Assembly (NCBI GenBank): GCA_039583875.1
Contig: CM077165.1
Coordinates: forward strand, 70,172,757-70,236,756
DNA: 64,000 nucleotides
Reading direction: 5' to 3'
DNA from: Platanthera guangdongensis
Lineage: Eukaryota > Streptophyta > Magnoliopsida > Asparagales > Orchidaceae
Shown here one piece after another: positions 1 through 64,000 of the stretch. A model generated the notes under the pieces. That model was not told where the DNA came from and ran no database searches. It was given only the letters and a program-made list of their open reading frames with translations. Positions within the stretch are counted from its first letter, which is position 1, and each line of letters starts with the position of its first letter. The translations under genes were made by a program, and so were the position numbers.

Positions 1-930
1 ATGGATGTGGTTCCTCGAGCGGCTGAGAAGCAGCTAACGCGGTTTATGAGCTTCCATCCGCCTACGTTCTCGGGAGCGGGAACAACGACGCAGGCTGAGG
101 ATTGGTTATCGCGCGTCAAGCGAGTGATGACGGCGATAGGAACGGCGGAGCATCAGAAAGTTACCTTAGCCACCTTCTTGCTTGAAGGAGAAGCTCGTTT
201 ATGGTGGGATGAGATGGAGTTGCATCATTTGGCGGGTCGTCCGTTAACCCAAGTGTCGATGGAAGAATTCTCCCGGCTCTTCCTTGCGAAGCACCTTCCT
301 GTGGCTCAACGGATAGCCATGGAAAATGAATTCCAACGGTTGACTCAAGGTGATGGCAGTGTTGACGCGTACCTGCATGAATTTACTCGCTTGGGGCGGT
401 ATGCGGGTTCAATTTTTGCTGATGAGCAGAGGAAGACTAATCGGTTCTATGAAGGACTGAGGGACGAGCTGAGGTTCCTTGTGTCCAGTTCTGTGAACCA
501 AGGCTTCCAAGCGTTGGTTGACACTGCGACCGCGTTGGAAAAGGACATGAAGAGGGTGCAAGGGAAGAGAGCATTGGTGATGACGCAACCGGAGTGGAAG
601 GCGCCCCGATCAGGAAAACCATTTTATAAGAAGAGATGGGGTAAGAAGTCCAAGCCTAACGGACAAGCTCCTTCATCAGTTGCAACGGGAGCAACATCAG
701 GGGCAACCTCCAAGCCAGACACTCGTACCTGCTTCAATTATGGTAGGATGGGGCATATTGCGCGAGATTGTCGGATGCCGCCAAAGAGTGAAAAGAAGGC
801 GGGAGCATCTTATGCAGAAAAAGGAAAGGCGGTGGTGGATTCCTCTGCCTCGCAGGCGCAACCCCGAGTCTACAATCTTGGCCTGCAAGAGGCCATTAAG
901 CACAGTGACGTTGTCACAGGTATGATTTAG
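1..930 (+). CDS. gag: E1 Gag (capsid/nucleocapsid), zinc knuckle damaged
   Basis: 309-residue Gag that would form the cytoplasmic virus-like particle. Residues about 25-185 are a retrotransposon gag (capsid) domain with the usual W-L and L-x-G-x-A-x-x-W-W features. Residues about 241-254 hold the nucleocapsid zinc knuckle, but the second cysteine of the CX2CX4HX4C pattern is a tyrosine (CFNYGRMGH), so it probably cannot bind zinc. The frame closes at TAG 928-930, nine bases into a likely intron that starts at 920. Unspliced RNA would give Gag only, while spliced RNA would run on into protease. The ATG at base 1 is the first base of the window, so an upstream start cannot be excluded. Confidence 0.85.
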   Translation: MDVVPRAAEKQLTRFMSFHPPTFSGAGTTTQAEDWLSRVKRVMTAIGTAEHQKVTLATFLLEGEARLWWDEMELHHLAGRPLTQVSMEEFSRLFLAKHLPVAQRIAMENEFQRLTQGDGSVDAYLHEFTRLGRYAGSIFADEQRKTNRFYEGLRDELRFLVSSSVNQGFQALVDTATALEKDMKRVQGKRALVMTQPEWKAPRSGKPFYKKRWGKKSKPNGQAPSSVATGATSGATSKPDTRTCFNYGRMGHIARDCRMPPKSEKKAGASYAEKGKAVVDSSASQAQPRVYNLGLQEAIKHSDVVTGMI

Positions 931-1009
931 TTTTGCATATGCTAATGTTTGTATGCTTAGCTTAGTCCCCCTATGTTTGTGGTTTGTGTGTGTGACATGT
1001 TTGTCATAG
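920..1009 (+). other. E1 probable spliced intron between gag and protease
   Basis: A 90-bp stretch with donor CACAG|GTATGA and acceptor GTCATAG|GC. It removes the gag stop at 928-930 and joins codons in phase 1, at a glycine codon. A branch-point-like CTAAT lies at 941-945. E3 has a 95-bp intron-like stretch with different sequence but the same position and phase (40470-40564), which is the main support. The alternative in E1 is simple stop readthrough, because 90 bp keeps the frame. Readthrough does not explain E3, where the two frames differ. Confidence 0.7.
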
Positions 1010-4000
1010 GCTTTGTGATGATTCGGGACACGCTGGCGCGAGCACTGTTTGATACAGGGGCATCGCATTCTTTTCTGTCTCGTGAGTTTCTTACGCGGCT
1101 TGGGATACCCAGTCGTGCAAAGACAGATAGCGTCAGAGTGGTGTTGCCGAATGGTTGTTGGATGCTTGCGGATCAAGCTTGCGATGTGGCGGTTCAGTTA
1201 GGAAGTCGGGATTTTTGTTTAACCGCATTTGTTTTGCCAATATCGGAATTCGATGTGATTTTTGGGATGGATTGGCTTGCGGAGCAGCATGCTATGATTG
1301 ATTGCCAGTCCAAAGAAATCACGTTGGGCCAAAATACCGAACAGAAAACCAAGTTCGCGGGTATGCGAGGAGTGGGCGGGACGTTGATGTCTGCACTCCA
1401 GGTAGTCAAAGTTGTTCGGAAGGGTGCAGAGTGTTACTTTGCACTAATTCAGGCTGTTGAGCCTAAGGCCACTTTGTGCGAGGTTCCGATTGTGGCAGAC
1501 TTTACAGATGTGTTTCCCGCGGATCTCCCTGGGCTACCACCCCAGCGGGAGATTGACTTCACGATCGAGTTGGTGCCAGGTGCGAAACCTGTGGCCCGCT
1601 CGCCATATCGCGTTGCACCTAAAGAGATGGCTGAGTTGAAGGTTCAACTACAAGAAATGCTAGAGCAAGGTTATATCCGCCCAAGTATGTCACCTTGGAG
1701 CGCGCCTGTGCTTTTTGTAAAGAAGAATAAGTATCCTATACCTCGGATTGATGAATTATTTGATCAGCTAGTTGGCTCGACCGTCTATTCTAAGTTGGAC
1801 CTGAAGTCCGGTTATTACCAGTTAAGAATTCGGGAAGGTAACATTCCCAAAACCGCATTTGGAACGCGTTATGGGCACTATGAGTTCACAGTCATGCCCT
1901 TTGGATTGTGTAATGCGCCCTCGGTGTTTATGGATTTGATGCACCGTATTTTCCGTGAGTACCTGGATCTGTTTGTGATCGTGTTCATTGATGATATCCT
2001 GGTGTACTCGAAGTCTAAAGCTGAGCATGAGATTCATTTGCGGTTGGTGCTGAACACGTTGAGGCAAAATCAGCTATATGCCAAGTTCTCGAAGTGCGAG
2101 TTTTGGCTAGCGTCAGTGGCATTTTTGGGCCATGTGGTAAGTGGAGCGGGTATTGCAGTGGATCCAGCGAAGATAAGAGCCATACAAGATTGGCCAATAT
2201 TGTCTTCCGTGGCCGAGGTTAGGAGTTTCCTTGGACTTACGGGCTACTATAGAAGATTTGTGGAAAACTTCTCGCGGATCGCTTTGCCGCTAACCACACT
2301 GACGCGAAAGGATCAGAAGTTCGTTTGGACGCCAGAGTGCGCACGAGCTTTTGAAGAGCTGAAGCTTCGGTTGACCACGGCCCCAGTGTTGTCTTCGCCA
2401 TGTGGAACCGATGGATTTGTAATTTATAGTGATGCCTCGGGGAGCGGCTTAGGCTGCGTTCTTCTGCAGAGCGGAAAGGTGATTGCTTATGGCTCACGCC
2501 AGCTGAAGGTGCACGAGTGAAACTATCCCGTCCATGATTTGGAACTAGCGGCGGTGATTTTTGTTCTTAAGCTGTGGCGACACTACCTTTATGGCGTGAA
2601 GGTGGAGATCTATACCGATCATAAGAGCCTAAAGTATCTGTTGGAGCAGAAAGAGTTGAACATGCGACAACGAAGGTGGTTGGAGTTCCTTGGGGACTAC
2701 ACTTTCGCGATTCACTATACACCCGGGAAGGGGAATGTTGTCGCGGATGCCTTGAGTCGGCGAGTTCCGGCTAGAGCAAATTGGTTACAAAGGCATGATG
2801 AACGTCTTATCCAGGAATTGGAGGCATTGGAGATCTATTATGTTGATAAGACTTCCACTGCCATTGCATGTTTGAACTGGACCGAGGTGCAATGTGACCT
2901 TGCGGATCGAGTTCGACGGGCAACGGAGTTGGATGAAGATCTCTTGCGCTATGTGAATGAAGGGCCAGAAGGCAAATTCACTTGGAATGACTGTCTTTTG
3001 CGAAAAGAGGGCCGTTTGTGCGTCCCAAATGTGGGGAAACTGAGGGAAGAACTGATGTATGAAGCGCATTATACCAAGTATTCCATTCACCCCGGGAGCA
3101 CAAAGATGTTCAATGATATGAAGAAGCTTTTCTGGTGGCCAGGGCTTAAGAAAGATGTTGCCCTGTATGTAGCCAAATGTCAAACATGTGCGATGGTGAA
3201 GGCGGAATGCCAAAAGCCGGGCGGTTATTTGAAGTCACTGCCGATCCCAGTGTGGAAATTTGATGATATTTCCATGGATTTTGTGCATGGATTGCCAAGA
3301 TCGCAGCGAGGAAATGATTCCATTTGGGTAATTGTTGACCGGCTAACAAAAGTAGCACATTTTCTCCCGAACAGGCGGGATGATTCGGTTGAAAGTTTGG
3401 CAAAGTTATATGTTGATCAGATTGTGCGACTTCACGGTGTTCCTCGGAGCATCGTAAGTGATCGAGATGGGCGATTCACGTCAAATGATTGGAGGTTAAT
3501 TCACTGACTGTTGGGCACGAAGTTGACTTTCAGTACGGCCTTTCATCCCCAAACGGATGGCCAAACTGAACGTACCAACAGAACAATGGAGGACATGCTC
3601 CGAATGTGCGCCCTTGACTTCGGAAAGAGATGGGAAGATCATCTCTATATGGTCGAGTTTGCATATAATAACAGCTACCAAGCAAGCATTGGGATGGCAC
3701 CATATGAAGCCCTATATGGAAGGAAGTGTCGTACTCCTTTGGCTTGGGTAGAAGCGGGTGAAGCCCGGGTTGTTAAACCAAATGAGGTGGATGAAGCAAA
3801 CTCAACCATTCGGACTATTTGAGAGAGATTGCTTATTGCTCAAGATCGACAAGCGAAGTACTACAACGCCAAGCACCGGAACGTTGAATTTGCGGTTGGC
3901 GATTAGGTCTACTTGAAGATCAAGCCATTCAAAGGTGTCTCCAGGATTCGACGATTGAAAAAGTTGAGTCCAAGATATTTGGGTCCTTTCGAAGTGGTTG

Positions 4001-4314
4001 AGCGAATTGGCGAAGCGGCTTATTGGCTAGCTCTGTCGGCGGAATTGGGTGGGTTACATGATGTCTTTCACATCTCGGTGCTTCGTAAAGCCGTGAAAGA
4101 CCCAGCTCAAGTGATCGCGGATGATCGGGTGCCGGTGGAGTATGGGCTAACAACGAGAGTTAGACCCATTCGGATCGAAGATCGAGCCGAAAAACAGTTG
4201 CGGAACAAGACGGTCGGTATGGTAAAAGTCCGGTGGGACAACTGCTGCCGTGAAGAGCTGACATGGGAACGCGAGCAGACCATGCGAGAAGAGTTCCCTG
4301 AGTTGTTTCTGTAA
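1010..4314 (+). pseudogene. pol: E1 pol: protease, RT, RNase H, integrase, chromodomain (dead copy)
   Basis: One reading frame covers aspartic protease ([10 protein letters not shown], about 1048-1080), reverse transcriptase with the FIDD active site (about 1987), RNase H (YSDASG about 2428, TDHKSL about 2617), the integrase HHCC zinc region (about 3060-3230), the DDE core (SMDFV about 3271, VSDRDG about 3455, QTERTN about 3560) and a chromodomain-like end. The frame is broken by stops at 2518 (TGA), 3505 (TGA), 3820 (TGA) and 3904 (TAG), with no frameshift. All are compatible with C-to-T decay. In RT, around 1726, about 20 residues present in E3 are missing, including the conserved block before the YP-PRID motif. 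The copy cannot make active enzyme. Confidence 0.92.
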
Positions 4315-4394
4315 CTTATATCGAGAATGTTGTAACATAAAATGTTAGATGTTGTAACATTTTTCTTACCGGTTTCTGTTACTTTCCTGTCTCT

Positions 4395-4432
4395 AAATTT
4401 CGAGGACGAAATTTCTTGTAGGAGGGGAGGAT
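4395..4432 (+). promoter_or_regulatory. E1 pre-LTR palindrome and polypurine tract
   Basis: The palindrome AAATTTCGAGGACGAAATTT (about 4395-4414) is followed by a purine run GGAGGGGAGGA ending just before the LTR at 4433. The purine run is where plus-strand DNA synthesis would be primed. The palindrome recurs upstream of the 3' LTRs of E3 (near 23935) and E5 (near 56625). Confidence 0.8.
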
Positions 4433-4470
4433 TGTAACAGCCCAAAGTGCAGAAACAGGAATTTTTGGAT

Positions 4471-5047
4471 GACACGGCCTGGGACACGGGCGTGTCCCAG
4501 GGCGTGTCAGGTGACACGGCCTGCGACACGGGCGTGTCGCAGGGCGTGTCGAGGTTGTGTCGACGATTGGGCTTTGTCTCGACGATTTTTGCTCTCGACA
4601 ATCCGTCGAGAGGAGGCACACGGCCCAGGACACGGGCGTGTCCAAGGCTGTGTCGCATGCTCGACGATTTTTACTCGACGATCGTCGAGTATCGAGAGGT
4701 GAGTGTCGAGTGTTGAACACGGCCTGTGACACGGGCGTGTCACAGGGCGTGTTAAATCAGGCGACGAACTCAGCCCGCCGAGGTTTCGACAGGGCGTGTC
4801 TTTGTGCCGTGTCTGAGCACACGGCCTGGGACACGGGCGTGTCACAGGCCGTGTGAAGTCTCGGGATGAATTGGGATTTTTTTTCACCCAGGTACACGGC
4901 CACAGACACGGGCGTGTCTGAAGGCGTGTTGGTGACACGGCCCATGACACGGGCGTGTCCCGTGGGCGTGTCACTGGTTTGGATAAGTCGGTTGACCACC
5001 GCTTGAGGCACACGGCCTAGCACACGGCCGTGTTCGAGGCCGTGTCG
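4471..5047. repeat. Eight 38-39-bp imperfect palindromes in E1 LTR U3
   Basis: Copies start near 4471, 4511, 4617, 4715, 4819, 4893, 4934 and 5009. Each has outer arms ACACGGCC / GGGCGTGT and a central ACACGGGCGTGT. The inner arms vary in a compensating way in three copies: CTGGG with CCCAG, CTGCG with CGCAG, CTGTG with CACAG. Every copy is rich in CpG. Confidence 0.9.
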
Positions 5048-5190
5048 GGTCAAAATTTGTGTTTTTGGCATAATCGTGGCCGTCCATTCCTTCAGTCTGG
5101 ATCCAAGGGCTGAAGCCTCTTCCTCTTTTTTCCTTCAAGGCCGAAATCAGAGAAGGATTAAGCATTTTACTTTGGCCTTCATCTTTCTTC

Positions 5191-5235
5191 AAGAGAGAGA
5201 AAGAGAGAGAGAAAGGAGGAGGAAGAAGGAAAGGG
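5191..5235 (+). repeat. GA-rich microsatellite in E1 LTR
   Basis: A run of GA and GGA units. Such tracts are common in plant promoters and 5' leaders. No further function is visible. Confidence 0.75.
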
Positions 5236-5619
5236 GGCTGCTGGTGGTGGTGCTGCGGTTTACCGACGCGAGATCCGAAGCCAGCGTTGCGGAGGAAACG
5301 CTCTTGCGAGTCTTGCAAGCTAGCTTAGAGGCCATGGCACCGAAGCGATCGTCAAGGGTAACGACTTTTCTTCCTAGCCATCTGAAGGCTTCCTTTTTGG
5401 CATATCTTGTGATTTCCCCCACCAAGAGGTGGCTGATTTTGGGAATCTTTGGGTGGATGCTTGAAATCCCCTTGTGTTAGCATATAGATCCGGAAATGTA
5501 GTACGGAATAGGCATGTTGTGTGAAGCCCATCTGGACAGGTTGGTCTGAATTGGTGATGTTGCATACGAACCGGAGAAGACTCCGTGATAAACGTATAGT
5601 GTAGGAGTCTACAGGTTAT

Positions 5620-5895
5620 GCCTGCGAAAAGGAGTAGCAGGAAGTACTGGGGTGGTAGCCCAGGAAAATAGCCTTGTGATGGTTTTGGGTCCAACCTGTG
5701 AATGAGGCACAGGAAGTACTGGTGGGACTAGGAAAGGCCCTTTTGTGATGTTTGATGTCATAGGGTGTCCACCTGTGAAGCGAGTCACAGGAAGTACTGG
5801 TGTGCCCAGGAAAGACCCCTGACATTTGTGCTTGTGCGGTGTCCACCTGTGGAGAGAGTCACAGGAAGTACTGGTGTGCCCAGGAAAGACCCGCT
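5620..5895 (+). repeat. Four degenerate repeats of 74-78 bp in E1 LTR
   Basis: The core CAGGAAGTACTGG recurs near 5636, 5709, 5787 and 5861, each followed by a CAGGAAAGACCC-like segment. The last two copies are the most alike. The repeat has no coding potential. Confidence 0.85.
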
Positions 5896-6700
5896 GTTGC
5901 TGTGAGGAAATGGGTAGAGTGAACTACCCAGGCTTGAATGCCAGGAACAGGATTGGTGAGACCGACCCGCGCCTTTGATATAGCCATGAGTACGTTGTAC
6001 TCGGAGAAGGCAAGGTGATTTGAGCAACGGGGGGTGGAGGATCCGACCTGCGCTATGTCCGTCCGACGTGAGACCAAAAAGTGCGGTCTGTTGGAGCGCA
6101 TAGCAAGAGTCTTCGGCCTGCGCGCCATGACACAACGGGGGGCTACGGGCCATCCCGGTGTCCGAAGACTAACTCCGGCTGCACGCCATTGAGTAAATGC
6201 TCAAGAGATTTACCGTTGGGTGATAACCCTGATACGGTGGTGGGCAAGAGGTTGCCAGAACACTAAGAATGTGCCCTGAGTGCACGGACCGTTGGGCCGG
6301 GTGGCGAACGGTTGTGATGGCTTGTGTGCGTGAAAGCACCTTTGAATGATAAAGCTTGCCATACTTGTGATATGATATGCCTGCAGGAAAGATTACCGCT
6401 GCCCCGAGAGAAGGGGTAGGGTCGTTATAATTTGGTCAGCTGAACGCTGACCGTTGCTTTTGTTTGCCACCGGTGGGTGGATTGTCCCTTTCCAGGTGCT
6501 GGAGAGCCGAGCGGATCGCGTAGAGGCTGATGTTCCTGCGGGTGCTGCTGCTGCTAGCCCTCGAAGGCTAGCTGTGTTCTTTTGTGTGTTTTCTTTTCTT
6601 GTGGCCGGCCTGCGCGCCAATCTGTTTTATGCCACTGTGTGAAAGTCATGTAAGTCCATAAGGCCAACGTTTTGTGCTTGATATAAGACATTCCTATGTA

Positions 6701-6708
6701 TATATAAA
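6701..6708 (+). promoter_or_regulatory. E1 LTR TATA box candidate
   Basis: TATATAAA in an AT-rich stretch about 190 bp before the LTR end. If used, transcription would start near 6735, leaving a short R-U5. Nothing else in the LTR is as good, but the site is a prediction from sequence only. Confidence 0.45.
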
Positions 6709-6898
6709 ATGTGGAGTTTTATGTTTGGACATTCATGAGGAGTTCAAGTAGTTTAGGCTTCCGTTAGAATGCTTGTGAAAGGTGCGACGCGCTACTCTGA
6801 TATCATCATGTACCTTCACCGACTGTTTTGTGGTATATCCTGTGGGGCCCCGGCCGGACCTTCTAGAATATATCATATGAACGGATGGGGTTGTTACA

Positions 6899-7354
6899 CA
6901 AGCCACATAGTACAATCATATAAATGAAATGAAAAGTACATCAATATAGTCCACAGAAGAGTACAAATGAAAGAGTAAAAAGGGCTTATGCCTAGTACAT
7001 CAAAATCACTCTCTCTCAAAATAAATAAATGCAGAAGCTGTACTAGAACATCAGATCTCGTCCCACTTGAGGACGCACAGTAGTGGTAGTAGCCTACTGA
7101 AGCGGTATCTTCTCCTCATGTCCTGCCTCCTCGACGTGCTGGTGCTCCATCTCCACGGGCTCCTAAAAATAGTTTGGTCACCGACCATTAGTCAAAAAGA
7201 CTAAGTCATTTCCTCCGCACCTCGCCCCGCAGCTCTTAGGCACCGAGCGGGAGGACGAAGCGGAGGACAACAAGGGGTAGCAAAAGTGGAAGCAGGTGAC
7301 AGAATCTAACTAGAGTTGTAATAAGTAATTTTGTTCTAGTCTAGCAGTTCTAAG
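6899..7354 (-). repeat. E3 3' LTR, left fragment
   Basis: Collinear with 42062-42517 in the other E3 LTR with a few substitutions. It is bounded on the left by E1's LTR and on the right by E2. Its last five bases, CTAAG, are the E2 target duplication. No gene is present. Confidence 0.92.
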
Positions 7355-8145
7355 TGTACAACCCTGTGTCCGGCGAGCGGGCCCAGCCAGGGAGGTTGAG
7401 CGGGCCTGGACCCGCGACCCGCACCCGAGCGGCGAGACAGGCTATGCGGCAGAAGGCCTGACCCGCTCCCGCCCACTTCAGGCGAGCGGGCCGGCAACCC
7501 GCGGCGAGCGAGCTGGCCCCAAGGATGGCGACCCGCCGGCTGATCCCCCCTGCATGCGACCTGACCGCCGACCCGCCCGGCAAAAGGCCAGCAGCTCGCC
7601 CATATCGGCTCGCACTCGCCCAGTGATGGTAGGCGAGCCCCAGAGCCGGGTCGCGCCCGCCTCCCACGGATGGAATCGGAGGCGAGCTGACTCCCCATGG
7701 GTGCGAATAGCTACTCAGGGCAGCGGAGCCTCGCTGTTGGCAGACCAGGTAGGACTGCGCATAGCTATTCAGAACAGCGGAGGTTGGCTGTTGGCAGACC
7801 CAACCAGGGGCTTTTTGGTATTTCCAGGTCAGTTCTTTTGGTTATTGGCAGTTCAGATTCTGAAAATCTATAAATAAGACCCAAGGGGTACCTCAGAGGA
7901 GACGCTTTCAGTGCCTCCTTACTCTCATTCTCAAGTGTTCTCTGAGAGTACCTTAGCTCGGCTCTTGGCTAAGGAGGGGAAGCGCTCAGAGATCTTCCGG
8001 GTTTGTGGTGGGACCTCCCTGCCGAGCCCTTGGGTCTGTCTTTCCTTGCCTCTCTCGTTGTTTTTCTTGCAGGTGCGAAGTAGGCGCGAGACCACCCCTT
8101 CCCCAAGGGTCGAACTCCACAAGAGGCCGGATTCCGGTTTCAACA
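7355..8145 (+). repeat. E2 5' LTR (791 bp)
   Basis: Begins TGTACAAC and ends TTCAACA. The first 330 bp hold eight GGCGAG/CTCGCC words. A TATA box lies at 7869-7876, so U3 is about 540 bp and transcription would start near 7900. Confidence 0.95.
7869..7876 (+). promoter_or_regulatory. E2 LTR TATA box
   Basis: TATAAATA, repeated at 19531-19538 in the 3' LTR. It is the only strong TATA motif in this GC-rich LTR and sits where a U3 promoter is expected. Confidence 0.7.
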
Positions 8146-8148
8146 TCT

Positions 8149-8166
8149 TGGTGCGGTGAGCGTGGA
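8149..8166 (+). promoter_or_regulatory. E2 primer binding site
   Basis: TGGTGCGGTGAGCGTGG starts three bases after the 5' LTR, and TGG is the complement of the tRNA CCA end. I cannot assign the tRNA with confidence. Confidence 0.6.
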
Positions 8167-8200
8167 CAGTGGTCAGTGCAGAAAAGCTTCGGCGAGCTCA

Positions 8201-11200
8201 ATGACGGGAGGTCAAGGATCTGACAGGCAGAACTCGCCGCCCAACCCAGCTCTCGCGACAGTGGGGATGTTTGAAGACTTCAGGAACGAGGTGCTGGATC
8301 TCGTCAAGATCGCACTCGGCGTGCGGGCCGAGTGTTCGACTCCGGCAGCCCAGATCGCGGCCGCCCCCTCTCTGGGCGAGGACGCTCCGGGCAGGCGAGC
8401 CGGGAAGGAAGTGGCCGAGGAAGGTCGGGGGAGCGAGCTCTCGGGGCGCGAGCTCTTCCCCGGCTCGGCAGGCCGAGGCCGATTCGGCGAGCTGGGTCCG
8501 CGTGACTCGCCGGCCCGCCAGGTGGGGGGAGGCAGCCCCTTCAGCGAGCTGGTCTCCTCAGCTCCAGTACCAGACGGGTTCAGAGAGCCCGAGATGACCT
8601 ACTACACCGGGAAGGGAGACCCGGTTCAGCACGTCCAGTGGTTCGAGGACGTGGTCTCCATCCGTCAGATGTCGGACGGATTCAAGTGCCGTCTCTTCGC
8701 CATCACCCTCCGGGATAAGGCGAGGGAATGGTTCCACCAGCTGCCGGCCAGTTCCATCTATTGCTTCGAGGACCTGCGCCGAGGGTTCATGTTGAGGTTC
8801 ACCACCGCAAAGAAGAGGAAGAAGGAGTCTGAGTCCCTGTTCCACATAAAGCAGGGGGTGAACGAGACGTTGGGAAGCTACGTCGATCGGTTCCAGGAGG
8901 AGGTCACTCAGGTCCAGGAGATGCCGGGCCACAGTCTGATGATGGCCTTCACCCTGGGCCTGCAGCAGGGTTTCTTCCGCATGGAGCTGAAGAGGATTCC
9001 CCCTCTCTCCTACGAGGAGCTGATGGAGAGGGCGGCGAGAGAGGTCGACGGGGAGGCGTCGAACCCAGAATTTGTGAGGAAGTTGGCCAGGTGGGCGACT
9101 GAGGAGGAGAAGGAGTCGAAGGGAGGAAGAAGACAGGAAGAGAGGAGGGAGGAGCCCAGGCCGAGGGAGCAGAGGGAGCAGAGGCAGCTCCAAGGACAGC
9201 AGCCGGGATGGGGGCGCCAGGAGCCCGACCGTAGGCTGGGCTGGAGACCAGAGTGGCAGGGGCAGGGGCCACAGAGGGGATATTACGGGAGAGGTCATTA
9301 TCAGGGGAGGCAGGACCAGTTCCACCCCCCAGGCTGGAGGCAGGGTCAGAGGCCGCGGCTCCCCGATCAGGAGGAGGCCATGGCCATAGCTCTGGGAGCA
9401 AGGAGAGGGGTCATAAGGAGGAGGAGAAGGGAGTTCAGGGTGGAGCTGCCCTACTGCGACTTCCATCATGAAGAGGGGCACGCAACGGCCACGTGCCCGG
9501 AATTCTTGGAGATGAGAGAGAACAGGGGGCGGCAGCAGCAGCAGGAGGAGGTGCGGCAGGAAGTGAGGATCGAGGAGGTCCTGCCTCGGACGGAGGAGGA
9601 TCGCTGTGAAGACCGGGTGGATGTGGGGACCCGAGGAACGATCGGAGTGATCCACGGGGGAGTGGGGATCGAGGCTTCCCGCAAGGCAAGTCTCCACACC
9701 ATGTATCGGCGGAGCGTCGCCTCCACGTCCCAAACCCCGCCGCCAGAGGAGAGGATCACCTTCTCCAGAAGTGATATGCCGGACCACGAGGATCCGTTCT
9801 GTGATGCGCTGGTCATCAAGGCCGCCATCGAGAACTTCACGGTCACTCGGATCCTAGTGGACAATGGGAGTTCCGTGAACGTCGTCTTTAAGAAGGCGTT
9901 TGACGTGATGCAGGTAGAAGCTAAGAGGGTGCTAGCCTCGGACGGGCCCTTGTTCGGGTTCTCGGGAGAAAGGAAGGAGGTAGAGGGAGGAGTCGGCCTC
10001 CATGTCACCCTGGGGGGGCAGTCCCGAAACTGCAAGTTCGTCATTGTGGACGCCCCCAGCAGCTACAGCGCAATCTTCGGGAGGCCCCTGATCAGCGCCT
10101 TCCGCTGCGTCCCCTCATCTTTCCATCAGTGCTTGAAGTTCAACGCTGAGGGGGCGCAGGTCAGGGTTAGGGGAGACCCTAAGGTGGCACGGGAATGCTA
10201 CGTCACCGCGGTGAACACCATCTCTTGGCAGGAAGGGGCCGAGGAGATGGGACGGAGGATGGAGGAGAACGAGCAGGAAGCCGGAGAGGTGGAGCCAGAG
10301 GTGAAGGGCTGCGCAGAGAAGGCGGAAGGAGGGGGTCTGGAGGAAATGGTCGAAGTAAGGGGCGTGGCAGAGGAGATGGAGGTAGAGGTCCCCACTCAGG
10401 GGGAAGGGGACGCCGAAGGATGGGGGGAGCAGTCCAGGCTGGAGGCCGCAGAGGAGGTGGTGGAGCTGGAGGTGCTGACCCGCGGGGGCAGGGTGGAGAA
10501 GATCCGCGTCAGCGGGGGGCTGACCCCGGAGGACCAGGGCAGGATGCTGGAGTGCATCCAGAAGAACGTGGACATCTTCGCCTGGAGCGCCGCGGAGATG
10601 CCGGGGGTTGACGCGGATGTGGCCTGCCACCGCCTCAACCTGGACCCGGGAACACGCCCCGTCCAGCAGAAGAAGAGATCCACGGCGGACAAGCTAGCGG
10701 AACCCATCAGGGAGGAGGTGGCCAAACTTCTCAAAGCGGGCTTCGTGTCCGAAATTCAATACCCCGGCTGGGTCTCGAACGTTGTGATGGTCAAAAAGGG
10801 AGACGGCCGCTGGCGCTTGTGTATCGATTTTTCCCTTCTTAATAAAGCTTGTCCTAAGGATTGTTACCCCTTGCCTCGGATCGACGCGCTGGTTGACTCA
10901 GCCGTCGGTTTTTCTGTAATGAGTTTTTTAGATGCATTTTCAGGTTACCATCAGATCAGGATGCACCCCCCGGACATAAAGGATGTCTCATTCATCACAG
11001 GGGACGGCTGCTACTGCTACAAGATGATGCCATTTGGGCTGAAGAACGCCGGGGCCACCTACCAGAAAATGATGGACAGGGTCTTCAAGGAGCAAAGGGG
11101 GAGAAACTTGGAGGTCTACGTGGACGACCTCATGATCAAGAGCCGAGACGTGGACTCCCACCTCCGGGACCTGGAGGAGACGTTCGCCACCCTGCGCCGA

Positions 11201-13657
11201 TACAAGATGCGGCTGAACCCCCTTAAGTGTGTTTTCGGGGCTAGCCGGGGAAAGTTCTTGGGGCATCTCCTCACCCCCGCGGGAGTCGAGCCGAATCCCG
11301 ACAAGGTCAAGGCTATCCTGGAGCTGGGATCCCCACGGAATGCAAAGGAGGTCCAACGGTTGACAGGGAAGCTAGCAGGACTGAGCCGCTTCCTCTCTCG
11401 GGCAGGGGAGAAGTGCTCCCCCTTCTTCAAAACACTGAGGAGGGGCCAGAGGTTCGAGTGGACTAAGGAATGCGAGGAGGCGTTCCAGGCCCTCAAGGCG
11501 CAGCTGACACGGGCCCCGCTGCTCCAGGGGCCGAAAGAGGGTGAAGATTTGTTCTTATACCTCGGGGTCGGGGCAGAGGCCTTGAGCTCCGTCTTGGTGC
11601 GAGAAGAGGGGAGGAGGCAGCTCCCTATTTATTATGTCAGCCGAGTCCTGAGGAAGGCCGAGCTCCGATATCCAATCTTGGAGAAGCTTGCGTTCGCACT
11701 GATCATCTCGGCTCGGAGGCTACGACCATACTTACAGGCGCACTCGATCCGAGTGGTGACCGACCATCCCCTCCGCAACGTCTTCGAGGGGGTGGAGCAT
11801 TCAGGCCGGCTGGCCAAGTGGTCGGTGGAGCTAAGCGAGTTCGATGTCTCCTTCGTGCCACGGCTCTCGATTAAGGCTCAGGTGATGGCCGACTTCTTGG
11901 CCGACTACGTAGTGGAAGTAGCGGAGGAGGAGCTCACTTGCCCGGCTCCTTGGAAGGTGAGGGTGGACGGAGCCTCAGGAAGGCATTCTCTCGGAATAGG
12001 AGTGGTCCTGGAGAGCCCCCAAGGGACTCGGATTGAGCAGACGGTGGTGGTACATTTCCCCATTACCAACAACCAGGCCGAGTACGAAGCGGTGATAGCG
12101 GGGCTGCGCCTGGCCAGGGAGCTGGGGGTGCTGGATGTGGAAGTTCTGACCGACTCCATGGTGGTGGCTTCCCAGATCAACGGGGAGTTCGAAGCGAGGG
12201 AGCCCACTTTGAAGTTATACTTGGCCAAAGTGAAGGGGGTCATAGGGACCTTCCAGACCTTCTCCATCCGACACGTGCCAAGGGGGGAGAATGAACAGGC
12301 CGACCAACTAGCGAAGCATGGCCCCCGGATGGGGGGCACCATCACCGACCTGTTCCGCCCCTCCATTGAAGAGGGGGAGCTCATGGAGATCGATCAGCAG
12401 CCCTCGTGGATGGACCCGGTAATAGTTTTCCTCTCCACGGGAGAGTATCCGGAGGGAGTAGACAAGAAGAAGCTGAGACACAAGTCCGCCTACTACATCC
12501 TCAAAGACGGGCAACTATACAGAAAGACCCTTTCTGGGATGCTGGCTCGCTGCGTGACCGAGGGCGAGACGCAGAGGATCTTGGAAGAAGTCCACTCCGG
12601 GGAGTGCGGGAGTCATTCCGGGAGTCGGACCTTGGAGGGGAGGATAGTCCGGCAGGGGTATTTCTGGCCCACCCTGGGACGGGACGCCGCGGAGTTCGCA
12701 AAAAGATGTCATAAGTGCCAGCTATTTGCCCCCCTCCAGCTACAGCCGGCCCAGCAACTCAAGAGCATTACGGCCCCCTGGCCCTTTGCAACCTGGGGGA
12801 TGGATTTGGTTGGGCCGTTTCCCCAGGCTAGCGGCCAGAGAAGGTTCCTCCTGGTGATGATCGACTACTTCTCAAAGTGGATGGAGGTGAAGGCGTTGGC
12901 AAAGGTGACCTCCCAGGTAATCAGGAACTTCGTCTGGGGGGAGATCATCTGTCGCCATGGGCTGCCCCAGGCCATCGTCACAGACAACGGGCCTCAGTTC
13001 GCCAGCGCCGAGTTCACCAGCTTTTGCGAGCAGCTTGGGATCGACCTCAGATTCGCCTCGGTCCACCACCCCAGGAGCAACGGGCAGGTGGAGGCGGCGA
13101 ACAAAATCATTGTCAATCTCCTCAAAAAGAAGGTGGAAAACTTGAGAGGGAGTTGGGTGGAGCAGCTCCCCGCCGTCCTTTGGGCCCTTAGAACCACTCC
13201 CAACACGGCCACGGGGGAGACCCCCTTCAAGCTCTCCCATGGGTGCGAGGCGGTGCTCCCCATAGAATTTGAAGTCCAAACGCCACGAGTCGGGACGGCC
13301 AGAGAAGGCCGGGAGGAATGGCAAGCCGAGAATGGGGAGGAACTGAGGCTCTCCCTCGACATGGTGGAGGAGTTGAGAGACCTTTCGGCCATCCGGCAGG
13401 AAGAGGTCAAAAGGAGGATGGCAAAATACTTCGACAAGCATGTCAGGGTCAAGCAGTTCGCTGAAGGGGACCTGATACTGAAGAAGGTGGACGCGGCAGG
13501 GCGGTCAGCGTCCGTGGGGAAACTCAACCCCAGTTGGGAGGGGCCGTTCATTGTGAAGGAAGCTTTGAAGTCGGGGGGCTATCGACTCCAAAATGTAGAG
13601 GGAGAGGCCCTGAGTCTCACCTGGAGTGGAGACGACTTGAAGAGATTTTTTCCCTAA
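8201..13657 (+). CDS. gag-pol: E2 Gag-Pol polyprotein, intact (1818 aa)
   Basis: A single open frame from ATG 8201 (start MTGGQG) to TAA 13655. The same frame is open back to 8156 but without an ATG. Capsid domain residues about 135-255; a basic linker rich in E, R, Q and G; a CCHC-like motif CDFHHEEGHATATC about 420-433; aspartic protease DNGSS about 553; reverse transcriptase about 830-1060 with YVDD about 971; a first RNase H about 1110-1230; a second, archaeal-type RNase H about 1250-1376 (VRVDGASG, NNQAEYEAV, LTDSMVV); integrase zinc region about 1463-1510; DDE core about 1530-1690 (MDLVGP, VTDNGP, VEAANK). It would build the particle, copy RNA to DNA and insert it. All key residues look present, so the copy may be autonomous. 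Confidence 0.95.
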   Translation: MTGGQGSDRQNSPPNPALATVGMFEDFRNEVLDLVKIALGVRAECSTPAAQIAAAPSLGEDAPGRRAGKEVAEEGRGSELSGRELFPGSAGRGRFGELGPRDSPARQVGGGSPFSELVSSAPVPDGFREPEMTYYTGKGDPVQHVQWFEDVVSIRQMSDGFKCRLFAITLRDKAREWFHQLPASSIYCFEDLRRGFMLRFTTAKKRKKESESLFHIKQGVNETLGSYVDRFQEEVTQVQEMPGHSLMMAFTLGLQQGFFRMELKRIPPLSYEELMERAAREVDGEASNPEFVRKLARWATEEEKESKGGRRQEERREEPRPREQREQRQLQGQQPGWGRQEPDRRLGWRPEWQGQGPQRGYYGRGHYQGRQDQFHPPGWRQGQRPRLPDQEEAMAIALGARRGVIRRRRREFRVELPYCDFHHEEGHATATCPEFLEMRENRGRQQQQEEVRQEVRIEEVLPRTEEDRCEDRVDVGTRGTIGVIHGGVGIEASRKASLHTMYRRSVASTSQTPPPEERITFSRSDMPDHEDPFCDALVIKAAIENFTVTRILVDNGSSVNVVFKKAFDVMQVEAKRVLASDGPLFGFSGERKEVEGGVGLHVTLGGQSRNCKFVIVDAPSSYSAIFGRPLISAFRCVPSSFHQCLKFNAEGAQVRVRGDPKVARECYVTAVNTISWQEGAEEMGRRMEENEQEAGEVEPEVKGCAEKAEGGGLEEMVEVRGVAEEMEVEVPTQGEGDAEGWGEQSRLEAAEEVVELEVLTRGGRVEKIRVSGGLTPEDQGRMLECIQKNVDIFAWSAAEMPGVDADVACHRLNLDPGTRPVQQKKRSTADKLAEPIREEVAKLLKAGFVSEIQYPGWVSNVVMVKKGDGRWRLCIDFSLLNKACPKDCYPLPRIDALVDSAVGFSVMSFLDAFSGYHQIRMHPPDIKDVSFITGDGCYCYKMMPFGLKNAGATYQKMMDRVFKEQRGRNLEVYVDDLMIKSRDVDSHLRDLEETFATLRRYKMRLNPLKCVFGASRGKFLGHLLTPAGVEPNPDKVKAILELGSPRNAKEVQRLTGKLAGLSRFLSRAGEKCSPFFKTLRRGQRFEWTKECEEAFQALKAQLTRAPLLQGPKEGEDLFLYLGVGAEALSSVLVREEGRRQLPIYYVSRVLRKAELRYPILEKLAFALIISARRLRPYLQAHSIRVVTDHPLRNVFEGVEHSGRLAKWSVELSEFDVSFVPRLSIKAQVMADFLADYVVEVAEEELTCPAPWKVRVDGASGRHSLGIGVVLESPQGTRIEQTVVVHFPITNNQAEYEAVIAGLRLARELGVLDVEVLTDSMVVASQINGEFEAREPTLKLYLAKVKGVIGTFQTFSIRHVPRGENEQADQLAKHGPRMGGTITDLFRPSIEEGELMEIDQQPSWMDPVIVFLSTGEYPEGVDKKKLRHKSAYYILKDGQLYRKTLSGMLARCVTEGETQRILEEVHSGECGSHSGSRTLEGRIVRQGYFWPTLGRDAAEFAKRCHKCQLFAPLQLQPAQQLKSITAPWPFATWGMDLVGPFPQASGQRRFLLVMIDYFSKWMEVKALAKVTSQVIRNFVWGEIICRHGLPQAIVTDNGPQFASAEFTSFCEQLGIDLRFASVHHPRSNGQVEAANKIIVNLLKKKVENLRGSWVEQLPAVLWALRTTPNTATGETPFKLSHGCEAVLPIEFEVQTPRVGTAREGREEWQAENGEELRLSLDMVEELRDLSAIRQEEVKRRMAKYFDKHVRVKQFAEGDLILKKVDAAGRSASVGKLNPSWEGPFIVKEALKSGGYRLQNVEGEALSLTWSGDDLKRFFP

Positions 13658-13750
13658 TCTCCTGTAAGCAACACGATTTATTATAATAAAGCTTTTCTTT
13701 TTCCTCCCCCCCAGGATTGTCATACCTAGGCTTGGTCGGAGAGTTGGAAT

Positions 13751-14780
13751 GAGTTTGGACCCCGAGAAGATCCCGCTGCCAGGCTCTCACCTAGCTGGCA
13801 GGGCCGGAAGTCACTCGGTGTCATCCCTAGCCTCGAGAAGATCCCGCTGCCAAGCTCTCACCTAGCTGGCAGGGCCGGAAGTCACTCGAGGGAGAATGAG
13901 TTTGGACCCCGAGAAGATCCCGCTGCCAGGCTCTCACCTAGCTGGCAGGGCCGGAAGTCACTCGGTGTCATCCCTAGCCTCGAGAAGATCCCGCTGCCAA
14001 GCTCTCACCTAGCTGGCAGGGCCGGAAGTCACTCGAGGGAGAATGAGTTTGGACCCCGAGAAGATCCCGCTGCCAGGCTCTCACCTAGCTGGCAGGGCCG
14101 GAAGTCACTCGGTGTCATCCCTAGCCTCGAGAAGATCCCGCTGCCAGGCTCTCACCTAGCTGGCAGGGCCGGAAGTCACTCGAGGGAGAATGAGTTTGGA
14201 CCCCGAGAAGATCCCGCTGCCAGGCTCTCACCTAGCTGGCAGGGCCGGAAGTCACTCGGTGTCATCCCTAGCCTCGAGAAGATCCCGCTGCCAGGCTCTC
14301 ACCTAGCTGGCAGGGCCGGAAGTCACTCGATGGAGAATGAGTTCGGACCCCGAGAAGATCCCGCTGCCAGGCTCTCACCTAGCTGGCAGGGCCGGAAGTC
14401 ACTCGGTGTCATCCCTAGCCTCGAGAAGATCCCGCTGCCAGGCTCTCACCTAGCTGGCAGGGCCGGAAGTCACTCGAGGGAGAATGAGTTTGGACCCCGA
14501 GAAGATCCCGCTGCCAGGCTCTCACCTAGCTGGCAGGGCCGGAAGTCACTCGGTGTCATCCCCTAGCCTCGAGAAGATCCCGCTGCCAGGCTCTCACCTA
14601 GCTGGCAGGGCCGGAAGTCACTCGATGGAGAATGAGTTTGGGCCCCGAGAAGATCCCGCTGCCAGGCTCTCTCCTAGCTGGCAGGGCCGGAAGTCACTCG
14701 GTGTCATCCCTAGCCTCGAGAAGATCCCGCTGCCAGGTTCCCCCCCTAGTTGGCAGGGCCGGATGACACTCGATGGAATG
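13751..14780 (+). repeat. Seven tandem 147-bp repeats after E2 pol
   Basis: GAGTTTGGACC-type unit starts fall at 13751, 13898, 14045, 14192, 14339, 14486 and 14634, a 147-bp period with one 148-bp step. Each unit is two related halves of about 73 bp sharing GAGAAGATCCCGCTGCCAG and a CTGCCAG...CTGGCAG inverted repeat. The last unit is more diverged. The short ORFs across it come from the repeat. Confidence 0.95.
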
Positions 14781-15009
14781 ACTCAGAAAGCAATGGCCTG
14801 CGACCTAGAGCGAATCGCGTTGTCAGACTCCCACCTAGCCGGCAAGGCCGGGAACTACCCGGAAAGCGTGCGCAGCAGGACGGAATCGCAAGAGTTAGCC
14901 AGAAAAGAAGGAGAGGGTCTAGCATAGCCCCACCCTCAAGCCCCGGGAGAGATGGTCGAGTAAAGGCAAAGGCCTGGGCAGGAGTCCCCCGAAAACTAAG
15001 CGTGCGGCC

Positions 15010-15135
15010 GAGGAGCGAGCCGGCTCGCCTCGCTCGGCGGACGAACCAGCTCGCCTCGCTCGGCGGATGAACCAGCTCGCCTCGCTCGGCGGACGAACCA
15101 GCTCGTCTCGCTCGATGGACGAGCCAGCTCGCCTT
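15010..15135. repeat. 26-bp tandem repeats rich in CTCGCC
   Basis: CGGCGGACGAACCAGCTCGC-type units start at 15035, 15061 and 15087, with degenerate copies on both sides. The CTCGCC/GGCGAG word also fills E2's U3. Between 14781 and 15345 nothing else is recognisable. Confidence 0.85.
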
Positions 15136-15345
15136 GTCAGAGCCGGGCCGCTGGGACGGGTCGCGCCATCCGGCAGTGACATCATTAGAAAAACAAAACA
15201 GGCGAGAAATGTAAAAAGAACAGTGTAAAAGGAACAATAGACGGAAATATAGAGTATAAGCGCAACTCGCGCATACAACTCAGACCAGATTTTTTACACT
15301 GTTCATCTACAGGGCAAATTACAAAAAACGCAAGATATGGAAACC

Positions 15346-17263
15346 CTAAAGCGGCTGGAAGCTTCTGTCGCCGGGCTCCGGCACGGGGAGGAACAGCGCC
15401 GGCACCACGTCTTTTGCCGAGAGTCCCGCTGCCTCGCTCGTGAGCAGATCCGCGCGCCTCAGCGTCTGCATCGTGTATCTCGCTGCGCTGGCCGCGTTCT
15501 TCTGCATTAGCACCTCTAGGTCATAGTCGGACAGGTGCTCGCGCGGGCAGACCCCGCTGCCTGGTGGAGGGACAGCGGCAGCGGCCTCCAGCTCGCGTAC
15601 CCGGGCCTCCAGCGCCGCCTTCTCCTGGCGAAGGGTGGCAATCTCGGCGCCCATCTGGCTCGCAGTCGCCGCGTCCTGAAAAACGGAATAGGAATTATCA
15701 TGAGCTGCGTTCGCAAGAAGAAGAGACTAGCTCCGGTTGAGAGCGTACCACCCCGCCCAGATATTGCGCGAGGGTCTCCTCGGCGGCGGCGGCTCGCCCT
15801 CTCTGAAGATCCGCGTCCTCCCGAGCGAGCTTCCGGGCCTCTTCCTTCTCCTCCGCCATCTTTTGGATGGACGCGGCGTTCCGCTCCACCTGGGTGCAGC
15901 GCCGCCCCACCATATGAGCCAGCTCCAGGCCGCGCAGCTGGGCCCGCGAGCTCTCGTGGATCAGCACCCGCGTCTCCTCCTTGTCGTATATGGCGGCGTC
16001 TTCGCGCGAGTACAGCCCAAAGGAGAAGCTGTACGCCTCCCCGCCGATTGTATCCTGCTCCATCCAGCTCGGCAGCAGGGTCGAGATCGTTGCGCGATTC
16101 GACTCCTTGTCCCAAGCCAGGAGCGGGACGCCGAGCTCGTCCAAGTACCTCTCGCCGTAGCCGAAGTTCCGATGCCCTCTCGGCACCGGCTCCGCAGCGG
16201 CTCCAGACCCGCCCGGCGGCGCGGAGGTGCCCGCCGCCCCGACCGGAGAATCGCTGGTCGAGACAACCAGCGGGGGCGAGGGGGGGTCAGTCGACAAGAC
16301 CGCGGGGGCCTTACCCTTTCTTTGGCCCGCGGATGGTTGTTGATCCGCGGTCTTCACCGACTTCGGCGGAGGCGCTGACTGCCCGCCGCCCGGTCGCTTC
16401 TTGGCCGGGACCGATGAGATGTCGCGCTGGGCGGCATCCGCGGCCTGGGCGCGGGCGAGAACCCCGGGGGGAATCCGGGCGCTTTCATAAGGAGGATGAA
16501 GGGGAATGTCGCGTTCGCCTGCGAAGAAGGGAAGGTGAGATGAAAGAAGAGCGGGAAAGTAAGGACTAATGGAGACGAGTAGCAAACCTCCCCCCGGCGG
16601 GACAGCCGCGAGATCGTCAAGGTGGCGGCGCAGGAACGCGACCTCGAAGTTCTTCCCGACGAAGAACGCGAACAGGTCGGCTTCATGGCCGCCTAGGTTG
16701 GGTGGCCGGTAGCTCGCCTCGCTGAGCTGGACCGGCGAGAAGGGCACGTTGCCGAAGTCCCCCTTGACGAACAGGAACTTCTTCAGCCAGTTGTGGCTCT
16801 TATTGACGGTCTCCCGCACCTTGAGGTGGGCGCTGGAGAAATAGGCCGTCCCGTCTCGGTTCGCCCTGAAGGAGAACAGCTTCCGGAATACTGCGAGGCT
16901 GAACTCCACCCGCTCCTCTCGCAAGAAGCAGGCGAACCCCATCATGACGGCGATGGAGTTCGGGGTCATCTGGCCCAGGACGACCCCGAAGTATTTGAGC
17001 ACCTGGCGCACCTCGGGCCACAGGGGAAGTCGCAGGCCCACCTCGAAGTGAGCGAGAGGGATGGCGAGCTCACCCCCAAATAGGTCGTTGATCTTCTCCC
17101 TCTCATCAGGTCGCCTCGCAGAAAACCCGGCCGGGATGTGGTCGCCTAGAGCTTCCAAGTATTCGCGCTCTGTGATGACGGCGCGAGGGAAATCGTGCTC
17201 AGAGAAGGTCCAAGCGCATTTGCTTCGGCCGTCCGCGTCGCCGCCGCCTCCGCCCATCCCCAT
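15346..17263 (-). CDS. E2 antisense gene 2: 'putative gypsy type transposon' protein, three exons
   Basis: Proposed exons are 17263-16588, 16518-15749 and 15675-15346, encoding about 591 residues. Introns of 69 bp (phase 1) and 73 bp (phase 0) have GT...AG ends and keep the frame. The ATG (MGMGGGGG) is about 120 bp downstream of a minus-strand TATA box, so I prefer it to the open frame extending back to 17482. Residues about 20-250 resemble the plant domain listed as putative gypsy-type transposon (Transposase_28). A proline/serine-rich middle follows, then a long coiled coil that continues across the last splice (ATLRQEKAALEARVRELEA). Antisense ORFs at this place are known in Tat elements; the role is unknown. 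The first intron is a multiple of three and could be retained. Confidence 0.8.
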
Positions 17264-17382
17264 TGATTCGCCGCCGAACGCGAGAGAAAAAGCCGGGAGG
17301 CAGGCTAGAATCGCTCTTCGCGAGAAAAGGGGAAGCGAGAAGACGTTTTGGATTCGGTGGAGAAATAAGGGCCGGCAGGACC

Positions 17383-17425
17383 TATTTATAGGAAAAGAGA
17401 AGGGGCGGGAAACTTCCCGCCAAAA
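17383..17425 (-). promoter_or_regulatory. Promoter of E2 antisense gene 2: TATA box and paired E2F-like sites
   Basis: On the minus strand TATAAATA lies at 17390-17383. About 12 bp upstream is an inverted pair: TTTTGGCGGGAA followed by TTTCCCGCC (17425-17403). Each arm matches the E2F consensus (TTTSSCGC, classical TTTGGCGGGAA). Upstream DNA to 17846 is GC-rich and has no other gene. Confidence 0.65.
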
Positions 17426-17846
17426 GATGGGGTGCGGATAGCAAAAATTAATCCGACGGTTCGACTTCCCGCGCGCGAGCACACCTCAAAGGTCGAGCCG
17501 GCACGGTTCTCGCCCGGCTGCAACCGCGGGAGACCGGCGCGGGCGAACCAACCCCAACCCGCACCCGCACGGCGTGCCGCGCGAGACGGGAGATTCCCCG
17601 TCTAGCGAGCTCCTCGGCTCGCCCCCGCCCCGATCAGCGCGAAGAGAAGAATGGACCTTTCCCCCTAACCCGCGCACAGAAAACCAAAGAAAAGCAGCGC
17701 AATAATTTCAATACATCTCAGCAACAAAATATTTAGGCCCATAGGCGGGCTGAAAGAGTCGCAAGCAATTACAAATACAAATACAAGATAAATGCGAGAT
17801 GACGGTAACCCCGCGGTATCACGCGAGCGAGGGGCGAACAACTGGG

Positions 17847-18821
17847 TCAGTACTCGACCCACTTCCACCTGTGCCGCCTCTTCGTTCCCGCCCGAGGCGG
17901 CACGCGGGGATCGTGGTAATCGCGAACCGCAACCAGCTCCCGCTGAGCCAGGCCGACCTGCTCCACGGCGCTCTTAAGATGCCCCTCGGCTCGCGTTATA
18001 TGCACGCCCGGCGAGGTGACGTCGTCGTCTTCCGCTTCACGCCGAGGGCCCTCCAAGGCCGCGAGCCGGGCCTCAGTCTCGGCCTTATCTTCGTCAACCC
18101 TCCTCATGATCTCCTTCAACATCAGTGTGTGTTTCTGGAACAGCCGTGTCACCTGCCCCTTCATCGCGACCGCGTCGGTCGGGTCGCCCAGGTAGTCAGA
18201 AACGCTGTCCACATCAGGCGGAGGCGAGTACCCTTCGCTCATCTCGGTCTCGGGAGAGGCCCTGTGGAAGCCTGCAAGCGAGGCGAGTCAGAAGGAGCGA
18301 GCAAGAGACGAAGCCCAACAATAAAAACCAGCTCACCAGGGGTTGGCACATCGCCCGCACCGACAGATGGGCGAGAAGAGCCCGGCCGACCCTGAAAGTT
18401 CCCTCCCTCGAGGGTCTCAAGAGATTTCCCCAGCCCATGAGAGACCGCCGGACGGGGAGTTTCTGGAGGTGGGCGATCCGGACCTGGGGAATTCGCGATC
18501 TTCTCAGGCGATGGAGGCGGGGGACGATCCTCTCCCCGGTTCTCCACCTCCTCACAGGGAATTACCTGCAAAACAGGGAGTCAGACGAATAGCGATAATC
18601 AGCGGAAGGCCACGCACCCCGGGGACGACCTCAGCACCCGCCGCCGAGCTGGAGGCCGGGCAGTCGCCCGCCAGAGAGCGCTTAACGATCTTTCCCTTCG
18701 CCGGCCTGAAGAGGGGGCCGGAGGATCCGCGAACTAGCCATGGGGCGGCCTCGAGGGCCTCCTCCTGAGTCTGCAGGACCGCTGCCGCCAGGCGAGCTCG
18801 CACTTCTTCGCTGACCGGCAT
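17847..18821 (-). CDS. E2 antisense gene 1: coiled-coil protein of unknown role, three exons
   Basis: Proposed exons are 18821-18618, 18565-18337 and 18271-17847, encoding 285 residues. Donors GTGCGT and GTGAGC and acceptors TTTTGCAG and CTTGCAG keep one frame across phase-0 and phase-1 junctions. Each unspliced frame ends early. The first intron is only 52 bp, near the lower limit for plants. Residues 1-68 are a small acidic/alanine-rich domain; the middle is rich in P, S, E and G; the last 140 residues include a coiled coil (TRLFQKHTLMLKEIMRRVDE) and a basic end. I recognise no catalytic motif. It ends about 580 bp upstream of antisense gene 2 and has its own TATA box, so the two look like separate transcription units. 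Confidence 0.65.
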
Positions 18822-18890
18822 CGAGGAACAAAAGTCTGCTCAGAGAAAATAAGGGGATTTGGGGGGCCTCCTACAGGGGTCAGCGGTATG

Positions 18891-18918
18891 TATTTATAGC
18901 AGAACAGTGGGCCCCCAC
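18891..18918 (-). promoter_or_regulatory. Promoter of E2 antisense gene 1
   Basis: TATAAATA on the minus strand (18898-18891), about 70 bp before the ATG at 18821. A GTGGGCCCCCAC dyad at 18907-18918 resembles TCP-factor sites. Confidence 0.6.
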
Positions 18919-18998
18919 CAGAAGATTCCCTGCCAGCTCAGCACAGGAGCTCGCCGAACACGCGGGTTGGATGATTCTTTCCGAGCTTGATTCAAGCT

Positions 18999-19016
18999 CG
19001 AAAAGAGCGGGGATTG
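18999..19016 (+). promoter_or_regulatory. E2 polypurine tract
   Basis: Purine-rich GAAAAGAGCGGGGATTG lies directly before the 3' LTR. Confidence 0.7.
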
Positions 19017-19807
19017 TGTACAACCCTGTGTCCGGCGAGCGGGCCCAGCCAGGGAGGTTGAGCGGGCCTGGACCCGCGACCCGCACCCGAGCGGCGAGAC
19101 AGGCTATGCGGCAGAAGGCCTGACCCGCTCCCGCCCACTTCAGGCGAGCGGGCCGGTAACCCGCGGCGAGCGAGCTGGCCCCAAGGATGGCGACCCGCCG
19201 GCTGATCCCCCCTGCATGCGACCTGACCGCCGACCCGCCCGGCAAAAGGCCAGCAGCTCGCCCATATCGGCTCGCACTCGCCCAGTGATGGTAGGCGAGC
19301 CCCAGAGTCGGGTCGCGCCCGCCTCCCACGGATGGAATCGGAGGCGAGCTGACTCCCCATGGGTGCGAATAGCTACTCAGGGCAGCGGAGCCTCGCTGTT
19401 GGCAGACCAGGTAGGACTGCGCATAGCTATTCAGAACAGCGGAGGTTGGCTGTTGGCAGACCCAACCAGGGGCTTTTTGGTATTTCCAGGTCAGTTCTTT
19501 TGGTTATTGGCAGTTCAGATTCTGAAAATCTATAAATAAGACCCAAGGGGTACCTCAGAGGAGACGCTTTCAGTGCCTCCTTACTCTCATTCTCAAGTGT
19601 TCTCTGAGAGTACCTTAGCTCGGCTCTTGGCTAAGGAGGGGAAGCGCTCAGAGATCTTCCGGGTTTGTGGTGGGACCTCCCTGCCGAGCCCTTGGGTCTG
19701 TCTTTCCTTGCCTCTCTCGTTGTTTTTCTTGCAGGTGCGAAGTAGGCGCGAGACCACCCCTTCCCCAAGGGTCGAACTCCACAAGAGGCCGGATTCCGGT
19801 TTCAACA
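19017..19807 (+). repeat. E2 3' LTR (791 bp)
   Basis: Same length as the 5' LTR with two substitutions seen by eye. The TATA box is at 19531-19538. The right flank CTAAG is the target duplication. Confidence 0.95.
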
Positions 19808-20523
19808 CTAAGCATGGTACAAGTAGTAAGTAAGAGCAGTGCAGTAAAGGAAAGTAAAGAACAGTAGTATGAACAAGTAAATAAACTAAACTATCACTAT
19901 ACTATCATCACAAACGTACCCTAACTTATATAAATGCCCATACAAATATATAAGTTAGGATTTCCAGGAAATTTAACTTATCATATAAAAGAGCTCATAC
20001 TAATTTATATGATAAGGATCTATGAAGCGTATGACCTAATATGAATGAATGATATGATGCAATTTTATGCGCAGGCAAGTGCAACTCACACACAATGACT
20101 CTGTGATCACAGACCTTTAGTTCCCACTTTTTGAGAGCTAGCATCACTCTCGGGTACCACCGCTGTGGCTACGGCAGCAGCGGAGCGGGCGTCTCCGCTT
20201 CTAGACCGGTATGCACACTACCAAGCCTTAGACCCCTCTCATACGCCTCTGTACACGTCCAAGGTGCACTCTAGAGTCTCGCGTACGTACTTTGCTGACA
20301 AACCCGTCAGTTTTGTTGGGTCGGATGTGTGTTATCGGGGATCGTCCTCCAGACCGCAGTGTAAAACAACCCACTGGCCCCTCTAACTCTCACAACCGCC
20401 TGGTGCACCGTACTGCCATCGGTGTGACGAACGGCTAGTACCGCATGCCCCGCCACGATATTTATGCACATGCAAGTATTTCATTCCGAGCCTCCCGCTC
20501 GCAGGACCAAACTCGTCCTGAAT

Positions 20524-20690
20524 CCCTCAAACCCAAACCCGGGTGAGAACGCACATTAGTGTCTTATACCAATTCCCTCAAACCCTAAACGGGTGAGAAC
20601 GCACATTAGTGCCTTATACCAATTCCCTCAAACCCTAAACGGGTGAGAATATATCATGAATCTCTCCAACCCTACACGGGCGAGAAGGTA
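20524..20690. repeat. 50-51-bp tandem repeats with telo-box-like AAACCCTAAAC
   Basis: CCCTCAAACCC starts at 20524, 20575 and 20625, with a weaker fourth unit. AAACCCTAAAC includes the plant telomeric heptamer, also known as the promoter telo box. The copy at 43230-43393 is in the other LTR. Confidence 0.85.
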
Positions 20691-23458
20691 CAACAATGTC
20701 CTAATCTATTAGACTACTCTTGTCTACGGGTTATTATACTTAGAGATTTAAGGTTAATCCCAGAACTGCCCCCGGTATTCCCTGTGAAGGGCTCTCAAGG
20801 GGCACTAGGAACTGTGTTGGGATTACGCCCAGCGTTCCCTTTCGCAAGGATATTTATTTTAGTTGATGGCTACCCATGTCTCTCCCCAGCTCTCTTTATT
20901 GCTCTAGTACAACCCTAGTGACTTAAGGTGTTACCGGGAAACCGACGGTCTTCCGTCGACCCCCACTCTAGTTGCTAACTAAAGACTTGCACTTTTGATC
21001 TCTCACTAAGACAATTCTACCCACCAGGGTTTATTCATGTTGCACTCTATTATTTCTGTCGATAATCAATCCCCTGGTAACCCCTAAGGCAAGACCTATT
21101 TATGTTATATGCAGACCATGTCCTATTATTACCCTAAAAATGTGATCTTCCAAACCTTAAGGCATCTTGCCTCTAAATATTTATCCTAGGGTGGTATGGA
21201 GTAAGGGAACTACCCTATGAATTCACATAATTTTCCTTGTCCAAATAATCCTTTAATTAAATCTTTTAAATTAATTACTAGGTCACTTTACACATGAAGT
21301 AGTATGATTTAACATTCACTGACCTAGGTAATTTTTCCTGAGTTGTATAATGATAGAATATTGCTGTCTACAGAGTTTCATAATTTTCCTTTAATTATTT
21401 ATTCTCATTTCTTATTTAATACCAATTCACATAAATTCCATTTTTCCAAATGAAGTATAGGCAATATGTAATCCAAAATTCCAGGAAAATTACAGAACAT
21501 TTAAAACACTAATTTATGACTATTGGCAGAGTCTCATCAATTTTTATTGTGTAATGGCCTATAAAATTCCATTATAACATATTTACCAAAAATGTCATTG
21601 TATTAATTTAACAACTAACAATACATCCATTAATTCTGAGAAATTTATACAAAACTAATAATACCATTTTATAGCAGTAGAATAAATTCCAAATTTTTCT
21701 GAGGTGCATATCCATCATTTCAAGAACTAAATGAAATAAGGGTAAAATGGGCAATTTGAGATATCTAATCCAAAAGCTCTTCAAAACAGAGGGATCATAT
21801 TTTTCCTTAGTCAAATGTGACCTTATCTATATCTTGGCAAAGTTGTAGGATTTGTGCCTGAGGAAAACCTATTTTCCAATTTTATTTCCAAAATAGCTAT
21901 ATTTAAAATAAATTCCAATAAATGGGATTTTTGATTCCAAAAATCCCATGATTAATTTGAGGGGTGAAATTTACCCTAATGAACCACTATAAATAATTCC
22001 AAGATCTTTGCATGTCACCATTGGGGTGAATACACCATATTTGAATTTTTGATATTTGCACACCAAGGCAAAACATGAACTAACACATGTAAGTAGATTC
22101 TCCAACATGCAGTGAACCCAAGGTGCTGAAATTTTTATCATGCACCAAGGATGTCCCCATTGACCTACCACCAAGATTTGGGACCATGGGGAGGTATAAA
22201 ACTCCATATATTTCACTTATTTATATTTTGATATTTTGGCAAAAACTATAGGAAAATTTGCTCCAAAAATTCCTAATTTTTGGCAGGGACTAAGTATGCC
22301 CTAATCATGCATGTACCCAAAATTTGGGGCCATGGTGATTATTGGTTTGACCAGGGCATCCAAATGAATTTCTGCCCTACTCTAGGACCAGTCCTAGGAG
22401 AAATGCCCTACAGGACTGTACGCTACACCAAATCTCAACTTTAAGGTGGCAAAATAAAGGTAAGACAGTCAGCTACATTTTTCATTGAGGAACATATTTC
22501 TGGAAATGCCTCTAAGAGGCCTAAAAACAACATGCAAGGTGACTGTAATTATGTGACAGGAATTTACTATTCATCATTTAAAAATTTAATCATATTAATG
22601 ATTATGCACGAATCTTAAAGAGCAAACCGACGGGATCGGTTCATCTTCCCCAATGGATTGACGGCTGCGATTGAGTTTTCCTGGGTGATGTTGGCTGGCG
22701 ATTTCCGGCCAGCTGAGCCACCACCACCGCCGGCGGATATCGCCACCACCTTCGTTAAGGTGGGGGCTAGCGTTTCCCGGCGGTGGGACCGCCGGAGTTG
22801 GCTCCTCCGGCGAACCCGAGCAAGAAGAAAAAGCCCGGATTTCTCCATTTTCCTCTCATGGCATCGGGCTCGATTGAGCCCGATATCTCCCTAAATGGAT
22901 CTAGAAATTTAGTACAGGTAGAGGTGAGGTGAAACGAACCTGAATTGGGGCTTGGCTGCGGGTCAGGCGGCGGTTTGCCATGGTGGTGGTGCGCCGGCGA
23001 GCTCCACCCCGATTCCTTGATTCTCCACTGTTCTCCATGATCCAGCACTCGAATTCCACTCCCTTCTATCTCCTGAAGCTTCTGGTGAGGTCTGTTTGGA
23101 CTGAATTTGGCTGTACATGGAGATACCACTTAATTGAGCTCGGTTTGAGCTTTGTTTGCTCCGCCCAGCTGCCAAGTGGCACACAGCCCCGGTTTTCTGC
23201 TGGAAATGGAGAGAGGAGGTCGGCCATCTGGTTTTGGGCAGATAAAACAAGCTGATGGGGTGGCCATGTGGCCACCATTCCCTTCCTTTCCATTTCTCTC
23301 TCCTCCTTCCCTCAAAATCCCAATTTTACCCCCTTGCATGTATTCTCTCTCCTGATTTAGAGGGGTAGGACTGGTCTTGTTCACTTGGGCTGGCCATGGG
23401 CCAATTTTGGTGGGCTTGGTCCAATGGAAGATGGTTTGGTCTTCATTTCACTCCTTCA

Positions 23459-23790
23459 GGTCAATTTGTTGACTTGTTGACTTGGGGAGTTGACTTGGTC
23501 AACCATGGTGGGTGGGCTGACCCTACTTGGTGGAAATGGGTCTAGTGGCACCACCCAACTTGGGTTGGGTCAAGGGGGGTGCCCTACTTAGGCCAATTGG
23601 GCTTATGAGTGTGAGTTTGACCAAATTAAACCCAAGGTTGACTTTGGTCAATTGGGGTCAAAGTGTTGACCTAGTGACATGCCCTAGGGTCCACTTAGAT
23701 TGTCTTTAGGGATAGGGCAATGTGGTGGGGTCATGGTGTGGCTAGGGTCCCCACTTAGACTAGTTTGACCTAGTTTGACTATGGTCCTAT
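23459..23790. promoter_or_regulatory. Cluster of TTGAC words (W-box core) at the start of the E3 3' LTR
   Basis: I count 13 TTGAC/GTCAA words in about 330 bp, within the first 450 bp of the LTR on its coding strand. TTGACY is the core bound by WRKY factors. The cluster is present in the sister LTR (46149-46545) and in E5. Confidence 0.7.
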
Positions 23791-23910
23791 AGTGGGCCCC
23801 ACATGGCTACCACCCACTACCTAGGGTAAAACATAGTTGGTCTCCTTAAATCTCACCCATGCCTAACCCAATCTAAGTTGAGGGGTCCAGAAGTAACATG
23901 GGATGTTACA

Positions 23911-23955
23911 AATTCTAATAAACAAGAAAATAATTTCGTCCCCGAAATTTAAGTT
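23911..23955 (-). promoter_or_regulatory. E3 pre-LTR region with conserved palindrome
   Basis: On the minus strand AAATTTCGGGGACGAAATT lies about 25 bp before the 3' LTR. The polypurine tract itself is weak (TTAGAATT), probably decayed. Confidence 0.7.
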
Positions 23956-23996
23956 CAGGTCTACGGGGTTCTACTTGCAAGAATTGTTAAGAAATT

Positions 23997-25718
23997 TTAA
24001 AAACATAACTTGAAAGTACCTGATGTGAATAGCTCCGGGTGATGCTCCAGCATCAGATCCCTCGGCTCCCAGGTGTGCTCCTCCCGTCCATGGTTGGACC
24101 ACAGCACCTTCACAAGAGGGACTTTCTTCTTCCGCAACACTCGGATGGCCGTATCGTCAATCCGGATCGGCTCCAATCTAACTGATCTGTCAGGCTCTAC
24201 CGGTCCGGCTGTAGTAGTAATGTGCTGCTCCGGCCGAAGGAGAGCTCTTCGCAAGGAAGAGACATGGAAGACGTCATGTAATGCACCCAACTCCGGTGGC
24301 AGCTGCAGTCGGTAAGCCAAGGGGCCGATCCGCTCCAGGATCAGGTATGGCCCCATGTATCGTGGACTGAGCTTCTTGTGCCTCCGCACCCGAGAGACAC
24401 CGTGTACTGGACGTATCTTCAAGAATACTCTGTCTCCAACCTGGAACTCCACCTTCTGGTGCCGAGCATCATAATACTTTGCCTGCCTGCTCTGGGCCTC
24501 TAGTAGCCGATCTCTGATCAATCGAATCTGAGCCTCAGTATCCTCTATATAATCAGATCCAAGAGCCCTGCTATCCACATCCTGAACCCATGATAGCGGT
24601 GTCCGGCATCTCCTCCCATAAAGTGCCTCATATGGAGCCATCCTGATGCTAGCCTGGTGGCTGTTATTATACGAGAACTCAATCAATGGCAGCAGCCTCT
24701 CCCAAGGCTTCCCCTTATCCAATATGCATAGTCTGAGCAGGTCCTCCATAGTCCGGATGGTTCGCTCGGTCTGTCTGTCGGTCTGCGGATGGAAGGCGGT
24801 ACTAAAAGTAAGCCGAGATCCCAAGTAAGCATGCACGGCCCTCCACTCGCTCGAAGTGAACCGACCACCACGGTCCAAAACAATCGTCCTGGGAATGCCA
24901 TGATCTCTGACGTACTGCTCCACAAATAATCTCACCAGAACTGCAACTGGGGCATCCTTTCGAACTGGAATAAACTGCGCTACCTTGGTCAATCTATCCA
25001 CTATAACTCATATAGAATCATGCCCAGAGTGGGAGTGAGGCAATCCGTGTACAAAGTCCATAGCAATGTCCTCGAACTTCCATTCTGGAACTGGCAGTGC
25101 TGTAGTAAACCTCCCGGGCTTTTGCATTCTGCCTTCACATGCTGGCAGGTCTCGCAATGGGTCACAAAATCCGTGATCTCCCTCTTCATCCCGGGCCAAT
25201 ACATAGACCTCCGCAAATCTGCCCACATCTTGGTGATGTCGGGGTGCACTGAATATCTCGAGCAATGTGCCTCTCTGAGTATGTCATCCCGGATACTGCC
25301 CCCTGCTGGTATGTAGATGCGCCCACGGAACCGAAGAAGATCATCCTGTAACGTGTAGTCCTCGACCTTGCCCCTCTCTAGGGCACTGAAAATCGGCTGT
25401 AACGCAGCATCCAGCCTCTGATGTGCTCGGATGCGCTCCTGTATATCATCGCCACTGATCACTGAGCTCAAATACTCTCGATACACTACTGGCTCGGTCT
25501 CGGATACCATGGTAATGTGCATGTCCTCCATCATCTATAGCAGCTCTATAGACATCAATCGGGGCTCTGGTCCAGAAGTGCCGGCCCTCCTGCTCAAAGC
25601 ATCTGCTACCGTGTTCGCTTTCCCCGGATGGTAGTGGATCTTGTAATCATAATCACAGAGGAACTCCAGCCACCTCCTCTGTCTCAGGTTTAGGTCCTTC
25701 TGTGTATCGATATACTCA
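23997..25718 (-). pseudogene. pol: E3 pol, second part: RNase H end and integrase with chromodomain
   Basis: Continues the RNase H frame interrupted by E4 at 38797. It covers the RNase H end ([16 protein letters not shown]), integrase HHCC region (about 25270-25120), DDE core ([20 protein letters not shown]) and a group II-like chromodomain end (VKVLWSNHGREEHTWEP). Breaks: TAG at 25535, a one-base-type frameshift near 25118, and TGA at 25008 where related elements have tryptophan. The enzyme is dead. Confidence 0.92.
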
Positions 25719-25868
25719 AGATTTGTTGGGTACATTGGTTTAAATGTACCTGATTTGAAGAAGCCTCACCCAACTCAATGATATACATCAAAATGTATTT
25801 GATGTGTTTTTGAGTTACTTGTGCAGGTTAAGTATTTGCAGGACTGAAGCAAAAATTTCTAAGTCCAT

Positions 25869-26786
25869 GTGTCGACACCCAGAGGGAAAGTGTCGACACT
25901 TAAGAAGACTTGTGTCGACACCCAGGCAAGTAGTGTCGACACTTGGAGTCATTGTGTCGACACCTGGGATGCAGAGTCGACACCAGACACAAAGTGTTGA
26001 CACAAGGAGCTGTGTCGACACTCAATGAAGAAAGTACAGTAAAGCAGTGTCGACACTTAACAGCAGTGTCGACACCCAGTGAAGCTGTGTCTACACCAAA
26101 AAGTGTCGACACTTGGAGCTGTGTCGACACTCAGCAAAAGTCAGCAGAGACTAAGTTAAAGTGTCGACACCAAGAACAATGTGTCGACACACAACAGAAG
26201 AGTCAGCACTTGAAGAAAGTGTCGACACCAAGAACAAAGTGTCGACACTCAGCAGAAGAGTTAGCACTTGAAGTAAGTGTCGACACCCAGAACAATGTGT
26301 CGACACTCAGCTGAAGACTCTACACTTGAAGAAAGTGTCGACACATGGAGCTGTGTCGACACTTAGCAAAGAACAGAAAGATCAACAAAATATTCTAAGT
26401 ACAAGTGTCGACACTAAGGGAATGTGTCGACACTCAGCTGAAGTCTCAACAGAAGAATCAAGTGTCGACACAAGGAGTTGTGTCGACACTCATCAAGTAT
26501 CAACATTGAAGACTATGTGTCGACACCAAGAAGTAGTGTCGACACTTAACAGATTCAACATAAGAAGTTGTGTCGACACAAAGAAGATGTGTCGACACTT
26601 AGAAGAATTCAGCAAAAGATAGAAGATCAAGCACTTGTGTCGACACTCAATTTCAGTGTCGACATATGCAGAAGAAACTGTGTCGAGACATAGAATCTAC
26701 AACACAAGGAGTTGTGTCGACACCTTGTAGACTTGTGTCTACACTTACACAACTTGTGTCGACACTTGGTCTATAAGTGTCGACAC
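25869..26786. repeat. Array of about 30 GTGTCGACAC palindromes in E4 U3
   Basis: The 10-bp perfect palindrome GTGTCGACAC (with a SalI site and a central CpG) occurs about 30 times, plus one-base variants such as GTGTTGACAC and GTGTCTACAC. In the middle part sites come in pairs 18-20 bp apart, with about 34-40 bp to the next pair, giving a higher-order period near 57 bp. Example starts are 26161, 26181, 26219, 26239, 26277, 26297, 26335 and 26353. Confidence 0.95.
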
Positions 26787-26943
26787 TTAAAGACGGAAAG
26801 TCTCAACACTTTCAGACAGTTAGAGAACTTTCAAGAACTGACTGAATGACTTGACAGCTGCCGTTCCAGACGGTCTACAGCACCTATCAGAGATGTCAGA
26901 AGATAGTTATGAACCGGACCAGCCGGTTACCATGAAGAAAGCC

Positions 26944-26951
26944 TATAAATA
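26944..26951 (+). promoter_or_regulatory. E4 5' LTR TATA box
   Basis: TATAAATA about 160 bp after the last dyad, also at 37876-37883 in the 3' LTR. E7 has TATATAAA at the matching place. Confidence 0.75.
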
Positions 26952-27407
26952 GGCTCATACAGTCTACAGGAACTGTTGTTGTTGTTGAAGAAGTTGCTGA
27001 AGCAATTCAAAAAGTGATTCACAGAGTTGTTCAAGTTATTGATCAAGGATCAAATCAAGAAGATCTAGCTATCCAAGTGCAGATCTAAGAAGTTGGAGAG
27101 AGAGGGCTCCATCCAAGAAATCAGCTGTTGGAACTAGGCTGAGAAGAAGGATTCAGATTCATTCTGGGTCTTAAGAAGCAGAGGTCAAGGATCAACTGCA
27201 GAAGGAGTCAATCTAATTGAGTTCTACTTTCAAGAAGCTTTGAATAAAGCTAAGTCAGATTGAATCCAGCTGAGTTCTTCCAAGAACTCATCAAGAAACT
27301 CTCAACTCCCCTCTCTTATTTCTGAGTTGCTGAGTTATCATTTGTAAATTCATTTTTATCTTGTAGGATCTTTTGGATCTGAGTGTTTGTAAGCCTGTAA
27401 TTATAAA

Positions 27408-27590
27408 GGCTGAGGGTAGGGCTTGAGAGCCTGAGTGTAGGAGATTGAAATCTCTGAGTATAGGCCTTGGTGGTTGAGTGTAGGCCTTATTGGCTGAGTG
27501 TAGGCCTTGTTGGCTGAGTGTAGGCCTTGTGGCTGAGTGTAGGCTTTGTGGAAAAGCTGAGTTGTAGGGCTTTGGGCCTGAGGTGTAGGA
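27408..27590 (+). repeat. Short repeats in the transcribed leader of E4 LTR
   Basis: GCTGAGTGTAGGCCTTG-type units of about 18-20 bp are repeated roughly six times with variants. The same region exists in the 3' LTR and, more diverged, in E7 (about 59940-60150). They would be in the RNA. Confidence 0.8.
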
Positions 27591-27810
27591 ACCAGTTTGG
27601 GTTCTGAGACAGTGGTGAAGTTTGGCCGAATCTAGTACACTGCTAGATAGGCGAAGGGGGAAAGTGGATGTACCCAAAGCTTGGGGAACCACTATAAAAC
27701 ACTGTGTCTGTTGTGCTGTGCTTTGCTGTGTATGCTGTGTGATTGCAAAAGTAGAGTAGATTCTGTGTTATAACTGATTGCTGTCATTAAAGTTTAAAAA
27801 AGAATTAGGT

Positions 27811-27840
27811 CACCTATTCACCCCCCCCCCCCTCTAGGTG
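27811..27840 (+). promoter_or_regulatory. U5 hairpin with poly-C loop
   Basis: CACCTA and TAGGTG arms enclose a run of C, 20 bp before the LTR end. Matching structures are at 38742-38771 (E4 3' LTR), 60393-60423 (E7) and 54554-54575 (E6, reverse strand). Confidence 0.75.
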
Positions 27841-27862
27841 TTTAGGTACTATATCTTTCAAG

Positions 27863-27876
27863 TGATATCAGAGGGA
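27863..27876 (+). promoter_or_regulatory. E4 primer binding site
   Basis: TGATATCAGAGG two bases after the LTR; E6 and E7 have TGGTATCAGAGG. This matches the 3' end of initiator methionine tRNA, with one decayed base here. Confidence 0.8.
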
Positions 27877-27965
27877 GGTTCCTCAAAAAGGACTAACAGT
27901 CTAAGGAGATCCTGATTGGCAGATTCAGTCTAAGACAAATTACAGATTCAGGAAAATCAAGAACC

Positions 27966-30004
27966 ATGGGTTCCTCTGAGAATCATAAGGAATTGGGTTC
28001 CATGAAATTACCTCTATGCAGGAAAGAGATATTTGGGATCTGGAAGGAAAGGATAAGGCTGTTTAGGGAAGCCTCAGACCCTAGGATATACATCACAGTA
28101 AAGGAAGGGCCTTATGTGCCCATGAAGATATCAGTTCTAGATGCAAATCAGAGAACCCCAAAGGATTTCTCTGAAATGACTAAGGATGAGATTGTCCTAG
28201 CCACCATGGACAAAAGGGCACAAAACATTATAGTGAGTGTCATAGATGATGCAACTTTTCAGAATCTAATACACTGTAAGACAGCAAAAGAGATGTGGGA
28301 CACTCTTATTGTGTATATGGAGGGATCTGAAGAAGTTAAGCAAGATAGAAAATCCTTGCTAAATCAAGAGTATGAAAGTTTTAGACAAGGAAAGGGTGAT
28401 AGCATAACTGAGTGCTATAAGAAGTTCTACAGAATAGTGAATGAACTCATGTCATATGGAAGAGAGTTCAACAATTATGAACTAAATGACAAGTTCCTAA
28501 GGTCCCTAACTAAAGATTGGGACACAAAGATTTGTGTCATTAGAGAAATGGCTAAGTTGGGAGAAATTCCTCCACCTACACTGTTTGGCAAGTTATTGTC
28601 TTATGAAATGCAGTTGACAGTGAGGAAAGAAGAGGAGAAATCAACAAGAACTGAACACAAGGAAAGAACAGTAGATTTCAAGACAGAAGCCTCCAGAAAG
28701 TGCAGGAATAAGTCATCAACTCCACCTCCAAATGTAGTTGAATCAGAGTCAGATGAGTCAGTCAGCACAAAATCTGAAAGCAGTGAAAGTGATGAAAACT
28801 TTGCTGCCTTCACTAGACATTTTCAGAAATTCTTGAAGAAGAAACAGTGGAGATCAAGGCCTTCTACTTCAAAAGGAAAAGAAGATTTTTATCAGGATAA
28901 AAAGGCTTCAAAGAAGGACAGGAAGAGGACAAAATCTAGCAAGGCAACTGTTTCTAAAATAGTGTGCTATTGCTGCAATAGACAAGGCCATGTTGTTGCA
29001 GATTGTCCTGAAAAGAGAAAGGAGTCTAGTGACAAGAAGAAGACTCATTTCAAAGGAAAGAAAGAGAAGTCTTTTGTTGCCAAGAAAGAGAATACTCTAT
29101 CAGATATTTCTTCTTCAGAAACTGAGTCTGATGCTGAGGCATACATAGGGCTGTTTGCTGAAGAAGAAGAAGAAGAAGAATTCATGCAGATAATGGAGTC
29201 TATTTATTAACAAGAAGACTGCCAGTGCCAAGGACTGATGGCATTGACTGAGAGTGACAAAATCCTGGAGCAGTCAGGACCCAGTAAGGTACAAAGTTCA
29301 ACTTTAAGTTCAGTTTCTTGTGCCAGCACAGAATCAGATTCATCTTCATCAAGTGATGAAAGTGTATCTGAGTTTGAGGATGATATTCATCAGCTGATAG
29401 ATGAATATAAAGTATTGTTGCAAGCTTACAAGAAGAGCAAGTCCTTAGCCAAAAGTCAGGCAAAGGAAATTGCTGATCTTAAAGCTGCTGCAACAGATTC
29501 TGAGAAGCTATTTGATCAAAAGCTTAATGAGATAGCCAGGCTGAAACACATAACAGTGATTCAGATGGGGACTATCACCTTTAAGAATGATCAAATCAAG
29601 AGTCTGGAGATAAATCTTCAGAAGGAGAGAGAGCTTGTTGCTAGGTTTTCCAAATCTAAGTCAGTGTTACCCATAATTGATGAATTTGCTCATCACAAGG
29701 GTAAAGCTGGACTGGGTTTTATTAAACCTGCAAGGACTGTCAAGTCCAAGTCCAAGGGCAAAGCCCCAACAATCAACAAGTCTGTTGTAGATAAGACAGC
29801 AAAGACAGTACCTAAGCAAAGTACAATAAGTTTGAATGTTGGTGTTGTGGCAAAGTTGGCCATTTTGTAGTGGACTGTTGGCACAATGCTAGTGCCAAAG
29901 TGAGTACCAAACTACCTGTTGGAAAGCCAGTAGGTAGCTTTGTCAAGTTGCAAACTAACAAGTACCAAGGACCCAAGAATTCTTTGGGTTCTAAGGTTCA
30001 TTAA
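27966..30004 (+). pseudogene. gag: E4 Gag, interrupted
   Basis: ATG 27966. Residues about 15-215 resemble the copia capsid region (WKERIRLFREASD...LLNQEYESF). A zinc knuckle CYCCNRQGHVVADC is at about residue 335. The frame stops at TAA 29208, reopens in frame through a coiled-coil stretch to about 29830, then a frameshift is needed to read a second knuckle CWCCGKVGHFVVDC (about 29838-29880). E6's shortened Gag ends in the same kind of second knuckle, so that part is real. TAA at 30002 lies between Gag and protease. Gag and Pol separated by a suppressible stop is known from soybean SIRE1, but here other breaks make decay equally likely. Confidence 0.85.
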
Positions 30005-32993
30005 TCTATTTTGCAGGTGAGTCCAAGTGGCCATACCCCAACATGGTACTTGGACAGTGGATGTTCCAGACATATGACTGGAACTAGAGGATTACTAGGG
30101 GACTACATTCCAATAAAAGATGGTCCAAAAGTAACATTTGGTGATTCTGAAAAAGGAATCATCAAAGGATTTGGTAACATTTCTAGCAACTTGGTTACCA
30201 TTACTCAAGTGGCTTATGTTAAAGGGTTGAAACACAACCTAATAAGTATAAGTCAATTAAGTGATGTAGGGTATGACATCTCATTTGTTAAAAATGGCTG
30301 TCATATCAGGAGGTCAACTGATCAAGAGATCATTTTGACTGGTTATAGGAAGAGGAATGTCTACTGCTTAGACATTATGATTGAGAACAATGGTTCTCCA
30401 GTGTGTCTTGTAGCTGATGAGACAGTATCTCATTGTGTCAAATGGCACAAGAGGCTTGCCCATCTTAACTACAAGACTATTGGCAAACTCTTTAGCAAAG
30501 AGTTAGTGAGAAATGGTCCTCAAGTTAAGTGTGTTAAAGATGGTATTTGCTCAGCTTGTCAAAAGGGCAAGCAGACTAAATCCACCTTTAGAAGCATAGA
30601 AAACAAAGATGTTGTGAGCTGTTTATACCTCTTACACTTGGATCTCTTTGGTCCAATGCCAGTTCACAGCTTAGGTAGGAAGGTCTATACCCTTGTAGTT
30701 GTAGATGACTACTCAAGGTTTTCCTGGGTGTTCTTCTTAAGACAGAAATCTGAAACACCTACTGTCTTCCATAGCTTTGTCAAGCAAATTCAGAATGAAC
30801 TAAATAGTACAGTGGTCAAGATTAGAAGTGACCATGGTACTGAATTTCAGTCTGAAAGCATGACAAAACTATGTGAAGAATTTGGGATATTTCAAGAATT
30901 CTCTTCACCTAGAACACCTCAGCAAAATGGCATTGTTGAGAGAAAGAATAGAACCTTGATAGAGGCTGGTAGGACCCTATTAAGTGATACATCACTGCCA
31001 GAGTATTTCTGGGCTGAAGCAGTTAATACTGCATGCCATGTTATAAATAGGGCTACCATCACTAAAGGGCTCAACAAGACCCCCTATGAAGTTGTGAAAG
31101 GCAGGAAACCAAACTTATCCTATTTCAGGATCTTTGGTTGCAAATGCTTCATACTTAACAATGGGAAGTCTTACTTGACTAAGTTTGCTGCCAAGTCCCA
31201 AGAGGGAATTTTTTTTGGGTACAGCAATAACAGTAAGGCTTATAGAGTGTACAACTTGACTACACAAGTTGTAGAAGAATCTGTGCATGTAGTTTTTGAT
31301 GAGACTAAACTTATTAACAATAGGATGCCTCCAGCCAATAGGCATCTTGGAGATCAATCTTAGAGATCATCCAGTTGAGCAGATTATTGGAGATCCAAGA
31401 CAAGTGGTACAAAAAAGGAGCAGAAACATGAATGCAGCAGTCTACTCCAGTTTTCTATCTCAAGTTGAACCTAAGAAGTTTGAAGAAGTTATACTAGATC
31501 CACAATGAACTGAAGCAATGCAAGAAGAGCTTAATCAGTTCAAGAGGTGCAAGGTCTGGGAACTTGTTCCTAAACCTAAAGACCACAATATAATAGGAAC
31601 CAAGTGGATCTACAGGAATAAGATGGATGAACAAGGGGTCATCATTAAGAATAAAGCAAGATTGGTTGCTAAAGGATATAGGCAAGAAGAAGGTATTGAC
31701 TTTGATCAAACCTTTGCTCCAGTAGCCAGACTGGAAGCCATAAGGATGTTCTTAGCCTATGCAACCTATCAAGGATTCAAGGTTTACCAAATGGATGTCA
31801 AGTCAGCATTTCTGAATGGTAATCTTAAGGAAGAAGTCTATGTGGAACAGCCTTCAGGTTTTGTTGATTCAACTCTACCTCATCATGTCTATAGACTTAG
31901 GAAAGCTTTATATGGGTTAAAGCAAGCCCCTAGGGCTTGGTATGAAACCCTATCTAGTTTCCTCATTGAGAACAAGTTCTCAAGGGGGAAAATAGATAAG
32001 ACTCTATTCCTTAGGGAATCTAGAGGCAAAGTTATACTAGTCCAAATATATGTAGATGACATTATATTTGGGTCTACTGAAAGCAGCCTTTGCAAAAAGT
32101 TTGCAAAACTTATGCAAGGTCAATTTGAAATGAGTAGTATGGGAGAGCTGAAGTTTTTCTTGGGTCTCCAAGTTAAACAGACTGAGAGTGGTTTATCCAT
32201 TTGCCAGTCCAAGTTCACCCTAGAACTCATAAGGAAGTATGGTATGGATTCATCCAGCACCATGAAGACTCCTATGGGGTCAAGTATGTCTCTTAGCAAG
32301 GATGATGCAGGGAAGCCTGTAGATGAAACCTTGTATAGAGGGATAGTTGGCTCTCTATTATACTTGACTGCTAGTAGACCAGATATCATGTATGCTACAT
32401 GTGTTTGTGCAAGATATCAAGCCTGCCCTAAAGAGTCTCATTTGACTGCAGTCAAGAGAATATTGAGATATCTAAAGGGCACTCCCTATCTAGGCCTCTG
32501 GTACCCTAGGAATGGAGATTTTGATCTAACAGGTTATTCAGATGCAGACTTTGTAGGATGCAAAGAAGATAGAAAAAGCACTACTGGAACCTGTCAATTC
32601 CTAGGTGGGAGACTAATTTCATGGAGTAGCAAAAAGCAAACCAGTGTGGCTATCTCCACTGCAGAGTCAGAGTATGTGGCTGCAGGAAGTTGTTGTGCTC
32701 AACTTCTGTGGATACAGCATCAGCTAGAGGACTATGGATTTCAGGTAAGTAGAACTCCACTCTTCTGTGATTCTACAAGTGCTATTTCAATAGCTAATAA
32801 TCTTGTATCTCATAGTAGAACAAAACATATTGAAATTAAATATCATTTTCTTAGGGAGCATGTAGAAAGAGAAGATATTTTACTTGAATATGTTAAAACA
32901 GATGAACAATTAGCTGATATGTATACTAAGCCCCTAGAAGAAGCTAAGTTCAATAGATTTAAAATTGAATTAGGAATGATAAACTTAGAGTAA
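30005..32993 (+). pseudogene. pol: E4 Pol: protease, integrase, RT, RNase H (two breaks)
   Basis: Aspartic protease (WYLDSGCSRHMTG, about 30045), GAG-pre-integrase (about 30440-30570), integrase core (HLDLFGPM, IRSDHGTEF, NGIVERKNRTL; about 30630-31100), reverse transcriptase (about 31550-32270, YVDDIIFGS near 32050) and copia RNase H ([20 protein letters not shown]; about 32500-32870). The frame shifts between about 31300 and 31365, and a TGA at 31506 replaces a likely tryptophan. The catalytic motifs are otherwise intact. The order IN before RT is diagnostic of Ty1/copia. Confidence 0.93.
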
Positions 32994-33025
32994 GTTTACA
33001 GAATTGAAATTGGCTAAGTAAAAAG

Positions 33026-33471
33026 GTGTCGACATATAGACAAGTCTATGTCGACACAGAATAGTGGTGTCGACACTTCAGGAAATAGGTGTCGACACAT
33101 CTAGGAAGTTGGTGTCGACACTTCAAAATATTAGTGTCGACACATGCCAAGTAGGTGTCGACACATCCTAAGTGGTGTCGACACTTAGTATTTACTCAGA
33201 ATTTTCTAAGTAAATTCTCGACTATGTGTCGAGTTATGTGGTGTCGACACATAAACAAGTGTCGACACATAAAATCTGTTGACTAAACTTATGTCGACAC
33301 ATATGTGTCGAGACATTATAAGTCAGTGTCGACACTTATTGCCAGTGTCGACACATTTTAAGTTTGCTGTCCCGCCTGTTCATCTTCAAAATTAGAAAGG
33401 TATAAATAGGGCTTTGTCTTTGTTTGTCGACACGCTTTCAAAGTTTCGAGACCAAACTTCTGTGTCGACAC
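33026..33471. repeat. Internal GTGTCGACAC array upstream of the E4 additional ORF
   Basis: Eleven exact GTGTCGACAC copies plus variants. The first six start at 33067, 33089, 33112, 33134, 33155 and 33175, a regular 20-23-bp spacing. The surrounding bases differ from the LTR array, so this is not a displaced LTR piece. One copy (33462) and a variant (33424) lie downstream of the TATA box, in the presumed leader. The stretch 32994-33505 has no gene. Confidence 0.95.
33401..33408 (+). promoter_or_regulatory. Internal TATA box upstream of the E4 additional ORF
   Basis: TATAAATAGG about 50 bp after the main dyad block and 98 bp before the ATG at 33506. A telo-box-like AAACCCTAAT overlaps the start codon region. 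The layout copies that of the LTR (array, then TATA). Confidence 0.7.
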
Positions 33472-33505
33472 CTCTCTTTTCTCAAGACAAATTCTACAAA
33501 CCCTA

Positions 33506-36346
33506 ATGGCGCCTAAGCTAGAGGAGAACGTCAACGAAGGATACGAGCTGGTGCGCGGCGCTTTTGAGGATGCTGATCAAGAAATCAAGCACGTGATAAC
33601 CCTAGTAGCAGATTCCGGGTTAGAATATCTAATTTCTGAACCAACTAAAATCTGGAAGAAAGAGGTACTCGAATTCCTCAATGGAGCCAAGGTGGATGAA
33701 ACTGGATTCAAAATCAAATCCAGGGTACATGGTGAGAAGATCAAGGTATCACCAAAAAGTCTGAGGAAGATTCTACAGCTTCCAAGAACTAAAGAGGAAG
33801 ATGAGGTTACAGCTACAAAGACCAGGGAAGCTCTAACCTGGTGTGGACTTGATTCTAAGCTGAAGCTTGGTTCTGTTTTCAATAGAAAAGGGATGAACAA
33901 TCAAGGTAAATTCCTTTCTGAAATTGTTGGAAAGGTAATTTTAAGCAAGCCAGGAGGGCATGACAGAGTGTCTGCATATATGTTTGGAATAATGACAAGG
34001 ATAATCTTCACTCTAAAAACTGACTGGTTTATAGTAGTTTATGAGAAGATTAAAGAAAGCTTGAAGAAGCCCAACCTGGGCAGGATTTTAAGTCTTTATC
34101 TTGCTGTTGTAATACCTGAAGTGATGAGTACTGCTGCTGGAAGCAAAATAAACCATATGAGAAAGATGGATATGAGGATATTCTCTAGATGGGACAGGGT
34201 GTTGTCAAAGGAGATGCCAACCCCTGAGAAGATAGCTCCTGAGAAAGAAATTCCTCCCAAGAAGAAAAGGAAGACTGCTCCAGTGGCACAGGTTTCCACT
34301 AGCAGTTCTGAAAGTGAAGAACAAGTTGTCTTCACTCCAGATGAGAATGAGGAAGAGTCTGCTGTGAAGTCTCCAGCTCCTCAAGATGATGCTGAGATCC
34401 AGGGGGAGCTACCTCAAGCTAGCCCCATACACAAGGATCAAAGCCAGGGGGAGCTTCCAGTTGTAAATGAACCCACTACACTGGAAAGTGAACAAGCAAC
34501 CACCATCATACTAGAGGTAATCACTGAACTAAACAATTTAGATTTTTCTATGGAAAATACTGATTTGTCTGATGTTCATCAGCAAACTCAGCTGAATAGT
34601 CAAGTTCCAGATACTGTTATAAAAGACACATTTGTTATTGTTCAAGTGGTTCCTGATCTAGTGGTTGAAGAACCTAGAATTACTCCAGCTCCTTCACCAC
34701 AAGAATTCACCATGGAAGATTTATTTTTAAATCTGGATCAAGCAGATTTTGACATGGACAAGGCTACTGCTGAAAGAGATAATGCTGCTGTTGAGGGGGA
34801 GCAAGTGCAGATTCTGGAAGAGCCTGTGAGGCAAGAAACTGAGAAGGCACCAGATGTGCAACCTGAGAGGCCTCCAAGCCCTAAGGAGAGGGTTGACATA
34901 GCTAGCTCCTCAGAATCTGAAGATGAGGAGGCTACAAGGGCTAAGCAAAAGAAACTTTATGTATTCAAGAGAAGAAGCCAAAGTTATAAGAAGACTCTAC
35001 AATCTATTGCACCACAGCCTATAGTTCAGCAAGCCCCATCAATAGATTATAGTGCTTTAATGGTGGCAATGCAGATTAAACTGGATGAACATAGGCAGGC
35101 AATTGAGAAGTATGTAGATGAAGGGCAGAAATCTTTGCAATTTGATCTGGCCCAAGATATCAAGTCTATAAGATTTGAAATGAACCTTAACAAGAAAGAG
35201 ATGACAGACTGTTTTCACAAGAGTGGACATACAGTGGTGTACTTGGCCACACACCAAGAAAAGATAAAAGCACAAGTAGATGACATAGCATTGAAGCAAG
35301 GGTATGTTCTTGAAAATCAGCTAAGGATGAATGACAATCTTACTACTTCCCATAATGCTATTGTCACAGAATTAAAGAACCAGGATGCTGGACCTTCTAC
35401 CTCTACTGTTGCTGTTAAAGCTGAATTTGATAAAGTATTTCAAGAAGAACTCAATGATGTTAAGACTGCCATTGAAGACTCCCAGAAGGCCATATCTGAA
35501 CAACTTAAAAAGCTCAAACCATTCTTTAAAGATGGAATCAGATACTTGGATAATCAAATAAGATTTCAGAAGGATGATGTCAGAGATCACATGGCTAGAG
35601 AAGTTATAAAGGGGGAGAGAGTGTTAGTCAAGGCAAGCTCTGACCATGCTAAGTGGATATCAAATTCTATCAGAGCTACACTTGGATATCCTCCTCTGTG
35701 TGATGATAATGATGTTGCTGAATCTGGAATTAACCCTGCCTATCTTGGAGGTGAGCAACCTGAAGTAGCCCAAGTCATTTATCCTCCTCCAGATTTTGAA
35801 ATGGTGCATGCTGATGTACAGACCATGTACAGCCCACCTGGGGGCAAGGACAATGTAATTATTGAAAAGGTTGTTCAGCCTATATCTGAAGCCATGCAAG
35901 AGGCATTGCAAAAAGAAGAAGAGACAAGATTGTCTAAGAAGAGGTTTAGGGAACAAGCTGAACAGAGACCAGATTTTGAGCAATGGAGCCCTACCTCTAG
36001 AAACATTATATTAACTGCCTGGAAAGCTGCCAAAGACAACATTCATGATAGGAACAAATGGTTCTCTGAAGCTGAATGGAGAAAACATGAATCTAGACAG
36101 GAGGCAATTGTCCAATACAGAAGGAATGCAAAGATGGGAAAGCTACCTCCTACTGCCTATGAGCCTAGCAAGTACTTTCCTAAGCCATACCATTATTTTG
36201 AAAGACAAAAGATCAAAGCAGAAGAGCTTAAGAAGAAAGATCTGAAAGGCAAGAAGCCTGCTGATGCTGAAGCTGCTGATGCTCCTGTCCAAGCTAAAGT
36301 TCATGCTGGCAAAGGAATAGTTATCAAGGAACCTGAACTGAAATAG
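33506..36346 (+). CDS. E4 additional ORF: 946-aa protein with NLS-like motif and coiled coil
   Basis: Open from ATG 33506 to TAG 36344. Residues 1-235 form a domain (LEFLNGAKVDETGFKIKSR..., VSPKSLRKILQLP) resembling the plant transposon-protein domain found in many retroelement ORFs (Transposase_32). Residues about 250-256 are PKKKRKT, a classical nuclear-localisation pattern. Residues about 260-490 are acidic and rich in E, P and S; about 520-740 look coiled-coil; the C-terminus from about 826 (QWSPTSRNIIL) is basic. There is no signal peptide or membrane segment, which argues against an envelope protein despite the env-like position. E6 carries a homologue matching at both ends (49520-51859). 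A nuclear regulatory or nucleic-acid-binding role is possible but unproven. Confidence 0.85.
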   Translation: MAPKLEENVNEGYELVRGAFEDADQEIKHVITLVADSGLEYLISEPTKIWKKEVLEFLNGAKVDETGFKIKSRVHGEKIKVSPKSLRKILQLPRTKEEDEVTATKTREALTWCGLDSKLKLGSVFNRKGMNNQGKFLSEIVGKVILSKPGGHDRVSAYMFGIMTRIIFTLKTDWFIVVYEKIKESLKKPNLGRILSLYLAVVIPEVMSTAAGSKINHMRKMDMRIFSRWDRVLSKEMPTPEKIAPEKEIPPKKKRKTAPVAQVSTSSSESEEQVVFTPDENEEESAVKSPAPQDDAEIQGELPQASPIHKDQSQGELPVVNEPTTLESEQATTIILEVITELNNLDFSMENTDLSDVHQQTQLNSQVPDTVIKDTFVIVQVVPDLVVEEPRITPAPSPQEFTMEDLFLNLDQADFDMDKATAERDNAAVEGEQVQILEEPVRQETEKAPDVQPERPPSPKERVDIASSSESEDEEATRAKQKKLYVFKRRSQSYKKTLQSIAPQPIVQQAPSIDYSALMVAMQIKLDEHRQAIEKYVDEGQKSLQFDLAQDIKSIRFEMNLNKKEMTDCFHKSGHTVVYLATHQEKIKAQVDDIALKQGYVLENQLRMNDNLTTSHNAIVTELKNQDAGPSTSTVAVKAEFDKVFQEELNDVKTAIEDSQKAISEQLKKLKPFFKDGIRYLDNQIRFQKDDVRDHMAREVIKGERVLVKASSDHAKWISNSIRATLGYPPLCDDNDVAESGINPAYLGGEQPEVAQVIYPPPDFEMVHADVQTMYSPPGGKDNVIIEKVVQPISEAMQEALQKEEETRLSKKRFREQAEQRPDFEQWSPTSRNIILTAWKAAKDNIHDRNKWFSEAEWRKHESRQEAIVQYRRNAKMGKLPPTAYEPSKYFPKPYHYFERQKIKAEELKKKDLKGKKPADAEAADAPVQAKVHAGKGIVIKEPELK

Positions 36347-36655
36347 AATTAGAATTTTCTTAAAGTTTACTGTGTAATCTTTTTGATGTAAAAAAAACAT
36401 TTTTGTGAACTTCTGAAACTGTATAAGACAGATATTAGAACAATATATGATTAATCTATTTCATGTTTGTTCTGTGATAATGTCTATGTCTATTTCATAT
36501 TTGTTCTGTGATGATGAATTTGTACACATGTGAAATTGATACATGTTTATGTTTACCCTGCTGTATATTATCCTGCTTTACATCATTTTGTAATTTTATT
36601 ATGAATGGTGTATATCATTGACTAAGGGTTATGACTTCTCCAAATAGGGGGAGAT
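36347..36655 (+). other. E4 3' non-coding region with polypurine tract
   Basis: AT-rich sequence with three similar ATTTCATGTTTGTTCTGTGA-like stretches (36458-36515). It ends in the purine tract AGGGGGAGAT (36646-36655) next to the 3' LTR. Confidence 0.8.
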
Positions 36656-38791
36656 TGTTGGGTACATTGGTTTAAATGTACCTGATTTGAAGAAGTCTCA
36701 CCCAACTCAATGATATACATCAAAATGTATTTGATGTGTTTTTGAGTTACTTGTGCAGGTTAAGTATTTGCAGGACTGAAGCAAAAATTTCTAAGTCCAT
36801 GTGTCGACACCCAGAGGGAAAGTGTCGACACTTAAGAAGACTTGTGTCGACACCCAGGCAAGCAGTGTCGACACTTGGAGTCATTGTGTCGACACCTGGG
36901 ATGCAGAGTCGACACCAGACACAAAGTGTTGACACAAGGAGCTGTGTCGACACTCAATGAAGAAAGTACAGTAAAGCAGTGTCGACACTTAACAGCAGTG
37001 TCGACACCCAGTGAAGCTGTGTCTACACCAGAAAGTGTCGACACTTGGAGCTGTGTCGACACTCAGCAAAGGTCAGCAGAGACTAAGTTAAAGTGTCGAC
37101 ACCAAGAACAATGTGTCAACACACAACAGAAGAGTCAGCACTTGAAGAAAGTGTCGACACCAAGAACAAAGTGTCGACACTCAGCAGAAGAGTCAGCACT
37201 TGAAGTAAGTGTCGACACCCAGAACAATGTGTCGACACTCAGCTGAAGACTCTACACTTGAAGAAAGTGTCGACACATGGAGCTGTGTCGACACTTAGCA
37301 AAGAACAGAAAGATCAAAAAAATATTCTAAGTACAAGTGTCGACACTAAGGGAATGTGTCGACACTCAGCTGAAGTCTCAACAGAAGAATCAAGTGTCGA
37401 CACAAGGAGCTGTGTCGACACTCATCAAGTATCAACATTGAAGACTATGTGTCGACACCAAGAAGTAGTGTCGACACTTAACAGATTCAACACAAGAAGT
37501 TGTGTCGACACAAAGAAGATGTGTCGACACTTAGAAGAATTCAGCAAAAGATAGAAGATCAAGCACTTGTGTCGACACTCAATTTCAGTGTCGACATATG
37601 CAGAAGAAACTGTGTCGAGACATAGAATCTACAACACAATGAGTTGTGTCGACACCTTGTAGACTTATGTCGACACTTACACAACTTGTGTCGACACTTG
37701 GTCTATAAGTGTCGACACTTAAAGACAGAAAGTCTCGACACTTTCAGACAGTTAGAGAACTTTCAAGAACTGACTGAATGACTTGACAGCTGCCGTTCCA
37801 GCCGGTCTACAGCACCTGTCAGAGATGTCAGAAGATAGTTATGAACCGGACCAGCCGGTTACCATGAAGAAAGCCTATAAATAGGCTCATACAGTCTACA
37901 GGAACTGTTGTTGTTGTTGAAGAAGTTGCTGAAGCAATTCAAAAAGTGATTCACAGAGTTGTTCAAGTTATTGATCAAGGTCAAATCAAGAAGATCTAGC
38001 TGTCCAAGTGCAGATCTAAGAAGTTGGAGAGAGAGGGCTCCATCCAAGAAATCAGCTGTTGGAACTAGGCTGAGAAGAAGGATTCAGATTCATTCTGGGT
38101 CTTAAGAAGCAGAGGTCAAGGATCAACTGCAGAAGGAGTCAATCTAATTGAGTTCTACTTTCAAGAAGCTTTGAAGAAAGCTAAGTCAGATTGAATCCAG
38201 CTGAGTTCTTCCAAGAACTCATCAAGAAACTCTCAACTCCCCTCTCTTGTTTCTGAGTTGCTGAGTTATCATTTGTAAATTCATTTTTATCTTGTAGGAT
38301 CTTTTGGATCTGAGTGTTTGTAAGCCTGTAATTATAAAGGCTGAGGGTAGGGCTTGAGAGCCTGAGTGTAGGAGATTGAAATCTCTGAGTGTAGGCCTTG
38401 GTGGTTGAGTGTACGCCTTGTTGGCTGAGTGTAGGCCTTGTTGGCTGAGTGTAGGCCTTGTGGCTGAGTGTAGGCTTTGTGGAAAAGTTGAGTTGTAGGG
38501 CTTTGGGCCTGAGGTGTAGGAACCAGTTTGGGTTCTGAGACAGTGGTGAAGTTTGGCCGAATCTAGTACACTGCTAGATAGGCGAAGGGGGAAAGTGGAT
38601 GTACCCAAAGCTTGGGGAACCACTATAAAACACTGTGTCTGCTGTGCTGTGCTTTGCTGTTTATGCTGTGTGATTGCAAAAGTAGAGTAGATTCTGTGTT
38701 ATAACTGATTGCTGCCATTAAAGTTTTAAAAAAAATTAGGTCACCTATTCACCCCCCCCCCCCTCTAGGTGTTTAGGTACTATATCTTTCA
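36656..38791 (+). repeat. E4 3' LTR (2136 bp)
   Basis: Sister of 25724-27860. The TATA box is at 37876-37883 and the poly-C hairpin at 38742-38771. It is followed by the AGATT duplication. Confidence 0.95.
36801..37721. repeat. GTGTCGACAC array in the E4 3' LTR
   Basis: Same array as at 25869. Several differences between the sister arrays change the dyad itself (for example GTGTCAACAC near 37110), mostly C/T or G/A changes. Confidence 0.93.
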
Positions 38792-38796
38792 AGATT

Positions 38797-40469
38797 CTTG
38801 TGATCTGAAAAGATGTCACAATGAATCCCGTATAAGTAATGCCTCCATATCTTTAGGGCGAAAACCACAGCCCCGAGCTCTAGGTCATGTACTGGATAGC
38901 TATGCTCATGCTTCTTCAACTGTCTCGAAGCATAAGCAATAACATGTTCATGCTGCATCAGGACTGCACACATCCCCTGATAAGAGGCGTCCGTGTAGAT
39001 CTGGAATCCTTCGCTCCCGGATGGAAGAGCAAGAATAGGGGATGAGATGAGTCGGTCCTTCAGCTCCTGAAAAGCCGTCTCACACTGCTCTGACCAAAAA
39101 AAATTTGTGTCCTTCTTCGTCAAGGACGTGAGGGGGAGTGTTATCCTCGAGAACCCCTCCACGAACTTGCGGTAATACCCTGCTAGTCCTAAGAAACTGC
39201 GGATGTCAGATGCGGTCTTCGGCCGTGGCCAATCCCTCACTGTCTCTATCTTGGCTGGGTCCACTGCTAATCCAGCCCCACTGATCGTGTGCCCCAGGAA
39301 AGCCACCTCCTGCAGCCAGAACTGGCACTTTGAAAATTTTGCATACATCTGGGTCTCCCTCAGCCTCTGCAAGACCTGCGCCAGGTGCTCCGTATGCTCC
39401 TCCTGAGTCCGAGAATATATAAGGATGTCGTCGATGAATACAATCACGAAGCGGTCTAAGAAAGGATCGAATACACGGTTCATTAGACTCATGAATGCGG
39501 CAGGGGCATTCGTGAGCCCAAAAGGCATCACCGTGAACTCGTATAATCCATAGCGTGAACTGAATGCCGTCTTCGGTATGTCCTCTTCCCTGATACGGAG
39601 CTGGTAGTAGCCGGATCGTAAATCTAGCTTGGAGAACCAGAAGGCTCCCTGCAGCTGGTCAAATAACTCATCTATCCGAGGCAGAGGATAGGTATTGCGG
39701 ACCGTTAACCGGTTCAGCTCCCGGTAGTCTATGCATAGTCGCAGTGATCCGTCCTTCTTCTTCACAAAGAGAACTGGTGCTCCCCATGGCGATGAACTGG
39801 GCCTCACAAATCCTGACTCGACTAGCTCCTGTAGTTGAGTCCTAAACTCTGCTAACTCCCTGGGAGCCATCCTGTAGGGTGCCCGGGACACCGGCCTCGC
39901 TCCCGGTACTAGCTGAATCCTGAAATCCAAGTCTCTAGCAGGTGGTAGCCCGGGCAATTTCTCCGGGAATACGTCGGAGAAATCCCAGACCACCGGAATA
40001 TCTGATATAGTCGTCTCTGCTCCCACCATCTCGAAACAGATAAGATAAACTTCTTCACCCTGCTCGTGAGCCTTCACAGCCTGTACAGAAGATAGCAATA
40101 GGTGGCAGATAGGTTGAATACCTTCAACGATAACATGAGAGTCGCCATGCCTTAGCGTGATCCTTCTGGACGGACAATCTATCTAAGCATGGTTCCGATG
40201 CAACTAGGTCATGCCCAAAATCAAGTCAAAGTCCTGCAGCTTCAGAATAGTTGTCGGCACCTCAAATGCCTTGCCACCAATCTCGGCCTCCATATCATAA
40301 TGTGCAGTGGTCCGCAGCTCTGACCCATCGGGTAGACACACCCTCATCTCTAGTCCAGGAAACCTCTCCACACCTTCGAGTCCGTCGATGAAGGCCTCGG
40401 ATACGAACGAGTGCGAAGCACCCGTGTCGAAGAGAGTATGAGCGGGCTTGCCGCTGATCATAACTATGC
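38797..40469 (-). pseudogene. pol: E3 pol, first part: protease, RT, start of RNase H
   Basis: Begins after the gag-protease intron. Protease [10 protein letters not shown] (about 40440), then stops TAG at 40204 and TAG at 40183. From 40098 the frame is open through reverse transcriptase ([30 protein letters not shown]) to RNase H (YTDASY, SDHKNL), where E4 interrupts it. It continues at 25718. The RT block missing from E1 is present here. Confidence 0.92.
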
Positions 40470-40564
40470 CTGAGGTTTGTTTACGTTAAAGTTAATTGTT
40501 ATCCTATAGTTCCAGGTACTATATAATTGAATATTCAAGAAACTTAATCATTAACTTTAAGTAC
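40470..40564 (-). other. E3 probable spliced intron between gag and protease
   Basis: 95 bp on the minus strand: donor CACAG|GTACTTAAAG, acceptor AACCTCAG|GC. It starts just before the gag stop (40559-40557) and joins gag to protease in phase 1 at a glycine codon, exactly as in E1. Since 95 is not a multiple of three, Gag and protease are in different frames unless this is removed or the ribosome shifts. Confidence 0.78.
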
Positions 40565-41780
40565 CTGTGATAACCTCCTCGGGGTTCCTCTGCTCTGTGA
40601 GGTCCAAGGCGTATATCTGCTCCTGCTCACGTCTCCTGCCGTGATATCCCCGGCCTCGGCCTCGTCCTTGGCCTCGTCCTCGGCCCTGCTGTACTGGGGC
40701 CACTGGATGTGGAGGAGGAGGAGGGGGATGGAATCGGTGCGGGCACTCCGACCTAATGTGCCCGGGCTGGCGGCATCCGTAACAAACTACCTGTCGGTGG
40801 CCTCGGTCATCCTGTCTCCTCGGATCATGCATCTGTAGAGGTGGGGGAGCCAATGCTGGAGGAGGCCCCTGCTCCTGCCTGAAGTTGGGACGACGACGTC
40901 CCCCACCCTTCCTGTATCCGATAGTCCTGCCTCTCTGAGAGCCCCTGCTGCTCTCTCCTGATGTCGACCCATCAAATGGTCTCTTCCCTCCGGCTCGCAC
41001 CATCAGCTGGTCAGCCTCCAGCTTCTTCGCTATCTCAATGATCTGCCTAGATGTGCCATGAGAAATGAACAGCAAGGCCTGCCTCAAATCGTCCCTGAGG
41101 CCCCGGTAGAACCTCTTGGCATACCTCCTATCATCGGTATCCTGAATCCCTGCGAACTTGGCCAAATGAGAGAACTCTCTCTGATACTCTATCACCGATC
41201 TAGTCCCCTGCCTGAGGTTCAAAAACCTCTCCTCCAAGGCATCTCTGTCCGTAGCAGAGACGAAGTGCTCCAGAAACACATCGCCAAACTCCTCCCATGA
41301 TATCTCTGACAGCTCAAAGTCCGCATATGTAGACTCCCGGACTGATTTCCACCATCTCTTCGCATGAGCCTCTAGCACAGAGGTGGCTAGAGGTACTGCC
41401 TCGCCGACTGGGTAGCTAATGCCTGCTAAGATCTCGTGTATGGCCTCCAGCCATTCTTCCGTCTTCACCGCATCCTCTGTCCCACGGTACGTCGGTGGGG
41501 ACAGGCTCTTGAATGCACTCAGCCAGCTCGACCCCGGATTTGGCTGTGGAGCCGGGACTTGCTGGGATCTGAAGGCATCCAGAATCGTCGCCAAGGTCTG
41601 CCCCATCTCTGTATGTAGGAATGGAGTGGCAGCTGGAGGGGGAGGAGCCACATTTTGCGGCGCGGCGACCTGTGGAGGTTGCATAAAGGTAAGGTTAAAA
41701 CAGAACTGGCCTAACTCATTGTACTTTGTGGACCATTTATGTGACTTTTGTACATGGGCACACCACTGCTTCCGCTGCAT
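40557..41780 (-). CDS. gag: E3 Gag
   Basis: 407-residue open frame. The likelier start is the second ATG at 41684 (MQPPQV), because the 32 residues before it look like translated leader. Capsid domain roughly residues 95-270 (WLEAIHEIL, AKRWWKSV, FSHLAKFAG), then a basic, glycine-rich region and a complete zinc knuckle CYGCRQPGHIRSEC (about 335-348), followed by P-rich and RG-rich stretches. Intact, unlike E3 pol. Confidence 0.88.
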   Translation of the reverse strand: MQRKQWCAHVQKSHKWSTKYNELGQFCFNLTFMQPPQVAAPQNVAPPPPAATPFLHTEMGQTLATILDAFRSQQVPAPQPNPGSSWLSAFKSLSPPTYRGTEDAVKTEEWLEAIHEILAGISYPVGEAVPLATSVLEAHAKRWWKSVRESTYADFELSEISWEEFGDVFLEHFVSATDRDALEERFLNLRQGTRSVIEYQREFSHLAKFAGIQDTDDRRYAKRFYRGLRDDLRQALLFISHGTSRQIIEIAKKLEADQLMVRAGGKRPFDGSTSGESSRGSQRGRTIGYRKGGGRRRPNFRQEQGPPPALAPPPLQMHDPRRQDDRGHRQVVCYGCRQPGHIRSECPHRFHPPPPPPHPVAPVQQGRGRGQGRGRGRGYHGRRREQEQIYALDLTEQRNPEEVITGT

Positions 41781-41850
41781 AGTTTGTCCGCAAACTAATA
41801 CTCGGGCGGGGGTGGTCCCATGTTGTGGACTTCTTTCTCATATGATCGTT

Positions 41851-41865
41851 GTTCAAGTGATACCA
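41851..41865 (-). promoter_or_regulatory. E3 primer binding site
   Basis: On the minus strand TGGTATCACTTGAAC. The first eight bases match the initiator Met tRNA end; the rest has diverged. Confidence 0.65.
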
Positions 41866-43229
41866 GTTTATAGGACCCCCCCCCCCCCCCTTACCAAGGA
41901 GGCTACCGGGTCTTATGCCCAGAACCGCCGTCTTACGGTGGCACTAACGCACGGGTTAGTCGACACCGCAACACACCGATCCTGCCGGCTAGTACGATCA
42001 ATTAACCTGTAGGCCAATATGAGAAGAAAGAAGTAAAAACTGTATATGAATCCATCAGTCCACAAGCCACATAGTACAATCATATAAATGAAATGAAAAG
42101 TGCATCAATATAGTCCACAGAAGAGTACAAATGAAAGAGTAAAAAGGGCTTATGTCCAGTACATCAAAATCACTCTCTCTCAAAATAAATAAATGTGGAA
42201 GCTGTACTAGAACATCAGATCTCGTCCCACCTGAGGAAGCACAGTAGTGGTAGTAGCCTGCTGAAGCGGTATCTGCTCCTCATGTCCTGCCTCCTCGACG
42301 TGCTGGTGCTCCATCTCCACGGGCTCCTAAAAATAGTTTGGTCACCGACCATTAGTCAAAAAGACTAAGTCGTTTCCTCCGCACCTCGCCCCGCAGATCC
42401 TAGGCACCGAGCGGGAGGACGAAGCGGAGGACAACAAGGGGTAGCAAAAGTGGAAGCAGGTGACAGAATCTAACTAGAGTTGTAATAAGTAATGTTGTTC
42501 TAGTCTAGCAGTTCTAAGCATGGTACAAGTAGTAAGTAAGAGCAGTGCAGTAAAGGAAAGTAAAGAACAGTAGTATGAACAAGTAAATAAACTAAACTAC
42601 CACTATATTATCATCACAAACGTACCCTAACTTATATAAATGCCCATACAAATATATAAGTTAGGATTTCCAGGAAATTTAACTTATCATATAAAAGAGC
42701 TCATACTAATTTATATGATAAGGATCTATGAAGCGTATGACCTAATATGAATGAATGATATGATGCAATTTTATGGGCGGGCAAGTGCAACTCACACACA
42801 ACGACTCTGTGATCACAGACCTTTAGTTCCCACTTTTTGAGAGCTAGCATCACTCTCGGGTACCACCGCTGTGGCTACGGCAGCAGCGGAGCGGGCGTCT
42901 CCGCTTCTAGACTGGTATGCACACTACCAAGCCTTAGACCCCTCTCATACGCCTCTGTACACGTCCAAGGTGCACTCTAGAGTCTCGCGTACGTACTTTG
43001 CTGACAAACCCGTCAGTCTTGTTGGGTCGGATGTGTGTTATCGGGGATCGTCCTCCAGACCGCAGTGTAAAACAACCCACTGGCCCCTCTAACTCTCACA
43101 ACTGCCTGGTGCACCGTACTGCCATCGGTGTGACGAACGGCCAGTACCGCATGCCCCGCCACGATATTTATGCACATGCAAGTATTTCATTCCGAGCCTC
43201 CCGCTCGCAGGACCAAACCCGTCCTGAAT

Positions 43230-43393
43230 CCCTCAAACCCAAACCCGAGTGAGAACGCACATTAGTGCCTTATACCAATTCCCTCAAACCCTAAACGGGT
43301 GAGAACGCACATTAGTGCCTTATACCAATTCCCTCAAACCCTAAACGGGTGAGAATATATCATGAATCTCTCCAACCCTACACGGGCGAGAAG
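43230..43393. repeat. 50-51-bp tandem repeats in E3 5' LTR
   Basis: Sister of 20524-20690, same unit and copy number. Confidence 0.85.
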
Positions 43394-46148
43394 GTACAAC
43401 AATGTCCTAACCTATTAGACTACTCTTGTCTACGGGTTATTATACTTAGAGATTTAAGGTTAATCCCAGGACTGCCCCCGGTATTCCCTGTGAAGGGCTC
43501 TCAAGGGGCACTAGGAACTGTGTTGGGATTACGCCCAGCGTTCCCTTTCGTAAGGATATTTATTTTAGTTGATGGCTACTCATGTCTCTCCCCAGCTCTC
43601 TTTATTGCTCTAGTACAACCCTAGTGACTTAAGGTGTTACCGGGAAACCGACGGTCTTCCGTCGACCCCCACTCCAGTTGCTAACTAAAGACTTGCACTT
43701 TTGATCCCTCACTAAGACAATTCTACCCACCAGGGTTTATTCATGTTGCACTCTCTTATTTCTGTCGATAATCAATCCTCTGGTAACCCCTAAGGCAAGA
43801 CTTATTTATGTTATATGCAGACCATGTCCTATTAATACCCTAAAAATGTGATCTTCCAAACCTTAAGGCATCTTGCCTCTAAATATTTATCCTAGGGTGG
43901 TATGGACTAAGGGAACTACCCTATGAATTCTCATAATTTTTCTTATCCAAATAATCCTTTAATTAAATCTTTTAAATTAATTACTAGGTCACTTTACACA
44001 TGAAGTAGTATGATTTAACATCCACTGACCAAGGTAATTTTTCCTGAGTTGTATAATGATAGAATATTGCTGTCTACAGAGTTTCATAATTTTCCTTTAA
44101 TTATTTATTCACATTTCTTATTTAATACCAATTCACATAAATTCCATTTTTCCAAATGAAGTATAGGCAATATGTAATCTAAACTTCCAGGAAAATTACA
44201 GAACATTTAAAACACTAATTTATGACTATTGGCAGAGTCTCATCAATTTTTATTGTGTAATGGCCTATAAAATTCCATTATAACATATTTACCAAAAATG
44301 CCATTGTATTAATTTAACAACTAACAATACATCCATTAATTCTGAGAAATTTATACAAAACTAATAATACCATTTTATAGCAGTAGAATAAATTCCAAAT
44401 TTTTTTGAGGTGCATATCCATCATTTCAAGAATTAAATGAAATAAGGGTAAAATGGGCAATTTGAGATATCTAATCCAAAAGCTCTTCAAAACAGAGGGA
44501 TCATATTTTTCCTAAGTCAAATGTGACCTTATCTATACCTTGGCAAAGTTTTAGGATTTGTGTCTGAGGAAAACCTATTTTCCAATTTTATTTCCAAAAT
44601 AGCTATATTTAAAATAAATTCCAATAAATGGGATTTTTGATTCCAAAAATCCCATGATTAATTTGAGGGGTGAAATTTACCCTAATGAACCATTGTAAAT
44701 AATTCCAAGATCTTTGCATGTCACCATTGGGCTGAATACACTATATTTGAATTTTTGCTATTTGCACACCAAGGCAAAACATGAACTAACACATGCATGT
44801 GGATTCTCCAACATGAAGTGAACCCAAGGTGCTGAAATTTTTATCATGCACCAAGGATGTCCCCATTGACCTACCACCAAGATTTGGGACCATGGGGAGG
44901 TATAAAACTCCATATATTTCACTTATTTATATTTTGATATTTTGGCAAAAACTATAGGAAAATTTGCTCCAAAAATTCCTAATTTTTGGCAGGGGCTAAG
45001 TATGCCCTAATCATGCATGTACCCAAAATTTGGGGCCATGGTGATTATTGGTTTGACCAGGGCATCCAAATGAATTTCTGCCCTACTCTAGGACCAGTCC
45101 TAGGAGAAATGCCCTACAGGACTGTACACTACACCAAATCTCAACTTTAAGGTGGAAAATTAAAGGTAAGACAGTCAACTACATTTTTCATTGAGGAACA
45201 AATTTCTGGAAATGCCTCTAAGAGGCCTAAAAATAACATGCAAGGTGACTGTAATTATGTGACAGGAATTTACTATTCATCATTTAAAAATTTAATCATA
45301 TTAATGATTATGCACGAATCTTAAAGAGCAAACCGACGGGATCGGTTCATCTTCCCCAATGGATTGACGGCTGCGATTGAGTTTTCCTGGGTGATGTTGG
45401 CTGGCGATTTCCGGCCAGCTGAGCCACCACCACCGCCGGCGGATATCGCCACCACCTTCGTTAAGGTGGGGGCTAGCGTTTCCCGGCGGTGGGACCGCCG
45501 GAGTTGGCTCCTCCGGCGAACCCGAGCAAGAAGAAAAAGGCCGGATTTCTCCATTTTCCTCTCATGGCATCGGGCTCGATTGAGCCCGATATCTCCCTAA
45601 ATGGATCTAGAAATTTAGTACAGGTAGAGGTGAGGTGAAACGAACCTGAATTGGGGCTTGGCTGCGGGTCAGGCGGCGGTTTGCCATGGTGGTGGTGCGC
45701 CGGCGAGCTCCACCCCGATTCCTTGATTCTCCACTGTTCTCCATGATCCAGCACTCGAATTCCACTTGCTTCTATCTCCTGAAGTTTCTGGTGAGGTCTG
45801 TTTGGACTGAATTTGGCTGTACATGGAGATACCACTTAATTGAGCTTGGTTTGAGCTTTGTTTGCTCCGCCCAGCTGCCAAGTGGCACACAGCCCCGGTT
45901 TTCTGCTGGAAATGGAGAGAGGAGGTCGGCCATCTAGTTTTGGGCAGATAAAACCAGCTGATGGGGTGGCCATGTGGCCACCATTCCCTTCCTTTCCATT
46001 TCTCTCTCCTCCTTCCCTCAAAATCCCAATTTTACCCCCTTGCATGTATTCTCTCTCCTGATTTAGAGGGGTAGGACTGGTCTTGTTCACTTGGGCTGGC
46101 CATGGGCCAATTTTGGTGGGCTTGGTCCAATGGAAGATGGCGTAGTCT

Positions 46149-46545
46149 TCATTTCACTCCTTTAGGTCAATTTATTGACTTGTTGACTTGGGGAGTTGAC
46201 TTGGTCAACCATGGTGGGTGGGTTGACCCTACTTGGTGGAAATGGGTCTAGTGGCACCACCCAACTTGGGTTGGGTCAAGGGGGGTGCCCTACTTAGGCC
46301 AATTGGGCTTATGAGTGTGAGTTTGACCAAATCAAGCCCAAGGTTGACTTTGGTCAATTGGGGTCAAAGTGTTGACCTAGTGACATGCCCTAGGGTCCAC
46401 TTAGATTGTCTTTAGGGTTAGGTCAATGTGGTGGGGTCATGGTGTGGCTAGGGTCCCCACTTAGACTAGTTTGACCTAGTTTGACTATGGTCCTATAGTG
46501 GGCCCCACATGGCTACCACCCACTACCTAGGGTCAAATATAGTTG
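46149..46545. promoter_or_regulatory. TTGAC (W-box core) cluster in E3 5' LTR
   Basis: About 15 TTGAC/GTCAA words within the first 470 bp of the LTR. Confidence 0.7.
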
Positions 46546-46616
46546 GTCTCCTTAAATCTCACCCATGCCTAACCCAATCTAAGTTGAGGGGTCCAGAAGT
46601 AACATGGGATGTTACA

Positions 46617-47517
46617 CCTTGTCGGCGGCCTGAAGTCGAGAAGATCGCCGGGAAGCCATCTTTGAAGGTGGTGCCGCTCCGTTTCTGCAACTACACAGTG
46701 GGGAGGCTCGGTTTCTTCAGGTAAGGATTGGGAAATCCTCCTCTCGGCCCACTGAAGGTGTTTAAAGCCTCAGATGGGGAGGGGAGAGGCTGGATCATCA
46801 ATGGCCATTAAGGCCATTAATGGCTACATTCGGCCATGGTAGAGGGGGCTGAACCAGGCCCTTGGTGGCCAGGGAAGTGGCTGGAAACTTCTCCCCTTCC
46901 CTAGGGGAGTTGAATTTAGCCATTAAAGGTGGCCTTTGGCCTCCCATTGGCCGAGCCCCTTCCTTCCCCCCTTCTTTCATTTTTCTCTCTCCTCCATAAC
47001 CATGGAAATGAAGCTCACTCTCTCTCCTAGTCACCAAGTTGACTTGGTCAATCTGGAGGTATATTGGCAGCCCATCCATACACATTATCTCCTAAAGAAG
47101 CCACATGAGGAGGCTTGAACTTGGGCTAGCCTATTTGGGCTAGGTTGACCCAAGGTAGGCTTGGGTTGACCTTGGTCTTTTTGACCTTTTTGGTTGCCCT
47201 AAAGAGTCCCGGGTGACCCATTGATCTCCCCTAAGGTTTAGGTAGGGTTGGATAGGGCTGAACTGGCATCTTGGAGGTCACTTGTCCCTTGGTAAGGGCT
47301 CTTTGACCACTTTAGGGCTAGAGTTGACTTGGGTCAACATGACCATTTGGGTTGACCCCAAGGAGTCCTTGGTGACCCCATGGCTTCCCTTGAGGTCTAG
47401 GAAGGGTTATGTAGGGTTACCTTGCACTTTGGAGGTCACTTACCCTTAGTAAGGGTACTTTGACCAAATTAGGGGATTGAGTTGACTTGGGTCAACTTGG
47501 CCTCTAGGGCTGACCCC
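46617..47517 (-). repeat. E5 3' LTR, left fragment
   Basis: LTR sequence between E3 and E6. It ends in ACCCC, the E6 target duplication. TTGAC/GTCAA words are dense at 47036-47517. No gene. Confidence 0.85.
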
Positions 47518-48380
47518 TGAAAGTCCACCTAGTGTCAACTACCTTCTCCTATGGGGGGGGGAATAGGTGATGTGCAGCGTTTTTGCGGAATTAAAATTGT
47601 ACATGCACACGAAAATAAAACAGCACAGCAAATAGAGTACACAAGCTATTTATAGTGGTTCCCCGATTTGGGTACATCCACTTTCCCCCTTCGACCTATC
47701 TCCCAACAAGGGACGACTCGGTCTCTTCACCAACAGGATTGAAATCCAATCCTTGCACTATCGGAAGGAATCCTTCCACACGTAGGAGACAACACTCCCA
47801 CAACACGGGTTGCACCCAACCCTTACAACTCGGAACCAACATTCCTTTACAATAAAAAAAGAACTAGAATGTACAAGAAATACAAACTACTTTTGGAGAC
47901 TAAGGTGTCCCACTTCGTTCGACGACGTGATCTTGAAGTCAACAAAGAGTCCACAACCCTAGATCTCTCTTGGAGAGAATCTCCCCGAAACCGGAGGCGG
48001 CAAGAAGGGCGGCGGCTTAGTTCTCGGGATCGGCGGTGACAACGGTGTGCGGTTGTTGTACTTTGGAGATTCAAACTTCGTAGCAAAGCTAGCTAGGTCT
48101 TCCAACGGTCACACTAGGATTGATCGTCTCGATCGATTCGGACGGGGAAGGTTTTCCCGATCAACAAATCAAGAGACAAGGGATCTCTGGTTAGACGCGT
48201 GAGACGCTACGCTTGGCTAAGCTTCTGTCGCCGGAAGATCTAGAAGAATCACGATCACTGCCGGCGAATGACTTGCATGAGCGGCGACGGTGGCGGAACA
48301 GGTATCGCCGTCTAGGTCACGTCGGCGGCTCTGCCTTTTTCAAATCTTCTTCGCTGCTATACTGTTCAAAAATACGCGTG

Positions 48381-48388
48381 TATTTATA
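48381..48388 (-). promoter_or_regulatory. E6 3' LTR TATA box
   Basis: TATAAATA on the minus strand; sister copy at 55394-55387 in the 5' LTR. Confidence 0.7.
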
Positions 48389-48504
48389 CAATAAAATACT
48401 CTTTTATGACCGTTATGGGTCCCACCAGAGGAAACCCTAATTCCGGTTCAAAACAGTGCCAGCGGCAGAATCCGGTCCAGCGGTTTCCAGAAAATTGCTC
48501 AAGT

Positions 48505-48848
48505 CAAAATCGGCGAGAATCGAAAGTGAGTCTCGTCGAATCGTCGAGAATCAAAGGTGATTCTCGACAATTCGGCGAGAATCAAAGATGAATCTCGTCG
48601 AAGTTGACTTGTTTGCACGCACTGATTTAACCTGATAGAGACGGCGAGAATCAGCCAGTGATTCTCGACGATTCGGCGAGAATCACTTGGTGATTCTCGT
48701 CGATTATGACTTGGTTCCAGAGTTCCATGCTATGATGCAGCCAGATAGAGACGGCGAGAATCAGCCGGTGATTCTCGACGATTCGGCGAGAATCACTAGT
48801 GATTCTCGCCGAATCGGCGAGAATCACTTGGTGATTCTCGTCGATTCA
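48505..48848. repeat. GAGAATC/GATTCTC dyad array in E6 3' LTR
   Basis: About nine GGCGAGAATC and eight GATTCTCGNCGA words alternate to form palindromes such as GATTCTCGCCGAATCGGC. The array lies about 120-460 bp upstream of the TATA box on the element's strand. Confidence 0.9.
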
Positions 48849-49326
48849 CACTTAGACGATTTTTCGTCTTTCCACCCATGAGCTGCTCTTTGACCCATCC
48901 TTGCTCCTTATCTGCTCTTGCATGATCACAGCCATGTACTTGAAAATAAGTACACTCCAATATAGAGAGTGCACGTAGGCCAACACACTGATCTGCTCAA
49001 CGAGGGATTACGTCGTGCAGACCCGTGTATATTGACCTACTGCACCCTGACATTGGAGTGCACTTAGCGTGGAATAACTGCAAGCACAACTTAAAAGGTT
49101 TCATCAAATACATTGTGAATTCATCTTAGCTTGACAGGAGGCTTCGTCAAATCCGGGTAATTGTGGATACATTACCCAACAATCTCCCCTTATTTGACGA
49201 AGCCAAAATCCTACTAGCTAAGATGAATGCCACCATCCAGATAATATATACATCATATAGAATTTAAAAATGCGGTACAAGGAAATAGAAGCACACAGAT
49301 CAAAGCTTGAGTCAATAATGAATTCA

Positions 49327-49447
<121 letters not shown>

Positions 49448-49519
49448 CCAAGATTGTTCATAAAACAATAAGAAAAGATAGAAGTGTTCATGAGACAATG
49501 ATAAGCTATAAATTTCTGT

Positions 49520-51859
49520 CTATTGATCTTTGGCTAGGTCATCCTTATGTTTTTGAGCCAAAAACTTCTTTCTTTGCCTTTCAACGTACTCCTTGGGCTT
49601 TGGATAGTATCTGGGTGGAGGAGCTTTATCTGCCGCAGTGTTGGTCCTGAAGAAGATGTTCCGTTTAGCTTCATACGTCTTGTGCAGCTCCCACTCATGT
49701 TGGCTGTATACGTTGTTTCGATTGATTTCCCCTTTTTCTTGTAGCCAGAATGTGTCCAAGATGATACTCTTTGATACCGGACTCCACTTTTCGTTTCTTA
49801 CTTCCTCCTCCTTCAATCTGATTCTCTTTTCAGCTTGTGTTTCCTTAGATGTTCCTTCTTGAGATTTTCTCTTATCCCTGGCTTTTGCTAGGGCTCCTTG
49901 GTCAAACATTGCCATCAGTTTTGCCTTGGAGGTGGCCCTAGCAGCCCTATGAGCATCAGCTTCACTTAATGGAACTTCTTCAACACTTGGTCCCTCATCA
50001 GCCGCAGTATTAATTTCAGGAGCAGGAGTACCCTCAGGATTTTCAGGGATGTTAGCGCCTAGCGCTTGTTTGAGCATCCACCAGCAACTGTCATAAACAT
50101 ATATGTTTGACTGCTCAAAATTTTTGATTATGATTTCTTGAAGCTCGGTCATCTTAGCTGTATATTCTTTCTCCCCCTTTTTGGCTTCGACTGCAATGGA
50201 GTTTGCATAAGAATGCAGTGACTCATCAATGTGCTTTGTAGTCCTGGAGAACTCGGTAACCAAGGCTTGTTGATTGGTGTTAAGAGTCACCATATTGCCA
50301 TCAAACTTTTGAATGTTATTTGCTACGACATGAGCATTCTGATTTACTACGGCGAGAGTATCGGTGTTCTTTTTTAATCCGTCCATTAGAAGAGTTACAG
50401 CTTGGTCGGCCGCTGTATACTTGTCGTCAAACATCTTTTCCATCACATCCAGTTTGTGATTGATCTCCAGCATGTTCTTGAGCATGAGATTTTCAGATTT
50501 CTTAATTCGTTTTAACATTTTATTTTGAGCTTTCTCAAAAGATGCTTTGAGCTCATCCACGATACCTTAAATAACGTTTACGGTGTGATTGGCTAGATCA
50601 GCTCGTAGTGGATGATCCTGAGGCATGCCTTGGCCTTGCTCTTCAGTAGATGCACTTGTAGAGCTGGACACTAGCACAGTCTCTAAGGGGGGAGTACTTA
50701 GCAGTCTCTGCTGAGAGGACTCACCCTCCACTGTTGCACCAATGTTCTCAGGAACGATCTCAGGAGCGTGCTTGTCAGATGGAACTTCAGTGATGTCCTG
50801 AGGCTCCAATGCTTCCTGTCCCACATTTCCTTCTTCCTCATCTTCATCATCCATGAGATCATTCTCAGCTGCATCATCTTTCAAACTTCCCTCATCATGT
50901 TCCTCTACATTGCCTTCGGCTCCGTGATCATGCACGTTCAAGGCCGCCTTATTCTCCATCACAGCTTCACTTTCTTCTTGTATATCCTCCACTGCATCTC
51001 TGGCTATCTGAGAGATGTAAGATACGATATTAGCATAAGCGGGTAGAGGCTCCCCCTCAATTCCTACAGTCAGTGCATCAGGAATTTCACTGGGGATTAC
51101 TAAGGAATCAGCCATAGTTCCGTCCTCGGCTAGAGATACTTCTTGTTGTTCTACCACGGCAACCTGCCCAATGCGTCTCTCCCATCTGTCAAAGACGCTT
51201 GAGTCCATTTTCTTCAAGTAATGCAGTGGAACTCCTTTACTCATGTCATACCTATCTCCGTTTAACTGATTGAGATATAGACTGATGATTCGGCCAAAGC
51301 TAGGAGATCTGAGAGTGTCCTTTATCTTCTCAAAAAGCAATGCCCCCCAGTTGAATCTTTTTCGGCAGACAATTGCCACAAGGATCTTGAACATGTTCGC
51401 AGAGATGTGGTCATGAGAGCCCGGTTTGCATATGAGTACTTTCCCAATGATGTCTGACAGAAGTTTCTCCTCCTCATTCATATCCTTTCGCTTTATCGAT
51501 CTAGTTTCTCGAGCGAGTCCACAGAATAATAATGTCCTGGTTTTATCATGTTCCTCCAGATAATCTTCATGCGCAGAGCTAGTGAGCTGCAAGTAATGGG
51601 TCAGCTTGCTTGCAGACATCTTGATCTTTGCCCCTGCTACCTTGCTCTTGATGAGAGAGTCTTCATTCCGGAGTATGGCGGTTGCGAAGAACTCCATCAC
51701 TTCCTTATCCAAGATTTTACAGGGGTGCTCCAGTATGAATGAGAGTCCAGCCTCTTCAAGCATAATAATGATGTTTCTGAATTCATCAGAAGTATGTGAG
51801 AATCCTGTTCGAACCAACTCACAACCAGTGACCAGGCCGGCGGTTGTCCTTGGAGCCAT
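49520..51859 (-). pseudogene. E6 homologue of the E4 additional ORF, one in-frame stop
   Basis: From ATG 51859 (MAPRTTAG) to 49520 in one frame of about 780 codons, broken only by TAA at 50567-50569. The N-terminal 230 residues match the E4 ORF in pattern (KEVMEFFATAILRNEDSLIK, KIKMSASKLTHYLQL). An acidic middle and a long coiled-coil stretch follow, and the C-terminus shares WSPVSKSIIL...EWELH and a PP-YYPKP-Y block with E4. A basic KARDKRK stretch is present, but no exact PKKKRK. No signal peptide or membrane segment. A single stop in 2.3 kb, after loss of pol, suggests the ORF stayed functional until recently. Confidence 0.85.
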
Positions 51860-52241
51860 CGCAAGACTGAAATCCCAAGACTACGCCTAATCAGGAATCA
51901 AGAGGAAAGCTACCCTAACAATAAGTCACTGTAAGGGTGAGAAAGTGGTTACCCAAGAGCTTAGAAGGTGAGAATCGACGGAAATGGCTGGAAACCGGAA
52001 GAAGATCGCGTCTTTGGTCGATCGAACCCGCCGAGACTTGGATGAGTGCCCTGGACGCGAGAGGAGTGATCTACGGAGGGAAGAATCGGCGAGGTGCCTG
52101 CTTGATATCAACGGAAGAAAACGGCGGGATTCCTGCGGTTGTCGACGGAAGGGGAAGAATCGGTGAATTTCCTTCGGTGAGCTTCCTGCGGAATATGAAG
52201 GGTCGGCGGGATACTGTGCGAGATCGACGGGTTTAAAGGGG

Positions 52242-52248
52242 TTTTATA
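52242..52248 (-). promoter_or_regulatory. Possible internal promoter of the E6 additional ORF
   Basis: CCTATAAAACC on the minus strand, 383 bp before ATG 51859. The leader would include GAATCGGCGAG (52083-52093), an 11-base match to E6's LTR dyad word. Weaker evidence than in E4. Confidence 0.4.
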
Positions 52249-53047
52249 GGGTTTCCGTGTGAAGAGAGAAAAGCTAAGGTTCGGCGGGAGTCTTCGGGTT
52301 GAGCGGGTTTTAGCGGGTTTCCAGTTTGTCTAAGTCGAAAGCGAAGGTATTCTTTAATAGGAATCTACGGGTTAAGAGGCATGCCGGATTCTTGAGGTCT
52401 TCTGATATCAAGACAATTTAAAAAAAAATCTTCTAAATATGTATATATATTTCTTAATGTCAATCGTAAGTTGTAGTGATTTCCAATGACGCATCTTCGT
52501 TAGTTTTCAGTGAACTGATTTAAGCCTGTAGATGTTAGTTCTCGAATCTACCAGTGGAATTACAGGTAATCTTTATTAATGTATCTAAGGTTTATGTTTA
52601 CAGTGTTAACATATCCTTAGGTGTACGCACATATATGTGTATATATATAAATATATATATATATATGTAAATGTCGATACAATATGACTCAAGTATATGA
52701 GCTGATCAAAAATACCTGGGATTATGAGATTCATAATTTACCCCCTCAGGTTGAGGCATACCAGGTGTTCAATGTGAGTATCCCATTGTAAATAGTACTT
52801 CTGATATTCCATACATTTGTTCCAATTTAGTCTTGAAACATCTTCTGTCTAGTTCCCATCATATTTACGGGAACCTAGACTACCCTGCAAAAAAGAGTTA
52901 CCTTACCTTAGGAACCCAATACATATTGGGTCCTAGGTTCTTGTTAGCATAAACACTCGAATGCCTTCCCTCAGAAATCCTGTCAGGAAGGCTACCTCTG
53001 CCCAGAAGATGTGGATAGGCCCTTGCCCTAGACACAGAGGGGTTGTG
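52249..53047. other. E6 non-coding stretch where pol is expected
   Basis: AT-rich with short TA runs (52440-52470, 52630-52670). I see no coding region and no trace of pol motifs in either strand. Confidence 0.75.
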
Positions 53048-54451
53048 TCAACAGTCTATGGCAAAGTGTCTCACCTTGCCACAGCACCAACATGTGTGAA
53101 TGTTGTATCTCCATTTCTGACCTGATCCAGTGACTGAGGTAGTCATGAGTCTAGGTCCAAACGGGATAGATCTGGATCTGCTCCCAAAATTGCCTCTTCC
53201 ATCGTGACACTTGGAAGGGTGGAAGGAATACATGTAGCGAGCGTCATGAGGCCTGGGAGGAGGTGCCTTCCTTTCAGTCAGCCCCCTTCCTGAGGCCCCA
53301 TGAGATCTTATTGCATGACTTCTAACCTCCCTTTCCTGTGTCCTTGGGTGGTGAGAAGCGTTCTGAGAGCTGATACCAGCCGATTCATGCCGAGTAGGGG
53401 CAGTGGCAGAGAATACAAAGGGCTCAGAATGAGCCTTAGGTATTCTCTCATGGGTGGCCATGACAGCCCTTGCACTATGGGTGTCTCCACATGAGGACAG
53501 ATCACCCTTGCAGTGACCACGATTGTTCCTGTGATCATACCTGAAGGCATGATGAGTACCCTTCCTGCCTGGAGTGGGGGGTCGGAATATCGTTTCCCCA
53601 TTTCTCCACGAATTAATAATTCGGGAGATCCACCCATTTTCTTGCTTTCTCTTCATAGCATCAACCTTGGAAAAGTTGGATACTATCCTTTTCTCATTCT
53701 CTAGACTACTCTCTAGATCTGAGATTTTAGAGTCCTTGACCTTGTTGGATGCCAATTGGAGAACCAACAAGATCTTCAGCCGAGCAATCTCCTGAGCTTG
53801 CTCCTCAATAAGTAGGTTGCTTTTCTGAAGGGCTCTCTTCAGGGAATCAGGATTTTCTGAAGGGAAACAGTTCCTGTCTTCAGGAACTTCAAGAGAGAAG
53901 GAGCAAGATGAAGAAGTTACCTGCTCTTCAGAGTTATTGTCATCCTCATCAGAACTGCTTTCCTCAATTCCTTCTTCAGTCTCTAACAAGGACACTGGAG
54001 CTCTGATGCTGTCTGATTGATCCTTGCCTTCGTCTTCAGAGGCGAGGACCCCCACATAGGCTTCATCCTCTAGTTGACAGCAGATCCCAGCTTTCTGTGA
54101 TCCCCCCATCAGCTCTGAGATCATTACCCACATAGATTTGGCTGTCCCACATTTTTCCAATCTAGAGCGAGAAGGTCCAGACCAGACATCCATGATAATC
54201 TGACGAATCATCTTGTCCAGATTAAATAATGAGAGTTTCGTCTCCGACATCTCAGCAATACACTTGGGCACTTGGATATTCTTTCCAGAGCCGGAGGTCT
54301 TCATAGGAATAAAAGGACCCTCTTCCAGGATGAAAGATGCTCGAGGATCGATAGCCTCCAAGTGATACGACACTCTCATCTTCCAGACGGGATAATACTC
54401 CTTTGTGCATGTGGGAAGTCTTAGAGGAGAGATCTCATGTTCCAGCTCCAT
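53048..54451 (-). CDS. gag: E6 Gag, internally deleted
   Basis: 467 residues from ATG 54451. The first 120 residues match the start of E4 Gag (VWKMRVSYHLEAIDPRASF, EEGPFIPMKT, AKSMWVMISELMGGS). It then jumps to the region equivalent to E4's EAYIGLFAEEE (here EAYVGVLASEDEG). The second half of the capsid region and the first zinc knuckle are therefore missing, about 175 residues. The rest is an acidic/serine stretch, a coiled coil (IARLKILLVLQ...LESSLENEKRIV), a basic R/H/S region and a final knuckle CWCCGKVRHFAIDC. It is open and ends right after the knuckle. Confidence 0.85.
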   Translation of the reverse strand: MELEHEISPLRLPTCTKEYYPVWKMRVSYHLEAIDPRASFILEEGPFIPMKTSGSGKNIQVPKCIAEMSETKLSLFNLDKMIRQIIMDVWSGPSRSRLEKCGTAKSMWVMISELMGGSQKAGICCQLEDEAYVGVLASEDEGKDQSDSIRAPVSLLETEEGIEESSSDEDDNNSEEQVTSSSCSFSLEVPEDRNCFPSENPDSLKRALQKSNLLIEEQAQEIARLKILLVLQLASNKVKDSKISDLESSLENEKRIVSNFSKVDAMKRKQENGWISRIINSWRNGETIFRPPTPGRKGTHHAFRYDHRNNRGHCKGDLSSCGDTHSARAVMATHERIPKAHSEPFVFSATAPTRHESAGISSQNASHHPRTQEREVRSHAIRSHGASGRGLTERKAPPPRPHDARYMYSFHPSKCHDGRGNFGSRSRSIPFGPRLMTTSVTGSGQKWRYNIHTCWCCGKVRHFAIDC

Positions 54452-54507
54452 GCTTCTGACACTGGTGGCAGGATTCTACTCAAGGTGTAAACCTTTTTGA
54501 TGAGTAA

Positions 54508-54523
54508 CCTCCCTCTGATACCA
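54508..54523 (-). promoter_or_regulatory. E6 primer binding site
   Basis: TGGTATCAGAGGGAGG on the minus strand, two bases after the 5' LTR; complementary to initiator Met tRNA at its first 11 bases. Confidence 0.85.
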
Positions 54524-54525
54524 CT

Positions 54526-56187
54526 TGAAAGTCCACCTAGTGTCAACTACCTTCACCTATGGGGGGGAATAGGTGACGTGCAGCGTTTTTGCGGAATTAA
54601 AATTGTACCTGCACACGAAAATAAAACAGCATAGCAAATAGAGTACACAAGCTATTTATAGTGGTTCCCCGATTTGGGTACATCCACTTTTCCCCTTCGA
54701 CCTATCTCCCAACAAGGGACGACTCGGTCTCTTCACCAACAGGATTGAAATCCAATCCTTGCACTATCGGAAGGAATCCTTCCACACGTAGGAGACAACA
54801 CTCCCACAACACGGGTTGCACCCAACCCTTACAACTCGGAACCAACGTTCCTTTACAACAAAAAAAGAACTAGAATGTACAAGAAATACAAACTACTTTT
54901 GGAGACTAAGGTGTCCCACTTCGTTCGACGACGTGATCTTGAAGTCAACAAAGAGTCCACAACCCTAGATCTCTCTTGGAGAGAATCTCCCCGAAACCGG
55001 TGGCGGCAAGAAGGGCGGCGGCTTGGTTCTCGGGATCGGCGGCGACAACGGTGTGCGGCTGCTGTACTTTGGAGATTCAAACTTCGTAGCGAAGCTAGCT
55101 AAGTCTTCCAACGGTCACACTAGGATCGATCGTCTCGATCGATTCGGACGGGGAAGGTTTTCCCGATCAACAAATCAAGAGACAAGGGATCTCTGGTTAG
55201 ACGCGTGAGACGCTACGCTTGGCTAAGCTTCTGTCGCCGGAAGATCTAGAAGAATCACGATCACTGCCGGCGAACGACTTGCATGAGCGGCGACGGCGGC
55301 GGAACAGGTATCGCCGTCTAGGTCACGTCGGCGGCTCTGCCTTTTTCAAATCTTCTTCGCTGCTATACTGTTCAAAAATACGCGTGTATTTATACAGTAA
55401 AATACTCTTTTATGACCGTTATGGGTCCCACCAGAGGAAACCCTAATTTCGGTTCAAAACAGTGCCAGCGGCAGAATCCGGTCCAGCGGTTTCCAGAAAA
55501 TTGCCCAAGTCAAAATTGGTGAGAATCGAAGGTGAGTCTCGTCGAATCGTCGAGAATCAAAGGTGATTCTCGATGATTCGGAGAGAATCAAAGATGATTC
55601 TCGTCGAAGTTGACATGTTTGCACGCACTGATTTAGCCTGATAGAGACGGCGAGAATCAGCCAGTGATTCTCGACGATTCGGCGAGAATCAAAGATGATT
55701 CTCGCCGAATCGGCGAGAATCACTTGGTGATTCTCGTCGATTATGACTTGGTGCCAGAGTTCCATGCTATGATGCAGCCGGATAGAGACGGCGAGAATCA
55801 GCCGGTGATTCTCGACGATTCGGCGAGAATCACTCGGTGATTCTCGTCGATTCACACTTAGACGATTTTTCGTCTTTCCACCCATGAGCTGCTCTTTGAC
55901 CCATCCTTGCTCCTTGTCTGCTCTTGCATGATCACAGCCCTGTACTTGAAAATAAGTACACTCCAATAGAGAGAGTGCACGTAGGCCAACACACTGATCT
56001 GCTCAACGAGGGATTACGTCGTGTAGACCCATGTATATTGACCTACTGCACCCTGACATTGGAGTGCACTTAGCGTGGAATAACTGCAAGCACAACTTAA
56101 AAGGTTTCATCAAATACATTGTGAATTCATCTTAGCTTGACAGGAGGCTTCGTCAAATCCGGGTAATTGTGGATACATTACCTAACA
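54526..56187 (-). repeat. E6 5' LTR (1662 bp)
   Basis: Sister of 47518-49181, differing by roughly 2-3% in the part I compared and by a rearranged dyad array at 55520-55855. The TATA box is at 55394-55387 and the poly-C hairpin at 54554-54575. Confidence 0.93.
55520..55855. repeat. GAGAATC/GATTCTC dyad array in E6 5' LTR
   Basis: Same words as 48505-48848, but one unit of about 30 bp is present in the second cluster (near 55690) and absent from the third, the reverse of the sister LTR. Confidence 0.88.
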
Positions 56188-56192
56188 ACCCC

Positions 56193-56597
56193 AATGTGTC
56201 CTTAGTGACCCATTGACCTCACTTTAGGTCTAGGAAGACCTGGGCAAGGTTGGTTGGACACATTAGAGGTCAACTGCCCTTTGTTAGGGCACCTTGCCCA
56301 ATTTAGGCCAATGGTGGTCCTAGGTCAAATTGGCCACTTTGGGTTGACTCCAATGGACCCTTAAGGCTCTAGTGGACCCTCTGATAGGTTAGGGATGTTG
56401 TGGTGGGGTCGTGGAGTCATGGTGAAGCCCTAAGGTCAAACCCTTGGTTTGGTGATGAGGTTGTGCCATAGGCAGACCAAGGTGATTCTCACCATGACCT
56501 TCTATCACCTGGCCCTTTTTAGCTTCCTTGGGTTTTGTCATGACCTAGTCATGGCCAAAACCACTCTTAGGGGTCTAGTTGGAAATGGGATGTTACA
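56193..56597 (-). repeat. E5 3' LTR, right fragment (LTR start)
   Basis: Starts on the minus strand at 56597 with TGTAACATCCC and contains several TTGAC/GTCAA words. Joined to 47517 before E6 inserted. Confidence 0.85.
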
Positions 56598-56836
56598 AAT
56601 CCCAATAAACAAAACAAAGATTTCGTCCCCAAAATCAAGGTTAAGCCTACAGGAATTTCTATCGAAGAAAAGGAAACTTGTAACATCCCATAAGAACTGA
56701 CAGATTACATCCTGATGTCATGTTTGCTAAGTGTGGCTTAAAAGAAAACCTAAATCTATGACAAATTCGCCCAATTGGCAAAGCCAAGATCCCAATAAAC
56801 AAAAGATTAGCCTCTACTCTTCCTAGAGCAGCCCTA
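56598..56836 (-). other. E5 3' non-coding region
   Basis: Holds the conserved pre-LTR motif (GGGGACGAAAT on the minus strand, near 56625) and a weak purine tract TATTGGGATT at the LTR edge. No gene. Confidence 0.75.
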
Positions 56837-58517
56837 CTAGTTTAAAAACAGGAAAGTAAATTGAACATCTTGAGAGGTTGTGAGGTATACCTGATTGAAT
56901 AGCTCTGGATACTTTTGTCGCATCAGGTCCTGCGGTTCCCAGGTATGCTCCTCCTGGCCGTGGTTTCTCCACAGAACTTTGACTAACGGAACCTTCTTGC
57001 AACGCAAGATCCATACTCCTCTGTCATCGATCCGAACCGGCTCCAGGTGAACTGACCGGTCTGAAGCTACCGCTCCATCTGTGGTCGAAATCTGCTGCTC
57101 CGGGCGTAGTAGAGCCCTCCTAAGGGAAGAAATATGGAACACGTCGTGTAAACCCGTCAGTTCCGGTGGCAACTCCAGACTGTAAGCTAGGGGTCCGATC
57201 CGCTCTAGGATCCTGTAAGGGCCCATATAGCTAGGGATGAGCTTCTTTTTTCCGACCACGCACTCGTGAAACTCCGTGCATGGGCCGGATCTTCAAGAAA
57301 ACCCGGTCTCCCACTTGAAACTCTACCTGACGGTATCGGGCGTCGTAGTACTTAGCCTGTCGGCTCTGCGCTTCCAGCATTCTATCCTGTATCAGTCTCA
57401 CCTGAGCTTTAGTGTCTTCGACAAAATCCGATCCCAACTCCTTCGGATCCTCGTCCTGAATCCATGAAAGTGGAGTCCTACATCTCCTTCCATACAAGGC
57501 TTCATAAGGAGCCATCCCTATGCTGGTCTGGTAGCTGTTGTTATAGGAGAACTCGACCAGTGGTAAAAGCTTCTCCCAAGGTTCATTTCGATCCAGAATG
57601 CATAGCCTTAGGAGGTCCTCCAATGTCCAGTTGGTGTGTTCCGTCTGCCCATCCGTCTGAGGATGAAATGCTGTGCTGAAGGTCAGTCGCGTGCCTAAGT
57701 AAGCCTGCATGGATCTCCACTCCCTGGATGTGAACCGACCATCCCGATCTGACACGATAGTCCTGGGCACCCCGTGGTAAGGAATGAACTGCTCTACAAA
57801 TCTCCGCACTAGTACCCCAACCAAGTCATCTTTTCTGATCGGAATGAATCTGGCCACCTTCGTCAGCCGATCGACAATGACCCAAATCGAACCATTTCCC
57901 GTCCGTGATCGGGAAAGGCCATGAATGAAATCCATCGCGATATCCTCAAATTTCCACTCCGGCACCGGAAGGGGTTGTAGTAATCCTGCGGGGTTTCTGC
58001 ACTCCGCCTTCATTAGCTGACATGCCTCGCAATGAGTCACGAAGTATGTAATGTCCTTCTTCATCCCCGGCCATAACATCGTCTTCTTCAAGTCTGCCGT
58101 CATCTTGGTGATCCCCGGGTGTATAGAATATCTACTACAATGTGCTTCTGCCATGATGTCTTACCGAATCTGACCTCCTGCGGGTATATAGACCCTGCCT
58201 CTGAAGTATAGCAATCCACCTCTCAATGAATAATCTCCCGTAGAACCCTCCTTCAAGGCTTGGAATATCGGCTCTGCCCATGCATCTGTCTTCTGTCCGT
58301 CCCGGATGCGGTCCCGAATATCATCTATGGCAACCATCGATGCTAGATACTCCATGTACAGCTCTGGATCATTCTCGGATACTAGGGATATCTTCATATC
58401 TCTGAAAGACCAGACTAGCTCCATGGACATCAGTTGTGGTCCCTTCCCTGAGGTATCTCCTCTCCGGCTCAGAGCATCTGCCACCACGTTCGCCTTCCCG
58501 GGATGGTAATGCATGGT
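56837..58517 (-). pseudogene. pol: E5 pol tail: RNase H end, integrase, chromodomain
   Basis: From the RNase H end ([18 protein letters not shown]) through the integrase zinc region (HCSRYSIHPGITKM, THCEACQ), DDE core ([25 protein letters not shown]) to a group II-like chromodomain (VLWRNHGQEEHTWEP). Broken by TAA at 58161 and a frameshift in an A/T run near 57250. The upstream part was cut off by E7 and the later deletion. Confidence 0.9.
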
Positions 58518-60443
58518 TGTTGGCTACATTGGAAAATGTGTACCAGATTTGAAGAAGCCTCACCCTGCTCAATGATATACATCAAGGTGTATTTGATATG
58601 CTTTGAGTTTATATGTGTAGGTTAAGTAATTGCAGGAAATGCAGAAAAGTTTCTAAGTCCATGTGTCGACACCTAAAGGTGAAGTGTCAACACTTATGAA
58701 AGCTTGTGTCCACACCTAGAGAAGTTGTGTCGACACTTGGAGTAATTGTGTCGACACAAGGAAAGGCGGAGTCGACACCAGAAGAAAAGTGTCGACACAT
58801 ACAGGCAATGTCGACACATTGTGAAGAATTGTCAACATAATCTGTGTCAACACTTACAGGCAGTGTCGACACTCAGAGAAGCTTTGTCGACATCAAATGT
58901 GTCGACACCAGGAGGCTGTGTCGACACTCAGCAAGCTTCACCAAAGTTAAAGTACTTGTGTCGACACAAAGGAGATGTGTCGACACTCAGCAAGTTTTCA
59001 ACACAAGAAGGCATGTGTCGACACAAAGGAGATGCGTCGACACTCAGCAAGTTTTCAACACAAGAAGGCATGTGTCGACACAAAGGAGTTGTGTCGACAC
59101 ACAGTAGAATTCAACTAAGTGTTAAAGAAGAAGTACTTGTGTCGACACACTCAATCAGTGTCGACACATTCAACAGAAGGCTTGTGTCGACACATAGAAT
59201 CAGTGTCGACACATTCTGAAGAAGTAGTGTCGAGAAGCTGTTACAACAACACAAGGAGTTGTGTCGACACCATCAAGGCTAGTGTCGACACTTAGTCTAC
59301 TTGTGTCGACACTTAGTCTATTTGTGTCGACACATAATGACTATCTGTCTCGACACTTTCAGACAGTGACAGTGATTTCAAGAAGTGACTGGATGACTTG
59401 ACAGCTGTCATTTCAACCGGTCAACTGCAACTGTCAGAGCTGACAGAAGTTCGTTAGAAATCGGATCAGCCGGTTACCTTGGAGGAAGACTATATAAAGA
59501 CCTTTCTCCTTCAACAGAAAAGTATTGATCACAACACAACAATCAATCAACAAATTATTCATTGAAGATCAATAACAGATTGAAGATCTACACAGAGATC
59601 TAACAATACAAAAGAAGAAGACCTTCGAGAGAAGATCTAAGAAGTTGGAGAGAGAGAGCTCCTTCTAAGAAGAGTAGCTGCTGAACCAGGCTGCTAAGTA
59701 AGATTCAGATTGAGATCTGAATCTCAAGACAGAAGTTGATTGAAGATCATCTTCACAGGAGATTCAACCCTACTGAGTTCTAGTTCAAGAAGCTTTGAAG
59801 AAAGCTAAGGGAGGTTGATCTCTGCCAACTTCTTCCAAGAACTCATCAAGAAGTCTGTCAACTCATCTCTCTCTATCAGAGTTGTGGTTAATTACTTTGT
59901 ATTATCAAATTCCTGTAGGATCTTGTATAGATCTGAGTTGTAAGCCTAAATCTATAAAGGCTGAGGTAGGGCTTTTGAGCCTGAGTGTAGGAGAATCAAT
60001 TCTCTGAGTGTAGGCCTTGTTGAAGGCTGAGGTAGGGCTGTTTAGCCTGAGTGTAGTTCTTGTTGAAGACTGAGTGGTGGTAGGGCTTGTGCCTGAGTTG
60101 TAGGAGTGGGGACACTCTGAGTTGTAGGAACCTGTTTGGGGTTCTGAGCTGTAGGATCTGAAGATCTGAGGAGTAGTGCAGAAGTTAGGCTGAATCTAGT
60201 ACACTACTAGATAGGCGAAGGGGGAAAAGTGGATGTACCCAGACCTTGGGGAATCACTATAAAAATCTGTGTGCACTCTGTGTTTGTTTATTTTTGTGAT
60301 TGCTGAGCTAGCTGTGCTGAATTGCTATAGAAAATTGCAAATACAGGTTTAATTGTTCAGTGTTTATGCCTTAAATTTAAAAAGATAAAGTTCACCTATT
60401 CACCCCCCCCCCCCCTTTAGGTGGTTAGGCACTATTTCTTTCA
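58518..60443 (+). repeat. E7 5' LTR (1926 bp)
   Basis: TGTTGGC...TTTCA. GTGTCGACAC array 58669-59332 (about 21 exact copies), TATATAAA at 59490-59497, leader repeats about 59940-60150, poly-C hairpin 60393-60423: the same layout as E4. Confidence 0.92.
58669..59332. repeat. GTGTCGACAC array in E7 LTR
   Basis: About 21 exact dyads plus variants (GTGTCAACAC, GTGTCCACAC, GCGTCGACAC). A unit of about 57 bp ending in CAAGTTTTCAACACAAGAAG is nearly repeated around 58960-59070. Confidence 0.9.
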
Positions 60444-60533
60444 AGTGGTATCAGAGGGAGCTTGCTCAAAAAGGGATATAACAGTCTGAGTAAGATCCTG
60501 TAGACAGATTCAGAACAAACAAGAATCAAGAAA

Positions 60534-61366
60534 ATGGGTTCTAGTGAGAATCACAAAGAGTTGGGGTCCATGAAATTGTCAATATGTAGAAAAGAGATAT
60601 TTGGCATATGGAAAGAGAGGGTTAGACTTTTTATGCAAGCCTCTGACCCGAGAATATATATTACAGTTAAAGAAGGCCCATATATGCCAATGAAGATATC
60701 CATTCTGGATGCAAATCAGAAAACTCCCAAGGACTTCTCTAAAATGACTAAAGATGAAATCATTCTGGCCACTATGGACAAGAGAGCCCAGAATATTATT
60801 GATAGTGTCATTGATGATGCAACATTTTAGAACTTAATTCATTGTAAAACCTCTAAAAAAATGTGGGACACATTACTAGTTTATATGGAGGGATCAGAAG
60901 AAGTAAGACAAGATAGGAAGTCCTTGTTAAATCAGGAATATGAAAGCTTCAGAAAAGGAAAGTCTGATAGCATTACAGAATGTTACAAAAAGTTTTATAG
61001 GATAGTCAATGAATTGATGTTCTTTGGAAGAGAATTCAGCAACTATGAGCTGAATGACAAGTTCTTAAGATCCCTGACTAAGGACTGGGACACCAAGATT
61101 TGTGTCATTAGGGAAGTGCCCAAACTAGCTGACATACCTCCTCCAACTTTGTTTGGAAAACTGTTATCTTATGAGATGCAGTTAATGGGTAGAAAGGAGG
61201 AAGAGAAGACTACTAGAGTGGAGCACAAGGAAAGATTTATGGCCTTCAAGACTGAAGCCACTAGGAAGTATAGAAGCAAGTCTCCATCTCCACCTCAAAT
61301 AGTTACTGAGGCTGCGACAGATAATTCAGAAAGCAAGAATTCAGATAGCAGTGAAAGTGATGAAAA
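60534..61366 (+). pseudogene. gag: E7 gag, truncated
   Basis: ATG 60534, closely similar to E4 Gag (GSSENHKELGSMKL). A TAG at 60828 sits where E4 has a glutamine codon, then the same frame continues to the serine-rich region (SSESDEN), where sequence identity to E4 ends. Zinc knuckles and everything downstream are lost. Confidence 0.9.
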
Positions 61367-61625
61367 TAATTCCATTAATCATATGTAAAGAAGGAAGTAC
61401 CAAAATTATTCATCAGAAAATTATACAAAAATTACAAAATCTTAATATGGTATAGAAATGGTCATTGTGCAAAAATCATAATTTTACAGGCTTGCTAGGC
61501 ATCAAAATAAATTTAATTAGTTTTTCATGGGAAATCATAATTAATGAAGCAACCCTTAGAAATAATCTTTCAAAAATCCCATAAAAATTTACAGAGCTTT
61601 AAAACATAATAAAAGATCCGCTGGC
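61367..61625 (-). repeat. E5 second LTR, fragment left of the hAT remnant
   Basis: AT-rich DNA resembling the AT-rich LTR part of E3 (near 21480 and 44180). No gene. Assignment to E5 is by position and similarity. Confidence 0.6.
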
Positions 61626-62555
61626 CAGGGGCGGATCCAGGATTCGAAGTAAGAGGGCCCAAAAAAATTGTGAATCAAAGTATAATAAGCAAAAAGTTTC
61701 TAATTTGAAATTTTAGCATTAACAATAAAAAAAAATTTACAATATGAATGTTATCTTATTTTAGTTGTGCACATCGTTTTTTCAACTCATAAAATTCATC
61801 AATGAGCACATCTTTCTCGATCTTTTCTGTTATTTCCCGTTCTATGTAGAGAGTCATACAATTTACTAGAAATTCATCCTTCATTTTGTTGCGCAGTGTT
61901 GTTTTAATAAGCTTCATAGCAGAAAATGACCGTTCTGTAGTCGCTGTTGAGACCGGAAATGTCAAAATTAGCTGAATTAGCTTGTCAACAAGATAATAGG
62001 TATTTGATTTCTTCATTTCGGCCAATTTCTCATAAAGTTTAGAAATTGTTGACAAGTTCTTTAAATCGGAATGAGAAAGAACGTCTAACTGATAATGGTG
62101 CAGCTGAGGAGAACTTGCAGTGAAATTTATGGAAGGAAAATGAAGAAAACCCAAAGGTAAAGTCTGATTCAGAATTTTCCCAACCCAGCATAGCCGACGT
62201 CGCCCAAATCCCGCGAAGCTGGCTGGATTCACGCCAAACAGCACAATACGACTTTGAGCCCGCCGAAGGAGGCCGCCAAATCGTCAATCGAGGGAAGAAC
62301 TCTTCCTAAGAGGCTCTCAGCCAGCCCTATCGAAAAGGGGAGAGGGAGACAACTCAGATGAGAGAAGCGAGAGAGACGATCTCTTTCTGTATAGGAGAGA
62401 GAAATTGGATCTGAAAATAAGTTCATCACTTATATTATATACATAACTTATATTTTATAATTAATAAAAACTAAAGCTACATAAACTTCAAAATACTTGG
62501 GGGGGGGGGGGGGGGGGGTCGGGCCCCCCCTTGCCCCCCTCTGGATCCGCCACTG
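61626..62555 (-). mobile_element. hAT transposon remnant (930 bp)
   Basis: Ends CAGGGGCGGATCCAG (61626) and CTGGATCCGCCACTG (62555) are inverted repeats. Flanks CCGCTGGC and CCTCTTGC agree at 6 of 8 bases, fitting an old 8-bp hAT duplication. It encodes only the end of a transposase on the minus strand and contains a G run (about 62501-62518). Confidence 0.8.
61756..62244 (-). pseudogene. hAT transposase C-terminal fragment (dimerisation domain)
   Basis: Residues about 90-150 show the hAT C-terminal dimerisation domain (LTFPVSTATTERSFSAMKLI, TLRNKM). The first 40 residues look unrelated and the RNase H-like catalytic core is missing, so it is an internally deleted copy that cannot transpose itself. 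Confidence 0.82.
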
Positions 62556-64000
62556 CCTCTTGCTAAATTTCATCAATTTCCACCAAGTAGTTACTTCATA
62601 ATAAATTCCAAAGTAAATAATACAAATTATTAAATTGTTAATGAAGTATCCAAAATATTAATCCTAAATTCATGATAAAATCTGCAGAGCTTGTAATAGC
62701 CTTAAAAACTACTCAACCCAAATCTCATTCCTTTTCAAAGAGTTTTAGTGACATTTTCCATCACCCCAAGGTTTGTGCCCTAAGCTAGGGTTAGGGTTTT
62801 GAGGGGGTTTAAGGCTTCCAAATTCCCTACAATTTTAACCAGAGAACTATACTAATCATATGCTCCTCTCCACAAAGTTTCAAGTCAATCCAAGGTCATT
62901 TGACCCTATGATCTTCAAACCCTAAAAATCCCCATTAAGGAACCTACCCTAGGGCTCTAGGGCTACCCTACACTTAACCACCCCAAATTCCATTGGAGGG
63001 TGAGTCATACTATAAAAAGTCAGTGGCCAAAATATCAACCTCTGTTGAGGTGATTTGACCACTCAAAACCCAAAGGGGGTGCTTGACCTATTTAACCCTA
63101 AAAGGAGTCGACCTAGGGTTGGATCAATACCTAACCTAAACATCTTCAAATTAGATGAAACTTTTACCAGAGCCCTAACATGCTCTCTAAGACCTCCCAC
63201 CCAAATTTGGGGGGATTTTGAGGTGTTTAGGACACCTAATTAATTTATTCATGAATTATTAAATTTTCCTAAAATCTATAGAAACATATTTTCCAAAAAT
63301 TCTGAATTTTGGACAGGCCCTAGGTATAGCTTGGGTAGTCTCCCTGCCCAAATCTCAGATCATTTGGACAAGGGATGAAGGGTGGGCATCCATTTGAATC
63401 TCAGGATATCCCTAGGTATAGGGCCCACCAAAATGGATGATGTGGTCTAACCAGGACTCCAAATTGGGTGAAATTAATTTTAAATTAAACTAGACATCAA
63501 GGGCTTCATTTTCTATGTTGACCACTTTTTCTATTATAGCCTCTAAGTATTTTTAAAAATTAAAACCAATAAATGTAAAATCTGTGACATAATTAAATAA
63601 TCAGAAATATATATACTATAGTTTAAAATCTAATATGACACGAATCTTGGCGCAAGGTGGACGGGATCCGTTCATCTTCTACCTTGAGCCGACGGCCAGG
63701 ATTCATTTTTCCTGGGCCAGTTTCAAGAGGCTGTCGCCGGCCATCCAACCGCCTCCCCAGCCGACCACCGCCACCATCACCTCCGTTGAGGTGGTGGTTG
63801 TCGCCAGGCAGCGTCACAGCCGCCGGAGAGCCCTATTCCGGCGATCCCGATGGTTACATTTTTACGGAAAAACCAGGAAAATTTCCCTTTGGATCAGGCT
63901 CAATTGAGCCCGAACCTTGGCCCTAAAGATTCCTAAGAACTACCCATGAAAGAAGGAGTGGAGGAGGACCTTGCCGGCGGCCTGAAGTCGAGAAGATCGC
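62556..64000 (-). repeat. E5 second LTR, main fragment
   Basis: Diverged relative of the E3 LTR; GACGGGATCCGTTCATCTTC at 63660 corresponds to 45336. The last 35 bases match 46617 onward, the E3 insertion site. The LTR continues past the window. Small ORFs at 63055-63926 have counterparts in E3's LTR and are not supported as genes. Confidence 0.78.

Follow-up and report, generated by a model that had tools for sequence, protein, structure and literature searches.

The locus examined here raises the question of how a plant retrotransposon expresses a gene that lies behind gag and pol. In a window of Platanthera guangdongensis DNA (the whole stretch analysed, 64,000 nucleotides), a Ty1/copia element designated E4 carries an ENV-like open reading frame (ORF) downstream of pol, and a sequence-only reading had proposed that this ORF is transcribed separately, under the control of the factor that acts on the LTR. 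The general idea is not new, having been published for Sireviruses in 2010 (PMC2829016). According to passages of that paper, Bousios et al. described palindromic RM boxes in the Sirevirus LTR before the TATA box and again before ENV, reported CpG islands at the pre-ENV place, and proposed an internal promoter that they could not conclusively identify. In passages of PMC2829016 and PMC3414828, the expression and role of the ENV-like gene in most Sireviruses are described as unproven. The layout of E4 is as follows.

25724-38791, plus strand: whole element E4, Ty1/copia
25724..27860, plus strand: 5'LTR, with a box array at 25869-26809 and TATAAATA at 26944
27861..32993, plus strand: gag-pol region in the copia order gag, integrase, RT, with interrupted frames and without CpG
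33506-36346, plus strand: ENV-like ORF, 946 codons, intact, with a PF20167-like N-terminus (below cut-off)
36646..36655, plus strand: terminal polypurine tract (PPT) AGGGGGAG plus AT, adjoining the 3'LTR
36656..38791, plus strand: 3'LTR, with a box array at 36801-37741 and TATAAATA at 37876

By the features of Bousios et al. (passages of PMC2829016), E4 is a Sirevirus, an assignment based on the copia domain order, a PPT 10 bp from the 3'LTR and a palindrome array before the TATA box of the LTR. Pfam matches to PF14223, PF00665, PF25597 and PF07727 fall within gag-pol, with PF14223, PF00665 and PF07727 in the order that places gag and integrase before RT, and the named best matches of the E4 RT are proteins called Ty1/copia. 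The copy of AGGGGGAG at 36646 begins exactly 10 bp before the 3'LTR (36656). No clustered extra PPT copies occur between the ORF and this terminal copy; such copies after ENV are a trend in Sireviruses (56/63), not a rule, in the same source (PMC2829016). Four further PPT octamers lie within the ENV-like ORF itself (34401, 34446, 34794 and 35610). The LTR/PBS junction is TGATATCAGAG, one base from TGGTATCAGAG of the related element E7, and a C run precedes the LTR end; both features were judged by eye against the description in passages of PMC2829016, without alignment. Where at least eight symmetric boxes before the LTR TATA box and more before ENV mark the group, E4 has, at up to two mismatches, 37 boxes per LTR and 17 before ENV. 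A 5-bp target site duplication (AGATT, at 25719-25723 and 38792-38796) flanks the element, and its LTR pair is nearly identical (2108/2136 aligned bases; K2P 0.0132), which indicates that E4 is young. The gag-pol frame (27897-32993) is broken by an in-frame stop (29208-29210) and changes near 29.9 and again near 31.4 kb, whereas the ENV-like ORF is unbroken. A 50-bp tandem repeat unit at 20523-20649 recurs at 43229-43355, on the other side of E4, as if E4 sat inside an older element whose LTRs carry this unit.

The interval between pol and the ENV-like ORF is distinguished by a short box, GTGTCGACAC, of which the window holds 90 exact copies against 0.02 expected: 30 in the E4 5'LTR, 11 in the pol-ORF interval (33067-33471), 29 in the E4 3'LTR and 20 in the E7 LTR. 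Both the count of 11 and the restriction of all other exact copies to the E4 and E7 LTRs, as claimed by the sequence-only reading, are borne out. Across 1-25700 and 38800-58500, one site with one mismatch and 13 with two were found, and the remainder of the E4 internal region has no site at up to two mismatches. At that threshold the pol-ORF interval contains 17 boxes (33026-33471), arranged with the following features.

33026..33354, plus strand: part of the internal array before the TATA box, holding 14 of 17 sites, of which 10 are exact
33401..33408, plus strand: TATA box of the proposed internal promoter, TATAAATA
33424..33471, plus strand: three boxes at 19-bp steps (33424 near-exact, 33443 variant, 33462 exact)
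33432..33505, plus strand: inferred 5' leader without ATG, its start placed at TATA + 31
58518..60443, plus strand: E7 LTR, a related element with E4's box, used as comparison copy

The regular spacing of 20-23 bp that had been described holds for five of the ten intervals between exact copies and fails for those of 18, 19, 66, 67 and 117 bp (start-to-start distances in order: 22, 23, 22, 21, 20, 66, 18, 67, 19, 117); when degenerate boxes are counted too, 13/16 steps fall within 14-23 bp. The succession of TATAAATA and an ATG is as reported, with 97 bp between the TATA box (33401-33408) and the ATG (33506). The boxes at 33424, 33443 and 33462, absent from that earlier description, all lie 3' of the TATA box, and the first of them overlaps the inferred start site near 33432. 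By comparison, the pattern TATA[AG]AT occurs in 3/1008 random 18-bp slots of gag-pol. The statement that the module is not a stray LTR copy also stands: with boxes masked, its score against the 3'LTR is 18 (17.7 on average for shuffled sequence), and its spacers score no better than shuffled sequence against either E4 LTR or the E7 LTR, while the positive control, E7 against E4 LTR, scores 513. The core of the box is TCGA, which differs from the CGG-CCG core published for Sireviruses. For a known factor, none of the titles listed in the literature for GTGTCGACAC looked like work on plant retroelements, and TGTCGACA with promoter matched work on rice cis-elements, a lead not exhausted.

Conservation across relatives was assessed in the 4.25-Gb assembly of 274 contigs to which the window itself belongs. 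Twenty loci (L009-L028) were taken as the ten best of each of two ENV-like protein searches (150 scored of 102690 and 80502 candidates) and share 53-77% identity with E4 wherever the ENV-like N-terminus was matched; three of them are near-duplicates of others. All 20 have an ATG at the corresponding place, the array, and a TATA box at -106 to -115. They hold 10 to 17 boxes in 560 bp, as compared with an average of 0.12 and a maximum of 2 in 2000 same-size windows from 1-25 kb of the analysed stretch, although single relatives have as few as 4 exact boxes and several boxes are missing or degenerate. Another eight loci (L001-L008), located via the array itself and hence no independent evidence, give the same picture. 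Over all 28 loci, eight of them found through the array, the TATA box stands at -105 to -115 in every case (as TATAGATA in L008), and the leader is without an upstream ATG in 26. An ORF of this family standing without the array, which the sequence-only reading had named as evidence against itself, was not encountered among the 20 ENV matches. Of 16 E4-family copies sampled at steps from 150 scored matches with the array disregarded, 15 have it; in the sixteenth (L080), similarity to E4 begins only ~14 bp before the ATG, so the entire upstream region is missing there.

The proposed check across relatives, in which boxes should be kept while spacers drift, gave this result. In an alignment of 18 sequences (E4 and 17 of the 20 loci, with 12 left-edge columns dropped for gaps), pairwise identity is 0.986 for the TATA box, 0.904 for boxes and 0.687 for spacers; when the box mask was shifted circularly, none of 259 placements gave so large a difference (best 0.206 vs 0.217). 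The three boxes at 33424, 33443 and 33462 have identities of 0.87, 0.84 and 0.86 against 0.69 for spacers; conservation at 33443 (0.84) suggests that the variant box there has been retained as such and is not a copy in decay. The same contrast is seen between the E4 3'LTR and the E7 LTR, where boxes are 95% identical (285/300) and spacers 63% (266/419), with 187 spacer and 70 box gapped columns left out and a site counted as a box if either copy matched with no more than two mismatches, a definition slightly in favour of boxes. LTRs of the diverged family members L044-L046 keep 17, 27 and 10 exact copies of GTGTCGACAC; the pieces L047 and L048, which contain neither PPT nor box, probably missed the LTR. 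As side observations, E7 (58518-61388), whose final listed frame ends at 61388, comprises an LTR, a primer site and a gag-like stretch of 853 bp that contains two CpGs, and the LTRs of E4 (37794-37857) and E7 (59418-59472) keep CCGG-type CpG motifs between array and TATA box, a candidate second class of sites.

Gene models from another species bear on the same region. At least seven protein relatives of the E4 ORF were found among the best 7999 word-sharing candidates scored, all named Platanthera, and the best RT matches of E4 are 87% identical proteins of P. zijinensis. In the P. zijinensis model P0004, pol continues into the ORF via GINRSRTYSVDTLTRFSRLKPCVDN...MAPK (GINR...SVDT...CVDN...MAPK), while E4 in one frame gives GINRALSLFVDTLSKF over the TATA box and the first box after it. 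In this comparison, a hand reading through degenerate codons and not of DNA, GINR fits GGTATAAATAGG (the TATA box) and VDT fits the box at equal spacing, with the residues between them differing.

A further mark of the region is its CpG content.

33030..33671, plus strand: CpG island, to which the 31 CpGs of the internal region of E4 (27861-36655, 8795 bp) are confined

These CpGs cover the boxes, the core promoter, the leader and the first 166 bp of the ORF, and there is none in the 5165 bp upstream (27861-33025), in the last 2675 bp of the ORF or in the 309 bp after it. No other CpG-free run in the window is as long as the two that flank the island, 27652-33030 (5378 bp) and 33670-36805 (3135 bp). 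Before codons starting with G, C stands in place of T at 8/12 positions in the first 55 ORF codons and at 0/142 later. Relatives have a similar island; outside it, 14/20 contain at most 5 CpGs per 1480 bp and 6/20 contain 7 to 32, and in these six at least part of the excess coincides with the onset of CpG-rich blocks of a different sequence. The loss of CpG in the gag-pol and ENV bodies probably predates the insertion of E4. Regulatory overlap with the first codons was considered as a reason for CpG retention and rejected: at equal amino acids, codon identity is 0.55-0.57 in the first 56 codons compared with 0.52-0.62 otherwise (19 sequences). These codons are not unusually conserved at synonymous positions, so that CpG appears to be kept without visible selection on the sites. 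The natural reading of such an island is protection from methylation, as at an active promoter; the pattern suggests that this stretch was unmethylated in the germ line of the copies that bred, whereas methylation of the gene bodies cost them their CpGs.

Two other families allow the shared control of LTR and array to be examined more widely. Twelve loci (L029-L040) represent another Sirevirus family, with an RT 94-95% identical to the protein P0031, which is 66% identical to the RT of E4. The pol-ENV interval of this second family, as seen in L029 and L030 of the 12 copies, has an array of ATCGTCGA paired with TCGACGAT, a TATA box (TATAAAACT) and a CpG island. All 20 of its loci chosen through ENV show 8-10 boxes and a TATA box at -118 to -123, these loci being near-identical copies (97-100%; L049 and L029 are one and the same copy). 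Its box is common to its 3'LTR and its pre-ENV array: linker and LTR have 29 distinct ten-letter words in common (one copy, the first 1300 bp of the L043 3'LTR, against the L030 linker), and the corresponding number is 40 in E4 and 2 in each of two cross-family comparisons. The family has at least 87 RT matches among those listed, and because they are nearly equal in score and many lie in a 1061-codon open frame, a recent burst is suggested. A third family is represented by an element within the window.

~47518-49182 and 54526-56188: LTRs of the third-family element, 94.6% identical, with the ORFs on the minus strand

This element has a Sirevirus-like primer site, LTRs with 31-32 bp box arrays of their own, an ORF matching PF20167 at 3.7e-9 (below the curated cut-off), and a CpG island and TATA box before that ORF; no RT or integrase domain was found in the four ORFs tested. 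Its LTR boxes are not recognisable before the ORF, where 13 eight-letter words are shared against a null mean of 5.3 and a maximum of 16. The earlier proposal that one factor serves both LTR and array thus gains from the second family, in which a different box is shared by both places, and loses from the third, whose lack of sharing counts against its generality.

Taken together, these observations favour, with a rough probability of 0.75, the interpretation that the interval 33026-33505 serves a Sirevirus as an internal promoter for RNA polymerase II, under the factor of its LTR. Several lines of evidence converge: boxes identical to those of the LTR, far beyond chance and without LTR similarity outside them; a TATA box whose distance from the ORF hardly varies, followed by a leader without ATG; conservation of boxes and TATA box relative to spacers, as is typical of binding sites; local CpG retention that reaches only a little past the ORF start; and the agreement of the P0004 reading with the E4 TATA box and box. 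The joint difference of LTR and array boxes in the second family argues for control by the LTR's factor, and E4 and its relatives combine a TATA box with putative factor sites common to the LTR. In the proposed mechanism, a dimeric DNA-binding factor acting on the LTR boxes would also bind the internal array, transcription would start near 33432, and a short, separate mRNA would be made that has the ENV-like ORF as its first reading frame and ends in the 3'LTR, like genomic RNA. Counting against the internal promoter are the third family, which lacks LTR boxes before its ORF, and the boxes that are missing or degenerate. The addition made here is a specific candidate for the core promoter, supported by comparison among relatives, from a family in which the boxes do not have the published core; no mapped Sirevirus ENV promoter was found in the literature searched, which lay outside bioRxiv and most subscription papers. 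As a short piece of DNA with a TATA box, boxes, a CpG footprint and a predicted start site, the candidate is directly testable, and the joint box difference between LTR and linker offers a handle on the factor.

Among the alternatives, splicing of an LTR-started RNA survives best and is still unlikely. Here a CAG|GTAAGT donor at the end of pol would be joined to an acceptor that lies either upstream of the ORF or barely within it, yielding a Pol-ENV fusion or an ENV mRNA, and the array would have another role. Scored by a simple matrix, the best E4 donor has its GT at 32745 (CAGGTAAGT, 8.0), followed by 30017 (CAGGTGAGT, 7.0) and a third at 3.4; the first two are near-perfect and both fall within pol. 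A donor-like site at -704 to -770 is present in 8/8 and 11/20 relatives (19/28), and two Platanthera gene models (P0004, P0006) both leave pol for ENV behind the residues DYGIQ, at the 32745 donor; that the donor is common in relatives and used by gene models counts against the internal promoter. The donor is nevertheless absent from 9/20 relatives, and the region covering the 5' leader and the gag start (26970-28100) offers no good donor (best 2.3), so that the gag-pol AUGs would stay upstream in a spliced RNA. Only one acceptor in E4 is clearly pyrimidine-rich (33485, 0.87; next 0.67), and acceptors are not conserved, the last 60 nt of the leader containing 0 to 3 AGs and none in 3/28. A hand join of the 32745 donor to the pyrimidine-rich acceptor runs into a stop, and one between ORF codons four and five, as in P0006, is in frame. 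Splicing also leaves the kept TATA box unexplained.

Less probable again is the proposal that the boxes matter not as protein sites but as RNA or DNA hairpins, serving as a small-RNA template or as a packaging or silencing target. The array RNA (33060-33360) indeed folds far better than shuffles (z -13.0), with the inferred leader region (33432-33530) unremarkable (z +0.39); in maize, small RNAs are drawn to the palindromic regions of Sirevirus LTRs (Bousios 2016, according to a passage of PMC10760457). The fold of the array would burden scanning on a long RNA. Yet among 72 two-mismatch boxes in the 28 loci, near-duplicates included, one is still palindromic against ~2.7 by chance (an expectation calculated by hand); with no sign of compensatory changes, an RNA hairpin was rejected as the selected feature. 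Nor do hairpins explain the TATA box or a CpG island extending over the first codons.

That a related LTR inserted before the ORF by chance and then decayed would explain why the box is identical to that of the LTR, but it is highly improbable: outside the boxes the module resembles neither the E4 nor the E7 LTR, scoring like shuffled sequence when masked, and the array occupies the same place in 20/20 diverged relatives and, with another box, in the second family. Stop-codon read-through from pol, known for one Sirevirus, SIRE1 (a passage of PMC2829016), can practically be dismissed, as it is contradicted in E4 by several stops in all three frames of the 512 bp between the pol stop (ending 32993) and the ATG.

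The ENV-like ORF has no Pfam match above cut-off (PF20167 at 0.0046), and its N-terminus is predicted with a mean pLDDT of 45.9, too poor for a fold search; a search of viral contigs yielded neither a relative of the ORF nor a spaced box pair. An NLS-like PPKKKRK stands at residue 252 of the E4 protein, and KKRK or KKKRK motifs occur in ENV-like proteins of two families. The K-K/R-x-K/R pattern, a simple one for which chance matches are possible in lysine-rich proteins, is present in all six proteins checked from E4's family and in three 3'-part pieces of the second, and absent from three 5' parts of the second family and from the third-family piece. In a simple hydropathy scan of the E4 protein, the best 19-residue window reaches 1.64 (one window at or above 1.6) and the first 40 residues 0.08; other ENV-like proteins or pieces peak at 0.79-1.87, a few above 1.6, so weak membrane segments may be present there. 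On balance, these features fit a nuclear protein better than an envelope. A tentative extension, itself doubtful, is that the gene encodes a nuclear, self-recognising regulator, whose product would bind the boxes of its own family in LTR and internal promoter and keep them unmethylated and active in an autoregulatory anti-silencing loop. This would fit the joint occurrence of ENV and pre-ENV boxes, the change in step of LTR and linker boxes between two families, the survival of CpG only at the array, leader and ORF start, and the NLS-like motifs of two families together with at most weak membrane-like segments. Should the ENV-like protein prove to be the box factor, the meaning of "envelope" genes in plant retroelements would change.

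Comparison with known systems places E4 close to, and in part beyond, what has been described. Like the Sireviruses with RM boxes (passages of PMC2829016), E4 has boxes ahead of the LTR TATA box and a second set ahead of ENV, each place having a CpG island; unlike the published boxes with their CGG-CCG core, those of E4 are built on TCGA. Tnd-1 in the same source is also without that core. Beyond the findings in those passages are the TATA box at a nearly fixed distance, the retention of boxes relative to spacers, and the joint box difference between two families. SIRE1 is likewise a Sirevirus with an ENV-like ORF after pol, but its pol and ENV are separated only by a stop codon (PMC2829016, in part), as opposed to 512 bp in E4. 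Foamy viruses, as described in a portion of PMC3798896, also have a second promoter inside the retroelement, with a TATA box and sites for the factor that drives the LTR; theirs lies within env and drives a transactivator gene, and for a plant element the parallel is one of analogy only, with no homology claimed. The regulator loop proposed for the ENV-like protein is comparable, again by analogy, to foamy virus Tas or to VANC of the VANDAL transposons (a passage of PMC5735166), anti-silencing proteins that belong to a different kind of transposon; for a VANC-like role, in which a factor would bind the repeated motif of its own element and strip it of methylation, the joint box difference, the CpG island and the NLS-like motifs provide only circumstantial indications.
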